Shown here piece after piece: positions 1 through 42,758 of a DNA stretch of 42,758 bases. The stretch covers positions 1-42,758 of the forward strand of contig CAMLIA010000013.1 of the NCBI GenBank assembly GCA_946479905.1, read 5' to 3'. Source of the stretch: an uncultured Frankiales bacterium. GTDB taxonomy: Bacteria; Actinomycetota; Actinomycetes; Mycobacteriales; SCTD01. The translations under genes were made by a program, and so were the position numbers. The notes below the pieces were generated by a model. The model was not told the DNA's origin. It saw only the letters and a program-made list of their open reading frames with translations, and made no database searches. Positions within the stretch are counted from its first letter, which is position 1. Each line of letters opens with the position of its first letter.

Positions 1-1496
1 GGGTTCACCACGTCGAAGGCGATCCCGCGCTCGGTGACCTGCCTGCGCAGCGACTCGTCCACGTCGGCCTCGCAGTAGTAGGTCCCGACCTGGCCGTCGA
101 GGTAGGCGCTCATCGTGGGGCCGCCGAAGCGGGGGGTGTGCACCGAGGTCTCGATGTCCAGGCCGAAGTCGAGGATGTTGAGGGTGTTCTGCACGATGTT
201 CTGGATCAGCCCGACCGACGGGGAGCCGGCAGTGAGCACCGGTGTGCCGTCCTTGAAGATGATCGTGGGCGCGACGTAGCAGGAGCCGCGGCCGCCGGCC
301 TTCGGCAGGTTGCCCAGGAAGTGCACGGCACCGGCCCACAGCGGCACCCCGTCGACGTACAGGCCGTTGGTCCACGGCAGGCTCATGACCGAGTGCAGGA
401 CGCTCGCGACGTTGCCGTCCTTGTCGACCACGGTGACGTGGTTCGAGCCCGGGTACGGCGGACTGCCGACTGCCTTCGGGTCGCTCGTCCGCATCAGCTC
501 GAACCGCTGGGCGGCGTACTCCTTGCTCGTGATGAGGTCCAGCGGGACGTAGTGGTCGCGCGGGTCGCGCTGGTTGAAGCCGTCGGCGTACACCTCGCCG
601 CAGAACCGGGTCAGCCAGTACAGGGTGTCCGCGCTCTGCGTCGGGGGGCCCCACTCCAGCAGCGGGATCTGCTCGACCAGGTTGAGGATCTCGATGACGT
701 GCGTGCCGCCCCGGTCCGGCGGCGGGGAGCCGACCACGTCGTAGCCGCGGTAGCTGCCCCGGGCCGGCTCCATCCAGCGCGCCTCGTAGTCCTCCAGGTC
801 CTGTCGCGTCAGCACCCCACCGGCGGCCTGCACGGTGTCGACCACCTTCTGCGCGAAGGCGCCGCGGTAGAACCAGTCGTTGCCCTCGTCCACCAGGTGG
901 GTCAGCGTCTCGGCGAGACGCGGCTGGCGCAGCACCTCGCCGACGTCGATCAGGCGGCCGCTCGGGAAGAACACCTCCTGGCCGTCGCGGGAGCGGCCGA
1001 GCGTCGCCATCTGCTCGAAGGCCATGCCGTAGAGGAAGGGGTAGACCTCGAAGCCCTCGCTCGCGAGCTCGATCGCGGGGGCGACGAGGTCGGCCTTCTT
1101 CATCGACCCGTGCCGCTCCAGCGCCGCCTCGAAGGCAGCCCAGAAGCCCGGCACCGCAACGCTTCTCGCGGTCGCGATGTCGGCCTGCGTGAACGACAGC
1201 AGGTCCTTCGGACGGGCCATCGAGCCGTTGAGGTAGGTCGTCTGCCCCGTCGCGGCGTCGAAGTAGAGCAGCGACAGGACACCGCAGATCGTCGTCATGT
1301 GCGGTTCGACCACCGTCTGCGCCACGCTCGCCGCGAGTGCCGCGTCAGCGGCGTTGCCCCCCGCACGCAGGGTGTCGGTCGCGACCCGGGTCACGATCGG
1401 GTGACTGGTGACGGCGATGCCCTCGCTGCCCTGCGCGGCCTGCTTGCGCCCGAAGCGCGCCGCGTCCGTCAGCTCCTTGCGGGTGGAGAGGTCCAT
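1..1496 (-). CDS. GGT-fold Ntn-hydrolase (gamma-glutamyltransferase family), 3' end beyond window
   Basis: About 498 residues are visible; the C-terminus lies off the left edge. The GGT fold is clear from RAGGNAADAALAA near the N-terminus, VTVVDKDGN at the autoprocessing junction, and APTIIFKDG. The ATG at 1494-1496 follows a purine-rich GGGAAGGA at 5-nt spacing. From remembered alignment with E. coli GGT, the processing threonine is replaced by serine (GSNH, residue 351, codon 444-446). The oxyanion Gly-Gly of GSPGGS is Ser-Val (GSPSVG). The glutamate-binding Arg of DFRE is absent (LNGSM), and the NNQMDD aspartate region is LWAGAVHF. I see no signal peptide, unlike periplasmic GGTs. It is transcribed away from the FAD oxidase at 1596, with an operator between them. 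It is a sure member of the GGT superfamily but probably not a glutathione-using GGT; the acyl substrate is unknown. Confidence 0.85.
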   Translation of the reverse strand, partial: MDLSTRKELTDAARFGRKQAAQGSEGIAVTSHPIVTRVATDTLRAGGNAADAALAASVAQTVVEPHMTTICGVLSLLYFDAATGQTTYLNGSMARPKDLLSFTQADIATARSVAVPGFWAAFEAALERHGSMKKADLVAPAIELASEGFEVYPFLYGMAFEQMATLGRSRDGQEVFFPSGRLIDVGEVLRQPRLAETLTHLVDEGNDWFYRGAFAQKVVDTVQAAGGVLTRQDLEDYEARWMEPARGSYRGYDVVGSPPPDRGGTHVIEILNLVEQIPLLEWGPPTQSADTLYWLTRFCGEVYADGFNQRDPRDHYVPLDLITSKEYAAQRFELMRTSDPKAVGSPPYPGSNHVTVVDKDGNVASVLHSVMSLPWTNGLYVDGVPLWAGAVHFLGNLPKAGGRGSCYVAPTIIFKDGTPVLTAGSPSVGLIQNIVQNTLNILDFGLDIETSVHTPRFGGPTMSAYLDGQVGTYYCEADVDESLRRQVTERGIAFDVVN

Positions 1497-1535
1497 CAAC
1501 GTCCTTCCCGGGATGACGGGGCGCCCGCCATGTCC

Positions 1536-1551
1536 AGATTGTTGACAATCT
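1536..1551. promoter_or_regulatory. GntR-type operator 1 between the divergent GGT-like and FAD oxidase genes
   Basis: A perfect inverted repeat, AGATTGT-TG-ACAATCT (7-bp arms, 2-bp centre). It is the exact reverse complement of the site at 2690-2705. Embedded TTGACA (1542-1547) is a consensus -35 for the oxidase gene, with a weak AAGACT (1566-1571) 18 bp later, so a bound repressor would occlude the promoter. ATTGTnnACAAT is typical of FCD-type GntR operators. The cognate regulator is inferred to be the GntR protein encoded at 8463-9167. Confidence 0.75.
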
Positions 1552-1595
1552 TGCGGTCCCACGTCAAGACTCCTCGGTCGACGGGAGGGATCCTC

Positions 1596-2648
1596 GTGAC
1601 GGTGGTCGTGGTGGGCGGCGGTGCGATGGGTGCCGCGACAGCCTGGTGGCTCACGCGGCAGGGGCAGCGCGTCACGCTCCTGGAGCAGTTCGCTCCCGGC
1701 CACGACCAGGGCAGCTCGCACGGACGTGCGCGGATCTTCCGGCTGGCCTACCGCGATCCCGCGTACGTCGCCCTGGCCCGCCGGGCGCAGCAGCTGTGGC
1801 GCGTCCTCGAGGAGGCCTCGGGCACCCAGTTGCTCGAGGTCACCGGCGGCCTGGACCACGGCCCGGTGCCCGTCATCGCCGAGCTGCGGCGCTCGCTCGA
1901 GGACAACGGGATCGCCACGGAGCAGCTCTCCCCTGCCGAGGCGCACGACCGCTGGCCCGGCATGCGGTTCGACGAGGCCGTGCTCCACCAGCCCGAGGCC
2001 GGCCGGCTGCACGCCGACGGGACGCTGCGGGCTCTGCACGGGCTCCTGCAGACCGAGGGCGTCGACGTCCGCCACGGCGTCCGGGCCCTCGACGTGCGCG
2101 AGCGCTCAGGTCACGTCGAGGTGGACACCACCGACGGCACCGTCGTCGGCGACGTGGTCGTCCTCGCGGTCGGGGCGTGGGTGCCGTCGCTGACCAGGTC
2201 CCTTCCCTTCGCCGCTGAGCTGCCGCGCTTCCGGGTGACCCAGGAGCAGCCGGGCTACTTCCGGGTGCTCGATGACACGCCGTACCCCTCCTTCCTGCAC
2301 CACGACGAGTCCGAGACGCGCCTGGGCTTCGGGTCGTACGGCATGCTCTCGCCCGACCGCGGGCTCAAGGTCGGCCTGCACGGCGCCGGGATCGAGGTCG
2401 ACCCCGACGATCGGCCAGCGCTCTCCCCCGACGGGGTGCGCCGGCTCACCGACTACGTCGCGGAGTGGTTCCCGGGTGCCTTCCCGGAGCCGCTGCACGT
2501 CGACTCCTGCCTCTACACGAGCACCCCGGACGAGAGCTTCGTGCTGCGCCGGTGGGGACGGGTCGTCGTCTGCTCGCCGTGCTCCGGCCACGGCTTCAAG
2601 TTCGTCCCCGCGATCGGCGAGCTGGTCGCGGCCCTCGCGCTGCAGTAG
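1596..2648 (+). CDS. Covalent-FAD amine oxidase, monomeric sarcosine / L-pipecolate oxidase family
   Basis: This 350-aa flavoprotein should oxidise a secondary amine (sarcosine, N-methyl amino acid or pipecolate type) to an imine with reduction of O2 to H2O2. The N-terminal dinucleotide fold is VVVVGGGAMGAATAW, followed by SSHGRARIFRLAY, a hallmark of the MSOX/MTOX/PIPOX family. Cys305 in CLYTSTPDESF matches the cysteine that carries covalent FAD in MSOX. Lys258 and His262 in GLKVGLH match the O2-activating lysine and active-site histidine, and the C-terminus has SGHGFKF. I chose the GTG at 1596 because GGGAGG lies 7 nt upstream and the fold begins at residue 2; the frame is open much further upstream but that part is antisense to the hydrolase gene. 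With ALDH7 and HglS nearby, pipecolate is the preferred guess, but the substrate cannot be read from sequence. Confidence 0.9.
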   Translation: MTVVVVGGGAMGAATAWWLTRQGQRVTLLEQFAPGHDQGSSHGRARIFRLAYRDPAYVALARRAQQLWRVLEEASGTQLLEVTGGLDHGPVPVIAELRRSLEDNGIATEQLSPAEAHDRWPGMRFDEAVLHQPEAGRLHADGTLRALHGLLQTEGVDVRHGVRALDVRERSGHVEVDTTDGTVVGDVVVLAVGAWVPSLTRSLPFAAELPRFRVTQEQPGYFRVLDDTPYPSFLHHDESETRLGFGSYGMLSPDRGLKVGLHGAGIEVDPDDRPALSPDGVRRLTDYVAEWFPGAFPEPLHVDSCLYTSTPDESFVLRRWGRVVVCSPCSGHGFKFVPAIGELVAALALQ

Positions 2649-2654
2649 CCCGTC

Positions 2655-2684
2655 TTGCGCTCCCATCCCCGTCACACGTACCCT
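2655..2684 (+). promoter_or_regulatory. Promoter of the DUF885-to-gntR operon
   Basis: TTGCGC (2655-2660) and TACCCT (2679-2684) are separated by 18 bp, a plausible sigma-70-type promoter. The predicted start of transcription falls about 7 nt later, inside the operator at 2690-2705, which suits steric repression. Prediction only. Confidence 0.5.
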
Positions 2685-2689
2685 GCCGC

Positions 2690-2705
2690 AGATTGTCAAC
2701 AATCT
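2690..2705. promoter_or_regulatory. GntR-type operator 2, before the catabolic operon
   Basis: AGATTGT-CA-ACAATCT, a perfect 7-bp-arm inverted repeat and the reverse complement of operator 1 at 1536-1551. It overlaps the expected transcription start and lies just before the GAGAGGG ribosome-binding site of the gene at 2721. Because the gntR gene is the last gene of this run, the site implies autoregulation together with substrate-controlled induction. Confidence 0.75.
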
Positions 2706-2720
2706 GAGAGGGTTCTCCTG

Positions 2721-4355
2721 GTGCAGCACCACGCGCTCGCACGGCTGTCCGACGACTTCTTCGACGTGAAGGTCGAGCTGGACCCGCTCTCCGCATCGCT
2801 CATGGGCATCGACCGCGGGGCAGACCGGCTGCCGGACCTCAGCGCAGAGGGTCACGCCGCGTTCGCCGCACGACTGCGCGCGCTCGAGCAGCAGGTGCTC
2901 GGTCTGGACGAGCAGGCGCTGGACGAGGAGGACCGGGTCACCCGGCAGGTGCTGCTCCACGAGCTGTCGACCACCGCGACGTCGCTGGAGGACAGCGCTG
3001 TGGAGATGTCCGCCGGTGGTCCGCTGTCACCGTTCGCCCTGCTGCTCAGCGTGCTCCCCAAGACGGAGCGGAGCAGCTCTGCCACGGACTACGTCGCCCG
3101 GCTGCGTGCCGTCCCGGAGCTGCTGGCTCAGGCGGTGCAGCGGTTCGACACGGGTGCCGCGACGGGTCGCACCTGCACCCGGCGCGCGCTCGAGCAGACG
3201 ATCGGGCAGATCGACAGCGTCCTGCAGGCGCAGGGGGCCCCGTTCTGCCAGCCCTTCCCCGCCGACGAGTCCGTCGTCACCGTCGCCCAGGACGTGGTGG
3301 TCCCCGCGCTCGCCGTCTTCCGCGACCAGCTCACCCGGCTGCTGCCCGGTGCGCGCGACGCGGAGCACAGCGGACTCGTGCACGTCCCCGGCGGGCTGGA
3401 GAGCTACGCCCACGTCGTGCGGGAGCACACCACGACGGGCCGGACGCCGGAGGAGATCCACCAGCTGGGGTTGGAGATGTGCGCCGCCCTTCGCGAGGAG
3501 TACGCCGTGCTGGGCGAGAAGGTCTTCGGGACACGGGACTTCGCGGAGGTCGTGGACCGGCTGCGGCGCGACCCGGAGCTCCGGTACCGCGCGCCGGAGG
3601 AGATCGAGGCAGATGCCAGGGCCGCTCTGGCCCGCGCGGAGCAGGCCCTCCCCGCGTGGTTCGGGATGCGGCACCGCGCGGCCTGCGAGGTGCACCGGAT
3701 GAGCGACGTGGAGGCTCCCACCGGGGTGCTGGGCTACTACCAGCCGTCGTCGACGAAGCTCGGCCGCCCGGGCCGCCACTGGATCAACACCCACGCGCCT
3801 CAGACGCGGACGCGCTACGAGTACGAGACGCTCGCCTTCCACGAGAGCGTCCCCGGCCATCACCTGCAGTTCGCCCTGGCCGACGAGCTCAGCGCGTTGC
3901 CGGCCTTCCGCCGCAACGGGTACGTCACCGCCTTCGGCGAGGGCTGGGCGCTCTACACCGAGCGGCTCTGCGACGAGATGGGGCTGTACTCCTCCGACCT
4001 CGCCCGCTTCGGCATGCTGTCGTTCGACTCCTGGCGGGCCTGCCGGCTGGTCGTGGACACCGGCATCCACGCCTTCGGGTGGACCCGGCAGCGCGGCGTC
4101 GAGTTCATGCAGGCGAACACCGCACTGACGGCGGAGAACATCAGCAACGAGGTCGACCGCTACATCGCGTGGCCCGGCCAGGCGCTGGCCTACATGACGG
4201 GCCGCCTCGAGATCGACCGGCTCCGGCGTCTCGCCGAGGAGCAGCGCGGCGCGCGCTTCGACATCAGGGACTTCCACGACGTGGTCCTCGGCGGTGGCAG
4301 CCTGCCGCTGACGGTCCTCGACGACGTCGTGAGCCGTTGGGCCGCAGCGGCATGA
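2721..4355 (+). CDS. DUF885 family metallopeptidase-like protein
   Basis: A 544-aa protein of the DUF885 family, which is related to zinc carboxypeptidases. The metal-site motif HESVPGHH is at residues 374-381, followed by FGEGWALYTERL, which supplies the next glutamate, and by the family C-terminal block with EVDRYIAWPGQALAYMTG. No signal peptide or membrane segment is seen, so it should be cytosolic. The GTG at 2721 is preceded by GAGAGGG at 8-nt spacing; the frame stays open upstream but through the operator. It is the first gene of a run of five, with the next gene starting 4 nt after its stop. In this setting it could release an amino acid from a peptide or conjugate before oxidation; that role is inferred. 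Confidence 0.85.
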   Translation: MQHHALARLSDDFFDVKVELDPLSASLMGIDRGADRLPDLSAEGHAAFAARLRALEQQVLGLDEQALDEEDRVTRQVLLHELSTTATSLEDSAVEMSAGGPLSPFALLLSVLPKTERSSSATDYVARLRAVPELLAQAVQRFDTGAATGRTCTRRALEQTIGQIDSVLQAQGAPFCQPFPADESVVTVAQDVVVPALAVFRDQLTRLLPGARDAEHSGLVHVPGGLESYAHVVREHTTTGRTPEEIHQLGLEMCAALREEYAVLGEKVFGTRDFAEVVDRLRRDPELRYRAPEEIEADARAALARAEQALPAWFGMRHRAACEVHRMSDVEAPTGVLGYYQPSSTKLGRPGRHWINTHAPQTRTRYEYETLAFHESVPGHHLQFALADELSALPAFRRNGYVTAFGEGWALYTERLCDEMGLYSSDLARFGMLSFDSWRACRLVVDTGIHAFGWTRQRGVEFMQANTALTAENISNEVDRYIAWPGQALAYMTGRLEIDRLRRLAEEQRGARFDIRDFHDVVLGGGSLPLTVLDDVVSRWAAAA

Positions 4356-4359
4356 GCAG

Positions 4360-5517
4360 GTGAGCCGAGTGACCTCGGACCGCGCCGACGTCGTGGTGGT
4401 GGGAGGCGGCGTCATCGGGTGCGCCATCGCCTACGAGCTCGCCGCCGCCGGGCTGGACGTCGTGCTGCTGGAGGCCGGCGAGCTCGGCGCCGGTTCGACC
4501 GCCAAGGCCGCCGGAGGCATCCGCTCCTCCTTCAGCGACCCGGTGAACATCGCCATGGGCAAGCGGGGGCTGGACGTGTACGCGGGGTTCAAGGAGCGGT
4601 TCGACCAGGACATCGACTTCCGGCGGCACGGCTACCTGTTCTCCCTCAGCGACCAGACGAGCCTGGCGTCCTTCGAGCGCTCGGTGGCCCTGCAGAACGA
4701 GGTCGGCATCGCCAGCCGCTTCGTCGACGCCGGGCAGGCCCGTGAGCTCTCCCCGCTGCTGTGCACCGACGACGCGCTGGCGCACGTCTACTCGCCGCAC
4801 GACGCGCAGGCCACGCCGGACGCCGTCGTGCAGGGCTACGCCCGGGCCGCCCGCAGGGCCGGGGCACGGCTGCTGCCGGGGACGCCGGTCATCGGCGTCG
4901 AGGTCGACGGCGGGGCAGTGCACGGTGTCCGTACCGCGTCGACGACCTATCGGGCGCCGAAGGTGGTCTGCGCCGCGGGGGCCTGGTCCGGCCGCATCGG
5001 GCAGCTGGCCGGCGTCGCGCTGCCCGTGACCCCCTCGCGCCGGGTGGTCGCCTTCACCGGGCCGGTCTTCGACGCACCCCGCGCGTGGCCGCTGACCGTC
5101 GACTTCCCGTCCGCGCTGTACTTCCACCCGGAGGGCCGGGGCGTCGCGGTGGGCTGGACGGACCCGCACGAGCCGGATGGCTTCGACCTCACCGTGCGGC
5201 TGCAGCAGTGGCTGGAGCGCGCCGCCCCGGACATCGCCCGGCGCGCGCCTGCGCTGCTCGACCTGCCCCTGCGCCGTGCCTGGGCGGGGCTGTACGAGAA
5301 CACCCCCGATCACAACCAGGTCATCGGCAGCTCCGACGACGTGGACGGCTTCCTCTACGCCACCGGGTTCTCCGGGCACGGCTTCCTCATGGCACCGGCC
5401 ACGTCCGAGGTCGTGCGCGACCTCGTGCTCGGCAAGGAGCCGGAGTTCGACATCAGCGGCTTCGCGGTCGAGCGCTTCGCCCGTGCCGACCTCCGCCTCG
5501 AGCACAACGTCATCTGA
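4360..5517 (+). CDS. FAD-dependent amine oxidase, DadA / sarcosine oxidase beta type
   Basis: A 385-aa flavoprotein of the DAO superfamily. The FAD fold is VVVVGGGVIGCAIAYELA, followed by STAKAAGGIRSSF typical of the SoxB/DadA branch, and the C-terminal FAD-contact segment is GLYENTPDHNQVIG with ATGFSGHGFLMAP. It lacks the CxYTxTPDE covalent cysteine seen in the other oxidase at 1596, so FAD is expected to be non-covalent. It should oxidise a secondary amine or amino acid; L-pipecolate, D-amino acids or N-alkyl amino acids are possibilities. GTG at 4360 is used; GTG at 4369 (residue 4) has a better-placed AGGTGAG and may be the real start. Its stop overlaps the next start in ATGA. Confidence 0.85.
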   Translation: MSRVTSDRADVVVVGGGVIGCAIAYELAAAGLDVVLLEAGELGAGSTAKAAGGIRSSFSDPVNIAMGKRGLDVYAGFKERFDQDIDFRRHGYLFSLSDQTSLASFERSVALQNEVGIASRFVDAGQARELSPLLCTDDALAHVYSPHDAQATPDAVVQGYARAARRAGARLLPGTPVIGVEVDGGAVHGVRTASTTYRAPKVVCAAGAWSGRIGQLAGVALPVTPSRRVVAFTGPVFDAPRAWPLTVDFPSALYFHPEGRGVAVGWTDPHEPDGFDLTVRLQQWLERAAPDIARRAPALLDLPLRRAWAGLYENTPDHNQVIGSSDDVDGFLYATGFSGHGFLMAPATSEVVRDLVLGKEPEFDISGFAVERFARADLRLEHNVI

Positions 5518-6896
5518 TGAGCCGCTTCGTCTCGACCGCCGAGCTGCGGTCGCGCTTCGCCGCCGCGCTGTCGGCGCTGTACGCACGAGAGGTCCCGGCC
5601 TACCGCACGCTCGTCGAGGTCACGCAGCGCGTGAACGCCCAGGTGCGTCGCCGCGAGGGCCGCAGCGCCGGGGACGGCGACCGCGTCGACGTCGAGCGGC
5701 ACGGTGCGATCCGGGTCGGGTCGGCACGCGAACTGGCAGCGGTCGCGCGGCTCTTCGCCGGGCTCGGCATGCACCCGGTCGGCTGCTACGACCTCAGGGC
5801 CTCCGGGGTACCAGTGGTGGCGACCGCCTTCCGGCCGATCGAGCAGGACGAGCTCGCGGCCAACCCGTTCCGGGTCTTCACGTCGATGCTCACGCTGGAC
5901 GACCGGACCTCCTTCACGCAGGACCTGGCTGACCGGGCGCAGCGCTTCCTCGACGCACGCCGGCTGCTGTCGGAGGAGCTGCTCGTCCTGGCGGACCGGG
6001 CGGCCGCGAACGGCGGGCTCGACCACGACGACGCGGCCGCGCTCGTGACGCAGGCTGCAGCGTCGTTCCAGCTGACGACCACGCCTGTCGACCGGACCTG
6101 GTACGCGGAGCTGGCTGCGGTGTCCCCGGTGGCCGCAGACATCGCCGGGGTGCCCACCACGCACCTCAACCACCTGACGCCACGCGTGCTGGACATCGAC
6201 GAGCTGTGGCAGCAGATGACTCAGGCGGGCGTCGAGATGATCCCGGAGATCCAGGGGCCGCCGCGCTGGGACGGCCCGGACGTGCTGCTGCGGCAGACGT
6301 CGTTCCAGGCGCTCGCGGAGCGGCGGCTGTTCCGCGAGCCCGACGGGAGCACCAGCGAGGGTCGGCTCCGGGTCCGCTTCGGGGAGGTCGAGGCCCGCGG
6401 CATCGCGCTCACACCGGTGGGCGCGGAGCTGTACGCCACGGCGCTGCACGACGTGGACGCCCGCTGCGCCGCTGAGCCCGACGTCCCGCGGCAGGTCGTC
6501 CTGCGGCAGGTGTGGGAGCGCACGTTCCCTCACACCGAGCGCGAGCTGCTCCTGCGGGGGCTCGGGGTCTTCACCGTCGCGCCGGTGCTCGACCGGGCGC
6601 GGGACGGCCGGGAGCCGGCCGGCTCGCTGCTCGAGCTGCTGGACGCGGGGTTCCTCACCGCGACGCCCGTCGGGTACGAGGACTTCCTGCCGCGGTCGGC
6701 CGCCGGCATCTTCCGCTCCAACCTGGACGGTGCCCCGCGGGCGGCGTCCGGCGGCAAGGACCGCTACGACGGTGACCGGCTCGAGGGCATCCTCGATCGG
6801 CCCCTGCACGACGCGCACGACCTCTACCGGCAGCAGGCCGACCGGTCCGTGCGGGACTCCCTGACCCTGCTCGGACTCCAGGAGGCACGCACATGA
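5517..6896 (+). CDS. hglS: DUF1338 / HglS-type 2-oxoadipate dioxygenase-decarboxylase
   Basis: A 459-aa protein of the DUF1338 (YdcJ/HglS) family. HglS of Pseudomonas putida is an Fe(II) enzyme converting 2-oxoadipate to D-2-hydroxyglutarate with loss of CO2 in lysine catabolism. Candidate metal ligands are His62 in ERHGAIR, the His216/His219 pair in THLNHLTPRV, and Glu290 or Glu292 in FGEVEARG, with spacing close to the reported His70/His226/Glu294. MHPVGCYDLR and AFRPI are further family blocks. The start ATG overlaps the previous stop (ATGA, 5517-5520), indicating translational coupling. In P. putida, hglS lies beside genes for an FAD pipecolate oxidase and an ALDH7, as here. No D-2-hydroxyglutarate dehydrogenase or aminoadipate transaminase is in the window. 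Confidence 0.85.
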   Translation: MSRFVSTAELRSRFAAALSALYAREVPAYRTLVEVTQRVNAQVRRREGRSAGDGDRVDVERHGAIRVGSARELAAVARLFAGLGMHPVGCYDLRASGVPVVATAFRPIEQDELAANPFRVFTSMLTLDDRTSFTQDLADRAQRFLDARRLLSEELLVLADRAAANGGLDHDDAAALVTQAAASFQLTTTPVDRTWYAELAAVSPVAADIAGVPTTHLNHLTPRVLDIDELWQQMTQAGVEMIPEIQGPPRWDGPDVLLRQTSFQALAERRLFREPDGSTSEGRLRVRFGEVEARGIALTPVGAELYATALHDVDARCAAEPDVPRQVVLRQVWERTFPHTERELLLRGLGVFTVAPVLDRARDGREPAGSLLELLDAGFLTATPVGYEDFLPRSAAGIFRSNLDGAPRAASGGKDRYDGDRLEGILDRPLHDAHDLYRQQADRSVRDSLTLLGLQEART

Positions 6897-6915
6897 GCGA
6901 GGCGCACACATGAGC
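6882..6915 (+). repeat. 17-bp tandem duplication of a ribosome-binding site plus ATG
   Basis: Two adjacent 17-bp units (6882-6898 and 6899-6915) match at 15 of 17 positions. Each contains GAGGC, seven nucleotides and ATGAGC. The first ATG (6893) overlaps the hglS stop and opens a six-codon frame (MSEAHT) whose TGA (6911-6913) overlaps the second ATG (6910), the aldehyde dehydrogenase start. The sequence therefore forms a stop/start relay between the two genes. Confidence 0.8.
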
Positions 6916-8442
6916 GCGGTGGCGCTGACCAGCACCGAGGAGCTCCGCGACCGGGTGCGCACCGCCCTCCGCAGGTGCGGGGCCGAGGTCGACGACGCCG
7001 CCGCGAGCGGTGTCGTCGCCCGCACGCCCCTCACCGGCGAGCCGCTCCTGCGCGTCCCCACCGTGAGCGCGTCGCAGGTGTCGGAAGCCGTCGACGTCGC
7101 CGAGCAGGCGTTCCTGCAGTGGCGCACGACCCCGGCACCCGTGCGCGGGCTGCTGGTCAAGCGCCTGGGCCAGCTCCTCAGCGCGCACAAGGAGGACCTC
7201 GCCGACCTCGTGACCGTCGAGGCGGGCAAGATCCGCACCGAGGCGCTCGGCGAGGTCCAGGAGATGATCGACATCTGCGACTTCGCCGTCGGCCTGTCCC
7301 GGCAGGTCGGTGGCGTCACGTTGCCGTCCGAGCGCCCCGGGCACCGCCTGATGGAGACCTGGCACCCACTGGGGGTCGTCGGGGTGATCTCGGCGTTCAA
7401 CTTCCCCGTCGCGGTGTGGGCGTGGAACACCACGATCGCGCTCGTCTGCGGCAACGCCGTGGCCTGGAAGCCCTCCGACAGCACGCCGCTGACGGCGATC
7501 GCGTGCGACGCCCTCCTGCAGCGGGCCGCCCGCGACGTGGCGGCGCCCCCTGGTCTCCACCAGCTGCTGGTCACGGACCTGGACGGGGCGACCGCGCTGG
7601 TCGACAGCCCGAAGGTGCCGCTCATCAGCGCGACCGGGTCCGAGCGCATGGGCCGGGCCGTGGCTCCCCGGGTCGCGGCCCGCTTCGGCCGCACCATCCT
7701 CGAGCTCGGCGGCAACAACGCCGCCATCGTCGCCCCGAGCGCCGACCTGGACCTCGCCGCCCGCGCCATCACCTTCGCGGCGGCCGGTACGGCCGGCCAG
7801 CGGTGCACCACCCTGCGTCGGCTTCTCGTGCACGACAGCGTCGTCGAGGACCTCCTCGAGAGGGTGACCCGCGCGTTCGGCAGCATCGCCGTCGGCGACC
7901 CGCTCGAGCCGGCCACGCTGGTCGGGCCGCTCATCGACCGCCGCGCCTTCGACGCCATGCAGTCGGCGATCGAGCAGGCACAGGCCGACGGGGGCGAGCT
8001 GGTCGTCGGAGGGTCCCGCGTCGAGACGCCCGCGCCCGGGGCGTACTACGTGCGACCGGCGGTCGTGCGGATGCCGGCGCAGACGGCCCTCGTCCACCGC
8101 GAGACCTTCGCCCCACTGCTCTACGTCCTGACGTACCGGACGCTGCCGGAGGCCCTCGACCTGCACAACGCCGTCCCGCAGGGGCTGTCCTCGGCGATCT
8201 TCACGCGCGACGTGCAGGAGGCCGAGCTGTTCCTGTCCTCAGCGGGTTCCGACTGCGGCATCGCCAACGTCAACCTGGGGACGTCGGGCGCGGAGATCGG
8301 GGGCGCCTTCGGCGGGGAGAAGACGACCGGTGGCGGGCGCGAGTCCGGGTCGGACGCGTGGAAGGGCTACATGCGCCGTGCCACCAACACGATCAACTAC
8401 TCTTCGGACCTCCCTCTGGCACAGGGCGTTCAGTTCGCCTGA
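6910..8442 (+). CDS. amaB: ALDH7-type aldehyde dehydrogenase (aminoadipate semialdehyde dehydrogenase)
   Basis: A 510-aa NAD(P)-dependent aldehyde dehydrogenase. The catalytic Cys299 is in AGQRCTTLRRL and the general base Glu265 in LELGGNNAAI; both motifs are the ALDH7 (antiquitin/AmaB) variants rather than the common GQ-C-A/S forms. FNFPVAVWAWNT and WKPSD are the substrate and cofactor segments. ALDH7 enzymes oxidise 2-aminoadipate-6-semialdehyde, in equilibrium with piperideine-6-carboxylate, to 2-aminoadipate. That product, once transaminated, gives the HglS substrate. The N-terminus is extended by roughly 20 residues. It is translated through the stop/start relay at 6893-6913. The symbol is by analogy with Pseudomonas; other ALDH7 substrates such as betaine aldehyde are possible. 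Confidence 0.87.
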   Translation: MSAVALTSTEELRDRVRTALRRCGAEVDDAAASGVVARTPLTGEPLLRVPTVSASQVSEAVDVAEQAFLQWRTTPAPVRGLLVKRLGQLLSAHKEDLADLVTVEAGKIRTEALGEVQEMIDICDFAVGLSRQVGGVTLPSERPGHRLMETWHPLGVVGVISAFNFPVAVWAWNTTIALVCGNAVAWKPSDSTPLTAIACDALLQRAARDVAAPPGLHQLLVTDLDGATALVDSPKVPLISATGSERMGRAVAPRVAARFGRTILELGGNNAAIVAPSADLDLAARAITFAAAGTAGQRCTTLRRLLVHDSVVEDLLERVTRAFGSIAVGDPLEPATLVGPLIDRRAFDAMQSAIEQAQADGGELVVGGSRVETPAPGAYYVRPAVVRMPAQTALVHRETFAPLLYVLTYRTLPEALDLHNAVPQGLSSAIFTRDVQEAELFLSSAGSDCGIANVNLGTSGAEIGGAFGGEKTTGGGRESGSDAWKGYMRRATNTINYSSDLPLAQGVQFA

Positions 8443-8462
8443 GCGCTCCGAGCAGCGCGAAG

Positions 8463-9167
8463 GTGGTGGCGTTGGCACCGGAGTCGCGGCCCGTCTCGCC
8501 CGTCGCCGCCGCTGCCGCGTCCGTGCGCAACGCCATCGCCACCGGTGCTCTGCAGCCTGGCCAGCGCATCAAGGAGATCCCCGTCGCGGCGTCCCTGGGG
8601 CTGTCGCGCGGACCTGTCCGGGAAGCGCTGCGGCTGCTCGTCGAGGAGGGGCTGGTCACCCTCGTCCCCAACGTCGGGGCGAGCGTCGCGCCGGTCCACT
8701 ACCAGGACCTGATGGAGCTGTACGCCCAGCGGCTCGCCCTCGGCGCGCTCGCGCTGCGCAGCCTCGCAGGCAGCGAGGACCTCGCTGACGCCACCGCCCG
8801 GCTGCACGACCTGGCGGCCGCGGTGAAGCGCAAGGACCCCGCCGCAGCCGTCGAGGCCGACCTGGTCTTCCAGGACGCGCTCATCGGCAGCTCGTCGCTG
8901 CAGCGCACCGTCCGGCTGTTCGAGCGCACCACGATCCAGCTGCGGGTCTACGCCGGCATGCTCGGCGTCGACTACAAGAGACGGCTTCCCGCGATGCACC
9001 GCGAGGACGCGGAGCTGCTGGAGCTCGTGCGCAGCGGCGACCTCCGCGCGCTGCAGGCGCTCTGGCGCAGCAAGCTCGAGGGCTGGCTCGAGGTCTTCGT
9101 GCTCCAGGTGGGCGAGCCCTTCGACCCGCAGCTGTGGCGCAGGACCTACGTCGGCGACCTCGACTGA
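8463..9167 (+). CDS. GntR-family regulator, FCD subfamily
   Basis: A 234-aa transcription factor. The N-terminal winged helix contains GQRIKEIPVAASLGLSRG and PVREALRLLVEEGLV, followed by an all-helical FCD ligand domain (about residues 85-215) with EADLVFQDALIGSS and HREDAELLELVRSGD, whose Asp/His positions usually bind a metal and a small acid. It closes the five-gene operon, so it most likely senses a pathway intermediate. The operators at 1536-1551 and 2690-2705 fit its family. The GTG at 8463 is a best guess; a second GTG at 8466 is equally possible and no strong ribosome-binding site is present, suggesting low-level coupled translation after the dehydrogenase. Confidence 0.87.
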   Translation: MVALAPESRPVSPVAAAAASVRNAIATGALQPGQRIKEIPVAASLGLSRGPVREALRLLVEEGLVTLVPNVGASVAPVHYQDLMELYAQRLALGALALRSLAGSEDLADATARLHDLAAAVKRKDPAAAVEADLVFQDALIGSSSLQRTVRLFERTTIQLRVYAGMLGVDYKRRLPAMHREDAELLELVRSGDLRALQALWRSKLEGWLEVFVLQVGEPFDPQLWRRTYVGDLD

Positions 9168-9178
9168 CAGTGCGGACA

Positions 9179-9200
9179 GGAAGAGCCCTTCGCCTCTTCC
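9179..9200 (+). terminator. Possible hairpin terminator after gntR
   Basis: GGAAGAG (9179-9185) and CTCTTCC (9194-9200) form a 7-bp stem with an 8-nt loop 11 nt after the gntR stop. There is no T-tract, as is common in high-GC actinobacteria. It would end the catabolic operon before the lipoprotein gene at 9232. Confidence 0.4.
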
Positions 9201-9231
9201 GGCACCTGGCACCGCCGCCCAGCATGAGCCT

Positions 9232-10014
9232 GTGAGACGGCTCCGGATCGTCCTCCTCCTGGCTGTGCTGCTGGCTGCCTGCAGCAACGGGTCCCGCACC
9301 GAGGCGCGGGCCGCGAAGCTCTTCCTGCCCGACGGCCCGGCGAAGGGCCCGCTCGTCGTGCTCGTCCCCGGCGGCGGCTGGGTCACGGCCGACCCGCGCG
9401 GCCTGGAACCGCTCGCGCGCGGCCTGGCGAGGGCCGGTTACGTCGCGGCCACGATCACCTACCGGGCTGCCGCTGTCGGCGCGCACTTCCCGGTGCCGCC
9501 TCAGGACGTGCTGTGCGGGGCCGCCTCCGCCGTCGCGCAGGCGGCAGCCGCCGGCCGGCCGACCCGGCCGCTCGTCCTGGTGGGCCACTCCGCCGGTGGC
9601 CAGCTCGCGGTCCTCGCGGCCCTGCGACCCGCCGCGTTCCGGTCACGGTGCGCGGACCCGCCCGTCACCCCCGACGCGGTGGCGGCCCTTGCCGGGGCGT
9701 TCGACCAGGCCTTCGCCCAGGACCTGTTCGGGGTCTCGGCGCAGGACCGGCCCGACCTGTGGCGGGCGGGCGACGTGCACACGTGGGTGCGCGAGCGCCC
9801 GCAGCTGCCGGTCCTGCTCGTCCACGGCGGCGCCGACCAGCTCATCCCGGAGTCGACGTCGACGAGCCTCGCCGCCGCCCTACGGGCGGCCGGGCATCCC
9901 GTGCGCACCGAGCTGCTGCCGGCGGCGACGCACGGCAGCGTCTACCAGCCGGAGACGGTGCTGGCCCTGCTGCTGGACTGGCTGTCCACGCTCGCCGCGC
10001 CGCCGGCGGCCTGA
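9232..10014 (+). CDS. Alpha/beta-hydrolase lipoprotein (esterase-like)
   Basis: A 260-aa secreted lipoprotein: MRRLRIVLLLAVLLAAC is a lipoprotein signal with Cys17 as the lipidated residue. The mature part is an alpha/beta hydrolase of the BD-FAE / HSL-like esterase group, with an oxyanion segment VPGGGW, nucleophile elbow GHSAGG, acid DQLIP after LLVHGGA, and histidine in ATHGSVY. It should hydrolyse small esters on the outer face of the membrane. The start is GTG at 9232; no good ribosome-binding site is seen. It stands between the catabolic operon and a second secreted esterase/lipase gene that starts 28 nt after its stop, so the two may be co-transcribed. Substrate not known. Confidence 0.82.
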   Translation: MRRLRIVLLLAVLLAACSNGSRTEARAAKLFLPDGPAKGPLVVLVPGGGWVTADPRGLEPLARGLARAGYVAATITYRAAAVGAHFPVPPQDVLCGAASAVAQAAAAGRPTRPLVLVGHSAGGQLAVLAALRPAAFRSRCADPPVTPDAVAALAGAFDQAFAQDLFGVSAQDRPDLWRAGDVHTWVRERPQLPVLLVHGGADQLIPESTSTSLAAALRAAGHPVRTELLPAATHGSVYQPETVLALLLDWLSTLAAPPAA

Positions 10015-10042
10015 TCCGGCCGCGGGCGGGCAGGATGGTGGG

Positions 10043-11518
10043 GTGCCCCCACGCTCCCCACGCCCCCGCCTGCTCGCTGCCGCCGCCGTCGCCGCGCTGA
10101 CCGCGGCGCTGCTCCCCGCCGCTCCCGCCGGTGCGGCCACCGTCCCGCTGCCGCGCGACGACCCGTTCTACCGCTACACCGGCGCGACCCCGCTCGCTTC
10201 GCTGAAGCCCGGGACCGTGCTCAAGACGCGCTCCGTCACGCTGGCCGCCGACACGCAGGCCACGCCGCTGCCCGCGACCCAGCTGCTCTACCGGACGAGC
10301 GACGAGCTGGGGCACCCGTCGGCGACGGTCACCACCGTGATCACGCCGCCAGGCTCGACGGTGGCGCCGAACATCATCGGCTACCTGTCGTTCTACGACT
10401 CGCTGGCCGACAAGTGCGACCCGAGCTACACGCTGCGCGGCGGTGACCCGGGCGCGAACAACACCCAGCTCAGCGACGCGGAGCAGGCGTTCGTCCAGGC
10501 CTACGCCGCGACTGGCAGCGTCGTCACCGTCCCGGACTTCGAGGGCCCGGGGCTGCACTGGACCGCGGGCCACGAGTCCGGGTACGGCACGCTCGACGCG
10601 GTGCGCGCGACCGAGGCGTTCCTCAAGGCGCCCGCCACGACGAAGGTCGGGCTGACCGGCTACTCCGGGGGGTCGATCGCCGCGGACTGGGCGGCCGAGC
10701 TGGCCCCGACCTACGCGCCCGAGCTGAACATCGTCGGGGTGGCGGCCGGTGGTGTGCCGGTGCACTTCTTCCACAACCTCAGCTACATCAACGGCAGCCA
10801 GGGCTGGTCGGGGATCATCCCCGCCGTCCTCGTCGCGCTGACCCGGGCCTACGGGCTGGACCTGCGCAAGTACCTCAACAGCTACGGCACCGCGCTGGTC
10901 GCCAAGGACAGCACCGGCTGCATCGGCGACTTCAACGGCACCCACCCGGGCCTGACGATCCAGAAGATGCTCAAGCCGGAGTACCAGGACGTCCGCCGCA
11001 TCAAGGTCTTCGTCGACGTCATCAACAAGCTCATCATGGGGACCGCTCCCGGCCACCCGCGGATGCCGATGTTCCTCGCCGTGGGCAACAACGGCAGCAG
11101 CGTCGGCGACGACATCATGGTGACGAAGGACGTCGAGGCGCTCGCCCACGAGTACTGCTCGCAGGGCATGACGATCCAGTACGAGGAGTACCCCGGGTTC
11201 GCGCACACCCAGGCCGCCGTCCGCTTCGAGCCGCGCGCGGTGCAGTTCCTCGTCCAGCGCTTCGCCGACGTGCCGGCGACGAGCAGCTGCGCCAGCGTCG
11301 GTGCCGGCAACTCCCTCGCCCCGGTGTCCTACCTCGGGCCTGCCCCGGCGACCCAGGGCACGGCAGGACAGGGCACGCCGAGCAGCACGACGGGCAGCCC
11401 GCGCTCCGGTGGCGGGCTCGCCGCGACCGGCTCCGCTCCCCTGGTCGGGGCGGCGGGGCTGCTGCTGCTGACGGCCGGCCTGGTGGCGGCGGCCGGCTAC
11501 CGGCGGGTGAGCTCGTAG
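10043..11518 (+). CDS. Secreted LIP-family lipase with LAATG sortase signal
   Basis: A 491-aa exported protein. After GTG at 10043 there is an arginine-rich n-region and a hydrophobic stretch ending in APAGAA, a Sec-type signal peptide. The catalytic domain resembles the secretory lipase (LIP, PF03583) family: nucleophile elbow GYSGGS, then VGVAAGGVPV, and a late histidine in GFAHTQA. A Ser/Thr/Gly-rich linker leads to LAATG (residues 459-463), a hydrophobic helix and YRR at the end, the layout of a cell-wall sorting signal; LAxTG is the motif read by class E sortases. It is thus likely wall-anchored. Its last 22 nt overlap the convergent reductase gene. No sortase gene lies in the window. 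Confidence 0.85.
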   Translation: MPPRSPRPRLLAAAAVAALTAALLPAAPAGAATVPLPRDDPFYRYTGATPLASLKPGTVLKTRSVTLAADTQATPLPATQLLYRTSDELGHPSATVTTVITPPGSTVAPNIIGYLSFYDSLADKCDPSYTLRGGDPGANNTQLSDAEQAFVQAYAATGSVVTVPDFEGPGLHWTAGHESGYGTLDAVRATEAFLKAPATTKVGLTGYSGGSIAADWAAELAPTYAPELNIVGVAAGGVPVHFFHNLSYINGSQGWSGIIPAVLVALTRAYGLDLRKYLNSYGTALVAKDSTGCIGDFNGTHPGLTIQKMLKPEYQDVRRIKVFVDVINKLIMGTAPGHPRMPMFLAVGNNGSSVGDDIMVTKDVEALAHEYCSQGMTIQYEEYPGFAHTQAAVRFEPRAVQFLVQRFADVPATSSCASVGAGNSLAPVSYLGPAPATQGTAGQGTPSSTTGSPRSGGGLAATGSAPLVGAAGLLLLTAGLVAAAGYRRVSS

Positions 11519-12048
11519 GTCAGGTGCACGAACTGGCCGTCGTGCTCCACCTCGGTCAGCTGCAGGTCCTTGCACGTCAGCACCCGCGGCAGCAGCGGCT
11601 TGCCGGCGCCGAGGGTCGCCGGCGCGATCGACACCCGGATCTCGTCCAGCAGGCCGTGGTCGGTGAGCGTGCCGACCAGCTCCCCGCCTCCGGCCGCCCA
11701 GATGTCCTTGCCTGCCGCGGCCTCGACGAGCGCGGCGTGCACCGGCCGGACGTCCCCGGAGGCGAAGCTGACACCGGCGACGGACGGCAGCGCGCGGGTG
11801 GTCATCACGACGGTGGGCGTGTCGCCGTACCACGCCGTCCACTTCGCCGGGTCCTCGAGCACCTTCTCGTGGTCCAGGATCCACTCGTAGGTCGTGGAGC
11901 CCATGAGGATGGCACCGACCCCGGCGAAGAACGGCCCGAACCGCTCGGCCGCCTCACCGGGGACCTCGAACAGCCAGTCCAGCGAGTCGTGGGGATCGGC
12001 GAGGTACCCGTCGAGGGTGGTGGCCGTGTAGTAGATGGTCCGGGTCAT
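11497..12048 (-). CDS. RibD C-terminal / dihydrofolate reductase-like protein
   Basis: A 183-aa protein of the stand-alone RibD_C (DHFR-like) group, common in actinobacteria and usually of unknown substrate. Family features are YYTATTLDGYLAD at the N-terminus, ILMGSTTYEW, TPTVVMTTRALP, DIWAAGGGELVGTL as the NADPH-binding segment, and LLDEIRVSIAPATLGAGKPL. It is cytosolic. The ATG at 12048 is preceded by a purine-poor GCAGGC. It is convergent with the lipase (22-nt overlap) and lies 32 nt downstream of korB on the same strand. A role in riboflavin or folate synthesis should not be assumed from the fold. Confidence 0.85.
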   Translation of the reverse strand: MTRTIYYTATTLDGYLADPHDSLDWLFEVPGEAAERFGPFFAGVGAILMGSTTYEWILDHEKVLEDPAKWTAWYGDTPTVVMTTRALPSVAGVSFASGDVRPVHAALVEAAAGKDIWAAGGGELVGTLTDHGLLDEIRVSIAPATLGAGKPLLPRVLTCKDLQLTEVEHDGQFVHLTYELTRR

Positions 12049-12058
12049 GCCTGCGTCC

Positions 12059-12071
12059 TACCGGACCGGTA
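12059..12071. repeat. Short palindrome upstream of the RibD_C-like gene
   Basis: TACCGG-A-CCGGTA, 6-bp arms with a single central base, placed between the korB stop and the reductase start. It could be an operator or just a high-GC palindrome. Confidence 0.3.
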
Positions 12072-12080
12072 CGACGTTGC

Positions 12081-13130
12081 TCACCGGAAGCCCTCCTGCA
12101 GCTCGGCGAGCGTCGCCGACCCCGGGCACAACCGGTCGTAGGGCAGCGACGCGAGGGCTGTCTGCGGTGTGCCGCTGAGCTCGTGCAGGTCGGGAACGCT
12201 CTCGTCGGCGTACACCAGGCCGGTGACGACCTCGCCCGCCGCGTGCCGCTCCTGCAGGTACAGCGCCGCCGCTCCGCGGTCGGTCGGGTCGTAGCCCTCC
12301 GGGACCGCGCGGAAGCGCATCTCCGTGCCGTCGTGCATCGGCACGGTCAGCACGCCCTCGTCCGGGACGTGGCCGACGATCGTCTCCCGGGGAGGGACGA
12401 AGTCGGTGGCCGTGACCTCGTGCTCGCGGGTGAACCGGTAGCTCTTCGTCGAGCCCTCGTGGTCGTTGAACTGCACGCACGGCGAGATGACGTCGACCAG
12501 CGCGAGGCCGCGATGGGCCAGCCCGGCCTTGAGGATCGGCACCAGCCGCTGCTTGTCGCCGGAGAAGCCGCGCGCGACGAACGTGGCCCCGAGGCTGAGG
12601 CCCATCAGCAGCGGGTCGATCGGCGCGAACGCGTTGGCCTCCCCCTTCTTGGTCGTCGAGCCGATGTCGGCGGAGGCGGAGAACTGGCCCTTGGTGAGGC
12701 CGTAGACGCCGTTGTTGTCGATGACGTAGAGCATCCGGATGTTGCGGCGCACCGCGTGCACGAGGTGCCCGACCCCGATCGAGAGCGAGTCGCCGTCGCC
12801 GGAGATCCCGATGTAGTGCAGCTCGCGGTTCGCCGCGATGGCGCCGGTCGCGATGGTGGGCATCCGGCCGTGCACCGAGTTGAACCCGTGGGCGTCACCC
12901 GCGAAGTAGGCGGTCGTCTTCGACGAGCACCCGATGCCGGACAGCTTCGCCACCATGTGCGGCGGGATGCTGAGCTCGAACAGCGCCTGGATGAGCGCCG
13001 CGGTGACCGAGTCGTGCCCGCAGCCGGCGCACAGGGTGGACATCGCGCCGTCGTAGGCGCGCGGGGTCAGGCCCAGGTCGTTGCGGCGCAGCGGTGCGAG
13101 CGGGACGAGCGGCTTGGCGATGGACGGCAC
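12081..13130 (-). CDS. korB: 2-oxoacid:ferredoxin oxidoreductase, beta (TPP) subunit
   Basis: A 349-aa thiamine-diphosphate subunit of a 2-oxoacid:ferredoxin oxidoreductase, probably 2-oxoglutarate specific. It has the CAGCGHDS cysteine cluster near residue 33, GCSSKT, and the TPP-Mg block GDGDSLSIGVGHL followed by IDNNGVYGLTKGQFS. With KorA it converts 2-oxoglutarate and CoA to succinyl-CoA, giving electrons to ferredoxin. GTG at 13130 follows the korA stop by 4 nt. Such KorAB pairs support the TCA cycle in Mycobacterium and many other actinobacteria. Pyruvate or branched-chain specificity is not excluded by motif reading alone. Confidence 0.87.
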   Translation of the reverse strand: MPSIAKPLVPLAPLRRNDLGLTPRAYDGAMSTLCAGCGHDSVTAALIQALFELSIPPHMVAKLSGIGCSSKTTAYFAGDAHGFNSVHGRMPTIATGAIAANRELHYIGISGDGDSLSIGVGHLVHAVRRNIRMLYVIDNNGVYGLTKGQFSASADIGSTTKKGEANAFAPIDPLLMGLSLGATFVARGFSGDKQRLVPILKAGLAHRGLALVDVISPCVQFNDHEGSTKSYRFTREHEVTATDFVPPRETIVGHVPDEGVLTVPMHDGTEMRFRAVPEGYDPTDRGAAALYLQERHAAGEVVTGLVYADESVPDLHELSGTPQTALASLPYDRLCPGSATLAELQEGFR

Positions 13131-13134
13131 GAGC

Positions 13135-14940
13135 TCACTCGCCCCCTGTCTGCGTGAGGATGCTGTCGACGACCAGCTTGGCGGACAGCGGCATGCCGCC
13201 GTACACGAGCACCGAGCGCAGCCGGGCCGTGCTGACGCCCGTCTCGAGGACCAGCAGCGAGCGCAGCTGGGCGTCGCGGTTCTGCTCCACGACGAAGCAC
13301 AGCTCGTGCTCGTCGAGGAACGCGCGCACCGACGGCGGGAAGGGGAAGCCGCGGACCCGCATCACGTCGACGAAGACGTCCTTGTCGGCGAGCAGCTCAG
13401 CCGCCTCGCGGACCGCGAGGTCACCGCTGCCCAGCGACACGATGCCGATCCGCGCCCCCGGTCGGCGGTGCACGACGGGCGGCGGCACGTGCAGCGCGGC
13501 GGCGGTGTGCTTGTGCACCAACCGGTCCACGACCTGCTGGTACTTGTCCGGCATCTCGGTGTACGCGCCTTGCGCGTCGTGGCCGGACCCCCGGACGAAG
13601 TACGCCCCTGCCGGGCCCACTCCGGGCAGGGTGCGCGGGGTCACGAACTCGGCGTCCTCGTCGGCGTAGCGGTTGAACCGGGGCAGCGCGTGCAGGTCCT
13701 CGCTGCTGAGCACGCGGCCGCGGTCGGGCAGGAACGCGTCGTCCCACTGCAGCTCCGGCACCACCCAGTCGTTCATGCCGATGTCGAGGTCGGACAGCAT
13801 CATGACCGGCGTCTGGAAGCGCTCGGCGAGGTCGAAGGCCTGCACCGCCATCTCGAAGCACTCAGCGGGGTCGGCCGGGAACAGCAGGATGTGCTTGGTG
13901 TCGCCGTGCGAGGCGTAGGCGCACAGCAGCAGGTCGGCCTGCTGGGTGCGGGTCGGCATCCCCGTCGACGGCCCGGTGCGCTGCACGTCGACGATGACGG
14001 CGGGGATCTCGGCGTAGTAGGCGAAGCCGAGCAGCTCGTTCATCAGCGAGATGCCCGGGCCGGAGGTGGCGGTGAAGGCGCGGGCGCCGTTCCAGCTGGC
14101 CCCGACCACCATGCCGAGCGCCGCGAGCTCGTCCTCGGCCTGCACGATGAGGTAGTCGTTCTCGCCCTCGCGCGTGCGGTACCGCTTGCAGAGCGAGGCG
14201 AAGTTGTCCATGACCGAGGTCGACGGGGTGATCGGGTACCAGGCGGCGACGGTGGCTCCGGCGTACAAGCACCCGAGCGCGGTGGCGGTGTTGCCGTCGA
14301 TGAGGATCTTGCCCGCGGTCGCGTCCATCGTCTCGAGGCGGAACGGCAGCGGGTGCTCGAGGTGCTCGACGGCGTAGTCGTGGCCGAGCCGCAGCGCGAG
14401 CTGGTTGGCGTCGCGCAGCTTGGCCTTGCCGGCGAAGGTCTCGTCGAGCAGCGTCGAGACGACCTCGACGTCCACGCCGAGCAGCGCGACGAGCGCTCCC
14501 GCGTAGCAGATGTTCTTGAGCAGCAGCCGGTCGCGGGCGCGCTCGAAGTGCGCTGCGCACAGCTCGGCGAGCGGGACGCCGAGGAAGGTCACGTCCGGTC
14601 GCAGCAGCTCGCCCGGCAGCGGCCACGACGAGTCGTACAGCACGTAGCCGCCGCTGCGGACCTCCGCGACGTCGGCGGCGTAGGTCTGGCTGTTCATGGC
14701 GACCATGAGGTCGTAGTCGAGGGCCCGGGCGGTGTGCCCCTCGCCGTTGACCCGGATCTCGTACCAGGTCGGGAGCCCCTGGATGTTGGAGGGGAAGAGG
14801 TTCTTGCCGGAGACGGGGATCCCCATCCGGAAGATCGCCTTCATGAGCAGGCTGTTCGCGCTGGCCGAGCCGGTGCCGTTGACGTTGGCGAGCTTCACCG
14901 CGAAGTCGTTGACCCGGACCTGCTGCTGGGTCGTCGTCAT
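13135..14940 (-). CDS. korA: 2-oxoacid:ferredoxin oxidoreductase, fused gamma-alpha subunit
   Basis: A 601-aa fusion. Residues about 1-190 are the gamma domain (ANVNGTGSASANSLLMKA, QGLPTWYEIRVN), and about 195-600 are the alpha domain with AAWYPITPSTSVMDN, EDELAALGMVVGAS and TATSGPGISLMNE. The gamma-alpha order is that of KorA in the two-subunit actinobacterial enzyme. The ATG at 14938-14940 overlaps the end of korC by 4 nt (ATGA), so the three genes are translationally coupled. The frame remains open upstream within korC; the N-terminal TTTQQQVRVNDFAVK before the gamma domain supports the chosen start. Confidence 0.9.
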   Translation of the reverse strand: MTTTQQQVRVNDFAVKLANVNGTGSASANSLLMKAIFRMGIPVSGKNLFPSNIQGLPTWYEIRVNGEGHTARALDYDLMVAMNSQTYAADVAEVRSGGYVLYDSSWPLPGELLRPDVTFLGVPLAELCAAHFERARDRLLLKNICYAGALVALLGVDVEVVSTLLDETFAGKAKLRDANQLALRLGHDYAVEHLEHPLPFRLETMDATAGKILIDGNTATALGCLYAGATVAAWYPITPSTSVMDNFASLCKRYRTREGENDYLIVQAEDELAALGMVVGASWNGARAFTATSGPGISLMNELLGFAYYAEIPAVIVDVQRTGPSTGMPTRTQQADLLLCAYASHGDTKHILLFPADPAECFEMAVQAFDLAERFQTPVMMLSDLDIGMNDWVVPELQWDDAFLPDRGRVLSSEDLHALPRFNRYADEDAEFVTPRTLPGVGPAGAYFVRGSGHDAQGAYTEMPDKYQQVVDRLVHKHTAAALHVPPPVVHRRPGARIGIVSLGSGDLAVREAAELLADKDVFVDVMRVRGFPFPPSVRAFLDEHELCFVVEQNRDAQLRSLLVLETGVSTARLRSVLVYGGMPLSAKLVVDSILTQTGGE

Positions 14941-16763
14941 GCGGGGGCTCCGTTCGAGGTCACGGCGACGATCGGCAGGCTGCGCCCGGCGTAGGGGATC
15001 TGCAGGTCGAAGCGCTGCATGTCCCAGGCGGCCGTCGGGCACCGCTCGGCGCACAGCCCGCAGTGCACGCAGACGTTCTCGTCCTTGACCATCAGCCGCG
15101 CGGTCTGCGGCAGCGGCTCGGAGACGTACAGGCCCTGGTCGGGGTTCACCCGGGGCGCGGTGAGCTGCTCGACGTCGGAGGTGATGGTCAGGCAGTCCAC
15201 CGGGCAGACGTCGACGCACGCGTCGCACTCGATGCACAGCGGCGCGTCGAACACGGTCTGCACGTCGCAGTTGAGGCAGCGCTGCACCTCCGCCACCGTC
15301 TGCTCCACGGTGAAGCCGAGCTCGACCTCGACGTCGAGCTGCGCGAACCGCCGGGTCAGCTCGACGTGGTCCATCTTCTGCCGGTGGGCCGGGTTGTAGT
15401 CGTTGGCGTAGCTCCACTGCGCCAGGCCCATCTTGGTGCTCATCAGGTTCATGCCGACCGGGGGCCGCTCGCTCACCGGTGCGCCCTCGCAGCGCTGGTG
15501 GATCGAGATCGCGGCCTCGTGGGCGTGCGCGACCGCCCAGATGATGTTCTTCGGGCCGAAGGCGGCGTCGCCCCCGAAGAAGACGCCGGGCAGCGTCGAC
15601 TCCATCGTCGTCTCGTCGACGACCGGGACGTGCCACTCGTCCATCTCGATGCCGAGGTCGCTCTCGACCCACGGGAAGGCGTTCTCCTGGCCGATCGCGA
15701 GGATCACGTCGGTGCACGGGAGCACGACGCTCCCGGTGGTGACCGACTTCCGGGCGCCCTCGTCCCACTCGAGCAGGTCGAACTCCATGCCGGTCAGCAC
15801 GCCGTCCTCGACGACGAACCGGGTCGGGGCGTGGTTGACGAGGATCTCGACGCCCTCCTCCTCGGCGTCCTCGAGCTCCCAGGGCGAGGCCTTGAAGTAC
15901 TCCCGCGGGCGGCGGGCCATCACCTTGATGTCCTTGCCGCCGAGCCGCAGCGAGGACCGGCAGCAGTCCATGGCGGTGTTGCCGACGCCGATGATGAGGA
16001 CCTGCTCGCCGACCTTGTCGACGTGCCCGAAGGCGATCGACTGCAGCCAGTCGATCCCGATGTGGATGTGCGACTCGCCGGTCTCGTCCCACCGCCCCGG
16101 CAGCTCGAGCTGCTTGCCGCGGGGAGCCCCGGTGCCGACGAAGACCGCGTCGTAGCCCTCGGCGAGCAGGTCTCTCATGCTCGTGACGGGGGTGTCGTAG
16201 CGGACCTCGGCGCCCAGGTCGACGATGACCTGGATCTCCTCGTCGAGCACCTGCGCCGGCAGCCGGAACGCGGGGATGTTGGTCCGCATCAGCCCACCGG
16301 GGGTGCTGAGCTGCTCGAGGATCGTGACGTCGTAGCCGAGCGGCAGCAGGTCGTTGGCGACCGTCAGCGACGCGGGCCCGGCCCCGATGCACACGACCCG
16401 CCGGCCGTTCTTCTGCTCCGGCACGACCGGCAGCCGGTCGCTGATGTCGCCGCGCAGGTCGGCCGCCACGCGCTTCAGGCGGCAGATCGCCACGGGCTTG
16501 CCGTCCACCCGCTCGCGGCGGCAGGCCGGCTCGCAGGGCCGGTCGCAGGTCCGGCCGAGGATGCCCGGGAAGACGTTGGACTCCCGGTTCAGCAGGTAGG
16601 CGTCGTCGTACCGGCCCTGGGCGATCAGCCGGATGTACTCGGGGACGTTGGTGTGGGCCGGGCAGGCCCACTGGCAGTCCACGACGCGGTGGTAGTAGCT
16701 GGGGTCGTCGACATCCGTCGGCTTCACAACGCTCAACCAATCATCCCCGCGACCGAGGGACAA
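14937..16763 (-). CDS. korC: GltD-like FAD / iron-sulfur oxidoreductase with C-terminal ferredoxin domain (KorC-like)
   Basis: About 608 aa. The N-terminal Cys-rich domain (CQWACPAHTNVPEYI, CDRPCEPACRRE) is the [4Fe-4S] module of glutamate synthase small subunit. FAD site VVCIGAGPASLTVAND and NAD(P) site LIIGVGNTAMDCC follow, then AIGQE and FFGGDAA. The last 120 residues carry two ferredoxin clusters: CIECDACVDVCPVDC and CVHCGLCAERCP. It is well suited to move electrons between KorAB, ferredoxin and NAD(P)H, as the third subunit of Azoarcus/Thauera-type 2-oxoglutarate:NADP oxidoreductase does; that link is inferred. The start is uncertain: TTG 16763, TTG 16736 (best spaced behind GGGGA) or GTG 16727. 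It begins 30-66 nt after the pit stop. Confidence 0.82.
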   Translation of the reverse strand: MSLGRGDDWLSVVKPTDVDDPSYYHRVVDCQWACPAHTNVPEYIRLIAQGRYDDAYLLNRESNVFPGILGRTCDRPCEPACRRERVDGKPVAICRLKRVAADLRGDISDRLPVVPEQKNGRRVVCIGAGPASLTVANDLLPLGYDVTILEQLSTPGGLMRTNIPAFRLPAQVLDEEIQVIVDLGAEVRYDTPVTSMRDLLAEGYDAVFVGTGAPRGKQLELPGRWDETGESHIHIGIDWLQSIAFGHVDKVGEQVLIIGVGNTAMDCCRSSLRLGGKDIKVMARRPREYFKASPWELEDAEEEGVEILVNHAPTRFVVEDGVLTGMEFDLLEWDEGARKSVTTGSVVLPCTDVILAIGQENAFPWVESDLGIEMDEWHVPVVDETTMESTLPGVFFGGDAAFGPKNIIWAVAHAHEAAISIHQRCEGAPVSERPPVGMNLMSTKMGLAQWSYANDYNPAHRQKMDHVELTRRFAQLDVEVELGFTVEQTVAEVQRCLNCDVQTVFDAPLCIECDACVDVCPVDCLTITSDVEQLTAPRVNPDQGLYVSEPLPQTARLMVKDENVCVHCGLCAERCPTAAWDMQRFDLQIPYAGRSLPIVAVTSNGAPA

Positions 16764-16793
16764 GGCACGTCCGGGCGATTCGGCGAAGAGTTC

Positions 16794-17792
16794 TCAGGTG
16801 AAGATCGCCCGGCCGAGGAAGCAGAACGCGGCCGCCACGAGTCCGGCGGCCGGGATGGTCAGCACCCAGGCGAAGGCGATGTTGCCGGCGACGCCCCAGC
16901 GGACGGCGGACAGCTTGCGGGTCGCGCCCACGCCCATGATCGAGCTGGTGATGACGTGGGTCGTCGAGACCGGCAGCCCGAAGTGCGCCGTCGTGAACAG
17001 CACCGACGAGGCGACGGTCTGCGCCGCGAACCCGGCGGCGGGGTCCATCTTGATCACGCGACGGCCGAGGGTGCGCATGATCCGGGCGCCACCGGAGAAG
17101 GTGCCCAGCGAGATCGCGGTCGCCGCGGACAGGATGACCCAGAGCGGGACATCCGCGGTCGGGCCCAGGTTGCCCGTCACGATCAGCGCGAGCGTGATGA
17201 CACCCATCGTCTTCTGGGCGTCCTGCACGCCGTGCCCGTAGGCCATCGCCGTGGAGGACAGGATCTGCGCCAGCCGGAACCCGCGGTTGACCCTGCGGGG
17301 GTTGCCACGGCGTACCAGCCAGAGGATGACCAGCATGAGGAGGGCGCCGAGCGCGAAGCCGACCAGCGGGGAGACCACCATCGGCTTGAGGACCTTGTCG
17401 TAGACGCCGTGCCACTTCACGGCGTCCCCGGCGGCGAGCGCCGACCCGACCAGGCCCCCGATGAGGGCGTGGCTGCTGGACGAGGGCAGCCCGAAGTACC
17501 ACGTGATGAGGTTCCACGTGATGGCCCCGACGAGCGCGGCGAACACCACGACGAGGCCATTCGCGCCCTTCAGGAGCGCGGGGTCGACGATGCCCTTGCC
17601 GACGGTCTTGGCGATCTCCGTCGACAGCAGCGCGCCGACGAGGTTGGCCAGGCCGGCCAGGACCAGGGCCACCCGGGGCGTCAGCGCGCGGGTCGACACC
17701 GCCGTCGCGATGGCGTTGGCCGCGTCGTGGAACCCGTTGGTGTAGTCGAAGACCAGCGCGACGACGACGATCGCGACCAGCCCGACGTCCAT
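16794..17792 (-). CDS. pit: Low-affinity inorganic phosphate transporter, PiT family
   Basis: A 332-aa membrane protein with about ten hydrophobic segments. Both halves of the PiT signature are present: FDYTNGFHDAANAIATAV at the N-terminus and GLPVSTTHVITSSIMGVG near the C-terminus, plus GLPSSSSHALIGG and GVQDAQKTMGVI. It imports metal-phosphate with protons. The ATG at 17792 is used; an in-frame TTG at 17801 is closer to AGG and could be the start. It lies 13 nt after the DUF47 gene, the standard DUF47-Pit pair, and both should be driven by the PHO-box promoter at 18430-18491. Confidence 0.93.
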   Translation of the reverse strand: MDVGLVAIVVVALVFDYTNGFHDAANAIATAVSTRALTPRVALVLAGLANLVGALLSTEIAKTVGKGIVDPALLKGANGLVVVFAALVGAITWNLITWYFGLPSSSSHALIGGLVGSALAAGDAVKWHGVYDKVLKPMVVSPLVGFALGALLMLVILWLVRRGNPRRVNRGFRLAQILSSTAMAYGHGVQDAQKTMGVITLALIVTGNLGPTADVPLWVILSAATAISLGTFSGGARIMRTLGRRVIKMDPAAGFAAQTVASSVLFTTAHFGLPVSTTHVITSSIMGVGATRKLSAVRWGVAGNIAFAWVLTIPAAGLVAAAFCFLGRAIFT

Positions 17793-17805
17793 GCCGGACA
17801 AGTGC

Positions 17806-18423
17806 CTAGGACTCCTTGACGGTGATGGTCTCGACCGCGTCGGCGACGTCCTCGAGGGCGTCGGCGGCGGCCTCGAGCTCGTCGGCGACGTCCTTGAGCT
17901 TCAGTGCGGTCAGTGCGTCGTACTCGCCGTTGAAGAGCCGGGCGACAGTGCGGCGGTAGATCTGGTCGGCCTCGTTCTCCAGCCGGTTGACCTCGATCCA
18001 GTACTCCTGGAGGTTCTTCATGTCCTTCAGCCGCGGCATCGCCTCCGCGGTCATCGTCGCGGCGCGCTGCAGCACCTCCACGACCCGGACGTTCTCGGGC
18101 GGCATGTCGCCGAGCTCGTAGAGCACGACCAGGTCGGCTGCGGCCTCCATGAAGTCCATGACGTCGTCGAGCCGGTTCGCCAGCCGGTAGATGTCCTCCC
18201 GGTCGAACGGCGTGACGAACGTCGAGTTCAGCTGCCGCATCACCGTGTGCGTGATCTCGTCGCTGTCGTGCTCGACGTCGCGCAGCCGCTTGGCCAGCAT
18301 CGGCCGGTCCGCCCCGGCAGTGAACATCTCGGCGAGCAGGTCAGCCCCCTGGACCAGGTTGGCCGCCGCGGCGGAGAAGTGGTCGTAGAAGGACGTGTCG
18401 CGGGGTGTCAGTCTCAGGCGCAC
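17806..18423 (-). CDS. DUF47 family (PhoU-like) Pit accessory protein
   Basis: A 205-aa all-helical protein of the DUF47/YkaA group, distantly related to PhoU and generally encoded next to Pit. Acidic metal-binding motifs are EHDSDEITH and RLENEADQIYRR, one in each three-helix repeat, with FDREDIYRLANRLDDVMDF between. It probably modulates Pit activity at the membrane. GTG at 18423 is preceded by TAGCCT (18430-18435 on the minus strand) with only 6 nt between, so the message is probably leaderless. PHO-box repeats just upstream indicate control by PhoP. Confidence 0.9.
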   Translation of the reverse strand: MRLRLTPRDTSFYDHFSAAAANLVQGADLLAEMFTAGADRPMLAKRLRDVEHDSDEITHTVMRQLNSTFVTPFDREDIYRLANRLDDVMDFMEAAADLVVLYELGDMPPENVRVVEVLQRAATMTAEAMPRLKDMKNLQEYWIEVNRLENEADQIYRRTVARLFNGEYDALTALKLKDVADELEAAADALEDVADAVETITVKES

Positions 18424-18429
18424 CGGCCC

Positions 18430-18491
18430 AGGCTAGGGGGGCCCGTTCGTCAGTCGTTCATCGGGCGTTCACCGTTCACCCGATGTTCACC
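18430..18491 (-). promoter_or_regulatory. PHO box and -10 element of DUF47-pit (possibly also korCAB)
   Basis: Plus-strand reading gives five GTTC-type units: GTTCGTCAGTC (18445), GTTCATCGGGC (18456), GTTCACC (18467), GTTCACCCGAT (18474) and GTTCACCTTGC (18485). Steps are 11, 11, 7 and 11 nt. GTTCACC with 11-nt periodicity is the Streptomyces PhoP recognition unit. The array covers the expected -35 position of the promoter whose -10 is TAGCCT at 18430-18435. The repeats read opposite to the gene. Only the minus-strand DUF47 gene starts here; the other flanking gene ends here. Confidence 0.8.
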
Positions 18492-18504
18492 TTGCGCGGC
18501 GGGG

Positions 18505-19626
18505 TCACGCCAGCGCGCCGACCTCGGCGGTGCGGTTGCGGACCAGGTCGTTGTAGGCCTGACCCGGTCCGATGGCGTCCCACAGCGTCGGCGGGTAGTA
18601 GGTGACGTACATCGTGCGGCGGCCGCCCTGGGCGGTCGGGGCCGGCGAGGCGTGCATGACGTCCTGGATGTGGACGGTCACGTCACCCGGCTCGGTGTCG
18701 ACCTCGACGACGGGGGCGTCGGTCTGCTTGTCCCAGCGGTAGTGCAGCGTCTGGCCGTGGCTGCCCGGCACCACGAGCAGGTTGCCGGTCTCGGGGCTCG
18801 AGCCGGTGAGCTGGATGCCCATGCTCACGCTCGGGCAGAAGATCGCGTGGCCGCCCATGCCGCAGTCCTGGTGCCACGGGATGTTGGACAGCCCGCGGGT
18901 CTGCCCGGGGACCTTGATGAGGACGGCGCTGCCCTCCATCCGGTCCGGCGCCGGCTTGAGCGCCGGGTCGAGCAGGGTGCCGAGCCGCTGGATGCGGGGG
19001 TCCTGCTCCAGGCGCTGCAGCACGGCGGACCGCTGGGTCGCGTAGACGAGGCGGCACAGCCGCTGGCCCTCGTCGGTGTCGACGAACCAGCTCTGGTCGT
19101 CCCCCGGCGCGGCGAGCGCGGCCAGCCGGTCGACGTCGGCGTTGGCCGCGGCCATCTCCGCCGGCGTGAAGACGCCCTTCACGAGCAGGTAGCCCATCGT
19201 CGTCAGCTGCTCGCGCAGCTCGTCGTCGCTGTCGGCCAGGGTCAGCGCGGCCCGTGGGTCGCGTCCCCGGAGGTCGGCGCGCTCCGGGTCGTAGGGCGGG
19301 ACTCCGCTGTGCAGGTACCGCAGCGTCCGGTCCCACGCGGCGAGGTGGTCGAAGTCGCCGCGCTCGAAGGTCAGCTCGCCCGCCAGCAGCAGCCCGATGG
19401 GGGTACGCACCTGGCTCACCAGGTCGGCCCAGGCCTGCGCGCTGAGCGTGACGACCGTGTCGCCGTCGCGGTCGGCGGTCTCCGTGACCTGGCCGCCGTC
19501 GGCGCGGTAGGTCAGGGCGGCGTCACCGACGGCGAAGGTGATCGACCCCGCGCGGGCGACGTCACGGGTGACGGCGGCCAGGGCCTGGGGGTCGAGGTCG
19601 GCGGGGCGAGCGGGCGCGAGCGTCAT
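18505..19626 (-). CDS. Phytanoyl-CoA dioxygenase-like enzyme with N-terminal SCP2-like domain
   Basis: A 373-aa protein. Residues about 1-100 look like an SCP2 lipid-binding fold (GSITFAVGDAALTYRADGG, VVTLSAQAWADLV, LLAGELTFERGDF). Residues about 125-370 are a PhyH-type Fe(II)/2-oxoglutarate oxygenase with iron ligands His252 and Asp254 (WHQDCG) and His325 (DVMHASP), and the 2-oxoglutarate arginine in GGRRTMYVTYY. A hydrophobic or lipid-like substrate is suggested by the fusion; the reaction is unknown. The ATG at 19626 is chosen because the upstream part of the frame runs through the TetR operators. It is divergent from tetR (19681) and probably repressed by it. Confidence 0.83.
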   Translation of the reverse strand: MTLAPARPADLDPQALAAVTRDVARAGSITFAVGDAALTYRADGGQVTETADRDGDTVVTLSAQAWADLVSQVRTPIGLLLAGELTFERGDFDHLAAWDRTLRYLHSGVPPYDPERADLRGRDPRAALTLADSDDELREQLTTMGYLLVKGVFTPAEMAAANADVDRLAALAAPGDDQSWFVDTDEGQRLCRLVYATQRSAVLQRLEQDPRIQRLGTLLDPALKPAPDRMEGSAVLIKVPGQTRGLSNIPWHQDCGMGGHAIFCPSVSMGIQLTGSSPETGNLLVVPGSHGQTLHYRWDKQTDAPVVEVDTEPGDVTVHIQDVMHASPAPTAQGGRRTMYVTYYPPTLWDAIGPGQAYNDLVRNRTAEVGALA

Positions 19627-19637
19627 GGACAGCAGTC

Positions 19638-19655
19638 TGCAAGACCGGTCTTGCA
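19638..19655. promoter_or_regulatory. TetR operator 1
   Basis: An 18-bp perfect palindrome, TGCAAGACCGGTCTTGCA, beginning 11 nt upstream of the oxygenase start codon. Its core GCAAGA-N4-TCTTGC is repeated in operator 2 with centres 21 bp apart, two helical turns. Confidence 0.8.
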
Positions 19656-19659
19656 TTGC

Positions 19660-19675
19660 GCAAGAGCTATCTTGC
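19660..19675. promoter_or_regulatory. TetR operator 2 overlapping the tetR -10 box
   Basis: GCAAGA-GCTA-TCTTGC, the same half-sites and spacing as operator 1. The probable tetR -10 box TATCTT (19668-19673) lies inside it and is followed after 7 nt by the GTG start, so tetR is likely leaderless and autorepressed. Confidence 0.75.
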
Positions 19676-19680
19676 ATCTT

Positions 19681-20229
19681 GTGACCGGCAGCACGCGCGA
19701 GCGGATCCTCGACACCGCGCTGCGGCAGTTCGCCACGCGCGGGGTCGAGGCGGTGGCCGTGACCGACCTCGAGTCCGGCGCCGGGCTGTCACCGGGCAGC
19801 GGCAGCTTCTACCGGCACTTCCGCTCCAAGGACGACGTGCTCGCCGCGGTCGTGGACCGCGAGGTGTCGCGCGCCCTGGAGCGCAGGTCGGAGGCCCCGG
19901 TGGAGCTGGAGGCCCACTACGCCTGGGCGCTCGACAACCTCGACCGGATGCGCGCCCTCATCGCGCTGCTCGTCCGGGAGGGCACCCGGCTGCCGCACCT
20001 CGATCGGGTCCAGGCGCTGCTCGCCGAGGAGGGCGCGCACCTCGACGCCGCCGACCTGGCCGCCCGGATGGCGCGCGGCGAGATCCCGGAGCGGGACCCG
20101 GAGGCGGTCGCCGCCGTGGTGCTCTTCGCGATCGTGGGCCACCACCTGGCGGAGCGGTTCTTCGGCGGGGCGGTCGGCGTGCCCCGGGACCGCTTCGCGG
20201 CCGCCCTCGCCTCCCTCGTCCAGACCTGA
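19681..20229 (+). CDS. TetR-family transcriptional repressor
   Basis: A 182-aa regulator. The N-terminal helix-turn-helix is RERILDTALRQFATRGVEAV, then LSPGSGSFYRHFRSKDDVL, the TetR hallmark; the remaining 125 residues form the helical ligand domain with several Leu/Ala-rich helices. It is divergent from the SCP2-PhyH oxygenase gene with two matched palindromes between, so it most probably represses that gene and itself. The ligand may be the oxygenase substrate, perhaps a lipid. The GTG at 19681 follows TATCTT by 7 nt. It is convergent with phoU. Confidence 0.9.
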   Translation: MTGSTRERILDTALRQFATRGVEAVAVTDLESGAGLSPGSGSFYRHFRSKDDVLAAVVDREVSRALERRSEAPVELEAHYAWALDNLDRMRALIALLVREGTRLPHLDRVQALLAEEGAHLDAADLAARMARGEIPERDPEAVAAVVLFAIVGHHLAERFFGGAVGVPRDRFAAALASLVQT

Positions 20230-20263
20230 CCCCCGCCTGCGCATTCATCGCGGGGAGGGGTCA
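20227..20263. terminator. Bidirectional hairpin between tetR and phoU
   Basis: TGACCCC (20227-20233) pairs with GGGGTCA (20257-20263), and CCCCGC (20231-20236) can alternatively pair with GCGGGG (20250-20255). The hairpin spans the 31-bp gap between the convergent tetR and phoU stops and includes both stop codons. No T-tract. Confidence 0.5.
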
Positions 20264-20926
20264 GTCGCTGGCGTAGGACTCGGGGTCGGAGTGCTCGCCG
20301 GTGACGAGGTAGGTCACGGCGTGGCTGACCGAGACCGCGTGGTCGGCGAGCCGCTCGTAGTAGCGCCCGAGCAGCGCCAGGTCGATCGCCGCCTCCACGC
20401 CGTGCTCCCAGTGGCCGTCGAGGAGGGTGGCGAACAGCGTGGCGTGCAGCTCGTCGATGGTGTCGTCGTCGGCGAGCAGCTGCGCGGCGAGGGCGAGGTC
20501 GCGCGTCGCGATGACGGTGCCCGCCTTCACCGCGATCCGGGTGGCGGCCTGGCCCATCTCCAGGATGGTCGCGCGCAGCTCCACGGGGATGACGCTGGCG
20601 GGGTAGCGCCGGCGGGCCACCTTGGCGATGTGCACCGCGTAGTCGCCGACCCGCTCCAGGTCGGAGCTCATCCGCAGCGCGGTGACGATGGCGCGCAGGT
20701 CGATCGCGACCGGCTGCTGGCGGGCCAGCAGCTGCACCGCCTCGTCGTCGAGCTGGCGGTAGAGCTTGTTGACCTCCTCGTCGGCGGCGATGACCGACTC
20801 GGCGGCCTCGAGGTCGGCGTCGAGCAGTGCCGTCGTGGCCTTGCTGACGGCCGACCCGACGAGCCGGCTCATCTCGATGAGGCCGTCGCCGACCTCGGCG
20901 AGCTGCTCGTGGTAGCTGGTGCGCAT
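20261..20926 (-). CDS. phoU: Phosphate transport system regulator PhoU
   Basis: A 221-aa protein made of two PhoU three-helix repeats: MRTSYHEQLAEVGDGLIEM at the start, ADEEVNKLYRQLDDEAVQLLA, SDLERVGDYAVHIAKVA in repeat one, and YYERLADHAVSVSHAVTYLVTG in repeat two. The E/D-rich motifs bind metal clusters. PhoU links Pst flux to the PhoR kinase and keeps the Pho regulon off when phosphate is plentiful. The ATG at 20926 follows AAGGAG at good spacing, and the gene begins 10 nt after the pstB stop, closing the pstSCAB-phoU order. Confidence 0.94.
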   Translation of the reverse strand: MRTSYHEQLAEVGDGLIEMSRLVGSAVSKATTALLDADLEAAESVIAADEEVNKLYRQLDDEAVQLLARQQPVAIDLRAIVTALRMSSDLERVGDYAVHIAKVARRRYPASVIPVELRATILEMGQAATRIAVKAGTVIATRDLALAAQLLADDDTIDELHATLFATLLDGHWEHGVEAAIDLALLGRYYERLADHAVSVSHAVTYLVTGEHSDPESYASD

Positions 20927-20936
20927 CCTGTGCTCC

Positions 20937-21713
20937 TTAGCCGAATCGACCTGTGATGTAGTCCTCGGTCCGCTTCTCGGCCGGGTTGCTGAAGATGGTC
21001 GAGGTGTCGTCGATCTCGACCAGCCGGCCGGGATCGCCCGTCTTGTCGATGCTGAAGAAGCCGGTCCGGTCGCTGACCCGGGCAGCCTGCTGCATGTTGT
21101 GGGTGACGATGACGATGGTGAAGCGCTTCTTCAGCTCCGTCATGAGGTCCTCGATGGCGAGCGTCGAGATCGGGTCCAGCGCGGAGCACGGCTCGTCCAT
21201 GAGCAGCACCTGAGGCTCGACGGCGATCGCCCGGGCGATGCACAACCGCTGCTGCTGGCCGCCGGACAGGCCGGCACCCGGCTTGCCCAGCCGGTCCTTC
21301 ACCTCGTTCCAGAGGTTGGCGCCGCGCAGCGACCGCTCGACCGCCTCGTCGAGCAGCGCCTTGTTCTTGATGCCGTTGAGCTTCAGTCCCGAGGCCACGT
21401 TGTCGTAGATGGACATGGTCGGGAACGGGTTCGGCCGCTGGAAGACCATCCCGATCGTGCGCCGGACGGCGACCGCGTCGATGCCGGAGCCGTACAGGTC
21501 CTCGGAGTCCAGCAGCACCTTGCCCTCGACGCGCGCCCCGGGCACGACCTCGTGCATCCGGTTGATCGTCCGCAGGAAGGTCGACTTGCCGCAGCCGGAC
21601 GGCCCGATCAGGGCGGTGATGGTGTTGGGCTCGATGGTGAGGGACACGCCGGCGATGGCGCGGAACCCGCCGTAGAACGCGCTGACGTCCTCGGCCACGA
21701 TGCGCTTGGACAC
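20937..21713 (-). CDS. pstB: Phosphate ABC transporter ATP-binding protein PstB
   Basis: A 258-aa ATPase. Walker A is GPSGCGKS (residues 37-44), the signature [16 protein letters not shown], Walker [14 protein letters not shown], and the switch histidine in [13 protein letters not shown]. PstB-specific wording such as [19 protein letters not shown] is present. It energises phosphate import through PstCA. The start ATG lies 3 nt after the pstA stop. Confidence 0.96.
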
Positions 21714-21716
21714 GAG

Positions 21717-22787
21717 CTACCTCCTCCTGAGGGTGTTGCGGCGGGTCAGCAGGCGCGCACTGACGTACAGCACGAGGACGAGGGTGATGAGCGTCAGCGC
21801 GGCGGCCCAGGCGCGGTCGTAGTTGACCGGCCGGCCCAGCCCGATCTGGCTGAAGATGAAGGTCGGGATCGCCGCCTGCTTGCCCTCGAGCGGGTTGGTG
21901 TTGGTCGCCGGCGTGATGAAGGACGTGAGCAGCAGCGGCGCGGTCTCGCCGGTGACGCGCGCGACGGCGAGCATCGTGCCGGTGGTGATCCCGGCGCTCG
22001 CCGTCGGCAGCACGACGCGCAGCACCGTCTTCCACTTCGGCAGGCCCAGGGCGTACGCCGCCTCCCGCAGCTCACCGGGGACGAGCTTGATCATCTCCTC
22101 CGAGGAGCGCACGACCACCGGCAGCATGAGGATCGCCAGCGACAGCGCCGCGGCGAGCCCGCTGTAGCCGCGGTGCAGCCCGATCACCCAGAAGGCGAAG
22201 ACGAACAGGCCGGCCACGATCGACGGGATCCCGGTCATCACGTCGATGACGAAGCGCACGGCCGAGGCCAGCCAGCCCCGGCCGTACTCCGTGATGTAGA
22301 CCGCGACGAGCAGACCGAGAGGTACGGCGAGGGCGGTCGCCAGCAGGACCTGCTCGAGCGTCCCGATGATGGCGTGGTACTCGCCGCCGTTGGTGTCGAG
22401 CGGCCCGAGGCCGGTGAGGTTGTGCGTGAGGAACTGCCCGTCGAGCTTCTTCAGGCCCTTGTAGACGGTGTAGCTCAGCACCGACACCAGCGGGATGAGG
22501 GCGGCGAGCAGCGCGAGGTGGACCGCGAGGCTCAGCAACCTGTCCTGCGCGATCCGGCGTCCCTCCAGCACCACGCTCACGACGGCCAGGACGGCGACGT
22601 ACACGAGCACCAGGAAGACGACGAAGTCGGCACGGCCCTGCATCGGCGTGACGGCGAACAGCAGCAGGCTGACGAGGGTGGTGACGGCCAGCAGGGCGAG
22701 TCGCACCGGCGCGTGCAGCCGCCTGGTGCCGTCGCGCAGGCCGGGCAGCTGGTCGCGGATCGGGGCGATGCCCGTCGAGCTGGTCAT
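21717..22787 (-). CDS. pstA: Phosphate ABC transporter permease PstA
   Basis: A 356-aa inner-membrane permease. Three extra hydrophobic segments in the first 110 residues (around LALLAVTTLVSLLLFAV and VFLVLVYVAVLAVVSVVL) precede the normal MetI-type core with GLLVAVYITEYGRG and the EAA loop AYALGLPKWKTVLRVVLPTA. The N-terminus is therefore longer than the E. coli type by roughly 60 residues, a form seen in actinobacteria. ATG at 22787 overlaps the pstC stop in ATGA. Confidence 0.93.
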   Translation of the reverse strand: MTSSTGIAPIRDQLPGLRDGTRRLHAPVRLALLAVTTLVSLLLFAVTPMQGRADFVVFLVLVYVAVLAVVSVVLEGRRIAQDRLLSLAVHLALLAALIPLVSVLSYTVYKGLKKLDGQFLTHNLTGLGPLDTNGGEYHAIIGTLEQVLLATALAVPLGLLVAVYITEYGRGWLASAVRFVIDVMTGIPSIVAGLFVFAFWVIGLHRGYSGLAAALSLAILMLPVVVRSSEEMIKLVPGELREAAYALGLPKWKTVLRVVLPTASAGITTGTMLAVARVTGETAPLLLTSFITPATNTNPLEGKQAAIPTFIFSQIGLGRPVNYDRAWAAALTLITLVLVLYVSARLLTRRNTLRRR

Positions 22788-23746
22788 ACGGCCGCCGCCC
22801 GCCGGCCGCTGCGGGTGACGACGTACCGCGCGAGGCCGTTGACCGCGAACGTGATGACGAACAGCACCAGCCCGGAGGCGATGAGGGCGCGCTGGCCGAG
22901 CGGCTCGGCGGCTTGGTACTGCGAAGCGATGTTCGCGGCTATGGTGTTCCCGCCGACGTTGGCGTCGATGATGTGGAAGCTCGTGGAGTACGACAGCGAC
23001 AGCACGAGCGCGACGGCGATGGTCTCCCCGAGGGCGCGGCCGAGACCGAGCATGAGAGCCCCGACGACTCCCGACTTGCTGTACGGCAGCACGGCGATCC
23101 GGATCATCTCGAGCTTCGTCGCACCGAGCGCCAGGGCTGCCTCGCGGTTGGCCTGAGGGACCTGCAGGAAGATCTCGCGGCTGATGGCGGCGATGATCGG
23201 CAGGATCATGATGGCCAGCACCAGCGAGGCGATGAGCATGCTGCGCCCGACGACGCCGTTCTTCCCGAGGTCGAACAGCGGGATGAACCCGAGGTGGTCG
23301 TTGAGGAACTGCTGGAGCTTCTCGGAGTGCGGCGCGAGGAACAGCAGGCCCCACAGGCCGTAGACGACCGAGGGCACCGCGGCGAGCAGGTCGACGAGGT
23401 AGCCGATCGGCGTCGCGAGCCGGCGCGGGGCGAAGTCGGAGATGTAGAGCGCGATGCCGATCGCGATGGGCCCGGCGACGACGAGGGCGATCGCGCTCGA
23501 GAGCAGGGTGCCGAACACCAGCGCGGCGATGCCGAAGGTCGACGGCTCGTTGTCCGGCTGCCACAGCCTGGTGGTGAGGAAGCTCGTCGAGTCCTTCTGC
23601 ACGGCCGGGATCGCCTTGGTGAGCAGGAAGACGCCGATCGCCACGATGAGGACGAGGACGAGCAGGCCGGCTCCCGTCGTGAGCCCGAGGAAGACGCGGT
23701 CGCCGACGCGCCGGGCACGGCCGAGCGTGCCGTCGGCTGTCGTCAT
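22784..23746 (-). CDS. pstC: Phosphate ABC transporter permease PstC
   Basis: A 320-aa permease with six main hydrophobic segments. Family blocks are GIALYISDFAPRRLATPIGYLVDLLAAVPSVV (read in pieces: ALYISDF, LLAAVPSVVYGLWGL), ISREIFLQVPQANREAALAL and the EAA loop GATKLEMIRIAVLP, then GALMLGLGRALGETIAV. It pairs with PstA to form the phosphate channel. A strong hairpin (23772-23811) lies between pstS and this gene, probably setting lower expression than the binding protein. Confidence 0.94.
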   Translation of the reverse strand: MTTADGTLGRARRVGDRVFLGLTTGAGLLVLVLIVAIGVFLLTKAIPAVQKDSTSFLTTRLWQPDNEPSTFGIAALVFGTLLSSAIALVVAGPIAIGIALYISDFAPRRLATPIGYLVDLLAAVPSVVYGLWGLLFLAPHSEKLQQFLNDHLGFIPLFDLGKNGVVGRSMLIASLVLAIMILPIIAAISREIFLQVPQANREAALALGATKLEMIRIAVLPYSKSGVVGALMLGLGRALGETIAVALVLSLSYSTSFHIIDANVGGNTIAANIASQYQAAEPLGQRALIASGLVLFVITFAVNGLARYVVTRSGRRAAAV

Positions 23747-23771
23747 CAGGGCTCCTCGCGGAAACGGTGTC

Positions 23772-23811
23772 GCGGTGCGGACCGGACCCCGAGGGATCCG
23801 GCCCGCACCGC
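23772..23811 (-). terminator. Intercistronic hairpin between pstS and pstC
   Basis: GCGGTGCGG-A-CCGGA (23772-23786) and TCCGG-C-CCGCACCGC (23797-23811) form a 15-bp stem with one internal A/C mismatch on the plus strand, which becomes a G-U pair in the pst mRNA, and a 10-nt loop. It may act as a partial terminator or protect the pstS 3' end. Confidence 0.65.
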
Positions 23812-23828
23812 CGTGGGGTCGGGGTCTG

Positions 23829-24935
23829 TCAGCTGAGGCCGGCGACCTGGGTCTTGGCCTGGGTCGCGATCGCGTCCGGCAGCGGCGCGTAGCCGAGACC
23901 GTCGAGCACCGCCGTCCCGTCGGTGAGCGCGTAGGTGAGGTAGCCCTTCAGCAGCGCCGCGCTCTTGTTGCCCTTGTCGCAGGTGAGGACGTAGGACGGG
24001 GCGGCCAGCGGGTAGGCGTCCGAGGTGGACGTCGCGTAGTCGGGCGTGATCCGGATGTCGCCCTTGGCGGTGTCGACCGTCGCGGTCTTCAGGGCGGCCG
24101 AGACGCTCGCCGCGTTCGGGGTGACGACGGTGCCGGCGGCGTTCTTGATGTCCGCGACCTTGAGGCTCTGCGCCTTGGCGAACGACAGCTCGGTGTAGGT
24201 GATGCCGCCCTTGGCGCTCGCGACCGCCCCGGTCACGCCGTCGGAGCCCTTGGCGCTCTGACCGACCGGCCAGGTGAGGGTCTCCTCGGCCGGCAGCGTC
24301 CAGTCGGACGCGTCGCTCTTGCCGAGCCAGCTGGAGAAGATCTTCGTGGTGCCGGACTTGTCGTTGCGGTGCACCGGGACGATCTTGGTGCCCGGCAGCG
24401 TGGTCCCGCTGTTGAGCGCCTTGATCGCCGGGTCGTCCCAGCTGGTGATCTTGCCGGAGAAGATCTTGGCGACCGTCGGGGCGTCGAGGGTGAGCTTGTC
24501 CACGCCGTCGAGGTTGAAGGTGAGCACGACCGCACCGGCCACGACCGGGGTCACGATCGCCTTGTTGCCGACGCCGCACCGCTTGTCGGCGGCGGCCTGC
24601 TCCTCGGGCTTGGGCAGCGAGTCGGTGCCGCCGAAGTCAGCGGTGCCGTTCCCGAAGGCGCTCTTGCCCGCGCCCGAGCCGGTGCCCTCGTAGGCGATCG
24701 TCGCGCCGGAGCACTTCGCCGCGTAGTCCTTCGCCCACTGCAGCTCGGCGTTCGCCTGGAAGGTGGAGCCCTGCGCGGACAGCGAGCCCGTGGCGCAGTC
24801 GGCCGAGCTGCTGCTGCTGGCGGTCGGCGTGCCGCCGTCGCTCGTGTTGTCGCCGTTGCTGCAGGCCGTCAGCGCGAGTGCGCCGAGGAGCGTCAGGCCG
24901 GCCAGCCGGCCGGTGGTCGTGCGCGTGACCTTCAC
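23829..24935 (-). CDS. pstS: Phosphate-binding lipoprotein PstS
   Basis: A 368-aa high-affinity phosphate-binding protein. After KVTRTTTGR the hydrophobic segment ends in LALTAC, a lipobox. LSAQGSTFQANAELQW contains the phosphate-binding SGSTF-like loop, and GTGSGAGKSAFGNGTADFGGTDS and NDKSGTTKIFSSWL are the other phosphate-contact loops. The GTG at 24935 is chosen over upstream in-frame codons because GGAGGA lies 8 nt before it and the lipoprotein signal starts here. PHO-box-like repeats precede it. Confidence 0.94.
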   Translation of the reverse strand: MKVTRTTTGRLAGLTLLGALALTACSNGDNTSDGGTPTASSSSSADCATGSLSAQGSTFQANAELQWAKDYAAKCSGATIAYEGTGSGAGKSAFGNGTADFGGTDSLPKPEEQAAADKRCGVGNKAIVTPVVAGAVVLTFNLDGVDKLTLDAPTVAKIFSGKITSWDDPAIKALNSGTTLPGTKIVPVHRNDKSGTTKIFSSWLGKSDASDWTLPAEETLTWPVGQSAKGSDGVTGAVASAKGGITYTELSFAKAQSLKVADIKNAAGTVVTPNAASVSAALKTATVDTAKGDIRITPDYATSTSDAYPLAAPSYVLTCDKGNKSAALLKGYLTYALTDGTAVLDGLGYAPLPDAIATQAKTQVAGLS

Positions 24936-24965
24936 GTCGAGGGTCCTCCGAGAGATGGGTGAGTC

Positions 24966-25031
24966 TGTCGGTGACCTGTCTAGAAGGGCAGGGTGACCGC
25001 CGAGGGCGGCCAAGGTGGACGGCAGATGAAC
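24966..25031 (-). promoter_or_regulatory. PHO-box-like repeats upstream of pstS
   Basis: On the pstS coding strand, units begin at 25031 (GTTCATCTGCC), 25020 (GTCCACCTTGG), 24998 (GGTCACCCTGC) and 24976 (GGTCACCGACA). All are in one 11-nt register, at 0, 11, 33 and 55 nt, and each is within a few bases of GTTCACC. This is the layout of a PhoP operator with two degenerate units between. No clear -10 could be fixed. Confidence 0.6.
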
Positions 25032-25056
25032 GCCGGCCGAAGGTTGTTCATCTGCC
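25021..25056. repeat. 11-bp inverted repeat between phoP and pstS
   Basis: GGCAGATGAAC (25021-25031) and GTTCATCTGCC (25046-25056), perfect arms with a 14-bp spacer, starting 16 nt after the phoP stop. It can serve as the phoP terminator hairpin; one arm is also the first PHO-box-like unit for pstS. Confidence 0.6.
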
Positions 25057-25071
25057 CGCCACCTGAGCGGG

Positions 25072-25755
25072 TCAGCGCTCCAGCTTGTAGCCCAGACCGC
25101 GCACGGTGAGCAGGTGCTTGGGGTTGCCGGGATCGGGCTCGATCTTGGCCCGCAGCCGCTTGACGTGGACGTCGAGGGTCTTGGTGTCCCCGACGTAGTC
25201 GCTGCCCCACACCCTGTCGATGATCTGCCCCCGCGTCAGCACCCGGCCGACGTTGCGCAGCAGCAGCTCCAGCAGGTCGAACTCCTTCAGGGGCAGCTGG
25301 ACCGGTTCGCCGGAGACGGTGACGAGGTGCCGCTCGACGTCCATCCGCACCGGCCCGGCCTCCAGCGCGGCGCCCTCGTCGCCGCCCGCGGGCACGGCCT
25401 GGCGGCGCAGCACCGCCCGGATCCGGGCGACCAGCTCGCGGTGGCTGAACGGCTTGGTGACGTAGTCGTCGGCGCCCAGCTCCAGGCCCACCACCTTGTC
25501 GACCTCGCTGTCGCGGGCCGTCAGCATGATGACGGGCACCGCCGACCGGGTGCGCAGCTCCCGGCACACCTCGGTGCCGGAGAGCCCGGGCAGCATGACG
25601 TCCAGCAGGACCAGGTCGGCACCGTCGCGGTCGAACGTCGCGAGACCGGTGGGACCGTCGTCGGCCACGGAGACCTCGAAGCCCTCCTTGCGGAGCATGT
25701 AGGCCAGCGGCTCGGAGATGGACTCCTCGTCCTCCACGACCAGGACGCGTGTCAT
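25072..25755 (-). CDS. phoP: Phosphate-responsive response regulator PhoP/RegX3
   Basis: A 227-aa OmpR-type regulator. The receiver domain has the acidic pocket VEDEE, phospho-acceptor Asp52 (LVLLDVMLPG), Thr in MLTARDSE and Lys101 (VTKPF). The C-terminal winged helix contains LPLKEFDLLELLLRNVGRV and KTLDVHVKRLRAKIE. GLELGADDYVTKPFSHREL resembles PhoP/RegX3 of Streptomyces and Mycobacterium. It should bind the PHO boxes seen before pit, pstS and phoR. The ATG overlaps the phoR stop in ATGA, so kinase and regulator are translationally coupled. Confidence 0.93.
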   Translation of the reverse strand: MTRVLVVEDEESISEPLAYMLRKEGFEVSVADDGPTGLATFDRDGADLVLLDVMLPGLSGTEVCRELRTRSAVPVIMLTARDSEVDKVVGLELGADDYVTKPFSHRELVARIRAVLRRQAVPAGGDEGAALEAGPVRMDVERHLVTVSGEPVQLPLKEFDLLELLLRNVGRVLTRGQIIDRVWGSDYVGDTKTLDVHVKRLRAKIEPDPGNPKHLLTVRGLGYKLER

Positions 25756-26924
25756 CGGGGTGTCTCCTCAGCGATCAGCTCGTGCGTGGGTGCGGCCTCC
25801 AGGACGGGGAGCCGCAACGTGAAGGTGGACCCGTAGCCCTCGGTGCTGCGCACCGAGACGGTCCCGCCGTGGTTGGTGGCGACGTGCTTGACGATGGCGA
25901 GCCCCAGGCCGGTGCCGCCGGTGGCGCGGGACCGGGCCGGGTCCGCCCGGTAGAAGCGCTCGAACACCCGCTCGGCATCGGTGGGGCTGATGCCGATCCC
26001 CTCGTCGACGACGTTGATCTCGACGAGGGAGCCGCGCTGCTGCTGGACGAGCCGCGCGCCGACCACGACCCGCGCGGAGTCGGGGCTGTAGTTCACGGCG
26101 TTCTCGAGCAGGTTGCCGATGGCGGTGGTCAGCTGGGCCTCGCTGCCCGTCAGCGTGATGCCCTCCTCCCCGCTGCGGACGACGGTGATCCCGCGGGCCG
26201 CGGCCGTGGTCCGGACCCGGTCGACCGCCTCGGCGATGACCCGGTCCAGCCGGACGAGCTCGGGATCGGGGTGGCGCTCCGCGCCCTCGAGCCGGGACAG
26301 GGCGACGAGGTCCTGCACGAGCAGGCCCAGCCGGGTGGCCTCCTTCTGCGCCTGCCCGGCGAAGTTCCGGACGGCGGCGGGGTCGTCGGCGGCGTCCTGC
26401 AGCGCCTCGCTCAGCAGGCCGAGCGCGGCGGCGGGGGTCTTCAGCTCGTGCGAGACGTTGGCGACGAAGTCACGTCGTACGTCCTCGAGGCGGCGGGCGT
26501 CGGTGACGTCCTCGAGCAGGACCGCGACGGTGCCGTCGCCGACGGGGGCGAGCCGGGCCCGGTAGACGGCCGGGGGCCGGCCGGGCCGGACCAGGGGCGA
26601 CTCGAGCTCGGCGTCGTGCGGCTGGCTGTGCACCCGGGTGTCCCGCACCAGTCGGCGCAGCTGCGGCAGCGCGGCGAGCACACCGTCCTGCACCAGCCCC
26701 AGGTCGCGGGCCGCCCGGTTGCCGAGCAGCACCTCCTCGGCGACGTCGACGATGAGGACCGCGACCGGCAGGGCCTCGAGGACCGCGGCCGCGCTGGGGC
26801 TGCCACCGGTGGTGGTGAGGCTCGAGCCGTAGTGACGAGGGCGCAGGGCGACCACGAGGTACGCCCCCAGGGCGACACCTGCCAGGCCACTGGCCGCGGC
26901 CAGCACCACCGTCGTGGTGTCCAC
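25752..26924 (-). CDS. phoR: Phosphate sensor histidine kinase PhoR/SenX3
   Basis: A 390-aa membrane kinase: one N-terminal transmembrane helix (about residues 6-26), a PAS-like region (about 45-140), HisKA with His159 in FVANVSHELKTP, and HATPase with GNLLENAVNYSPDS, VDEGIGI and GTGLGLAIVKH. A single membrane helix with no large extracellular domain is the PhoR/SenX3 type that reads PstB-PhoU state. I use GTG 26924 because TAGCAT (26932-26937, minus strand) lies 7 nt upstream, a leaderless arrangement; ATG 26954 is the alternative and would place the -10 inside the gene. PHO-box units at 26975-26996 suggest autoregulation. Confidence 0.9.
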   Translation of the reverse strand: MDTTTVVLAAASGLAGVALGAYLVVALRPRHYGSSLTTTGGSPSAAAVLEALPVAVLIVDVAEEVLLGNRAARDLGLVQDGVLAALPQLRRLVRDTRVHSQPHDAELESPLVRPGRPPAVYRARLAPVGDGTVAVLLEDVTDARRLEDVRRDFVANVSHELKTPAAALGLLSEALQDAADDPAAVRNFAGQAQKEATRLGLLVQDLVALSRLEGAERHPDPELVRLDRVIAEAVDRVRTTAAARGITVVRSGEEGITLTGSEAQLTTAIGNLLENAVNYSPDSARVVVGARLVQQQRGSLVEINVVDEGIGISPTDAERVFERFYRADPARSRATGGTGLGLAIVKHVATNHGGTVSVRSTEGYGSTFTLRLPVLEAAPTHELIAEETPR

Positions 26925-26931
26925 GCCGTCG

Positions 26932-26996
26932 ATGCTAGGTGCGGGTGGGCGCATCCAGCCCGGCCGGCGTAGGTGTTCGTCAGGCGTTCACCGCCC
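26932..26996 (-). promoter_or_regulatory. phoR-phoP promoter with PHO box
   Basis: The -10 is TAGCAT (26932-26937, minus strand), 7 nt from the GTG. Plus-strand GTTCGTCAGGC (26975-26985) and GTTCACCGCCC (26986-26996) are two adjacent 11-nt PHO-box units, close to the units before DUF47-pit. They overlap the last codons of the upstream gene. Confidence 0.7.
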
Positions 26997-27572
26997 GGAC
27001 ACCTCGAGGCGCAGGCTGATCGCGACGGCCAGGGCGACGTCGGTGAGGGCGGCGGCCAGCGGCAGGTCGCCCGAGGTGACGCAGACCCCGGCGAGCTGCC
27101 CGGTCCCCGGCAGCAGCCACAGCACCTCGGTGCGGACCTGCGTCCCCCGTTCCTGCACGAGCACGGCCGGCCGGCCCGGGTCGCCGTCGAGGCCGACCAG
27201 CTCGAGCCGCCCGGCCGGGCGCCGGCGGGACCGCAGCACCTGCAGCACGCCCTCCGCCGCGACCCGTGGGTCGGTCTGCCCGACGGGCCGGAAGCCGAGG
27301 GTCAGCGCGGCCGTGACGGCCACGCGCGGCAGGTCGACGGCCGAGCCGTCGACCGTGCCGAGCAGGACCGCGGCGAACGCGGTCCCGGCGTGGTGGGCAT
27401 CGCGGGACTCCCGGGTCAGGCGCCGCAGGAGGTCCTCCGGTGCGGGCCCCTGGCACCAGTCCTCGAGCAGCCGGCGTTGCTCGTTGCGGGCGCCGTCGGG
27501 GGCGACGGTGACCGGGACCCAGGTCTCGGGCAGGTCCACGCACACCGTGGGAGCGGCGGTCAGCGCGGGCAC
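26988..27572 (-). CDS. Hypothetical protein, third gene of the WXG-type module
   Basis: A 194-aa protein I do not recognise. It has no signal peptide or transmembrane helix. It begins with a beta-rich part (VCVDLPETWVPVTVAPDG), has a helical EQRRLLEDWCQG segment, and a C-terminal half alternating strands and helices (VLVQERGTQVRTEVLWLLPG, PLAAALTDVALAVAIS). The GTG at 27572 lies inside the end of the preceding gene (13-nt overlap), so it is coupled to the WXG-type protein. By position it could be an immunity or chaperone protein; no sequence motif proves this. Confidence 0.75.
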   Translation of the reverse strand: MPALTAAPTVCVDLPETWVPVTVAPDGARNEQRRLLEDWCQGPAPEDLLRRLTRESRDAHHAGTAFAAVLLGTVDGSAVDLPRVAVTAALTLGFRPVGQTDPRVAAEGVLQVLRSRRRPAGRLELVGLDGDPGRPAVLVQERGTQVRTEVLWLLPGTGQLAGVCVTSGDLPLAAALTDVALAVAISLRLEVSGR

Positions 27573-28678
27573 AGCTGCACCTCCACCAGCCGAGGGTCGC
27601 CGGCCTCGGCGTCGAGCTCGTCCTGCGCCTCCCGGCCGCGGGCGGCCGCCTCACGGACCTCGGCGGGCAGCCTGCCGATCCGGGCCAGGTCGACCGTGCC
27701 GATGCCGGCGGCGGCCAGGTCGAACTGGTAGCTCACGGTCCGCGTCACCAGCTGCGGGAACGTCATGGTGGCGGAGCTCATCGCCGCCAGGCCGGCGCGC
27801 GGGTGCCGCAGGACGGCGAGCGCCTCGGGCGTCCGCATGCCGGCCTCGCCGAGCTCGATGCCCTTGGCCGCCGCGACCCGGCCGGCCGCGGCCTCGACCC
27901 CGCGCGGCCCGAGCCCGGTGGCGACGGCGGTGGCGTCCATGAGCACCGGGCCCCACGAGCCGCCGGCGTACACGGCGAGGGCGGTGTGCCCGATCAGCGC
28001 CGCCCCGGCCGTGAGCAGCGCACCACCGGCGGCGAGCGAGCCGACGGCCTGGCCGATCACGGGGATCGGACCGGCGATCATGGCGACGACGGCGAGCGCA
28101 GAGCTCACCTTGGACAGCGCGTCGGCGAAGGCGGCGATCACCCCGGCGTGCGCCCGCACGAAGTCGCCCACCGCGTCGTTGACCGCGGACAGCGCGTGCA
28201 CCCCGGCGTCGACGAGCCGGTGGAACCAGCCCGGCGGCTGCGGTGCGTGCCGGGTGGCGTCGTGCAGCGCCCGGCCGCACGCGGCGGCGTCGGCGCGCAC
28301 CTGCTCCCGCAAGCGATCGGCCTCCAGGATGACGGCGTCGCGGTCGTCGAGGTCCATGGCGGCGGCCCGGTGCTCGAGCGCCCGCGCGGTCGACTGGGCC
28401 TCACCCAGCGCCATGGCGAAGCGGGACAGCGCCGTGCAGGCCTGCTGGTAGGCGTCGCCCGCGCGGTCGAGGTCGCGGGGCAGGTCCTCCAACCGGTGCC
28501 GGAACGCGTCGGCCGCCGCGCCGCGCCAGGCGCTGCCGTCGGCGAGGCTCCGCAGCCGGGCGCCGTCCTCCACCAGGTCGACCCCGAGGGCGCCGCAGTC
28601 CCGCCCCAGGGACGCGAGCGCGTCGCACGAGCCGGGTGCCGGGTCGAACCCGAGCGCGGGGAAGCGGTGCTCGGTCAC
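27560..28678 (-). CDS. Putative type VII-secreted WXG-type protein
   Basis: A 372-aa protein. Residues about 1-115 form a helical hairpin with the W-x-G turn in SAWRGAAADAFRHRLEDLP, resembling the N-terminal T7SS signal domain of actinobacterial secreted toxins. Residues about 150-250 are strongly hydrophobic and Ala/Gly-rich (VVAMIAGPIPVIGQAVGSLAAG in part), a region such proteins carry before their effector domain. The C-terminal 100 residues (PQLVTRTVSYQFDL, LARIGRLPAEVREAA) match no toxin I know and are short. GTG at 28678 overlaps the preceding gene's stop. No ESX core component (EccB-E) lies in the window, so secretion would depend on a distant system. Confidence 0.72.
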   Translation of the reverse strand: MTEHRFPALGFDPAPGSCDALASLGRDCGALGVDLVEDGARLRSLADGSAWRGAAADAFRHRLEDLPRDLDRAGDAYQQACTALSRFAMALGEAQSTARALEHRAAAMDLDDRDAVILEADRLREQVRADAAACGRALHDATRHAPQPPGWFHRLVDAGVHALSAVNDAVGDFVRAHAGVIAAFADALSKVSSALAVVAMIAGPIPVIGQAVGSLAAGGALLTAGAALIGHTALAVYAGGSWGPVLMDATAVATGLGPRGVEAAAGRVAAAKGIELGEAGMRTPEALAVLRHPRAGLAAMSSATMTFPQLVTRTVSYQFDLAAAGIGTVDLARIGRLPAEVREAAARGREAQDELDAEAGDPRLVEVQLCPR

Positions 28679-28968
28679 CTGCCGCCTCCGAGCTGCTCGA
28701 CCAGTCCCTGCTCGTGCGCGGTGTAGGCGTGCACGACCTCGCCGAGCGCCGAGCGCAGGGCCGTCACGCCGTGCCGCAGGGTCGTGACGCCGTGCTCCCA
28801 GTGGTCGGCGAAGGCCTCCAGGTCGGGACCGACGAGCCCGGCCTCCCTGCCGTCCAGGCCGCCGACCCGCCGGGTCGCGCTGCCGAGCCGGTCCTCGATC
28901 GCGGCCAGCGCCGAGACGGTGTGCTCGAGGTCGGTGAGCCGTACGCAGAGCTGGTGGTGTCCCGTCAC
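28675..28968 (-). CDS. Small EspC/WXG100-like protein
   Basis: A 97-aa helical protein. The centre has FADHWEHGVTTLRHGV, close to the WRHGL-type turn of EspC-like ESX secretion partners, flanked by two amphipathic helices (TDLEHTVSALAAIEDRLGSA and ALRSALGEVVHAYTAHEQGL). It has no signal peptide, as expected for WXG100-type proteins. The GTG start at 28968 lacks a ribosome-binding site but has CAGCCT 7 nt before it, possibly leaderless. It is the first gene of three overlapping genes and likely partners the 372-aa protein. Confidence 0.72.
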   Translation of the reverse strand: MTGHHQLCVRLTDLEHTVSALAAIEDRLGSATRRVGGLDGREAGLVGPDLEAFADHWEHGVTTLRHGVTALRSALGEVVHAYTAHEQGLVEQLGGGR

Positions 28969-29027
28969 GCGACGCAGGCTGGCACGTCAGCCGCGACCGC
29001 GTTCGGCGTTGTCCACAGCCCCCTTGG

Positions 29028-29762
29028 TCAGTGGGGGCGGAGCATGGCGGGGTGGAGGAGCTGCGCGTCGCCACGGCGGTAGAGCGCGGCGGGCCGGCCG
29101 CCGCCGGGCCCCGGCACCGAGTCGCGGCCGACGGGGACGAGGAAGCCGGGGGTCCCGGTCGTCTTGCGGTGGAAGTTGCGGGGGTCGAGCGGCACCCCCC
29201 ACACCGCCTCGTAGACGCGGCGCAGGTCGGCGACCGTGAACTCCTCCGTGCAGAAGGCGGCCGCCACCGGGGAGTACTCCAGCTTCGAGCGCGCCCGCTC
29301 CACCCCCGCCGCCAGGACGGCCGCGTGGTCGAAGGCCAGCCGGTCGGACTCCACGGCCCGCACCGGCACCCAGGCCACCCACGACGCCCCGGTGCCCGGG
29401 GTGGGCGCCGGCAGGTCGGGGGCGAACACGAGGTACGGCACCGACACGACCCGCATCCGGGGGTCCCGGCGGGGGTCGCCGAAGGCGCCGAGCTGCTCCA
29501 CGTGGGCCACCGAGCGCCGTACGCCGGTCTCCTGCTCCAGCCGGCGGACGGCGGCGGCGTCGAGGTCCTCGTCCACCTGCACGAAGCCGCCGGGCAGCGC
29601 CAGTCGCCCGCGGAACGGGTGGGTCTCGCGCTCGACCAGCAGGACGGACAGCACGCCCTCGCGCACGGTCAGCAGGACCACGTCGACGGTGACGGCGAAC
29701 GGCGGGAAGGCGCGCGGGTCGTAGCGCCGGAGGAACTCGCGCTCGCTCTCGCCGTCGGACAC
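29028..29762 (-). CDS. NrtR-like Nudix-fold transcription regulator
   Basis: A 244-aa protein: a Nudix domain (about residues 15-150) followed by a winged-helix domain (FTVADLRRVYEAVWGVPLD, then RNFHRKTTGTPGFLV), the architecture of NrtR, which senses ADP-ribose and represses NAD biosynthesis genes. The Nudix box reads GGFVQVDEDLDAAAVRRLEQ then ETGV, so the catalytic RE...EE core is changed to RR...QE; many NrtR proteins have lost hydrolysis. GTG at 29762 is used because TACGGT (29769-29774, minus strand) sits 6 nt upstream. It is divergent from the glycosylase gene by 22 bp. Plain Nudix hydrolase is the alternative. Confidence 0.82.
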   Translation of the reverse strand: MSDGESEREFLRRYDPRAFPPFAVTVDVVLLTVREGVLSVLLVERETHPFRGRLALPGGFVQVDEDLDAAAVRRLEQETGVRRSVAHVEQLGAFGDPRRDPRMRVVSVPYLVFAPDLPAPTPGTGASWVAWVPVRAVESDRLAFDHAAVLAAGVERARSKLEYSPVAAAFCTEEFTVADLRRVYEAVWGVPLDPRNFHRKTTGTPGFLVPVGRDSVPGPGGGRPAALYRRGDAQLLHPAMLRPH

Positions 29763-29768
29763 GTGGGG

Positions 29769-29778
29769 ACCGTAGCGT
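29769..29778. promoter_or_regulatory. Overlapping divergent -10 boxes for the nrtR-like and fpg/nei genes
   Basis: The sequence ACCGTAGCGT contains TACGGT on the minus strand and TAGCGT on the plus strand, sharing the central TA. Each lies exactly 6 nt from its GTG start (29762 and 29785), so both mRNAs are predicted leaderless and their promoters compete. Confidence 0.6.
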
Positions 29779-29784
29779 GGGCAC

Positions 29785-30645
29785 GTGCCCGAGCTGCCCG
29801 AGGTCGAGTCGCTGGTGACCTTCCTGCGCGAGCACGCCGTCGGCAGGGTGGTCGCCCGCGTCGACGTGCCCGGGATCCACGTCCTCAAGACCTACGACCC
29901 TGCCCCGACGTCGCTCGCCGGGCTCGAGGTCACCGGCGCCTCCCGGCACGGGAAGTTCCTCGACCTCGACGTCAGCGGGCTGCACCTCGTGACGCACCTC
30001 GCCCGGGCCGGGTGGCTGCACTGGCGCGACAGCCTGCCGCCGGCCCCGCCGCGGATGGGCAAGGGCCCGATCGGCATGCGCGTGCACCTCGACAACGGCG
30101 CCGGCTTCGACCTCACGGAGGCGGGCACGAAGAAGGGCCTGGCGGTGTACGTCGTCCGCGACCCCTCCGAGGTGCCCGGCATCGCGCGGCTCGGCGTCGA
30201 CCCGCTGTCGGAGGAGTTCACCGTCGAGCGGCTGCAGGGACTGCTCGCCGGGGTGCGGTCCCAGGTGAAGGGCGTGCTCACCGACCAGTCGCTGATCGCG
30301 GGGCTCGGCAACGCCTACAGCGACGAGGTGCTGTGGGAGGTCCGGATGTCGCCGTTCAAACCGGCGGGCAACCTCAGCCCGGAGGAGGTCGCCGAGCTGC
30401 ACGCCGCGATCCAGCGGATCCTGCGCGCCGCCGTCGAGCGGTCGGCGGGGACAGCGGCCGCTGAGCTGAAGGCGGAGAAGAAGAGCAACCTCAACGTGCA
30501 CGCGCGCACCGGCCTGCCGTGCCCCCGGTGCGGCGACGAGATCCGCGAGGTGTCGTTCGCGACGAAGTCGCTGCAGTACTGCGCGACCTGCCAGACCGAG
30601 GGCAAGCCGCTCGCCGACCGCCGCATGTCACGATTGCTCAAGTGA
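29785..30645 (+). CDS. Fpg/Nei family DNA glycosylase
   Basis: A 286-aa base-excision repair enzyme. The N-terminus is the family signature MPELPEVESLV with the catalytic Pro and Glu after Met removal, and a beta-sandwich lysine is in SRHGKFLDL. The helix-two-turn-helix contains IAGLGNAYSDEVLW. The C-terminal zinc finger has CPRCG and YCATCQ. In the finger, the usual G-R-x-T-x-x-C arginine is occupied by lysine (TKSLQYC), so it belongs to a variant subfamily. It removes oxidised bases and nicks at abasic sites. GTG at 29785 is 6 nt after TAGCGT. Its stop overlaps the rhodanese start (GTGA). Confidence 0.9.
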   Translation: MPELPEVESLVTFLREHAVGRVVARVDVPGIHVLKTYDPAPTSLAGLEVTGASRHGKFLDLDVSGLHLVTHLARAGWLHWRDSLPPAPPRMGKGPIGMRVHLDNGAGFDLTEAGTKKGLAVYVVRDPSEVPGIARLGVDPLSEEFTVERLQGLLAGVRSQVKGVLTDQSLIAGLGNAYSDEVLWEVRMSPFKPAGNLSPEEVAELHAAIQRILRAAVERSAGTAAAELKAEKKSNLNVHARTGLPCPRCGDEIREVSFATKSLQYCATCQTEGKPLADRRMSRLLK

Positions 30646-30938
30646 TCACCGAGGTCGACGTCGAGCAGGTCGCGGACGAGGTGCTGCTCGACGTGCGCGA
30701 GCGCGACGAGTACGAGGCCTGCCGCGTCCCGAACGCCGTCCACATCCCGATGTACGAGGTGCCGGACCGGCTCGCCGAGCTGCCCCCGCACCGCCCGCTG
30801 TCGGTGATCTGCCACGTGGGCGCGCGGTCGGCGCAGGTCACGATGTGGCTGCAGGCGCAGGGCATCGAGGCGCGCAACGTCAGAGGCGGGATGGTGGCGT
30901 GGGCCCACGCCGGCCTCCCGATGGAGTCGGGCCGGTAG
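30642..30938 (+). CDS. Single-domain rhodanese-like protein
   Basis: A 98-aa rhodanese domain. The fold starts at VDVEQVADEVLLDVRERDEY, with the conserved Arg of DVRE and HIPMYEVPDRL. The active-site loop is CHVGAR, giving a six-residue C-x-x-G-x-R loop typical of sulfurtransferases acting on persulfide. The C-terminus has VRGGMVAWAHAGLP. The GTG at 30642 overlaps the glycosylase stop by four nucleotides, so translation is coupled. The sulfur acceptor is unknown. Confidence 0.9.
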   Translation: MITEVDVEQVADEVLLDVRERDEYEACRVPNAVHIPMYEVPDRLAELPPHRPLSVICHVGARSAQVTMWLQAQGIEARNVRGGMVAWAHAGLPMESGR

Positions 30939-30989
30939 GGCTCGGCCAACCCGTCGCGTACCGTTCGCGGCAAGGACCAAGGAGGCGAC

Positions 30990-31487
30990 GTGGCACGGAT
31001 GGAGCTGCCGGCGGGCGACGGTCTCGAGGTGGGCCGGGCGCTGATGCTGGCGCCGCACTTCGTCGACGTGGTCCTCGCGTACGAGAAGGCGATCGCGGCC
31101 AGCCCCATCGACCCGCGGCTGCACGAGCTCGTCCGCTACCGGATCGCCGACCTCAACCAGTGCGTCACGTGCCTGGAGTTCCGCCGCCCGGACAGCGGGG
31201 TCGACGACGAGACCCTCACCGCCGTCCCCGACTTCGCGACCAGCGAGCGGTTCACCGAGCTCGAGAAGCAGGCGCTGCTGTTCACCGAGCTGTTCTGCGC
31301 CGACAGCACCGCGATCACCGACGACCTGCTCGCCGAGCTGGAGCAGGGGCTGGGGGCCGCGGGCCTGACCGACCTCGCCCTGGTCGTCGGCAAGTACCTC
31401 GCGATGGGCCGCTTCATGCAGGTGCTCGGCCTCGACCAGAGCTGCGCCATCGACCCCGCCAGGCTGGCCGGGGTCGCCGGCTCGTGA
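30990..31487 (+). CDS. AhpD-like / carboxymuconolactone decarboxylase family protein
   Basis: A 165-aa helical protein. The redox motif QCVTCLEFRR (C-x-x-C with a following Glu) sits where AhpD has its catalytic CxxC, after ELVRYRIADLN, and the second helical half has FTELEKQALLFTELFCAD. Family members reduce peroxides or act as protein-disulfide relays. The GTG at 30990 has GGAGG only 4 nt upstream; ATG at 30999 is an alternative. The next gene begins inside its stop codon (GTGA at 31484), so the two are coupled. Confidence 0.85.
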   Translation: MARMELPAGDGLEVGRALMLAPHFVDVVLAYEKAIAASPIDPRLHELVRYRIADLNQCVTCLEFRRPDSGVDDETLTAVPDFATSERFTELEKQALLFTELFCADSTAITDDLLAELEQGLGAAGLTDLALVVGKYLAMGRFMQVLGLDQSCAIDPARLAGVAGS

Positions 31488-32434
31488 GGCTGCTGGCTCT
31501 CCCGCCGCTGCCCCAGGAGCTGCTGCAGACCCTGTTCGGCGACCCGCGGCTCGAGCTCGTCGTGCCTGCGGCGCGCACCCAGCAGGAGGTCGACGCGCTG
31601 CTGCCCGAGGTCGACCTGGTGCTCGGTGACTGGACCCCGCAGCTGCGGCTGGGCGACCCCGGGCCCCGGGTCTGCTTCGTGCAGCAGCCCAGCGCCGGCG
31701 TCGACGGCATCGACCTCGACGCGTGCAGCGCTGCCGGCGTACCCGTCTCGAACTGCGCCGGCGCGAACGCCGTCAGCGTCGCCGAGTGGTGCCTGTCGGC
31801 GACCCTCGCGCTGCTGCGCAAGACCGTCGAGGCCGACGCCGCGGTGCGCCGGGGCGAGTGGCCGCAGACCTCGCTCGGCGGCCGGGAGCTGCGCGGCCTG
31901 AAGGTCGGGATCGTCGGGATGGGGGCGATCGGGCGGACGGCGGCGGAGCTGTTCCGGGCGGTCGGGTGCCAGGTCGTCTACTGGTCCCGCCGGGAGCACC
32001 CGGACGCGCCGGTGGCCTGGGAGCCGCTGACGCAGCTCGCAGCCGGCTGCGACGTGGTGGTGCTCGTCATCGCCCTCGGCGACGAGACCCGCGGCCTGGT
32101 CGACGAGGGGTTCCTCGCCGCGATGAAGCCCGGCGCCGTCCTCGTCAACGGCGCCCGGGGCGAGATCGTCGAGGAGAAGGCCCTGCTCGCTGCCCTGTCC
32201 GAGGGCCGGCTGACAGCGGCCACCGACGTGTTCGCCACCGAACCGCTGCCGGCCGACAGCGCGCTGCGGACCTCGGCCGGGCTGCTGCTGTCACCCCACA
32301 TGGCGGGGTCGACGGTCGAGGCGGCCATGCGGATCGTGGGGCAGGCCAAGGCCAACCTCGTGCGGGTGCTGGACGGCCAGCCTGTCCACGATGTGGTGAA
32401 CGGCCAGGACGCGCTGGTGCGAAAGCGCGTCTGA
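31484..32434 (+). CDS. D-isomer-specific 2-hydroxyacid dehydrogenase
   Basis: A 316-aa NAD(P)-dependent dehydrogenase. The Rossmann motif is GLKVGIVGMGAIGRTAAELF. The catalytic set is Arg in VNGARGEIVEEKAL, Glu in ATDVFATEPLP and His in LLSPHMAGST. The N-terminal substrate domain has QQPSAGVDGIDLD. It resembles the phosphoglycerate/glyoxylate-hydroxypyruvate reductase group, but the substrate cannot be told. It is translationally coupled to the AhpD-like gene. It is not of the FAD type that oxidises D-2-hydroxyglutarate, so it should not be linked to HglS on present evidence. Confidence 0.9.
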   Translation: MRLLALPPLPQELLQTLFGDPRLELVVPAARTQQEVDALLPEVDLVLGDWTPQLRLGDPGPRVCFVQQPSAGVDGIDLDACSAAGVPVSNCAGANAVSVAEWCLSATLALLRKTVEADAAVRRGEWPQTSLGGRELRGLKVGIVGMGAIGRTAAELFRAVGCQVVYWSRREHPDAPVAWEPLTQLAAGCDVVVLVIALGDETRGLVDEGFLAAMKPGAVLVNGARGEIVEEKALLAALSEGRLTAATDVFATEPLPADSALRTSAGLLLSPHMAGSTVEAAMRIVGQAKANLVRVLDGQPVHDVVNGQDALVRKRV

Positions 32435-32447
32435 CCCGGTGCTTTCG
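32420..32447 (+). repeat. Inverted repeat at the end of the 2-hydroxyacid dehydrogenase gene
   Basis: CGAAAGC (32420-32426) and GCTTTCG (32441-32447), 7-bp arms with a 14-nt spacer spanning the stop codon. A weak terminator candidate before the phosphodiesterase gene. Confidence 0.3.
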
Positions 32448-32462
32448 GGGCAGGATGCGCGC

Positions 32463-33263
32463 GTGACGTTGGTCGTGGCCCACCGAGGGTCCAGCGGGGT
32501 GCACGCCGAGCACACCGTCACCGCGTACGAGAAGGCCATCATCGAGGGCGCGGACGCCCTCGAGTGCGACGTTCGGCTGACCCGCGACGGGGTGCTCGTC
32601 TGCGTGCACGACAGGCGGGTCGACCGCACCAGCGACGGCCGAGGGGTCGTGTCCACCCTGGAGCTCGCCGAGCTCGCCGAGCTCGACTTCGCCAGCTGGA
32701 AGCAGCGCGACCACGACCCGCTGCTGGAGGCCTCCTGGGAGGAGCCCGACACCGACGGGGCGCGGGTGCTCACCCTCGAGCGGCTGCTGCAGCTCGCGCT
32801 CGACAGCGAGCGGCCCATCCAGCTGCACATCGAGACGAAGCACCCCACCAGGTACGGCGGCCTGGTGGAGAAGTCCCTCGTCGAGCTGCTCGACCGCTAC
32901 GGCCTGGCGCAGCCGCTGACGCGCTCGGCGTCGCGGGTGACGGTCATGTCCTTCGCCGCGACGTCGCTGCGTCGGGTGCACGTGATGGCCCCGTCGCTGC
33001 CGACGGTGCTGCTCATGTCGCGAGTGCCGCTGCGCTACCGCGACGGCACGCTGCCCCCGCGGGTCTCGATCGCCGGCCCGTCGCTGGAGGTGCTGAAGGC
33101 CCACCCCCGCTACGTGGAGCGGGTGCACGCCGCCGGCAACCGCGTGCACGTCTGGACCGTGGACAGCGAGGAGGACATCGCCTTCGTGCTGGGCCTGGGG
33201 GTCGACGCCGTCATCAGCAACCACCCCCGGCGGGTGCTCCGCCAGCTGGCCGAAGCCGAATAG
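32463..33263 (+). CDS. Glycerophosphodiester phosphodiesterase (GDPD family)
   Basis: A 266-aa cytosolic GDPD. The active-site series is present: VVAHRGSSGVHAEHT (His and Arg), ALECDVRLTRDGVLVCVHD (Glu, Asp and His), IETKHP, and VHVWTVDSEED. It hydrolyses glycerophosphodiesters to glycerol-3-phosphate and an alcohol. GTG at 32463 follows AGGATG at about 6-nt spacing; an earlier in-frame GTG (32439) is less well supported. No signal peptide, so it probably recycles intracellular lipid head groups. GDPD genes are sometimes in the Pho regulon, but no PHO box is visible here. Confidence 0.9.
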   Translation: MTLVVAHRGSSGVHAEHTVTAYEKAIIEGADALECDVRLTRDGVLVCVHDRRVDRTSDGRGVVSTLELAELAELDFASWKQRDHDPLLEASWEEPDTDGARVLTLERLLQLALDSERPIQLHIETKHPTRYGGLVEKSLVELLDRYGLAQPLTRSASRVTVMSFAATSLRRVHVMAPSLPTVLLMSRVPLRYRDGTLPPRVSIAGPSLEVLKAHPRYVERVHAAGNRVHVWTVDSEEDIAFVLGLGVDAVISNHPRRVLRQLAEAE

Positions 33264-33274
33264 GGTCCTGGCTC

Positions 33275-34114
33275 GTGAGCAGCCGCCGGAAGAAGAGCGC
33301 CGACAAGCCAGCCCGTACGCCGTTCGTGGCGCGGCCGTTCGAGGGGCTGCCCGACGAGACGGACTGGGTCGCGCTGCGGGAGGTGGTGCCGGCGGCGACC
33401 GCGCCGCTGTCGCTGAAGGACGGGACGGCGGTGACCCTGGCGACGGTGCTGCCGCTGGCCTGGCCCGGGATGGTGCGCGCGGACGGCAAGCGCTTCCTCG
33501 GGCTGCAGGTCGCCTCCCGCTCCGGCGACGCCTCCCGTGACCTCGCGGCCGTGCTCGAGGAGGTGGTCTCGGCCGACCCGGGCACGTCGGTGGTGCCGCA
33601 CGACCTCCCGGGTCCCGGTCCGCGGCTGCAGGACCTGCTCACCGACGCGCCCCTCGACCTGACGGTCCACGACGGCTTCGACTTCTGGGTGGAGGGCACC
33701 GACGACCCCGACGGCGAGGTCGCCGCGTCGATGGAGCGCGCGAACGCCTCGGTGGTCCCGACCAGCCGGCTCACGTCGGTGCAGAGCGCCTACTGGTGCC
33801 GGATGCGGGAGCGGGCGCACCTGCGCTGGGTGCTGCCGCACGACGAGGAGCCGCTGCTCGACGCCCTCGCCCGGATGTCGGTCGACGGTGGGCTGACGCT
33901 CGGGGAGGGCAGCCGGTTCGTGGGCTCCTTCCGGGCGCACGGCCTGCTCGTGCCGGTGTGGGACCTGCCGGTCGGGACCGAGGCCGACGAGGTCGAGGAG
34001 CCGGCAGCGGCCTGGGGCGAGCGGCTGGCCGCGGCGCTGGCGGAGACCGGGCTCTGCCCGGAGGCGCGCCGCGCCCGGCAGGGGCTGGTCAACCGGCAGC
34101 TGACCCTGCGCTGA
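33275..34114 (+). CDS. DUF5926 family protein
   Basis: A 279-aa protein conserved in actinobacteria, recognised from its shape: a basic N-terminus (RRKKSADKPARTPFVARPF), then FEGLPDETDWVALREVVPAA, LATVLPLAWPGMVRADG, and a C-terminal half with RLTSVQSAYWCRMRERAHLRWVLPHDE. No catalytic motif is evident. Some databases label relatives SecA-like, but no ATPase motif is seen here. GTG at 33275 comes 11 nt after the phosphodiesterase stop; TAGGGT (33261-33266) lies 8 nt upstream and could give a leaderless message. Its last 26 nt overlap the convergent membrane-protein gene. Confidence 0.78.
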   Translation: MSSRRKKSADKPARTPFVARPFEGLPDETDWVALREVVPAATAPLSLKDGTAVTLATVLPLAWPGMVRADGKRFLGLQVASRSGDASRDLAAVLEEVVSADPGTSVVPHDLPGPGPRLQDLLTDAPLDLTVHDGFDFWVEGTDDPDGEVAASMERANASVVPTSRLTSVQSAYWCRMRERAHLRWVLPHDEEPLLDALARMSVDGGLTLGEGSRFVGSFRAHGLLVPVWDLPVGTEADEVEEPAAAWGERLAAALAETGLCPEARRARQGLVNRQLTLR

Positions 34115-34523
34115 CCGCCTGCCGGCGGCGCAGCCCCTCGCGCACCAGCCAGACGACGACCACCAGTCCCTCGGCGACGGCGGAGTGCGTCTTCTCCCCG
34201 AACCACAGCGGCTCGTACATGTCGGGGATCGGCCCGATCGCGCCGACGTCGACGTAGCGGTACAGCACGACGGCGGCCACGCCGCCCAGCGCGGTCAGCC
34301 CGGCCGTGGCCCACGCCAGCCAGTGGTCGGACACCAGGACGGCGAGCGCCGCGAGCACCGCGAGTCCGGCCTCCACGCGGAACAGGCCGCCCTGGGTGAT
34401 GGTGCTGCCCACCGGGTCGTAGGTGCCGGCCAGGTGCAGGTGCACCTTGGCGTCGTAGGCCAGCCCCGCGGCGGCGACGACGGCGAGCACGAGCGAGATC
34501 CGGCTGCGATGCAAGAGGTCCAT
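34089..34523 (-). CDS. Small integral membrane protein, unknown function
   Basis: A 144-aa protein with four hydrophobic segments: ISLVLAVVAAAGLAYDA, VEAGLAVLAALAVLV, WATAGLTALGGVAAVVLY and VAEGLVVVVWLV. Between segments one and two lies a short loop with HLHLAGTYDPVGSTITQGG, and between three and four GPIPDMYEPLWFGEKTH, which may form an external face. I do not recognise the family. ATG at 34523 is used. It is convergent with the DUF5926 gene, overlapping by 26 nt. Confidence 0.7.
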   Translation of the reverse strand: MDLLHRSRISLVLAVVAAAGLAYDAKVHLHLAGTYDPVGSTITQGGLFRVEAGLAVLAALAVLVSDHWLAWATAGLTALGGVAAVVLYRYVDVGAIGPIPDMYEPLWFGEKTHSAVAEGLVVVVWLVREGLRRRQAVSAGSAAG

Positions 34524-34590
34524 GCCAAGACGTTCGCGCCACAGCGCCAGCGGTTCAATCCCCTCTAGGTCCTAGGACTTGCGGGGAAGC

Positions 34591-35784
34591 TCACAGCGCG
34601 TCGCGCAGCACCGGGCACGACATGCACCGCGGGCCGCCCCGGCCGCTGCCGAGCTCCGAACCGGCGATCCGGACGACCTCGATGCCGGCCGCCTCCAGCG
34701 CCTGGTTGGTGACCACGTTGCGCTCGTAGGCCACGACGAGACCGGGGGCGATGGCCAGCGTGTTGTTGCCGTCGTCCCACTGCTCCCGCTCGGCCGTGAC
34801 CGGGTCGAGCCCGGTGTCCACGACCCGCAGCTCGTCGAGCTCCATCGCCTTGGCAGCGGCGACGAGGAAGGGCGACGGCCCCTCGATGGCGTCGGCCGTG
34901 ATCGTCCAGGCCTGCAGGCTGTCGGCGACGGCGGGGAACATCACGACCGCGTCCGTGTCGACCATCGTGCAGATCGTGTCGAGGTGCATCGTGGCCCGCT
35001 CCTGCGCGATCGGGACGGCGAGCACGGTGCGTGCCACCCCCGCGGCGAAGGCCCGCAGCGCGAACGCCTCGACACCGGCGGGGGTCGTCCGCTGACCCAC
35101 CCCGACCGCGACGACGCCGGGGGCGAGCAGCAGCACGTCCCCACCCTCGAACCACGCCTCGTCCCGGGTCGCGCCGTAGAGCAGGTCGGCGCCGGCGAAC
35201 CGGGGGTGTGTCGTGTAGATCGCGCGGGTGAGCGACGCCTCGCGCTGCCGGGCCCGCATCGAGGGGCTCGTCACCGCGACCCGGTCGCTCACCCAGACCG
35301 AGGAGTCCCGCGTGAACAGCGCGTTGGGCAGCGGCGGGACGACGAAGTCCGCCGGTCCGGCCAGCCGGCCGACCACGCCGGCCGGCCCGGATCGGGGCAG
35401 CTCGTCGTGGGTGATCCCGGCGAGCAGGTGCTCCGCCAGCTCGGCCGGGTCCAGGTCGAGCAGCCAGGACCGCAGCGCGGCCGCGAGCGTGGGCCCGACG
35501 AGGGACGGCGCCACCGCGCTGTGCACGACCTCCGCACGTGCCTCGGCGACGTCGAGGACCTCGGTGAGCAGCCGCTGGAGGTAGAGCACCTCCACGCCGT
35601 GGTCCCGGAGCCGCTCCGCGAAGGCGTCGTGCTCCTCCTGGGCCCGCCCCACCCACGGCACCCCGTCGAAGAGCAGGTCGGCGCTGTTGCGCGGGGTCAG
35701 GCGGGACAGCTCGGCGCCCGGGCGGTGCAGCAGCACGGTGCGCAGCCGCCCGACCTCGCTGGTGGCACCGACGGGCAGGGGCAT
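34591..35784 (-). CDS. arcA: Arginine deiminase
   Basis: A 397-aa enzyme hydrolysing arginine to citrulline and ammonia. The guanidino-group hydrolase motifs are all present: [41 protein letters not shown] with the catalytic His, and the nucleophile Cys387 in [13 protein letters not shown] at the C-terminus. The ATG at 35784 follows TACCCT (35791-35796, minus strand) by 6 nt, so the mRNA is probably leaderless. No arcB, arcC or arcD is adjacent, so it may serve nitrogen or arginine turnover rather than a full fermentation pathway. Confidence 0.93.
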
Positions 35785-35790
35785 GGCCTC

Positions 35791-35812
35791 AGGGTAGGGG
35801 CCGATCTAGGCT
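35791..35812. promoter_or_regulatory. Back-to-back leaderless -10 boxes for arcA and the PAS-like gene
   Basis: TACCCT on the minus strand (35791-35796) is 6 nt from the arcA ATG. TAGGCT on the plus strand (35807-35812) is 6 nt from the GTG at 35819. The whole divergent region is 34 bp. Confidence 0.55.
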
Positions 35813-35818
35813 CCGCAC

Positions 35819-36274
35819 GTGGGTCTCGTGCTGCCGCTGCGCCGGCTCTCTCCGGAGCCGGAGAGGGAGCCGGACCCTCCGCCGGTGCCGCGCACCCTGC
35901 ACCTGGACGGCACGCCGCTGCTCGACGCCTGGGCGCAGCGGGTGCGGGACGCCGCCGAGGCGATGCTGCTGGTCGACGCGTCCGGTCGGCTGGTCGCCCT
36001 CAGCACCACCGCCGGGGAGCTGCTCTCGCTGGACCCGACGGCGTCGGCCGGGGCCATGCTGCTCGACCTCGTCGAGGTCGTCGACTTCACGGCCGGCGCC
36101 GTGCCGGTGCCGGACCCCGACGTCCAGCTCCCGCCGCTGCGGGCGATCGTCACCGGCCGCCTCAACCGCGGGCTCGTACGGCTGCGGTCGCGCGGCGGGC
36201 TGCACAGCTACGACGTCGTGGGCATCCCGCTGTCGGACTCCGCCGGAGCCGTCGGGTTCCTCGCGCCGGTCTGA
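35819..36274 (+). CDS. Small PAS-like protein, unknown function
   Basis: A 151-aa protein. A proline-rich N-terminus (SPEPEREPDPPPVPRTLHL) leads to a domain resembling a PAS fold: AAEAMLLVDASGRLVALSTT, GELLSLDPTASAGAMLLDLV, then a strand pair VRLRSRGGLHSYDVVGIPL ending near the C-terminus. No output domain is attached, so it may be a stand-alone sensor or scaffold; PAS assignment is from pattern only. GTG at 35819. Its last 67 nt overlap the convergent larC 3' end, an unusually long antisense overlap. Confidence 0.65.
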   Translation: MGLVLPLRRLSPEPEREPDPPPVPRTLHLDGTPLLDAWAQRVRDAAEAMLLVDASGRLVALSTTAGELLSLDPTASAGAMLLDLVEVVDFTAGAVPVPDPDVQLPPLRAIVTGRLNRGLVRLRSRGGLHSYDVVGIPLSDSAGAVGFLAPV

Positions 36275-37395
36275 CGCCGCGCCTGCTCCAGCACCAGCTT
36301 CGCGGGCCGGCCGAGCGCCGCGGCGGCCGCGGCGACGTCGGCCCACTCCGGGTTGCTGTTCACGGGGGTGCCCTCCAGCCAGGCCGTCTTCACCCGGATC
36401 GGCTGGCCGTCGACGTGCACCGTGGACTCGGTGCGCTCCAGGGCGTGCTTGCCGACCGTGGTCTGCCGCAGCCCGAGGGTGCTGGACTCGCGGAACACCG
36501 TGTGCCGCAGGCGATCCGCGTCGGCGGTGTCGCACAGGACGGACAGCGTGTGCGCGGGCCGGCCCTTCTTCATGAGGATCGGGGTGAGCCAGGCGTCGCT
36601 CGCGCCCGCGGCCAGCAGCACGTCCAGCAGGTGCGGCCACAGCCGCGGGTCGAGGTCGTCGACGTTGGTCTCGAGGAGCACCGCCGTGAGCTCTGCGGTG
36701 CCGGCCTCCTCGACGGGTGCGCCGACGGTGAGCCGCAGCACGTTCGCCACCTCGTCCGGGTCGCGGGTGCCGGCGCCGTGCCCGGTGGCGGTCGGTCGCA
36801 TCGCCGGCAGCGGTCCCCACGTGGTGACGAGGGTCGCCAGCAGCGCCGCCCCGGTCGGGGTCGTCATCTCGTAGGACCCTGCTCCGGCCTGCACGGGCGC
36901 CCCCTCCAGCAGCGCCAGCACCGCCGGCGCCGGGACGGGCAGCGGCCCGTGCGCGCCGCGGGTCGTCCCGCTGCCCAGCGACACGGTGGAGCAGTGCAGC
37001 TCGGTCAGGCCGAGGTGGGCGAAGCCGGCGACCGCGCCGACCACGTCCGCCAGCGCGTCGTGGGCCCCGACCTCGTGGAAGTGCACGTCCGCCACGTCGA
37101 CGTGGTGGATCCGCGCCTCCGCGGCGGCCAGCCGGGCGAAGACGTCGTACGCCGTGCCGGTGACCATGTGCTGCACCTCGCGCCACGACCGCGAGACCCG
37201 GTCGTCGCGGGTGAGGACGTCGACGTAGGTCGCCCCCAGCCCCCCGCGCTCCACCCGCGACACCTCGAAGCGGATGTCGAGCCCGAGCGCGTCGACGGCG
37301 TCGGTGATGACCGACAGCGGGACGCCGGCGTCGACGAGGGCGCCGAGCAGCATGTCGCCGGAGGCGCCCGCCTGCGCGTCCACCCACCCGATCAC
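36208..37395 (-). CDS. larC: LarC, nickel insertion protein for the nickel-pincer cofactor
   Basis: A 395-aa protein of the LarC (TIGR00299) family. It has GWVDAQAGASGDMLLGALVD at the N-terminus, the His-rich HVDVADVHFHEVGAHDALAD, TTPTGAALLATL, and a C-terminal half with LETNVDDLDPRLWPHLLDVL and ILMKKGRPAHTLSVL. LarC inserts nickel into pyridinium-3,5-bisthiocarboxylic acid mononucleotide. In Lactobacillus the gene is split and needs a frameshift; here it is one uninterrupted frame. The GTG at 37395 overlaps the larB stop (4 nt). The tail after ARRQTGARNPTAPAES appears unstructured and overlaps the neighbouring gene by 67 nt. Confidence 0.9.
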   Translation of the reverse strand: MIGWVDAQAGASGDMLLGALVDAGVPLSVITDAVDALGLDIRFEVSRVERGGLGATYVDVLTRDDRVSRSWREVQHMVTGTAYDVFARLAAAEARIHHVDVADVHFHEVGAHDALADVVGAVAGFAHLGLTELHCSTVSLGSGTTRGAHGPLPVPAPAVLALLEGAPVQAGAGSYEMTTPTGAALLATLVTTWGPLPAMRPTATGHGAGTRDPDEVANVLRLTVGAPVEEAGTAELTAVLLETNVDDLDPRLWPHLLDVLLAAGASDAWLTPILMKKGRPAHTLSVLCDTADADRLRHTVFRESSTLGLRQTTVGKHALERTESTVHVDGQPIRVKTAWLEGTPVNSNPEWADVAAAAAALGRPAKLVLEQARRQTGARNPTAPAESDSGMPTTS

Positions 37396-38117
37396 GGGCG
37401 GTGCGCCCGGCGGGCGACACGGGCGGCGAAGACGCCGGCGCCGAAGCCGTTGTCGATGTTCACGACCGTCACGCCGGGGGCGCAGCTGTTGAGCATGGCG
37501 AGCAGCGCCGCCAGCCCGGAGAAGCTCGCGCCGTAGCCGACGCTGGTGGGCACCGCGACCATCGGCGTGCCGACCAGCCCCCCGACGACCGACGGCAGCG
37601 CTCCCTCCATGCCGGCGACGACGACGAGCACGTCGGCGGCGTCGAGGGCCTCGCGGGCGTGCAGCAGCCGGTGCAGGCCGGCGACACCGACGTCGTCGAC
37701 CCGGGTGACGTGGGCCCCGAAGGCCGCCGCCGTGACGGCCGCCTCCTCCGCCACCGGCCCGTCGGAGGTCCCGGCCGCGAGCACCGCCACGCACCCGCGC
37801 GGCTCCTTCGGCGTGCCGACCAGGACCGTCCGGGAGGTGCTGCCGAGGGCCGCCGACAGCTCCGGCGAGCAGCGGGTGACGAGCACCCGGTCGCTGCCGG
37901 CGCGGAGCGCCGCGACGTTGTCCAGCACCTGCTGGGTCGTCTTGCCCTCGGCGTACACGACCTCGGGGTCCCCGGTGCGCAGCGCGCGGTGGGTGTCGAC
38001 GAGGGAGTGGGCCAGCTCGTCGTACGGAGCGGTCGCGAACCGGTCGAGCGCGTCCCCGGGTGGCACCGCACCGCTGGCGACCGCTTCGAGCAGCGCCTGC
38101 GCCGCGTCCCTGTCCAC
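37392..38117 (-). CDS. larB: LarB, pyridinium-3,5-biscarboxylic acid mononucleotide synthase
   Basis: A 241-aa protein with an N-terminal helical region and a C-terminal PurE-like domain. Motifs are VVYAEGKTTQQVLDN, AAGTSDGPVAEEA, VVVAGMEGALPSVVGGL, VPTSVGYGASFSG and VNIDNGFGAG. Cys212 in MLNSCAPG fits the covalent-intermediate cysteine of LarB. It carboxylates and hydrolyses nicotinic acid adenine dinucleotide, the first step toward the nickel-pincer cofactor. GTG at 38117 is used; TAGCCT (38126-38131, minus strand) is 8 nt upstream. LarE and a LarA-type racemase are not in the window. Confidence 0.9.
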   Translation of the reverse strand: MDRDAAQALLEAVASGAVPPGDALDRFATAPYDELAHSLVDTHRALRTGDPEVVYAEGKTTQQVLDNVAALRAGSDRVLVTRCSPELSAALGSTSRTVLVGTPKEPRGCVAVLAAGTSDGPVAEEAAVTAAAFGAHVTRVDDVGVAGLHRLLHAREALDAADVLVVVAGMEGALPSVVGGLVGTPMVAVPTSVGYGASFSGLAALLAMLNSCAPGVTVVNIDNGFGAGVFAARVARRAHRP

Positions 38118-38125
38118 GTTCGTGG

Positions 38126-38135
38126 AGGCTAGTCT
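38126..38135. promoter_or_regulatory. Overlapping divergent -10 boxes for larB and the DUF4446 gene
   Basis: AGGCTAGTCT contains TAGCCT on the minus strand and TAGTCT on the plus strand sharing the central TA. They are 8 nt from the larB GTG and 7 nt from the GTG at 38143; the intergenic gap is 25 bp. Confidence 0.55.
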
Positions 38136-38142
38136 CGGAACC

Positions 38143-38688
38143 GTGCTGCTCGACAACGACACCGCCCAGGTCGTCGCTCTGTCAGCGGCAGGGGCAGCGG
38201 TCCTCTCGCTGGGCTTCAGCGCAGCGCTGCTGGTGCGCCTCCGCGCGCTGACGCACGCGCACGACGTGCTGACCGGCGGCGACCGCGGCGCGACGTTCGT
38301 CGAGGCGGTCACCCGGCAGCACCGCGAGGTCGAGGGCATGCGGACCGACGTGGGCCGGCTGCGCGACGACCTCGCGGCCGCCCGGGCCGACCTGTCGGAC
38401 GCGCTCCGGCACGTGGCCGTGGTCCGCTACGACGCGTTCGGCGACATGGGCGGCCGGCTGTCGTTCAGCGCCGCGCTGCTCGACGACGCGGGCGACGGGA
38501 TCGTCCTGACGTCCATCAACGGCCGCTCCGAGACCCGCACCTACGCCAAGGGGGTCAAGGGCGGCGACTCCGACCACTCGCTGTCGCCCGAGGAGCAGCA
38601 GGCGATCGGCTACGCGAACCGGACGGCCGTGCAGCCGCGGGAGGTCACCGAGCCGGAGCCGAAGCGCGGGCGCTTCTCCCGCCGGTAG
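38143..38688 (+). CDS. DUF4446 family membrane-anchored protein
   Basis: A 181-aa protein: one N-terminal transmembrane helix (QVVALSAAGAAVLSLGFSAA), a coiled-coil stretch (RQHREVEGMRTDVGRLRDDL), and the conserved DUF4446 core with HVAVVRYDAFGDMGGRLSFS, ALLDDAGDGIVLTSINGRSE and RTYAKGV, ending in a Lys/Arg-rich tail. Function is unknown; the family is common in Firmicutes and Actinobacteria. The GTG at 38143 is 7 nt after TAGTCT. Its stop abuts the stop of the convergent AIM24 gene with no spacing. Confidence 0.85.
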   Translation: MLLDNDTAQVVALSAAGAAVLSLGFSAALLVRLRALTHAHDVLTGGDRGATFVEAVTRQHREVEGMRTDVGRLRDDLAAARADLSDALRHVAVVRYDAFGDMGGRLSFSAALLDDAGDGIVLTSINGRSETRTYAKGVKGGDSDHSLSPEEQQAIGYANRTAVQPREVTEPEPKRGRFSRR

Positions 38689-39387
38689 CTACCCGAACAG
38701 GTTGCCGCCGCCGCCACCGCTGTGGCTGTGGGTCGGCACGAACGGGCCCTCCGAGGCCTGCACGATGACGAAGCCCTGGCCGGAGAAGCCGAGCTGGAAC
38801 GCCTCGCCCGACCCGCGGCCGATGAGCGCGCCCGCCCCGGCCGTGCGCACCAGCTGGGTGCGCAGCGACGAGCTCCACGCGATGGCCGACTGCAGGTCGG
38901 CGAAGGTCGGCGCCTGGCCGGCGTCCAGCACCACGGGGGTGCCGAAGGCGCTCAGCACCAGCCGGCCGGTCCCCGTGAACACCATGTTGAAGACGCCGCC
39001 GGACAGGACCGATGCGCCCTCCACCCGCCGGATGTCCCAGGACAGCGACGGGTCGAAGGCGAGCACGTTCGCGCCGTTGACGGTGAGCGAGTCGCCGTCG
39101 AGGTCGACCAGGTGCAGCTCGTAGGCGTGCTGGGCCAGGAACAGGTCGCCCCTGCCGGCGCACCGCATCAGCGGCACCCCCTCGCCGGTGAGGGCCTTCT
39201 TCAGGAACCTCCCGACGCCGCCGGAGCCCTCGTAGGCGAACTGGATCTGCCCCTGGTAGGCGACCATCGCCCCCTGCCGGGCGAGCAGGTCGCCGTCGAG
39301 CCGGACCTTCAGCAGCCGCGGGTTCTGCAGGGACATCGTCTCCGTGGTGTCGGCTTCCAGGTTCTGACCGAAAAGGCTGCTCCTCAT
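38689..39387 (-). CDS. AIM24 family protein
   Basis: A 232-aa all-beta protein of the AIM24 (TRAP-like fold) family. Features are [12 protein letters not shown] and FTLQN-like [14 protein letters not shown] at the N-terminus, [48 protein letters not shown] and a C-terminal [16 protein letters not shown]. The tail is His/Gly-rich (HSHSGGGGG). Bacterial members are of unknown function, often near stress or tellurite genes. ATG 39387 agrees with the remembered relatives starting MxSxLF. Only 18 bp separate it from serS. Confidence 0.85.
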
Positions 39388-39392
39388 GTGGC

Positions 39393-39398
39393 TAGCCT
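39393..39398 (+). promoter_or_regulatory. Leaderless -10 box of serS
   Basis: TAGCCT ends 7 nt before the GTG start at 39406, and there is no ribosome-binding site, so the serS mRNA should begin at or next to its start codon. The -35 region lies inside the first codons of the divergent AIM24 gene. Confidence 0.55.
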
Positions 39399-39405
39399 TG
39401 CACGC

Positions 39406-40662
39406 GTGATCGACCTCAAGCTGCTGCGCGACGACCCGGACAGGGTTCGCGCTTCGCAGCGCGCCCGTGGCGACGACCCGGCGCTCGTCGACGCGCTGCT
39501 CGCCGCCGACGAGGCCCGGCGGGCGGCGGTGACGGCGGCCGACAACCTGCGCGCGGCGCAGAAGGAGGTCTCGGCGTCGGTCAAGAGCGCCTCCCCTGAG
39601 GACCGGCCGGCGGTGCTCGAGAGGGCCAAGGCGCTCGCCGCCGAGGTCAAGCAGGCGGAGGCCGCGCAGACCGCCGCGGAGGACGCCCTGCGCGCCGCGC
39701 ACCTGGCCGTCCCGAACGTCGTGCACCCGGCGGTGCCGCCCGGTGGTGAGGCGGACTTCGTCGTGCTGTCCCAGACCGGTGACGTCCCGTCGTACGACTT
39801 CGAGGTCCGTGACCACCTCGCCGTCGGCGAGATCCTCAAGGCGATCGACACCGAGCGCGGCGCCAAGGTCTCCGGTTCCCGGTTCGCCTTCCTCACCGGT
39901 CCGGGGGCGCTGCTGGAGCTCGCCCTGGTGAACATGGCGATGGCTCGCGCCGTCGCCGCCGGCTTCACACCGATGATCGCGCCCGCGCTCGTCCGGCCCG
40001 AGGCGATGGAGGGCACCGGCTTCCTGGGCGCCCACGCCGCCGAGGTCTACAAGCTGGAGGCCGACGACCTCTACCTCGTCGGTACGTCGGAGGTGCCGCT
40101 CGCGGCCTACCACTCCGGCGAGGTGCTGGACGCGCTGCCGCTGCGGTACGCCGGGTTCTCGTCCTGCTTCCGCCGCGAGGCCGGGTCGCACGGCAAGGAC
40201 ACCCGCGGCATCATCCGGGTCCACCAGTTCGACAAGGTCGAGCTGTTCTCCTACGTCGCCCTCGACGCGGCGGAGGCGGAGCACGAGCGGCTGCTCGAGC
40301 AGGAGAAGGGCTTCCTCACCGACCTCGAGCTGACGTTCCGGACCATCGACGTGGCCGCCGGAGACCTCGGGTCGTCCGCGTCGCGCAAGTTCGACAACGA
40401 GGCCTGGCTGCCGTCGCAGCAGCGCTGGCTGGAGCTCACGTCCACGTCCAACTGCACCGACTTCCAGGCCCGGCGGCTCGGCATCAGGCACCGCGTGGAC
40501 GGCTCGCCGCAGGTCGCCGCGACCCTGAACGGCACGATGTGCGCGGTGGGCCGGACGCTCGCCGTCCTGCTCGAGGTGCACCAGCGCGCCGACGGCTCGG
40601 TGCACGTGCCGGTGGCGCTGCGCCCGTTCCTCGGCGGCGTCGAGGAGATCCTGCCTTCGTGA
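39406..40662 (+). CDS. serS: Seryl-tRNA synthetase
   Basis: A 418-aa class II synthetase that charges tRNA-Ser (and tRNA-Sec where present). It starts [20 protein letters not shown], the family N-terminus; residues about 30-105 form the long antiparallel coiled-coil arm. Motif 2 is [19 protein letters not shown] and [10 protein letters not shown], and motif 3 is [18 protein letters not shown] with the catalytic Arg. [16 protein letters not shown] contacts serine. GTG at 39406. The HAD gene start overlaps its stop (GTGA). Confidence 0.97.
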
Positions 40663-41483
40663 GCTCCCCCGACTGGGCGCCGAGGCTGGTCGCGAGCGAC
40701 CTGGACGGCACGATCGTCCGGTCGGACGGGACCATCTCGGCCCGCACGGTCGCGTCGCTGGCGGCGGTGGAGGCCGCCGAGGTCCCCTTCGTCATGGTGA
40801 CGGGCCGCCCGATCCGCTGGATGCGGCAGATCAGCGAGATGACCGGTCACCACGGCCTGGCGATCTGCGCCAACGGCGCGCTCGCCTACGACCTGCGCAC
40901 CGAGCGGGTCGTGCGTGCCTCCCTGCTCTCGGCCACCGCGGCGCGCGACGTCGTGGCCGCGCTGCGGGCGGCCATCCCCGGCATCGCCTTCGCGGTCGAG
41001 CGCCTCGACGCCGGGTTCGCCCACGAGCCGAGCTACCGGCCGCGCTGGGACTCCGCCGACGCGCGCACCCAGGCGCCCATCGAGGAGCTGCTCACCGAGG
41101 ACGTCGTGAAGCTGCTCGCCCGGCACGAGGACATCGGCTCCGACGACCTGCTGGCCGCGGCCCGCGCGGCCAGTCCGGGCGGCGCGACGCTCACCCACTC
41201 CTCAGGTGACGGGCTGCTCGAGATGTCGGCCGAGGGCGTCTCGAAGGCCAGCGGGCTGGCGGCCTTCGCCGAGGAGCACGGCGTCGGGGCCGCCGACGTC
41301 GTCGCGTTCGGGGACATGCCGAACGACCTGCCGATGCTGACCTGGGCCGGCTGGGGGGTGGCGGTCGCGAACGCCCACCCGGAGGTGCTCGAGGTCGCCG
41401 ACGAGGTCACCGCCTCCAACGACGACGACGGGGTCGCCGAGCTCCTCGACCGCTGGTTCCCGACGGCCCGGAGGTCGGCCTAG
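40659..41483 (+). CDS. HAD-superfamily (Cof-type) hydrolase
   Basis: A 274-aa phosphatase. Motif I is [13 protein letters not shown] with the nucleophile Asp, motif II is MVTGRP, and the late motif [18 protein letters not shown] carries the metal-binding Asp pair. A C2B-type cap domain lies between (about residues 85-190), and [15 protein letters not shown] supplies the motif III lysine. It likely hydrolyses a sugar or nucleotide phosphate. GTG at 40659 overlaps the serS stop, so the two are coupled. Its last 4 nt overlap the convergent bpa stop. Confidence 0.92.
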
Positions 41484-42013
41484 AGGTACTGACCGCCGGA
41501 CTGGCCGGGGTTGGCCTCCGGCGCCGCCAGCATCCCGGGCGGGAGCTGCGGCCGGCCGCCGCGCATCTGCTCGAGCTGGACCCGGGCGGCCATCTGCTGG
41601 GCGAACAGCGCGGTCTGGATGCCGTGGAACAGGCCCTCGAGCCACCCGACCAGCTGCGCCTGCGCGATCCGCAGCTCGGCGTCCGACGGTGGCGGGCCCT
41701 CCGTGAACGGCAGGGTGAGGCGGTCGAGCTCCTCGCGCAGCTCCGGCGCGAGCCCCTCCTCGAGCTCCTTGATCGAGCTCTCGTAGATCTCCTTGAGCCG
41801 GGTGCGGGCGCTGTCGTCGAGCGGGGCAGCCCGCACCTCCTCGAGCAGCTGCTTGACCATCGAGCCGATCCGCATCACCTTGGCGGGCTGCTCGACCATG
41901 TCGACCGGGTTCTTCTCCTCGTCGCCGGTGGCCGGGGGCACCTCGATGCGCTGGCCGTCCTGGCCCACCACCACGATGCTCTGCTGGTCGTCCGCGTTGT
42001 CGCTGTCGCTCAT
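41480..42013 (-). CDS. bpa: Bacterial proteasome activator Bpa (PafE)
   Basis: A 177-aa protein of the DUF2587/Bpa family. The core helices are in MVEQPAKVMRIGSMVKQLLE, LKEIYESSIKELEEGL and RIAQAQLVGWLEGLFHGIQ. The C-terminus GQYL is the HbYX-like tail that docks in 20S proteasome pockets. Twelve-fold Bpa rings open the 20S gate for ATP-independent degradation. The acidic N-terminus (MSDSDNADDQQ) is disordered. ATG at 42013 follows GAGGG. Its presence supports a proteasome-bearing actinobacterium. Confidence 0.93.
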   Translation of the reverse strand: MSDSDNADDQQSIVVVGQDGQRIEVPPATGDEEKNPVDMVEQPAKVMRIGSMVKQLLEEVRAAPLDDSARTRLKEIYESSIKELEEGLAPELREELDRLTLPFTEGPPPSDAELRIAQAQLVGWLEGLFHGIQTALFAQQMAARVQLEQMRGGRPQLPPGMLAAPEANPGQSGGQYL

Positions 42014-42017
42014 GCCC

Positions 42018-42758
42018 TCATCCAACCTCACCGCCGACGGCGAGGACGACCTTGCCGACGTGACCGGACGCCTCGACCACCCGGTGGGCCTCGGCAACCT
42101 CCTCCAGCGGGAGGACCCGGTCGATCACGGGGCGCACGTCCCCGCTCTCGACGGCGGGCCAGACCGCCGCCAGCACAGCACCGACGATCGCCGCCTTCTC
42201 CGCCTCCGGTCGGGCCCGCAGCGACGTCGCGTGCACCGACGCCCGCTTGGCCAGCAGCATCCCCAGGTCGAGCTCGCCCTTGACCCCGCCCTGCAGCCCG
42301 ATGACGACGAGCCGGCCGTTCGTCGCCAGCGCCCGCACGTTGCGCTCGAGGTACTTGGCCCCCATGTTGTCGAGGATCACGTCGAACGGGCCGGCGTCGA
42401 CGAAGTCCTCGTCCTTGTAGAGGACGGCGCGGGTCGCCCCGAGGTCCAGTGCCCGCTGGGCCTTCTCGGCCGAGCCGACGGTCACGGTGACGTCCGCACC
42501 GTGGCGGGCGGCGAGCTGCACCGCGCACGTCCCGATCCCCGAGGTGCCGCCGTGGACGAGGAACCGCTCGCCGGGCTGCAGGGCGGCCAGCTGGAACACG
42601 TTGGACCAGACGGTGCAGGTGACCTCCGGCAGGGCTGCGGCCTCGACGAGGCTGACGCCGGCAGGCACGGGCAGCAGCTGACCCACCGGGACCGCGACCT
42701 TCTCGGCGTACCCGCCCCCGGCCAGCAGGGCGCACACCTGGTCCCCGACCGACCAGCC
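42018..42758 (-). CDS. Quinone oxidoreductase, zinc-independent MDR family (PIG3-like), 5' end beyond window
   Basis: About 246 C-terminal residues of an NAD(P)H:quinone oxidoreductase are visible; the N-terminus is off the right edge. It has GDQVCALLAGGGYAEKV, LPVPAGVSLVEAAALPEVTC, the NADPH site FLVHGGTSGIGTCAVQLA, ATRAVLYKDED, DVILDNMGAKYLERNV, and a C-terminal VIDRVLPLEEVAEAHRVVE. No structural zinc cysteines are present, consistent with the QOR/PIG3 branch. Its stop precedes the bpa start by 4 nt on the same strand, so the two may be co-transcribed. Confidence 0.9.
   Translation of the reverse strand, partial: GWSVGDQVCALLAGGGYAEKVAVPVGQLLPVPAGVSLVEAAALPEVTCTVWSNVFQLAALQPGERFLVHGGTSGIGTCAVQLAARHGADVTVTVGSAEKAQRALDLGATRAVLYKDEDFVDAGPFDVILDNMGAKYLERNVRALATNGRLVVIGLQGGVKGELDLGMLLAKRASVHATSLRARPEAEKAAIVGAVLAAVWPAVESGDVRPVIDRVLPLEEVAEAHRVVEASGHVGKVVLAVGGEVG

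What the first reader, a model, noticed from the sequence alone, without database searches (positions are those of the whole stretch)
1..9167. Pipecolate/D-lysine-type catabolic cluster with two amine oxidases and two unexpected hydrolases
The window shows an FAD amine oxidase of the PIPOX/MSOX family (1596), a second FAD oxidase (4360), an HglS-type dioxygenase (5517), an ALDH7 (6910) and a GntR regulator. Oxidase + ALDH7 + HglS is the known P. putida route from pipecolate to D-2-hydroxyglutarate. The extra DUF885 peptidase-like protein and the altered GGT-fold hydrolase are not part of that route. I infer that the true substrate is a conjugated or N-modified lysine/pipecolate-like compound that must first be released by hydrolysis and perhaps N-dealkylated. 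No transaminase or D-2-hydroxyglutarate dehydrogenase is seen.
Basis: partly seen in the sequence, partly recalled or inferred. Interest (0 to 1): 0.78.

Follow-up and report, generated by a model that had tools for sequence, protein, structure and literature searches.

The report
Pipecolate-type regulon with unusual hydrolases
In a G+C-rich actinobacterium-like DNA fragment, a set of seven genes under shared control appears to break a ring-shaped relative of the amino acid lysine down into central metabolism, after first freeing it from a larger molecule that is still unknown.

Summary
Seven genes (1-9167) encode a GGT-fold hydrolase (cut by the window edge), a sarcosine-oxidase-type flavoenzyme, a DUF885 protein, a second DAO-family flavoenzyme, HglS, ALDH7 (P6C dehydrogenase) and a GntR-FCD regulator. 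New here: one 16-bp 7-2-7 inverted repeat lies exactly in the two promoter gaps, once in each orientation, and nowhere else in the window, so hydrolases and oxidases look like one regulon.

Among 39 other HglS loci, an orthologue of the 4360 oxidase stands at 7 and lysine 6-transaminase at 15, never both. I therefore assign the P6C-forming (pipecolate-oxidase-like) step to gene 4360, not to 1596. Gene 1596 keeps the covalent-flavin Cys and carboxylate clamp with an altered aliphatic pocket, and is better read as an N-alkyl amino-acid oxidase. The GGT homologue has Ser for the Thr nucleophile and lacks the gamma-glutamyl-binding Arg. The DUF885 model resembles metallopeptidases.

The seven-gene set was found at none of the 39 loci, and the substrate is unproven. 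I call it a new variant of the known pipecolate to 2-oxoadipate to D-2-hydroxyglutarate route.

The parts
1..1496 (-). GGT-fold Ntn-hydrolase homologue, C-terminus cut by the window start; predicted Ser nucleophile at residue 351 (motif PYPGSNHVTVVD)
1536..1551 (+). operator 1, AGATTGTTGACAATCT (7-2-7 inverted repeat) in the divergent promoter gap
1596..2648 (+). monomeric-sarcosine-oxidase-type FAD amine oxidase (covalent-flavin Cys kept); read as N-alkyl amino-acid oxidase
   Evidence: PF01266; NF008425 243 bits against cut-off 257; 7exs E 3e-55 and alignment to 1el5
2690..2705 (-). operator 2, the same 16-mer in the opposite orientation, upstream of the five-gene run
2721..4355 (+). DUF885 protein, HESVPGHH zinc-type motif; predicted metallopeptidase
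   Evidence: PF05960 E 9e-150; HE..PGH in 121 of 121 sequences; fold comparison
4360..5517 (+). DAO-family oxidase/dehydrogenase, assigned as P6C-forming pipecolate-type oxidase (alternative start 4369)
   Evidence: linked with HglS at 7 of 39 other loci
5517..6896 (+). HglS, 2-oxoadipate dioxygenase/decarboxylase; His62, His219, Glu290 and Arg66 kept
6910..8442 (+). ALDH7, piperideine-6-carboxylate dehydrogenase
   Evidence: NF050084 784 bits over cut-off 730; 6rtr Pcd E 3e-225
8463..9167 (+). GntR-FCD regulator, presumed ligand of both operators (start uncertain, 8463-8523)
   Evidence: PF00392 and PF07729; codon-usage start 8523

Best explanation
This is a GntR-controlled catabolic regulon for a pipecolate-like cyclic amino acid held in a larger, N-modified molecule. 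Inferred order: the DUF885 metallopeptidase and the Ser-type GGT homologue (an amidohydrolase, not a gamma-glutamyl transferase) free the amino acid. The sarcosine-oxidase-type enzyme (1596) removes an N-alkyl group, most simply N-methyl, giving pipecolate, H2O2 and an aldehyde. The second flavoenzyme (4360) oxidises pipecolate to piperideine-6-carboxylate. ALDH7 makes 2-aminoadipate, an enzyme encoded elsewhere deaminates it to 2-oxoadipate, and HglS turns that into D-2-hydroxyglutarate, which is oxidised to 2-oxoglutarate elsewhere. GntR represses both transcripts by binding the two identical operators. Shown here: gene content, active-site residues, operators, and the recurrent DAO-HglS-ALDH7 linkage. 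Inferred: every substrate, the order of steps, and GntR binding.
For: Operators: AGATTGTYRACAATCT has exactly two matches in 42,758 bases even with 3 mismatches (shuffles: mean 0.05; 1 of 100 reaches two; the pattern was taken from the window). They lie in the two promoter gaps and are exact reverse complements of each other. Core: ALDH7 passes the P6C-dehydrogenase equivalog, and its best solved match is Pcd 6rtr. HglS keeps the HHE triad and Arg74; PMC7286885 passages say that Arg confers 2-oxoadipate specificity. Oxidase 4360: orthologues at 7 of 39 other HglS loci, LAT at 15, both at 0, neither at 17. L013, L018 and L045 add a Glu/Leu/Phe/Val-dehydrogenase-family gene and a YdiJ-like FAD/FeS dehydrogenase, which would complete the route (clusters 32 and 31; L013 members identified). 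R. opacus and R. koreensis hold both kinds of locus. Its best solved match, 1y56_B, E 2e-62, is recalled as a dye-linked L-proline dehydrogenase beta subunit. Oxidase 1596: R52, Y55, K265, H269, C315 and K348 are kept; F100V, M245L and Y254L change the pocket (roles from PMC12582975 passages, except K265 and C315, recalled). A 44% relative sits with glutamine-synthetase-like and glutamate-synthase-like genes resembling an N-methylglutamate pathway (L065). Hydrolases: DUF885 lies next to a GGT homologue in L055 and L056, and on common contigs by length match.
Against: No other locus with all seven genes was found; GGT, MSOX and DUF885 were at 0 of 39 other HglS loci. Of the 7 genomes with a DAO-HglS locus, 1 (G973, 39%) has a DUF885 match at E 1e-60 and 5 have an MSOX match at E 1e-30 (33-46%), none of them at the HglS locus. 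The window HglS is divergent: 14 of 112 otherwise conserved positions differ, it has a long branch of unresolved placement, and it falls below the NF050083 cut-off. DAO-linked HglS proteins are not one group in the tree. The 4360 protein does not match AmaA (NF050086, 54 against 600 bits). Co-location of DUF885 and GGT is not general: 1 of 7 loci fetched by DUF885 and 1 of 9 fetched by GGT. LAT/DAO exclusivity is computed on related genomes (hypergeometric P 0.014). Operator binding by this GntR is untested. No amino-acid or peptide importer was recognised in the window.
Confidence: 0.5

Rival explanations
1. The 1596 enzyme is the pipecolate oxidase (like mammalian PIPOX) and the 4360 enzyme oxidatively deaminates 2-aminoadipate to 2-oxoadipate, replacing the missing transaminase.
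For: Both are amine-oxidising flavoenzymes; no aminotransferase was found in the window (42 of 43 genes scanned); sarcosine oxidase accepts cyclic imino acids as minor substrates (PMC12582975, start of abstract and passages).
Against: At L013, L018 and L045 the 4360 orthologue coexists with a Glu/Leu/Phe/Val-family dehydrogenase that could do the deamination, and I recognised no other P6C-forming enzyme there, by eye and clustering only. It and LAT are never at the same locus. Its best solved match is 1y56_B, recalled as a proline dehydrogenase subunit.
Confidence: 0.2
2. A general peptide-scavenging regulon: GGT homologue and DUF885 digest ordinary peptides, and the oxidative genes merely burn the lysine- or proline-type amino acids released.
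Against: A shared, locally unique operator and an HglS/P6C core argue for one C6 amino acid; there is no LAT for free L-lysine and no recognised importer in the window.
Confidence: 0.22
3. The GGT homologue is a genuine gamma-glutamyl hydrolase and the pathway runs through a gamma-glutamylated amine, as in putrescine or methylamine routes.
Against: The Arg114 equivalent is absent in the aligned relatives and Thr391 is Ser; R114L and R114D of E. coli GGT had no detectable activity (PMC8062742 passages). Some extremophile GGTs have Ser at that Arg, and R109S of B. licheniformis GGT kept 85% activity (same passages), so this is not absolute. No gamma-glutamyl synthetase among the 42 scanned genes.
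Confidence: 0.05

Closest known systems
Pseudomonas putida D-lysine/pipecolate route (AmaA, AmaB, transaminase, HglS, YdiJ; gene names recalled)
   Same: HglS chemistry and a P6C dehydrogenase, with a pipecolate-type entry oxidase
   Different: The entry oxidase is not of the AmaA family (54 against 600 bits). The window adds two hydrolases and an N-alkyl oxidase under one operator, and no transaminase or YdiJ was found in it.
Actinobacterial LAT-HglS-Pcd lysine loci (15 of 39 other loci here)
   Same: Related HglS and ALDH7 pair
   Different: LAT absent, a DAO-family oxidase present; different neighbours and added hydrolases
Streptomyces clavuligerus Pcd (6rtr)
   Same: ALDH7, E 3e-225 over almost the full length
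   Different: pcd lies in the cephamycin cluster (PMC9854754 passages); here it stands in a catabolic cluster
Gamma-glutamyltranspeptidase and its homologues LmbA and HpxW
   Different: Ser instead of Thr nucleophile; gamma-glutamyl carboxylate Arg lost
Monomeric sarcosine oxidase / N-methyltryptophan oxidase / PIPOX / NikD
   Same: Family, covalent-flavin Cys, carboxylate clamp; PIPOX membership recalled
   Different: Pocket residues F100V, M245L, Y254L; ends before the last 17-27 residues of 7exs and 1el5; below NCBIfam cut-offs
DUF885 proteins 3o0y, 3iuk, 3u24
   Different: I know of no assigned substrate; the HE..PGH motif suggests a peptidase

Membership tests
P6C dehydrogenase (NCBIfam NF050084) | score above the curated equivalog cut-off | tested here: met
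   784.3 bits against 730
HglS, 2-oxoadipate dioxygenase/decarboxylase | HHE metal triad and the substrate Arg (Arg74 in P. putida) | tested here: met
   H62, H219, E290, R66 in the window protein; importance of triad and Arg from PMC7286885 passages; the H70/H226/E294 numbering was counted along the alignment
HglS, mycobacterial type (NF050083) | curated cut-off 600 bits | tested here: not met
   584.2 bits, 97% of the cut-off; so I do not file it as this equivalog, only as a PF07063 HGLS protein
AmaA L-pipecolate oxidase (NF050086) | curated cut-off 600 bits | tested here: not met
   4360 protein 54.3 bits, 1596 protein 24.9 bits
Monomeric sarcosine oxidase family | covalent-flavin Cys, Arg52/Tyr55/Lys348 carboxylate clamp, Lys265 | tested here: met
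   alignment of the 1596 protein to 1el5, mapped by script; Arg52, Tyr55 and Lys348 from PMC12582975 passages, Cys315 and Lys265 recalled
soxA_mon (TIGR01377) and N-methyltryptophan oxidase (NF008425) | curated cut-offs 479.65 and 257 bits | tested here: not met
   1596 protein: 211.2 and 242.8 bits
True gamma-glutamyltransferase (TIGR00066) | curated cut-off, Thr nucleophile, Arg for the glutamyl carboxylate | tested here: not met
   243 against 358 bits, on a protein truncated at both ends; Ser at the Thr position, no Arg
Ntn-hydrolase of GGT fold (PF01019) | fold and N-terminal nucleophile after autocleavage | tested here: inconclusive
   fold met; autocleavage needs an experiment
Metallopeptidase (gluzincin) for DUF885 | HExxH-type zinc site and peptidase fold | tested here: inconclusive
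P. putida-type pipecolate operon | transaminase and D-2-hydroxyglutarate dehydrogenase in or near the cluster | tested here: not met
   none found among 42 of 43 window genes; the left flank is not available

The most novel reading that the evidence does not exclude
A dedicated pathway for a peptide- or amide-bound, N-methylated pipecolate (a plant- or antibiotic-type residue): a Ser-nucleophile GGT-clade amidohydrolase and a DUF885 metallopeptidase release it, a sarcosine-oxidase-type enzyme N-demethylates it, and a new, non-AmaA pipecolate oxidase feeds HglS. This would give first functions to the Ser-type GGT clade and to DUF885.
Probability: 0.28. Interest if true: 0.65.

Novelty: new variant of a known kind. 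Interest (0 to 1): 0.46.

Why it matters
It separates two entry points into the HglS route in actinobacteria, LAT for L-lysine and a non-AmaA oxidase for what is probably pipecolate. It also places two hydrolase families for which I found no assigned substrate (the Ser-type GGT clade and DUF885) in one regulon with a definite chemistry, which makes their functions testable. PMC5519988 (passages) says that the GGT homologues of Gram-positive actinobacteria were uncharacterised apart from LmbA-like ones.

Tried and rejected
Extending the contig and searching the host genome: no whole genome is held for the window. Host identity: the seryl-tRNA synthetase at 39406-40662 reached at most 66% identity in 32 handled genomes, so no close relative was at hand and the host family is unknown. 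Search for the GGT homologue: phylum sample, 0 of 396 genomes at E 1e-60; order sample, 6 of 397 at 44-48% identity; class sample, 2 of 394 at E 1e-70; one family, 1 of 121 at 37%; the family of G933, 1 of 22, which is G933 itself. G933 holds the one close relative (71%). Plasmids: no GGT or MSOX relative at E 1e-60; 18 records with DUF885 at 32-41% identity, not followed.

DUF885 and MSOX were sought in 15 handled genomes: DUF885 in 5 of 15 at E 1e-60, MSOX in 10 of 15 at E 1e-30. The 11 surroundings fetched from these (L056-L066) showed no HglS cluster.

The exact core ATTGTYRACAAT was absent from 53 of 55 loci held at that time, so conservation of the operator could not be tested. A tree of 40 HglS proteins left the window row on a long branch with unresolved place; the LAT loci group together only weakly (68/94) and DAO-linked HglS proteins do not form one group. 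One DAO locus, L015, has a distant class III aminotransferase relative of LAT (27% identity); I did not count it as LAT.

Contig-length matching used only 18 of 120 DAO, 41 of 120 DUF885 and 44 of 120 GGT rows, chosen by me from the tops of the lists and the long contigs. One of its seven matches (10121) has differing source tags and is treated as doubtful. For the 397396-base Prauserella cavernicola contig, the match does not show adjacency.

Literature: the searches showed, in the listed titles and abstract starts, no paper on this gene set or on a DUF885 function; several lists were cut to 10-20 rows and the library lacks most subscription papers. Gamma-glutamyl chemistry was considered and set aside (rival 3). 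A substrate switch of HglS was considered because of its divergence, and set aside because the catalytic residues are kept.
Full report
What is there. Window 1-9167 holds seven genes. On the minus strand lies a GGT-fold protein that runs off the window start (1-1496). On the plus strand lie a sarcosine-oxidase-type flavoprotein (1596-2648), DUF885 (about 2721-4355), a second DAO-family flavoprotein (4360-5517), HglS (5517-6896), ALDH7 (6910-8442) and a GntR-FCD regulator (to 9167). GC is 72.7%. The best-scoring named relatives of the GGT, DUF885 and 4360 proteins are actinobacterial; GGT relatives at about 57% are also named from Proteobacteria such as Mitsuaria.

Regulation. The 99-base gap between the divergent GGT and 1596 genes and the gap before DUF885 (2649-2720) share one 16-mer, AGATTGTTGACAATCT, in opposite orientations. 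It is an inverted repeat of 7-2-7 form; its two copies are among 15 places of that form in the window. These are the only two matches of the pattern in the window with up to 3 mismatches; shuffles give 0.05 on average, with 1 of 100 reaching two, and the 12-base core with 1 mismatch allowed gives none in 100 shuffles. The pattern was taken from the window itself, so the weight lies in its two places and not in the shuffle count alone. The GntR is the natural candidate binder; this is inferred.

The core chain. ALDH7 passes NCBIfam's P6C-dehydrogenase equivalog (784 against 730 bits) and best matches the solved Pcd 6rtr. HglS matches PF07063 (E 3.5e-124) but falls just under NF050083 (584 against 600). 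It keeps His62, His219, Glu290, Arg66 and Ser394; the Val402 position is Arg, as in 16 of 40 aligned proteins, window included. It is unusually divergent: 14 of 112 conserved columns differ (12.5%), exceeded only by the four Rhodococcus LAT-locus proteins (17-24%) among the 40. PMC7286885 (passages) reports that the Arg gives specificity for 2-oxoadipate and that the R74A mutant is inactive.

Which oxidase makes P6C. HglS occurs in 34 of 394 genomes of a class-wide sample at E 1e-60. With the loci this gave 39 HglS loci besides the window, L001-L005 and L012-L045; several are cut by contig ends, L001, L012 and L021 most. Clustering of called genes shows an orthologue of the 4360 oxidase at 7 (L012, L013, L014, L015, L017, L018, L045), LAT at 15 (representative L002: TIGR03251, 723 bits over the 521 cut-off), neither at 17, both at 0. 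A direct tblastn gives the same 15 LAT loci at 68-100% identity, plus a distant 27% aminotransferase at L015, and the same 7 DAO loci. ALDH7 is also present at 6 of the 7 DAO loci (L012 ends early). Rhodococcus opacus and R. koreensis each have one LAT locus and one DAO locus. L013, L018 and L045 also carry a Glu/Leu/Phe/Val-dehydrogenase-family gene and a relative of YdiJ. There the DAO protein is the only candidate for making P6C that I recognised, so I assign that step to it. The exclusivity (hypergeometric P 0.014) is not corrected for kinship. DAO-linked HglS proteins are not one clade. The 4360 protein is not AmaA (54 against 600 bits); its best solved relative is 1y56_B, E 2e-62, followed by glycine oxidase 4ysh at E 2e-31. 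That 1y56 is an L-proline dehydrogenase complex is recalled; the entry's chain is labelled sarcosine oxidase.

The 1596 oxidase. The alignment to 1el5 keeps Arg52, Tyr55, Lys265, His269, Cys315 and Lys348, while Phe100, Met245 and Tyr254 become Val, Leu and Leu. PMC12582975 (start of abstract and passages) names Arg52, Tyr55 and Lys348 as the carboxylate clamp and Phe100, Met245 and Tyr254 as the pocket, and reports cyclic imino acids as minor substrates of sarcosine oxidase. So the enzyme should oxidise a secondary or tertiary amino acid, probably larger than sarcosine. No relative stood at any of the other HglS loci. A 44% relative in G933 sits beside glutamine-synthetase-like, glutamate-synthase-like and amidotransferase genes, as in an N-methylglutamate route (L065; the pathway reading is recalled). 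A 46% relative lies between peptide-type ABC transporters (L064, read by eye).

Do the two hydrolases belong together? They lie under the same operator here. DUF885 and a GGT homologue are adjacent in L055 (DUF885 29% over 192 residues, GGT 37%) and L056 (56% and 29%), with an AspA/AstE-type hydrolase or M19 and S58 peptidases around. By equal contig length, DUF885 and GGT share contigs of 9936, 7804, 26598 and 397396 bases (the last Prauserella cavernicola), and DUF885 and DAO share contigs of 5005 and 11573 bases (part of the rows only). Against this, only 1 of 7 loci fetched by DUF885 (L056-L061, L066) and 1 of 9 fetched by GGT (L046-L052, L054, L055) show the pair at E 1e-3, and only 1 of the 7 genomes with a DAO-HglS locus has a DUF885 match at E 1e-60. 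In L052 the 71% GGT relative stands among a peptide-type ABC transporter (by eye), an S9 peptidase, an amidohydrolase and an aminotransferase.

Conclusion. The core route is well supported by family membership and neighbourhoods (my estimate 0.75). The assignment of 4360 as P6C-forming is about 0.65, 1596 as N-alkyl oxidase about 0.5, and release of a conjugate by the two hydrolases about 0.45. The whole chain as stated is about 0.5 in outline and 0.28 for an N-methylated pipecolate conjugate in particular. N-methylpipecolate and homostachydrine occur as terms in food and plasma metabolomics papers (search listing only), so such compounds are at least reported. The seven-gene set itself was not seen elsewhere, and the window is cut at the GGT end, where a transporter may lie.

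Noticed in passing
window 19638-19655: Perfect 18-base palindrome TGCAAGACCGGTCTTGCA in the gap between a TetR gene (19681-20229) and a PhyH-family dioxygenase gene (18505-19626, minus): a likely TetR operator.
   Followed up: partly
window 5517-6896: The HglS protein is unusually divergent (14 of 112 conserved columns differ, long branch) although catalytic residues are kept.
   Followed up: partly
window 2600-2648: The 1596 oxidase ends where the solved chains 7exs and 1el5 have 17 and 27 more residues; a short C-terminus or an early stop.
   Followed up: no
window 12081-16727: 2-oxoacid:ferredoxin oxidoreductase-type subunits with a GltD-like FAD/FeS protein just downstream on the other strand; a possible sink for 2-oxoglutarate, no link shown.
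   Followed up: no
window 31484-32434: NAD-type D-2-hydroxyacid dehydrogenase gene; its substrate is unknown.
   Followed up: no
window 20261-26924: Phosphate-type ABC operon with PhoU and a two-component system.
   Followed up: no
L046-L051 and L054: Thr-type GGT homologues (43-48% to the window) recur with an MFS transporter (by eye) and, where the locus reaches far enough, LacI-like (by eye) and caprolactamase-like A/B subunits (NCBIfam run on L046 only; below the cut-off there); a DAO protein accompanies six of the seven.
   Followed up: partly
L018, L045 against L002, L005: Rhodococcus opacus and R. koreensis carry two HglS-ALDH7 loci each, one with LAT and one with the DAO oxidase.
   Followed up: yes
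L059, L060, L061: Tandem DUF885 genes (41-44% to the window) in three genomes, with conserved neighbours but no GGT nearby.
   Followed up: no
L055 (G1201): DUF885 and a GGT homologue in tandem behind a solute-binding-protein ABC system, followed by IclR and AspA/AstE-type genes: an independent DUF885-GGT pair.
   Followed up: partly
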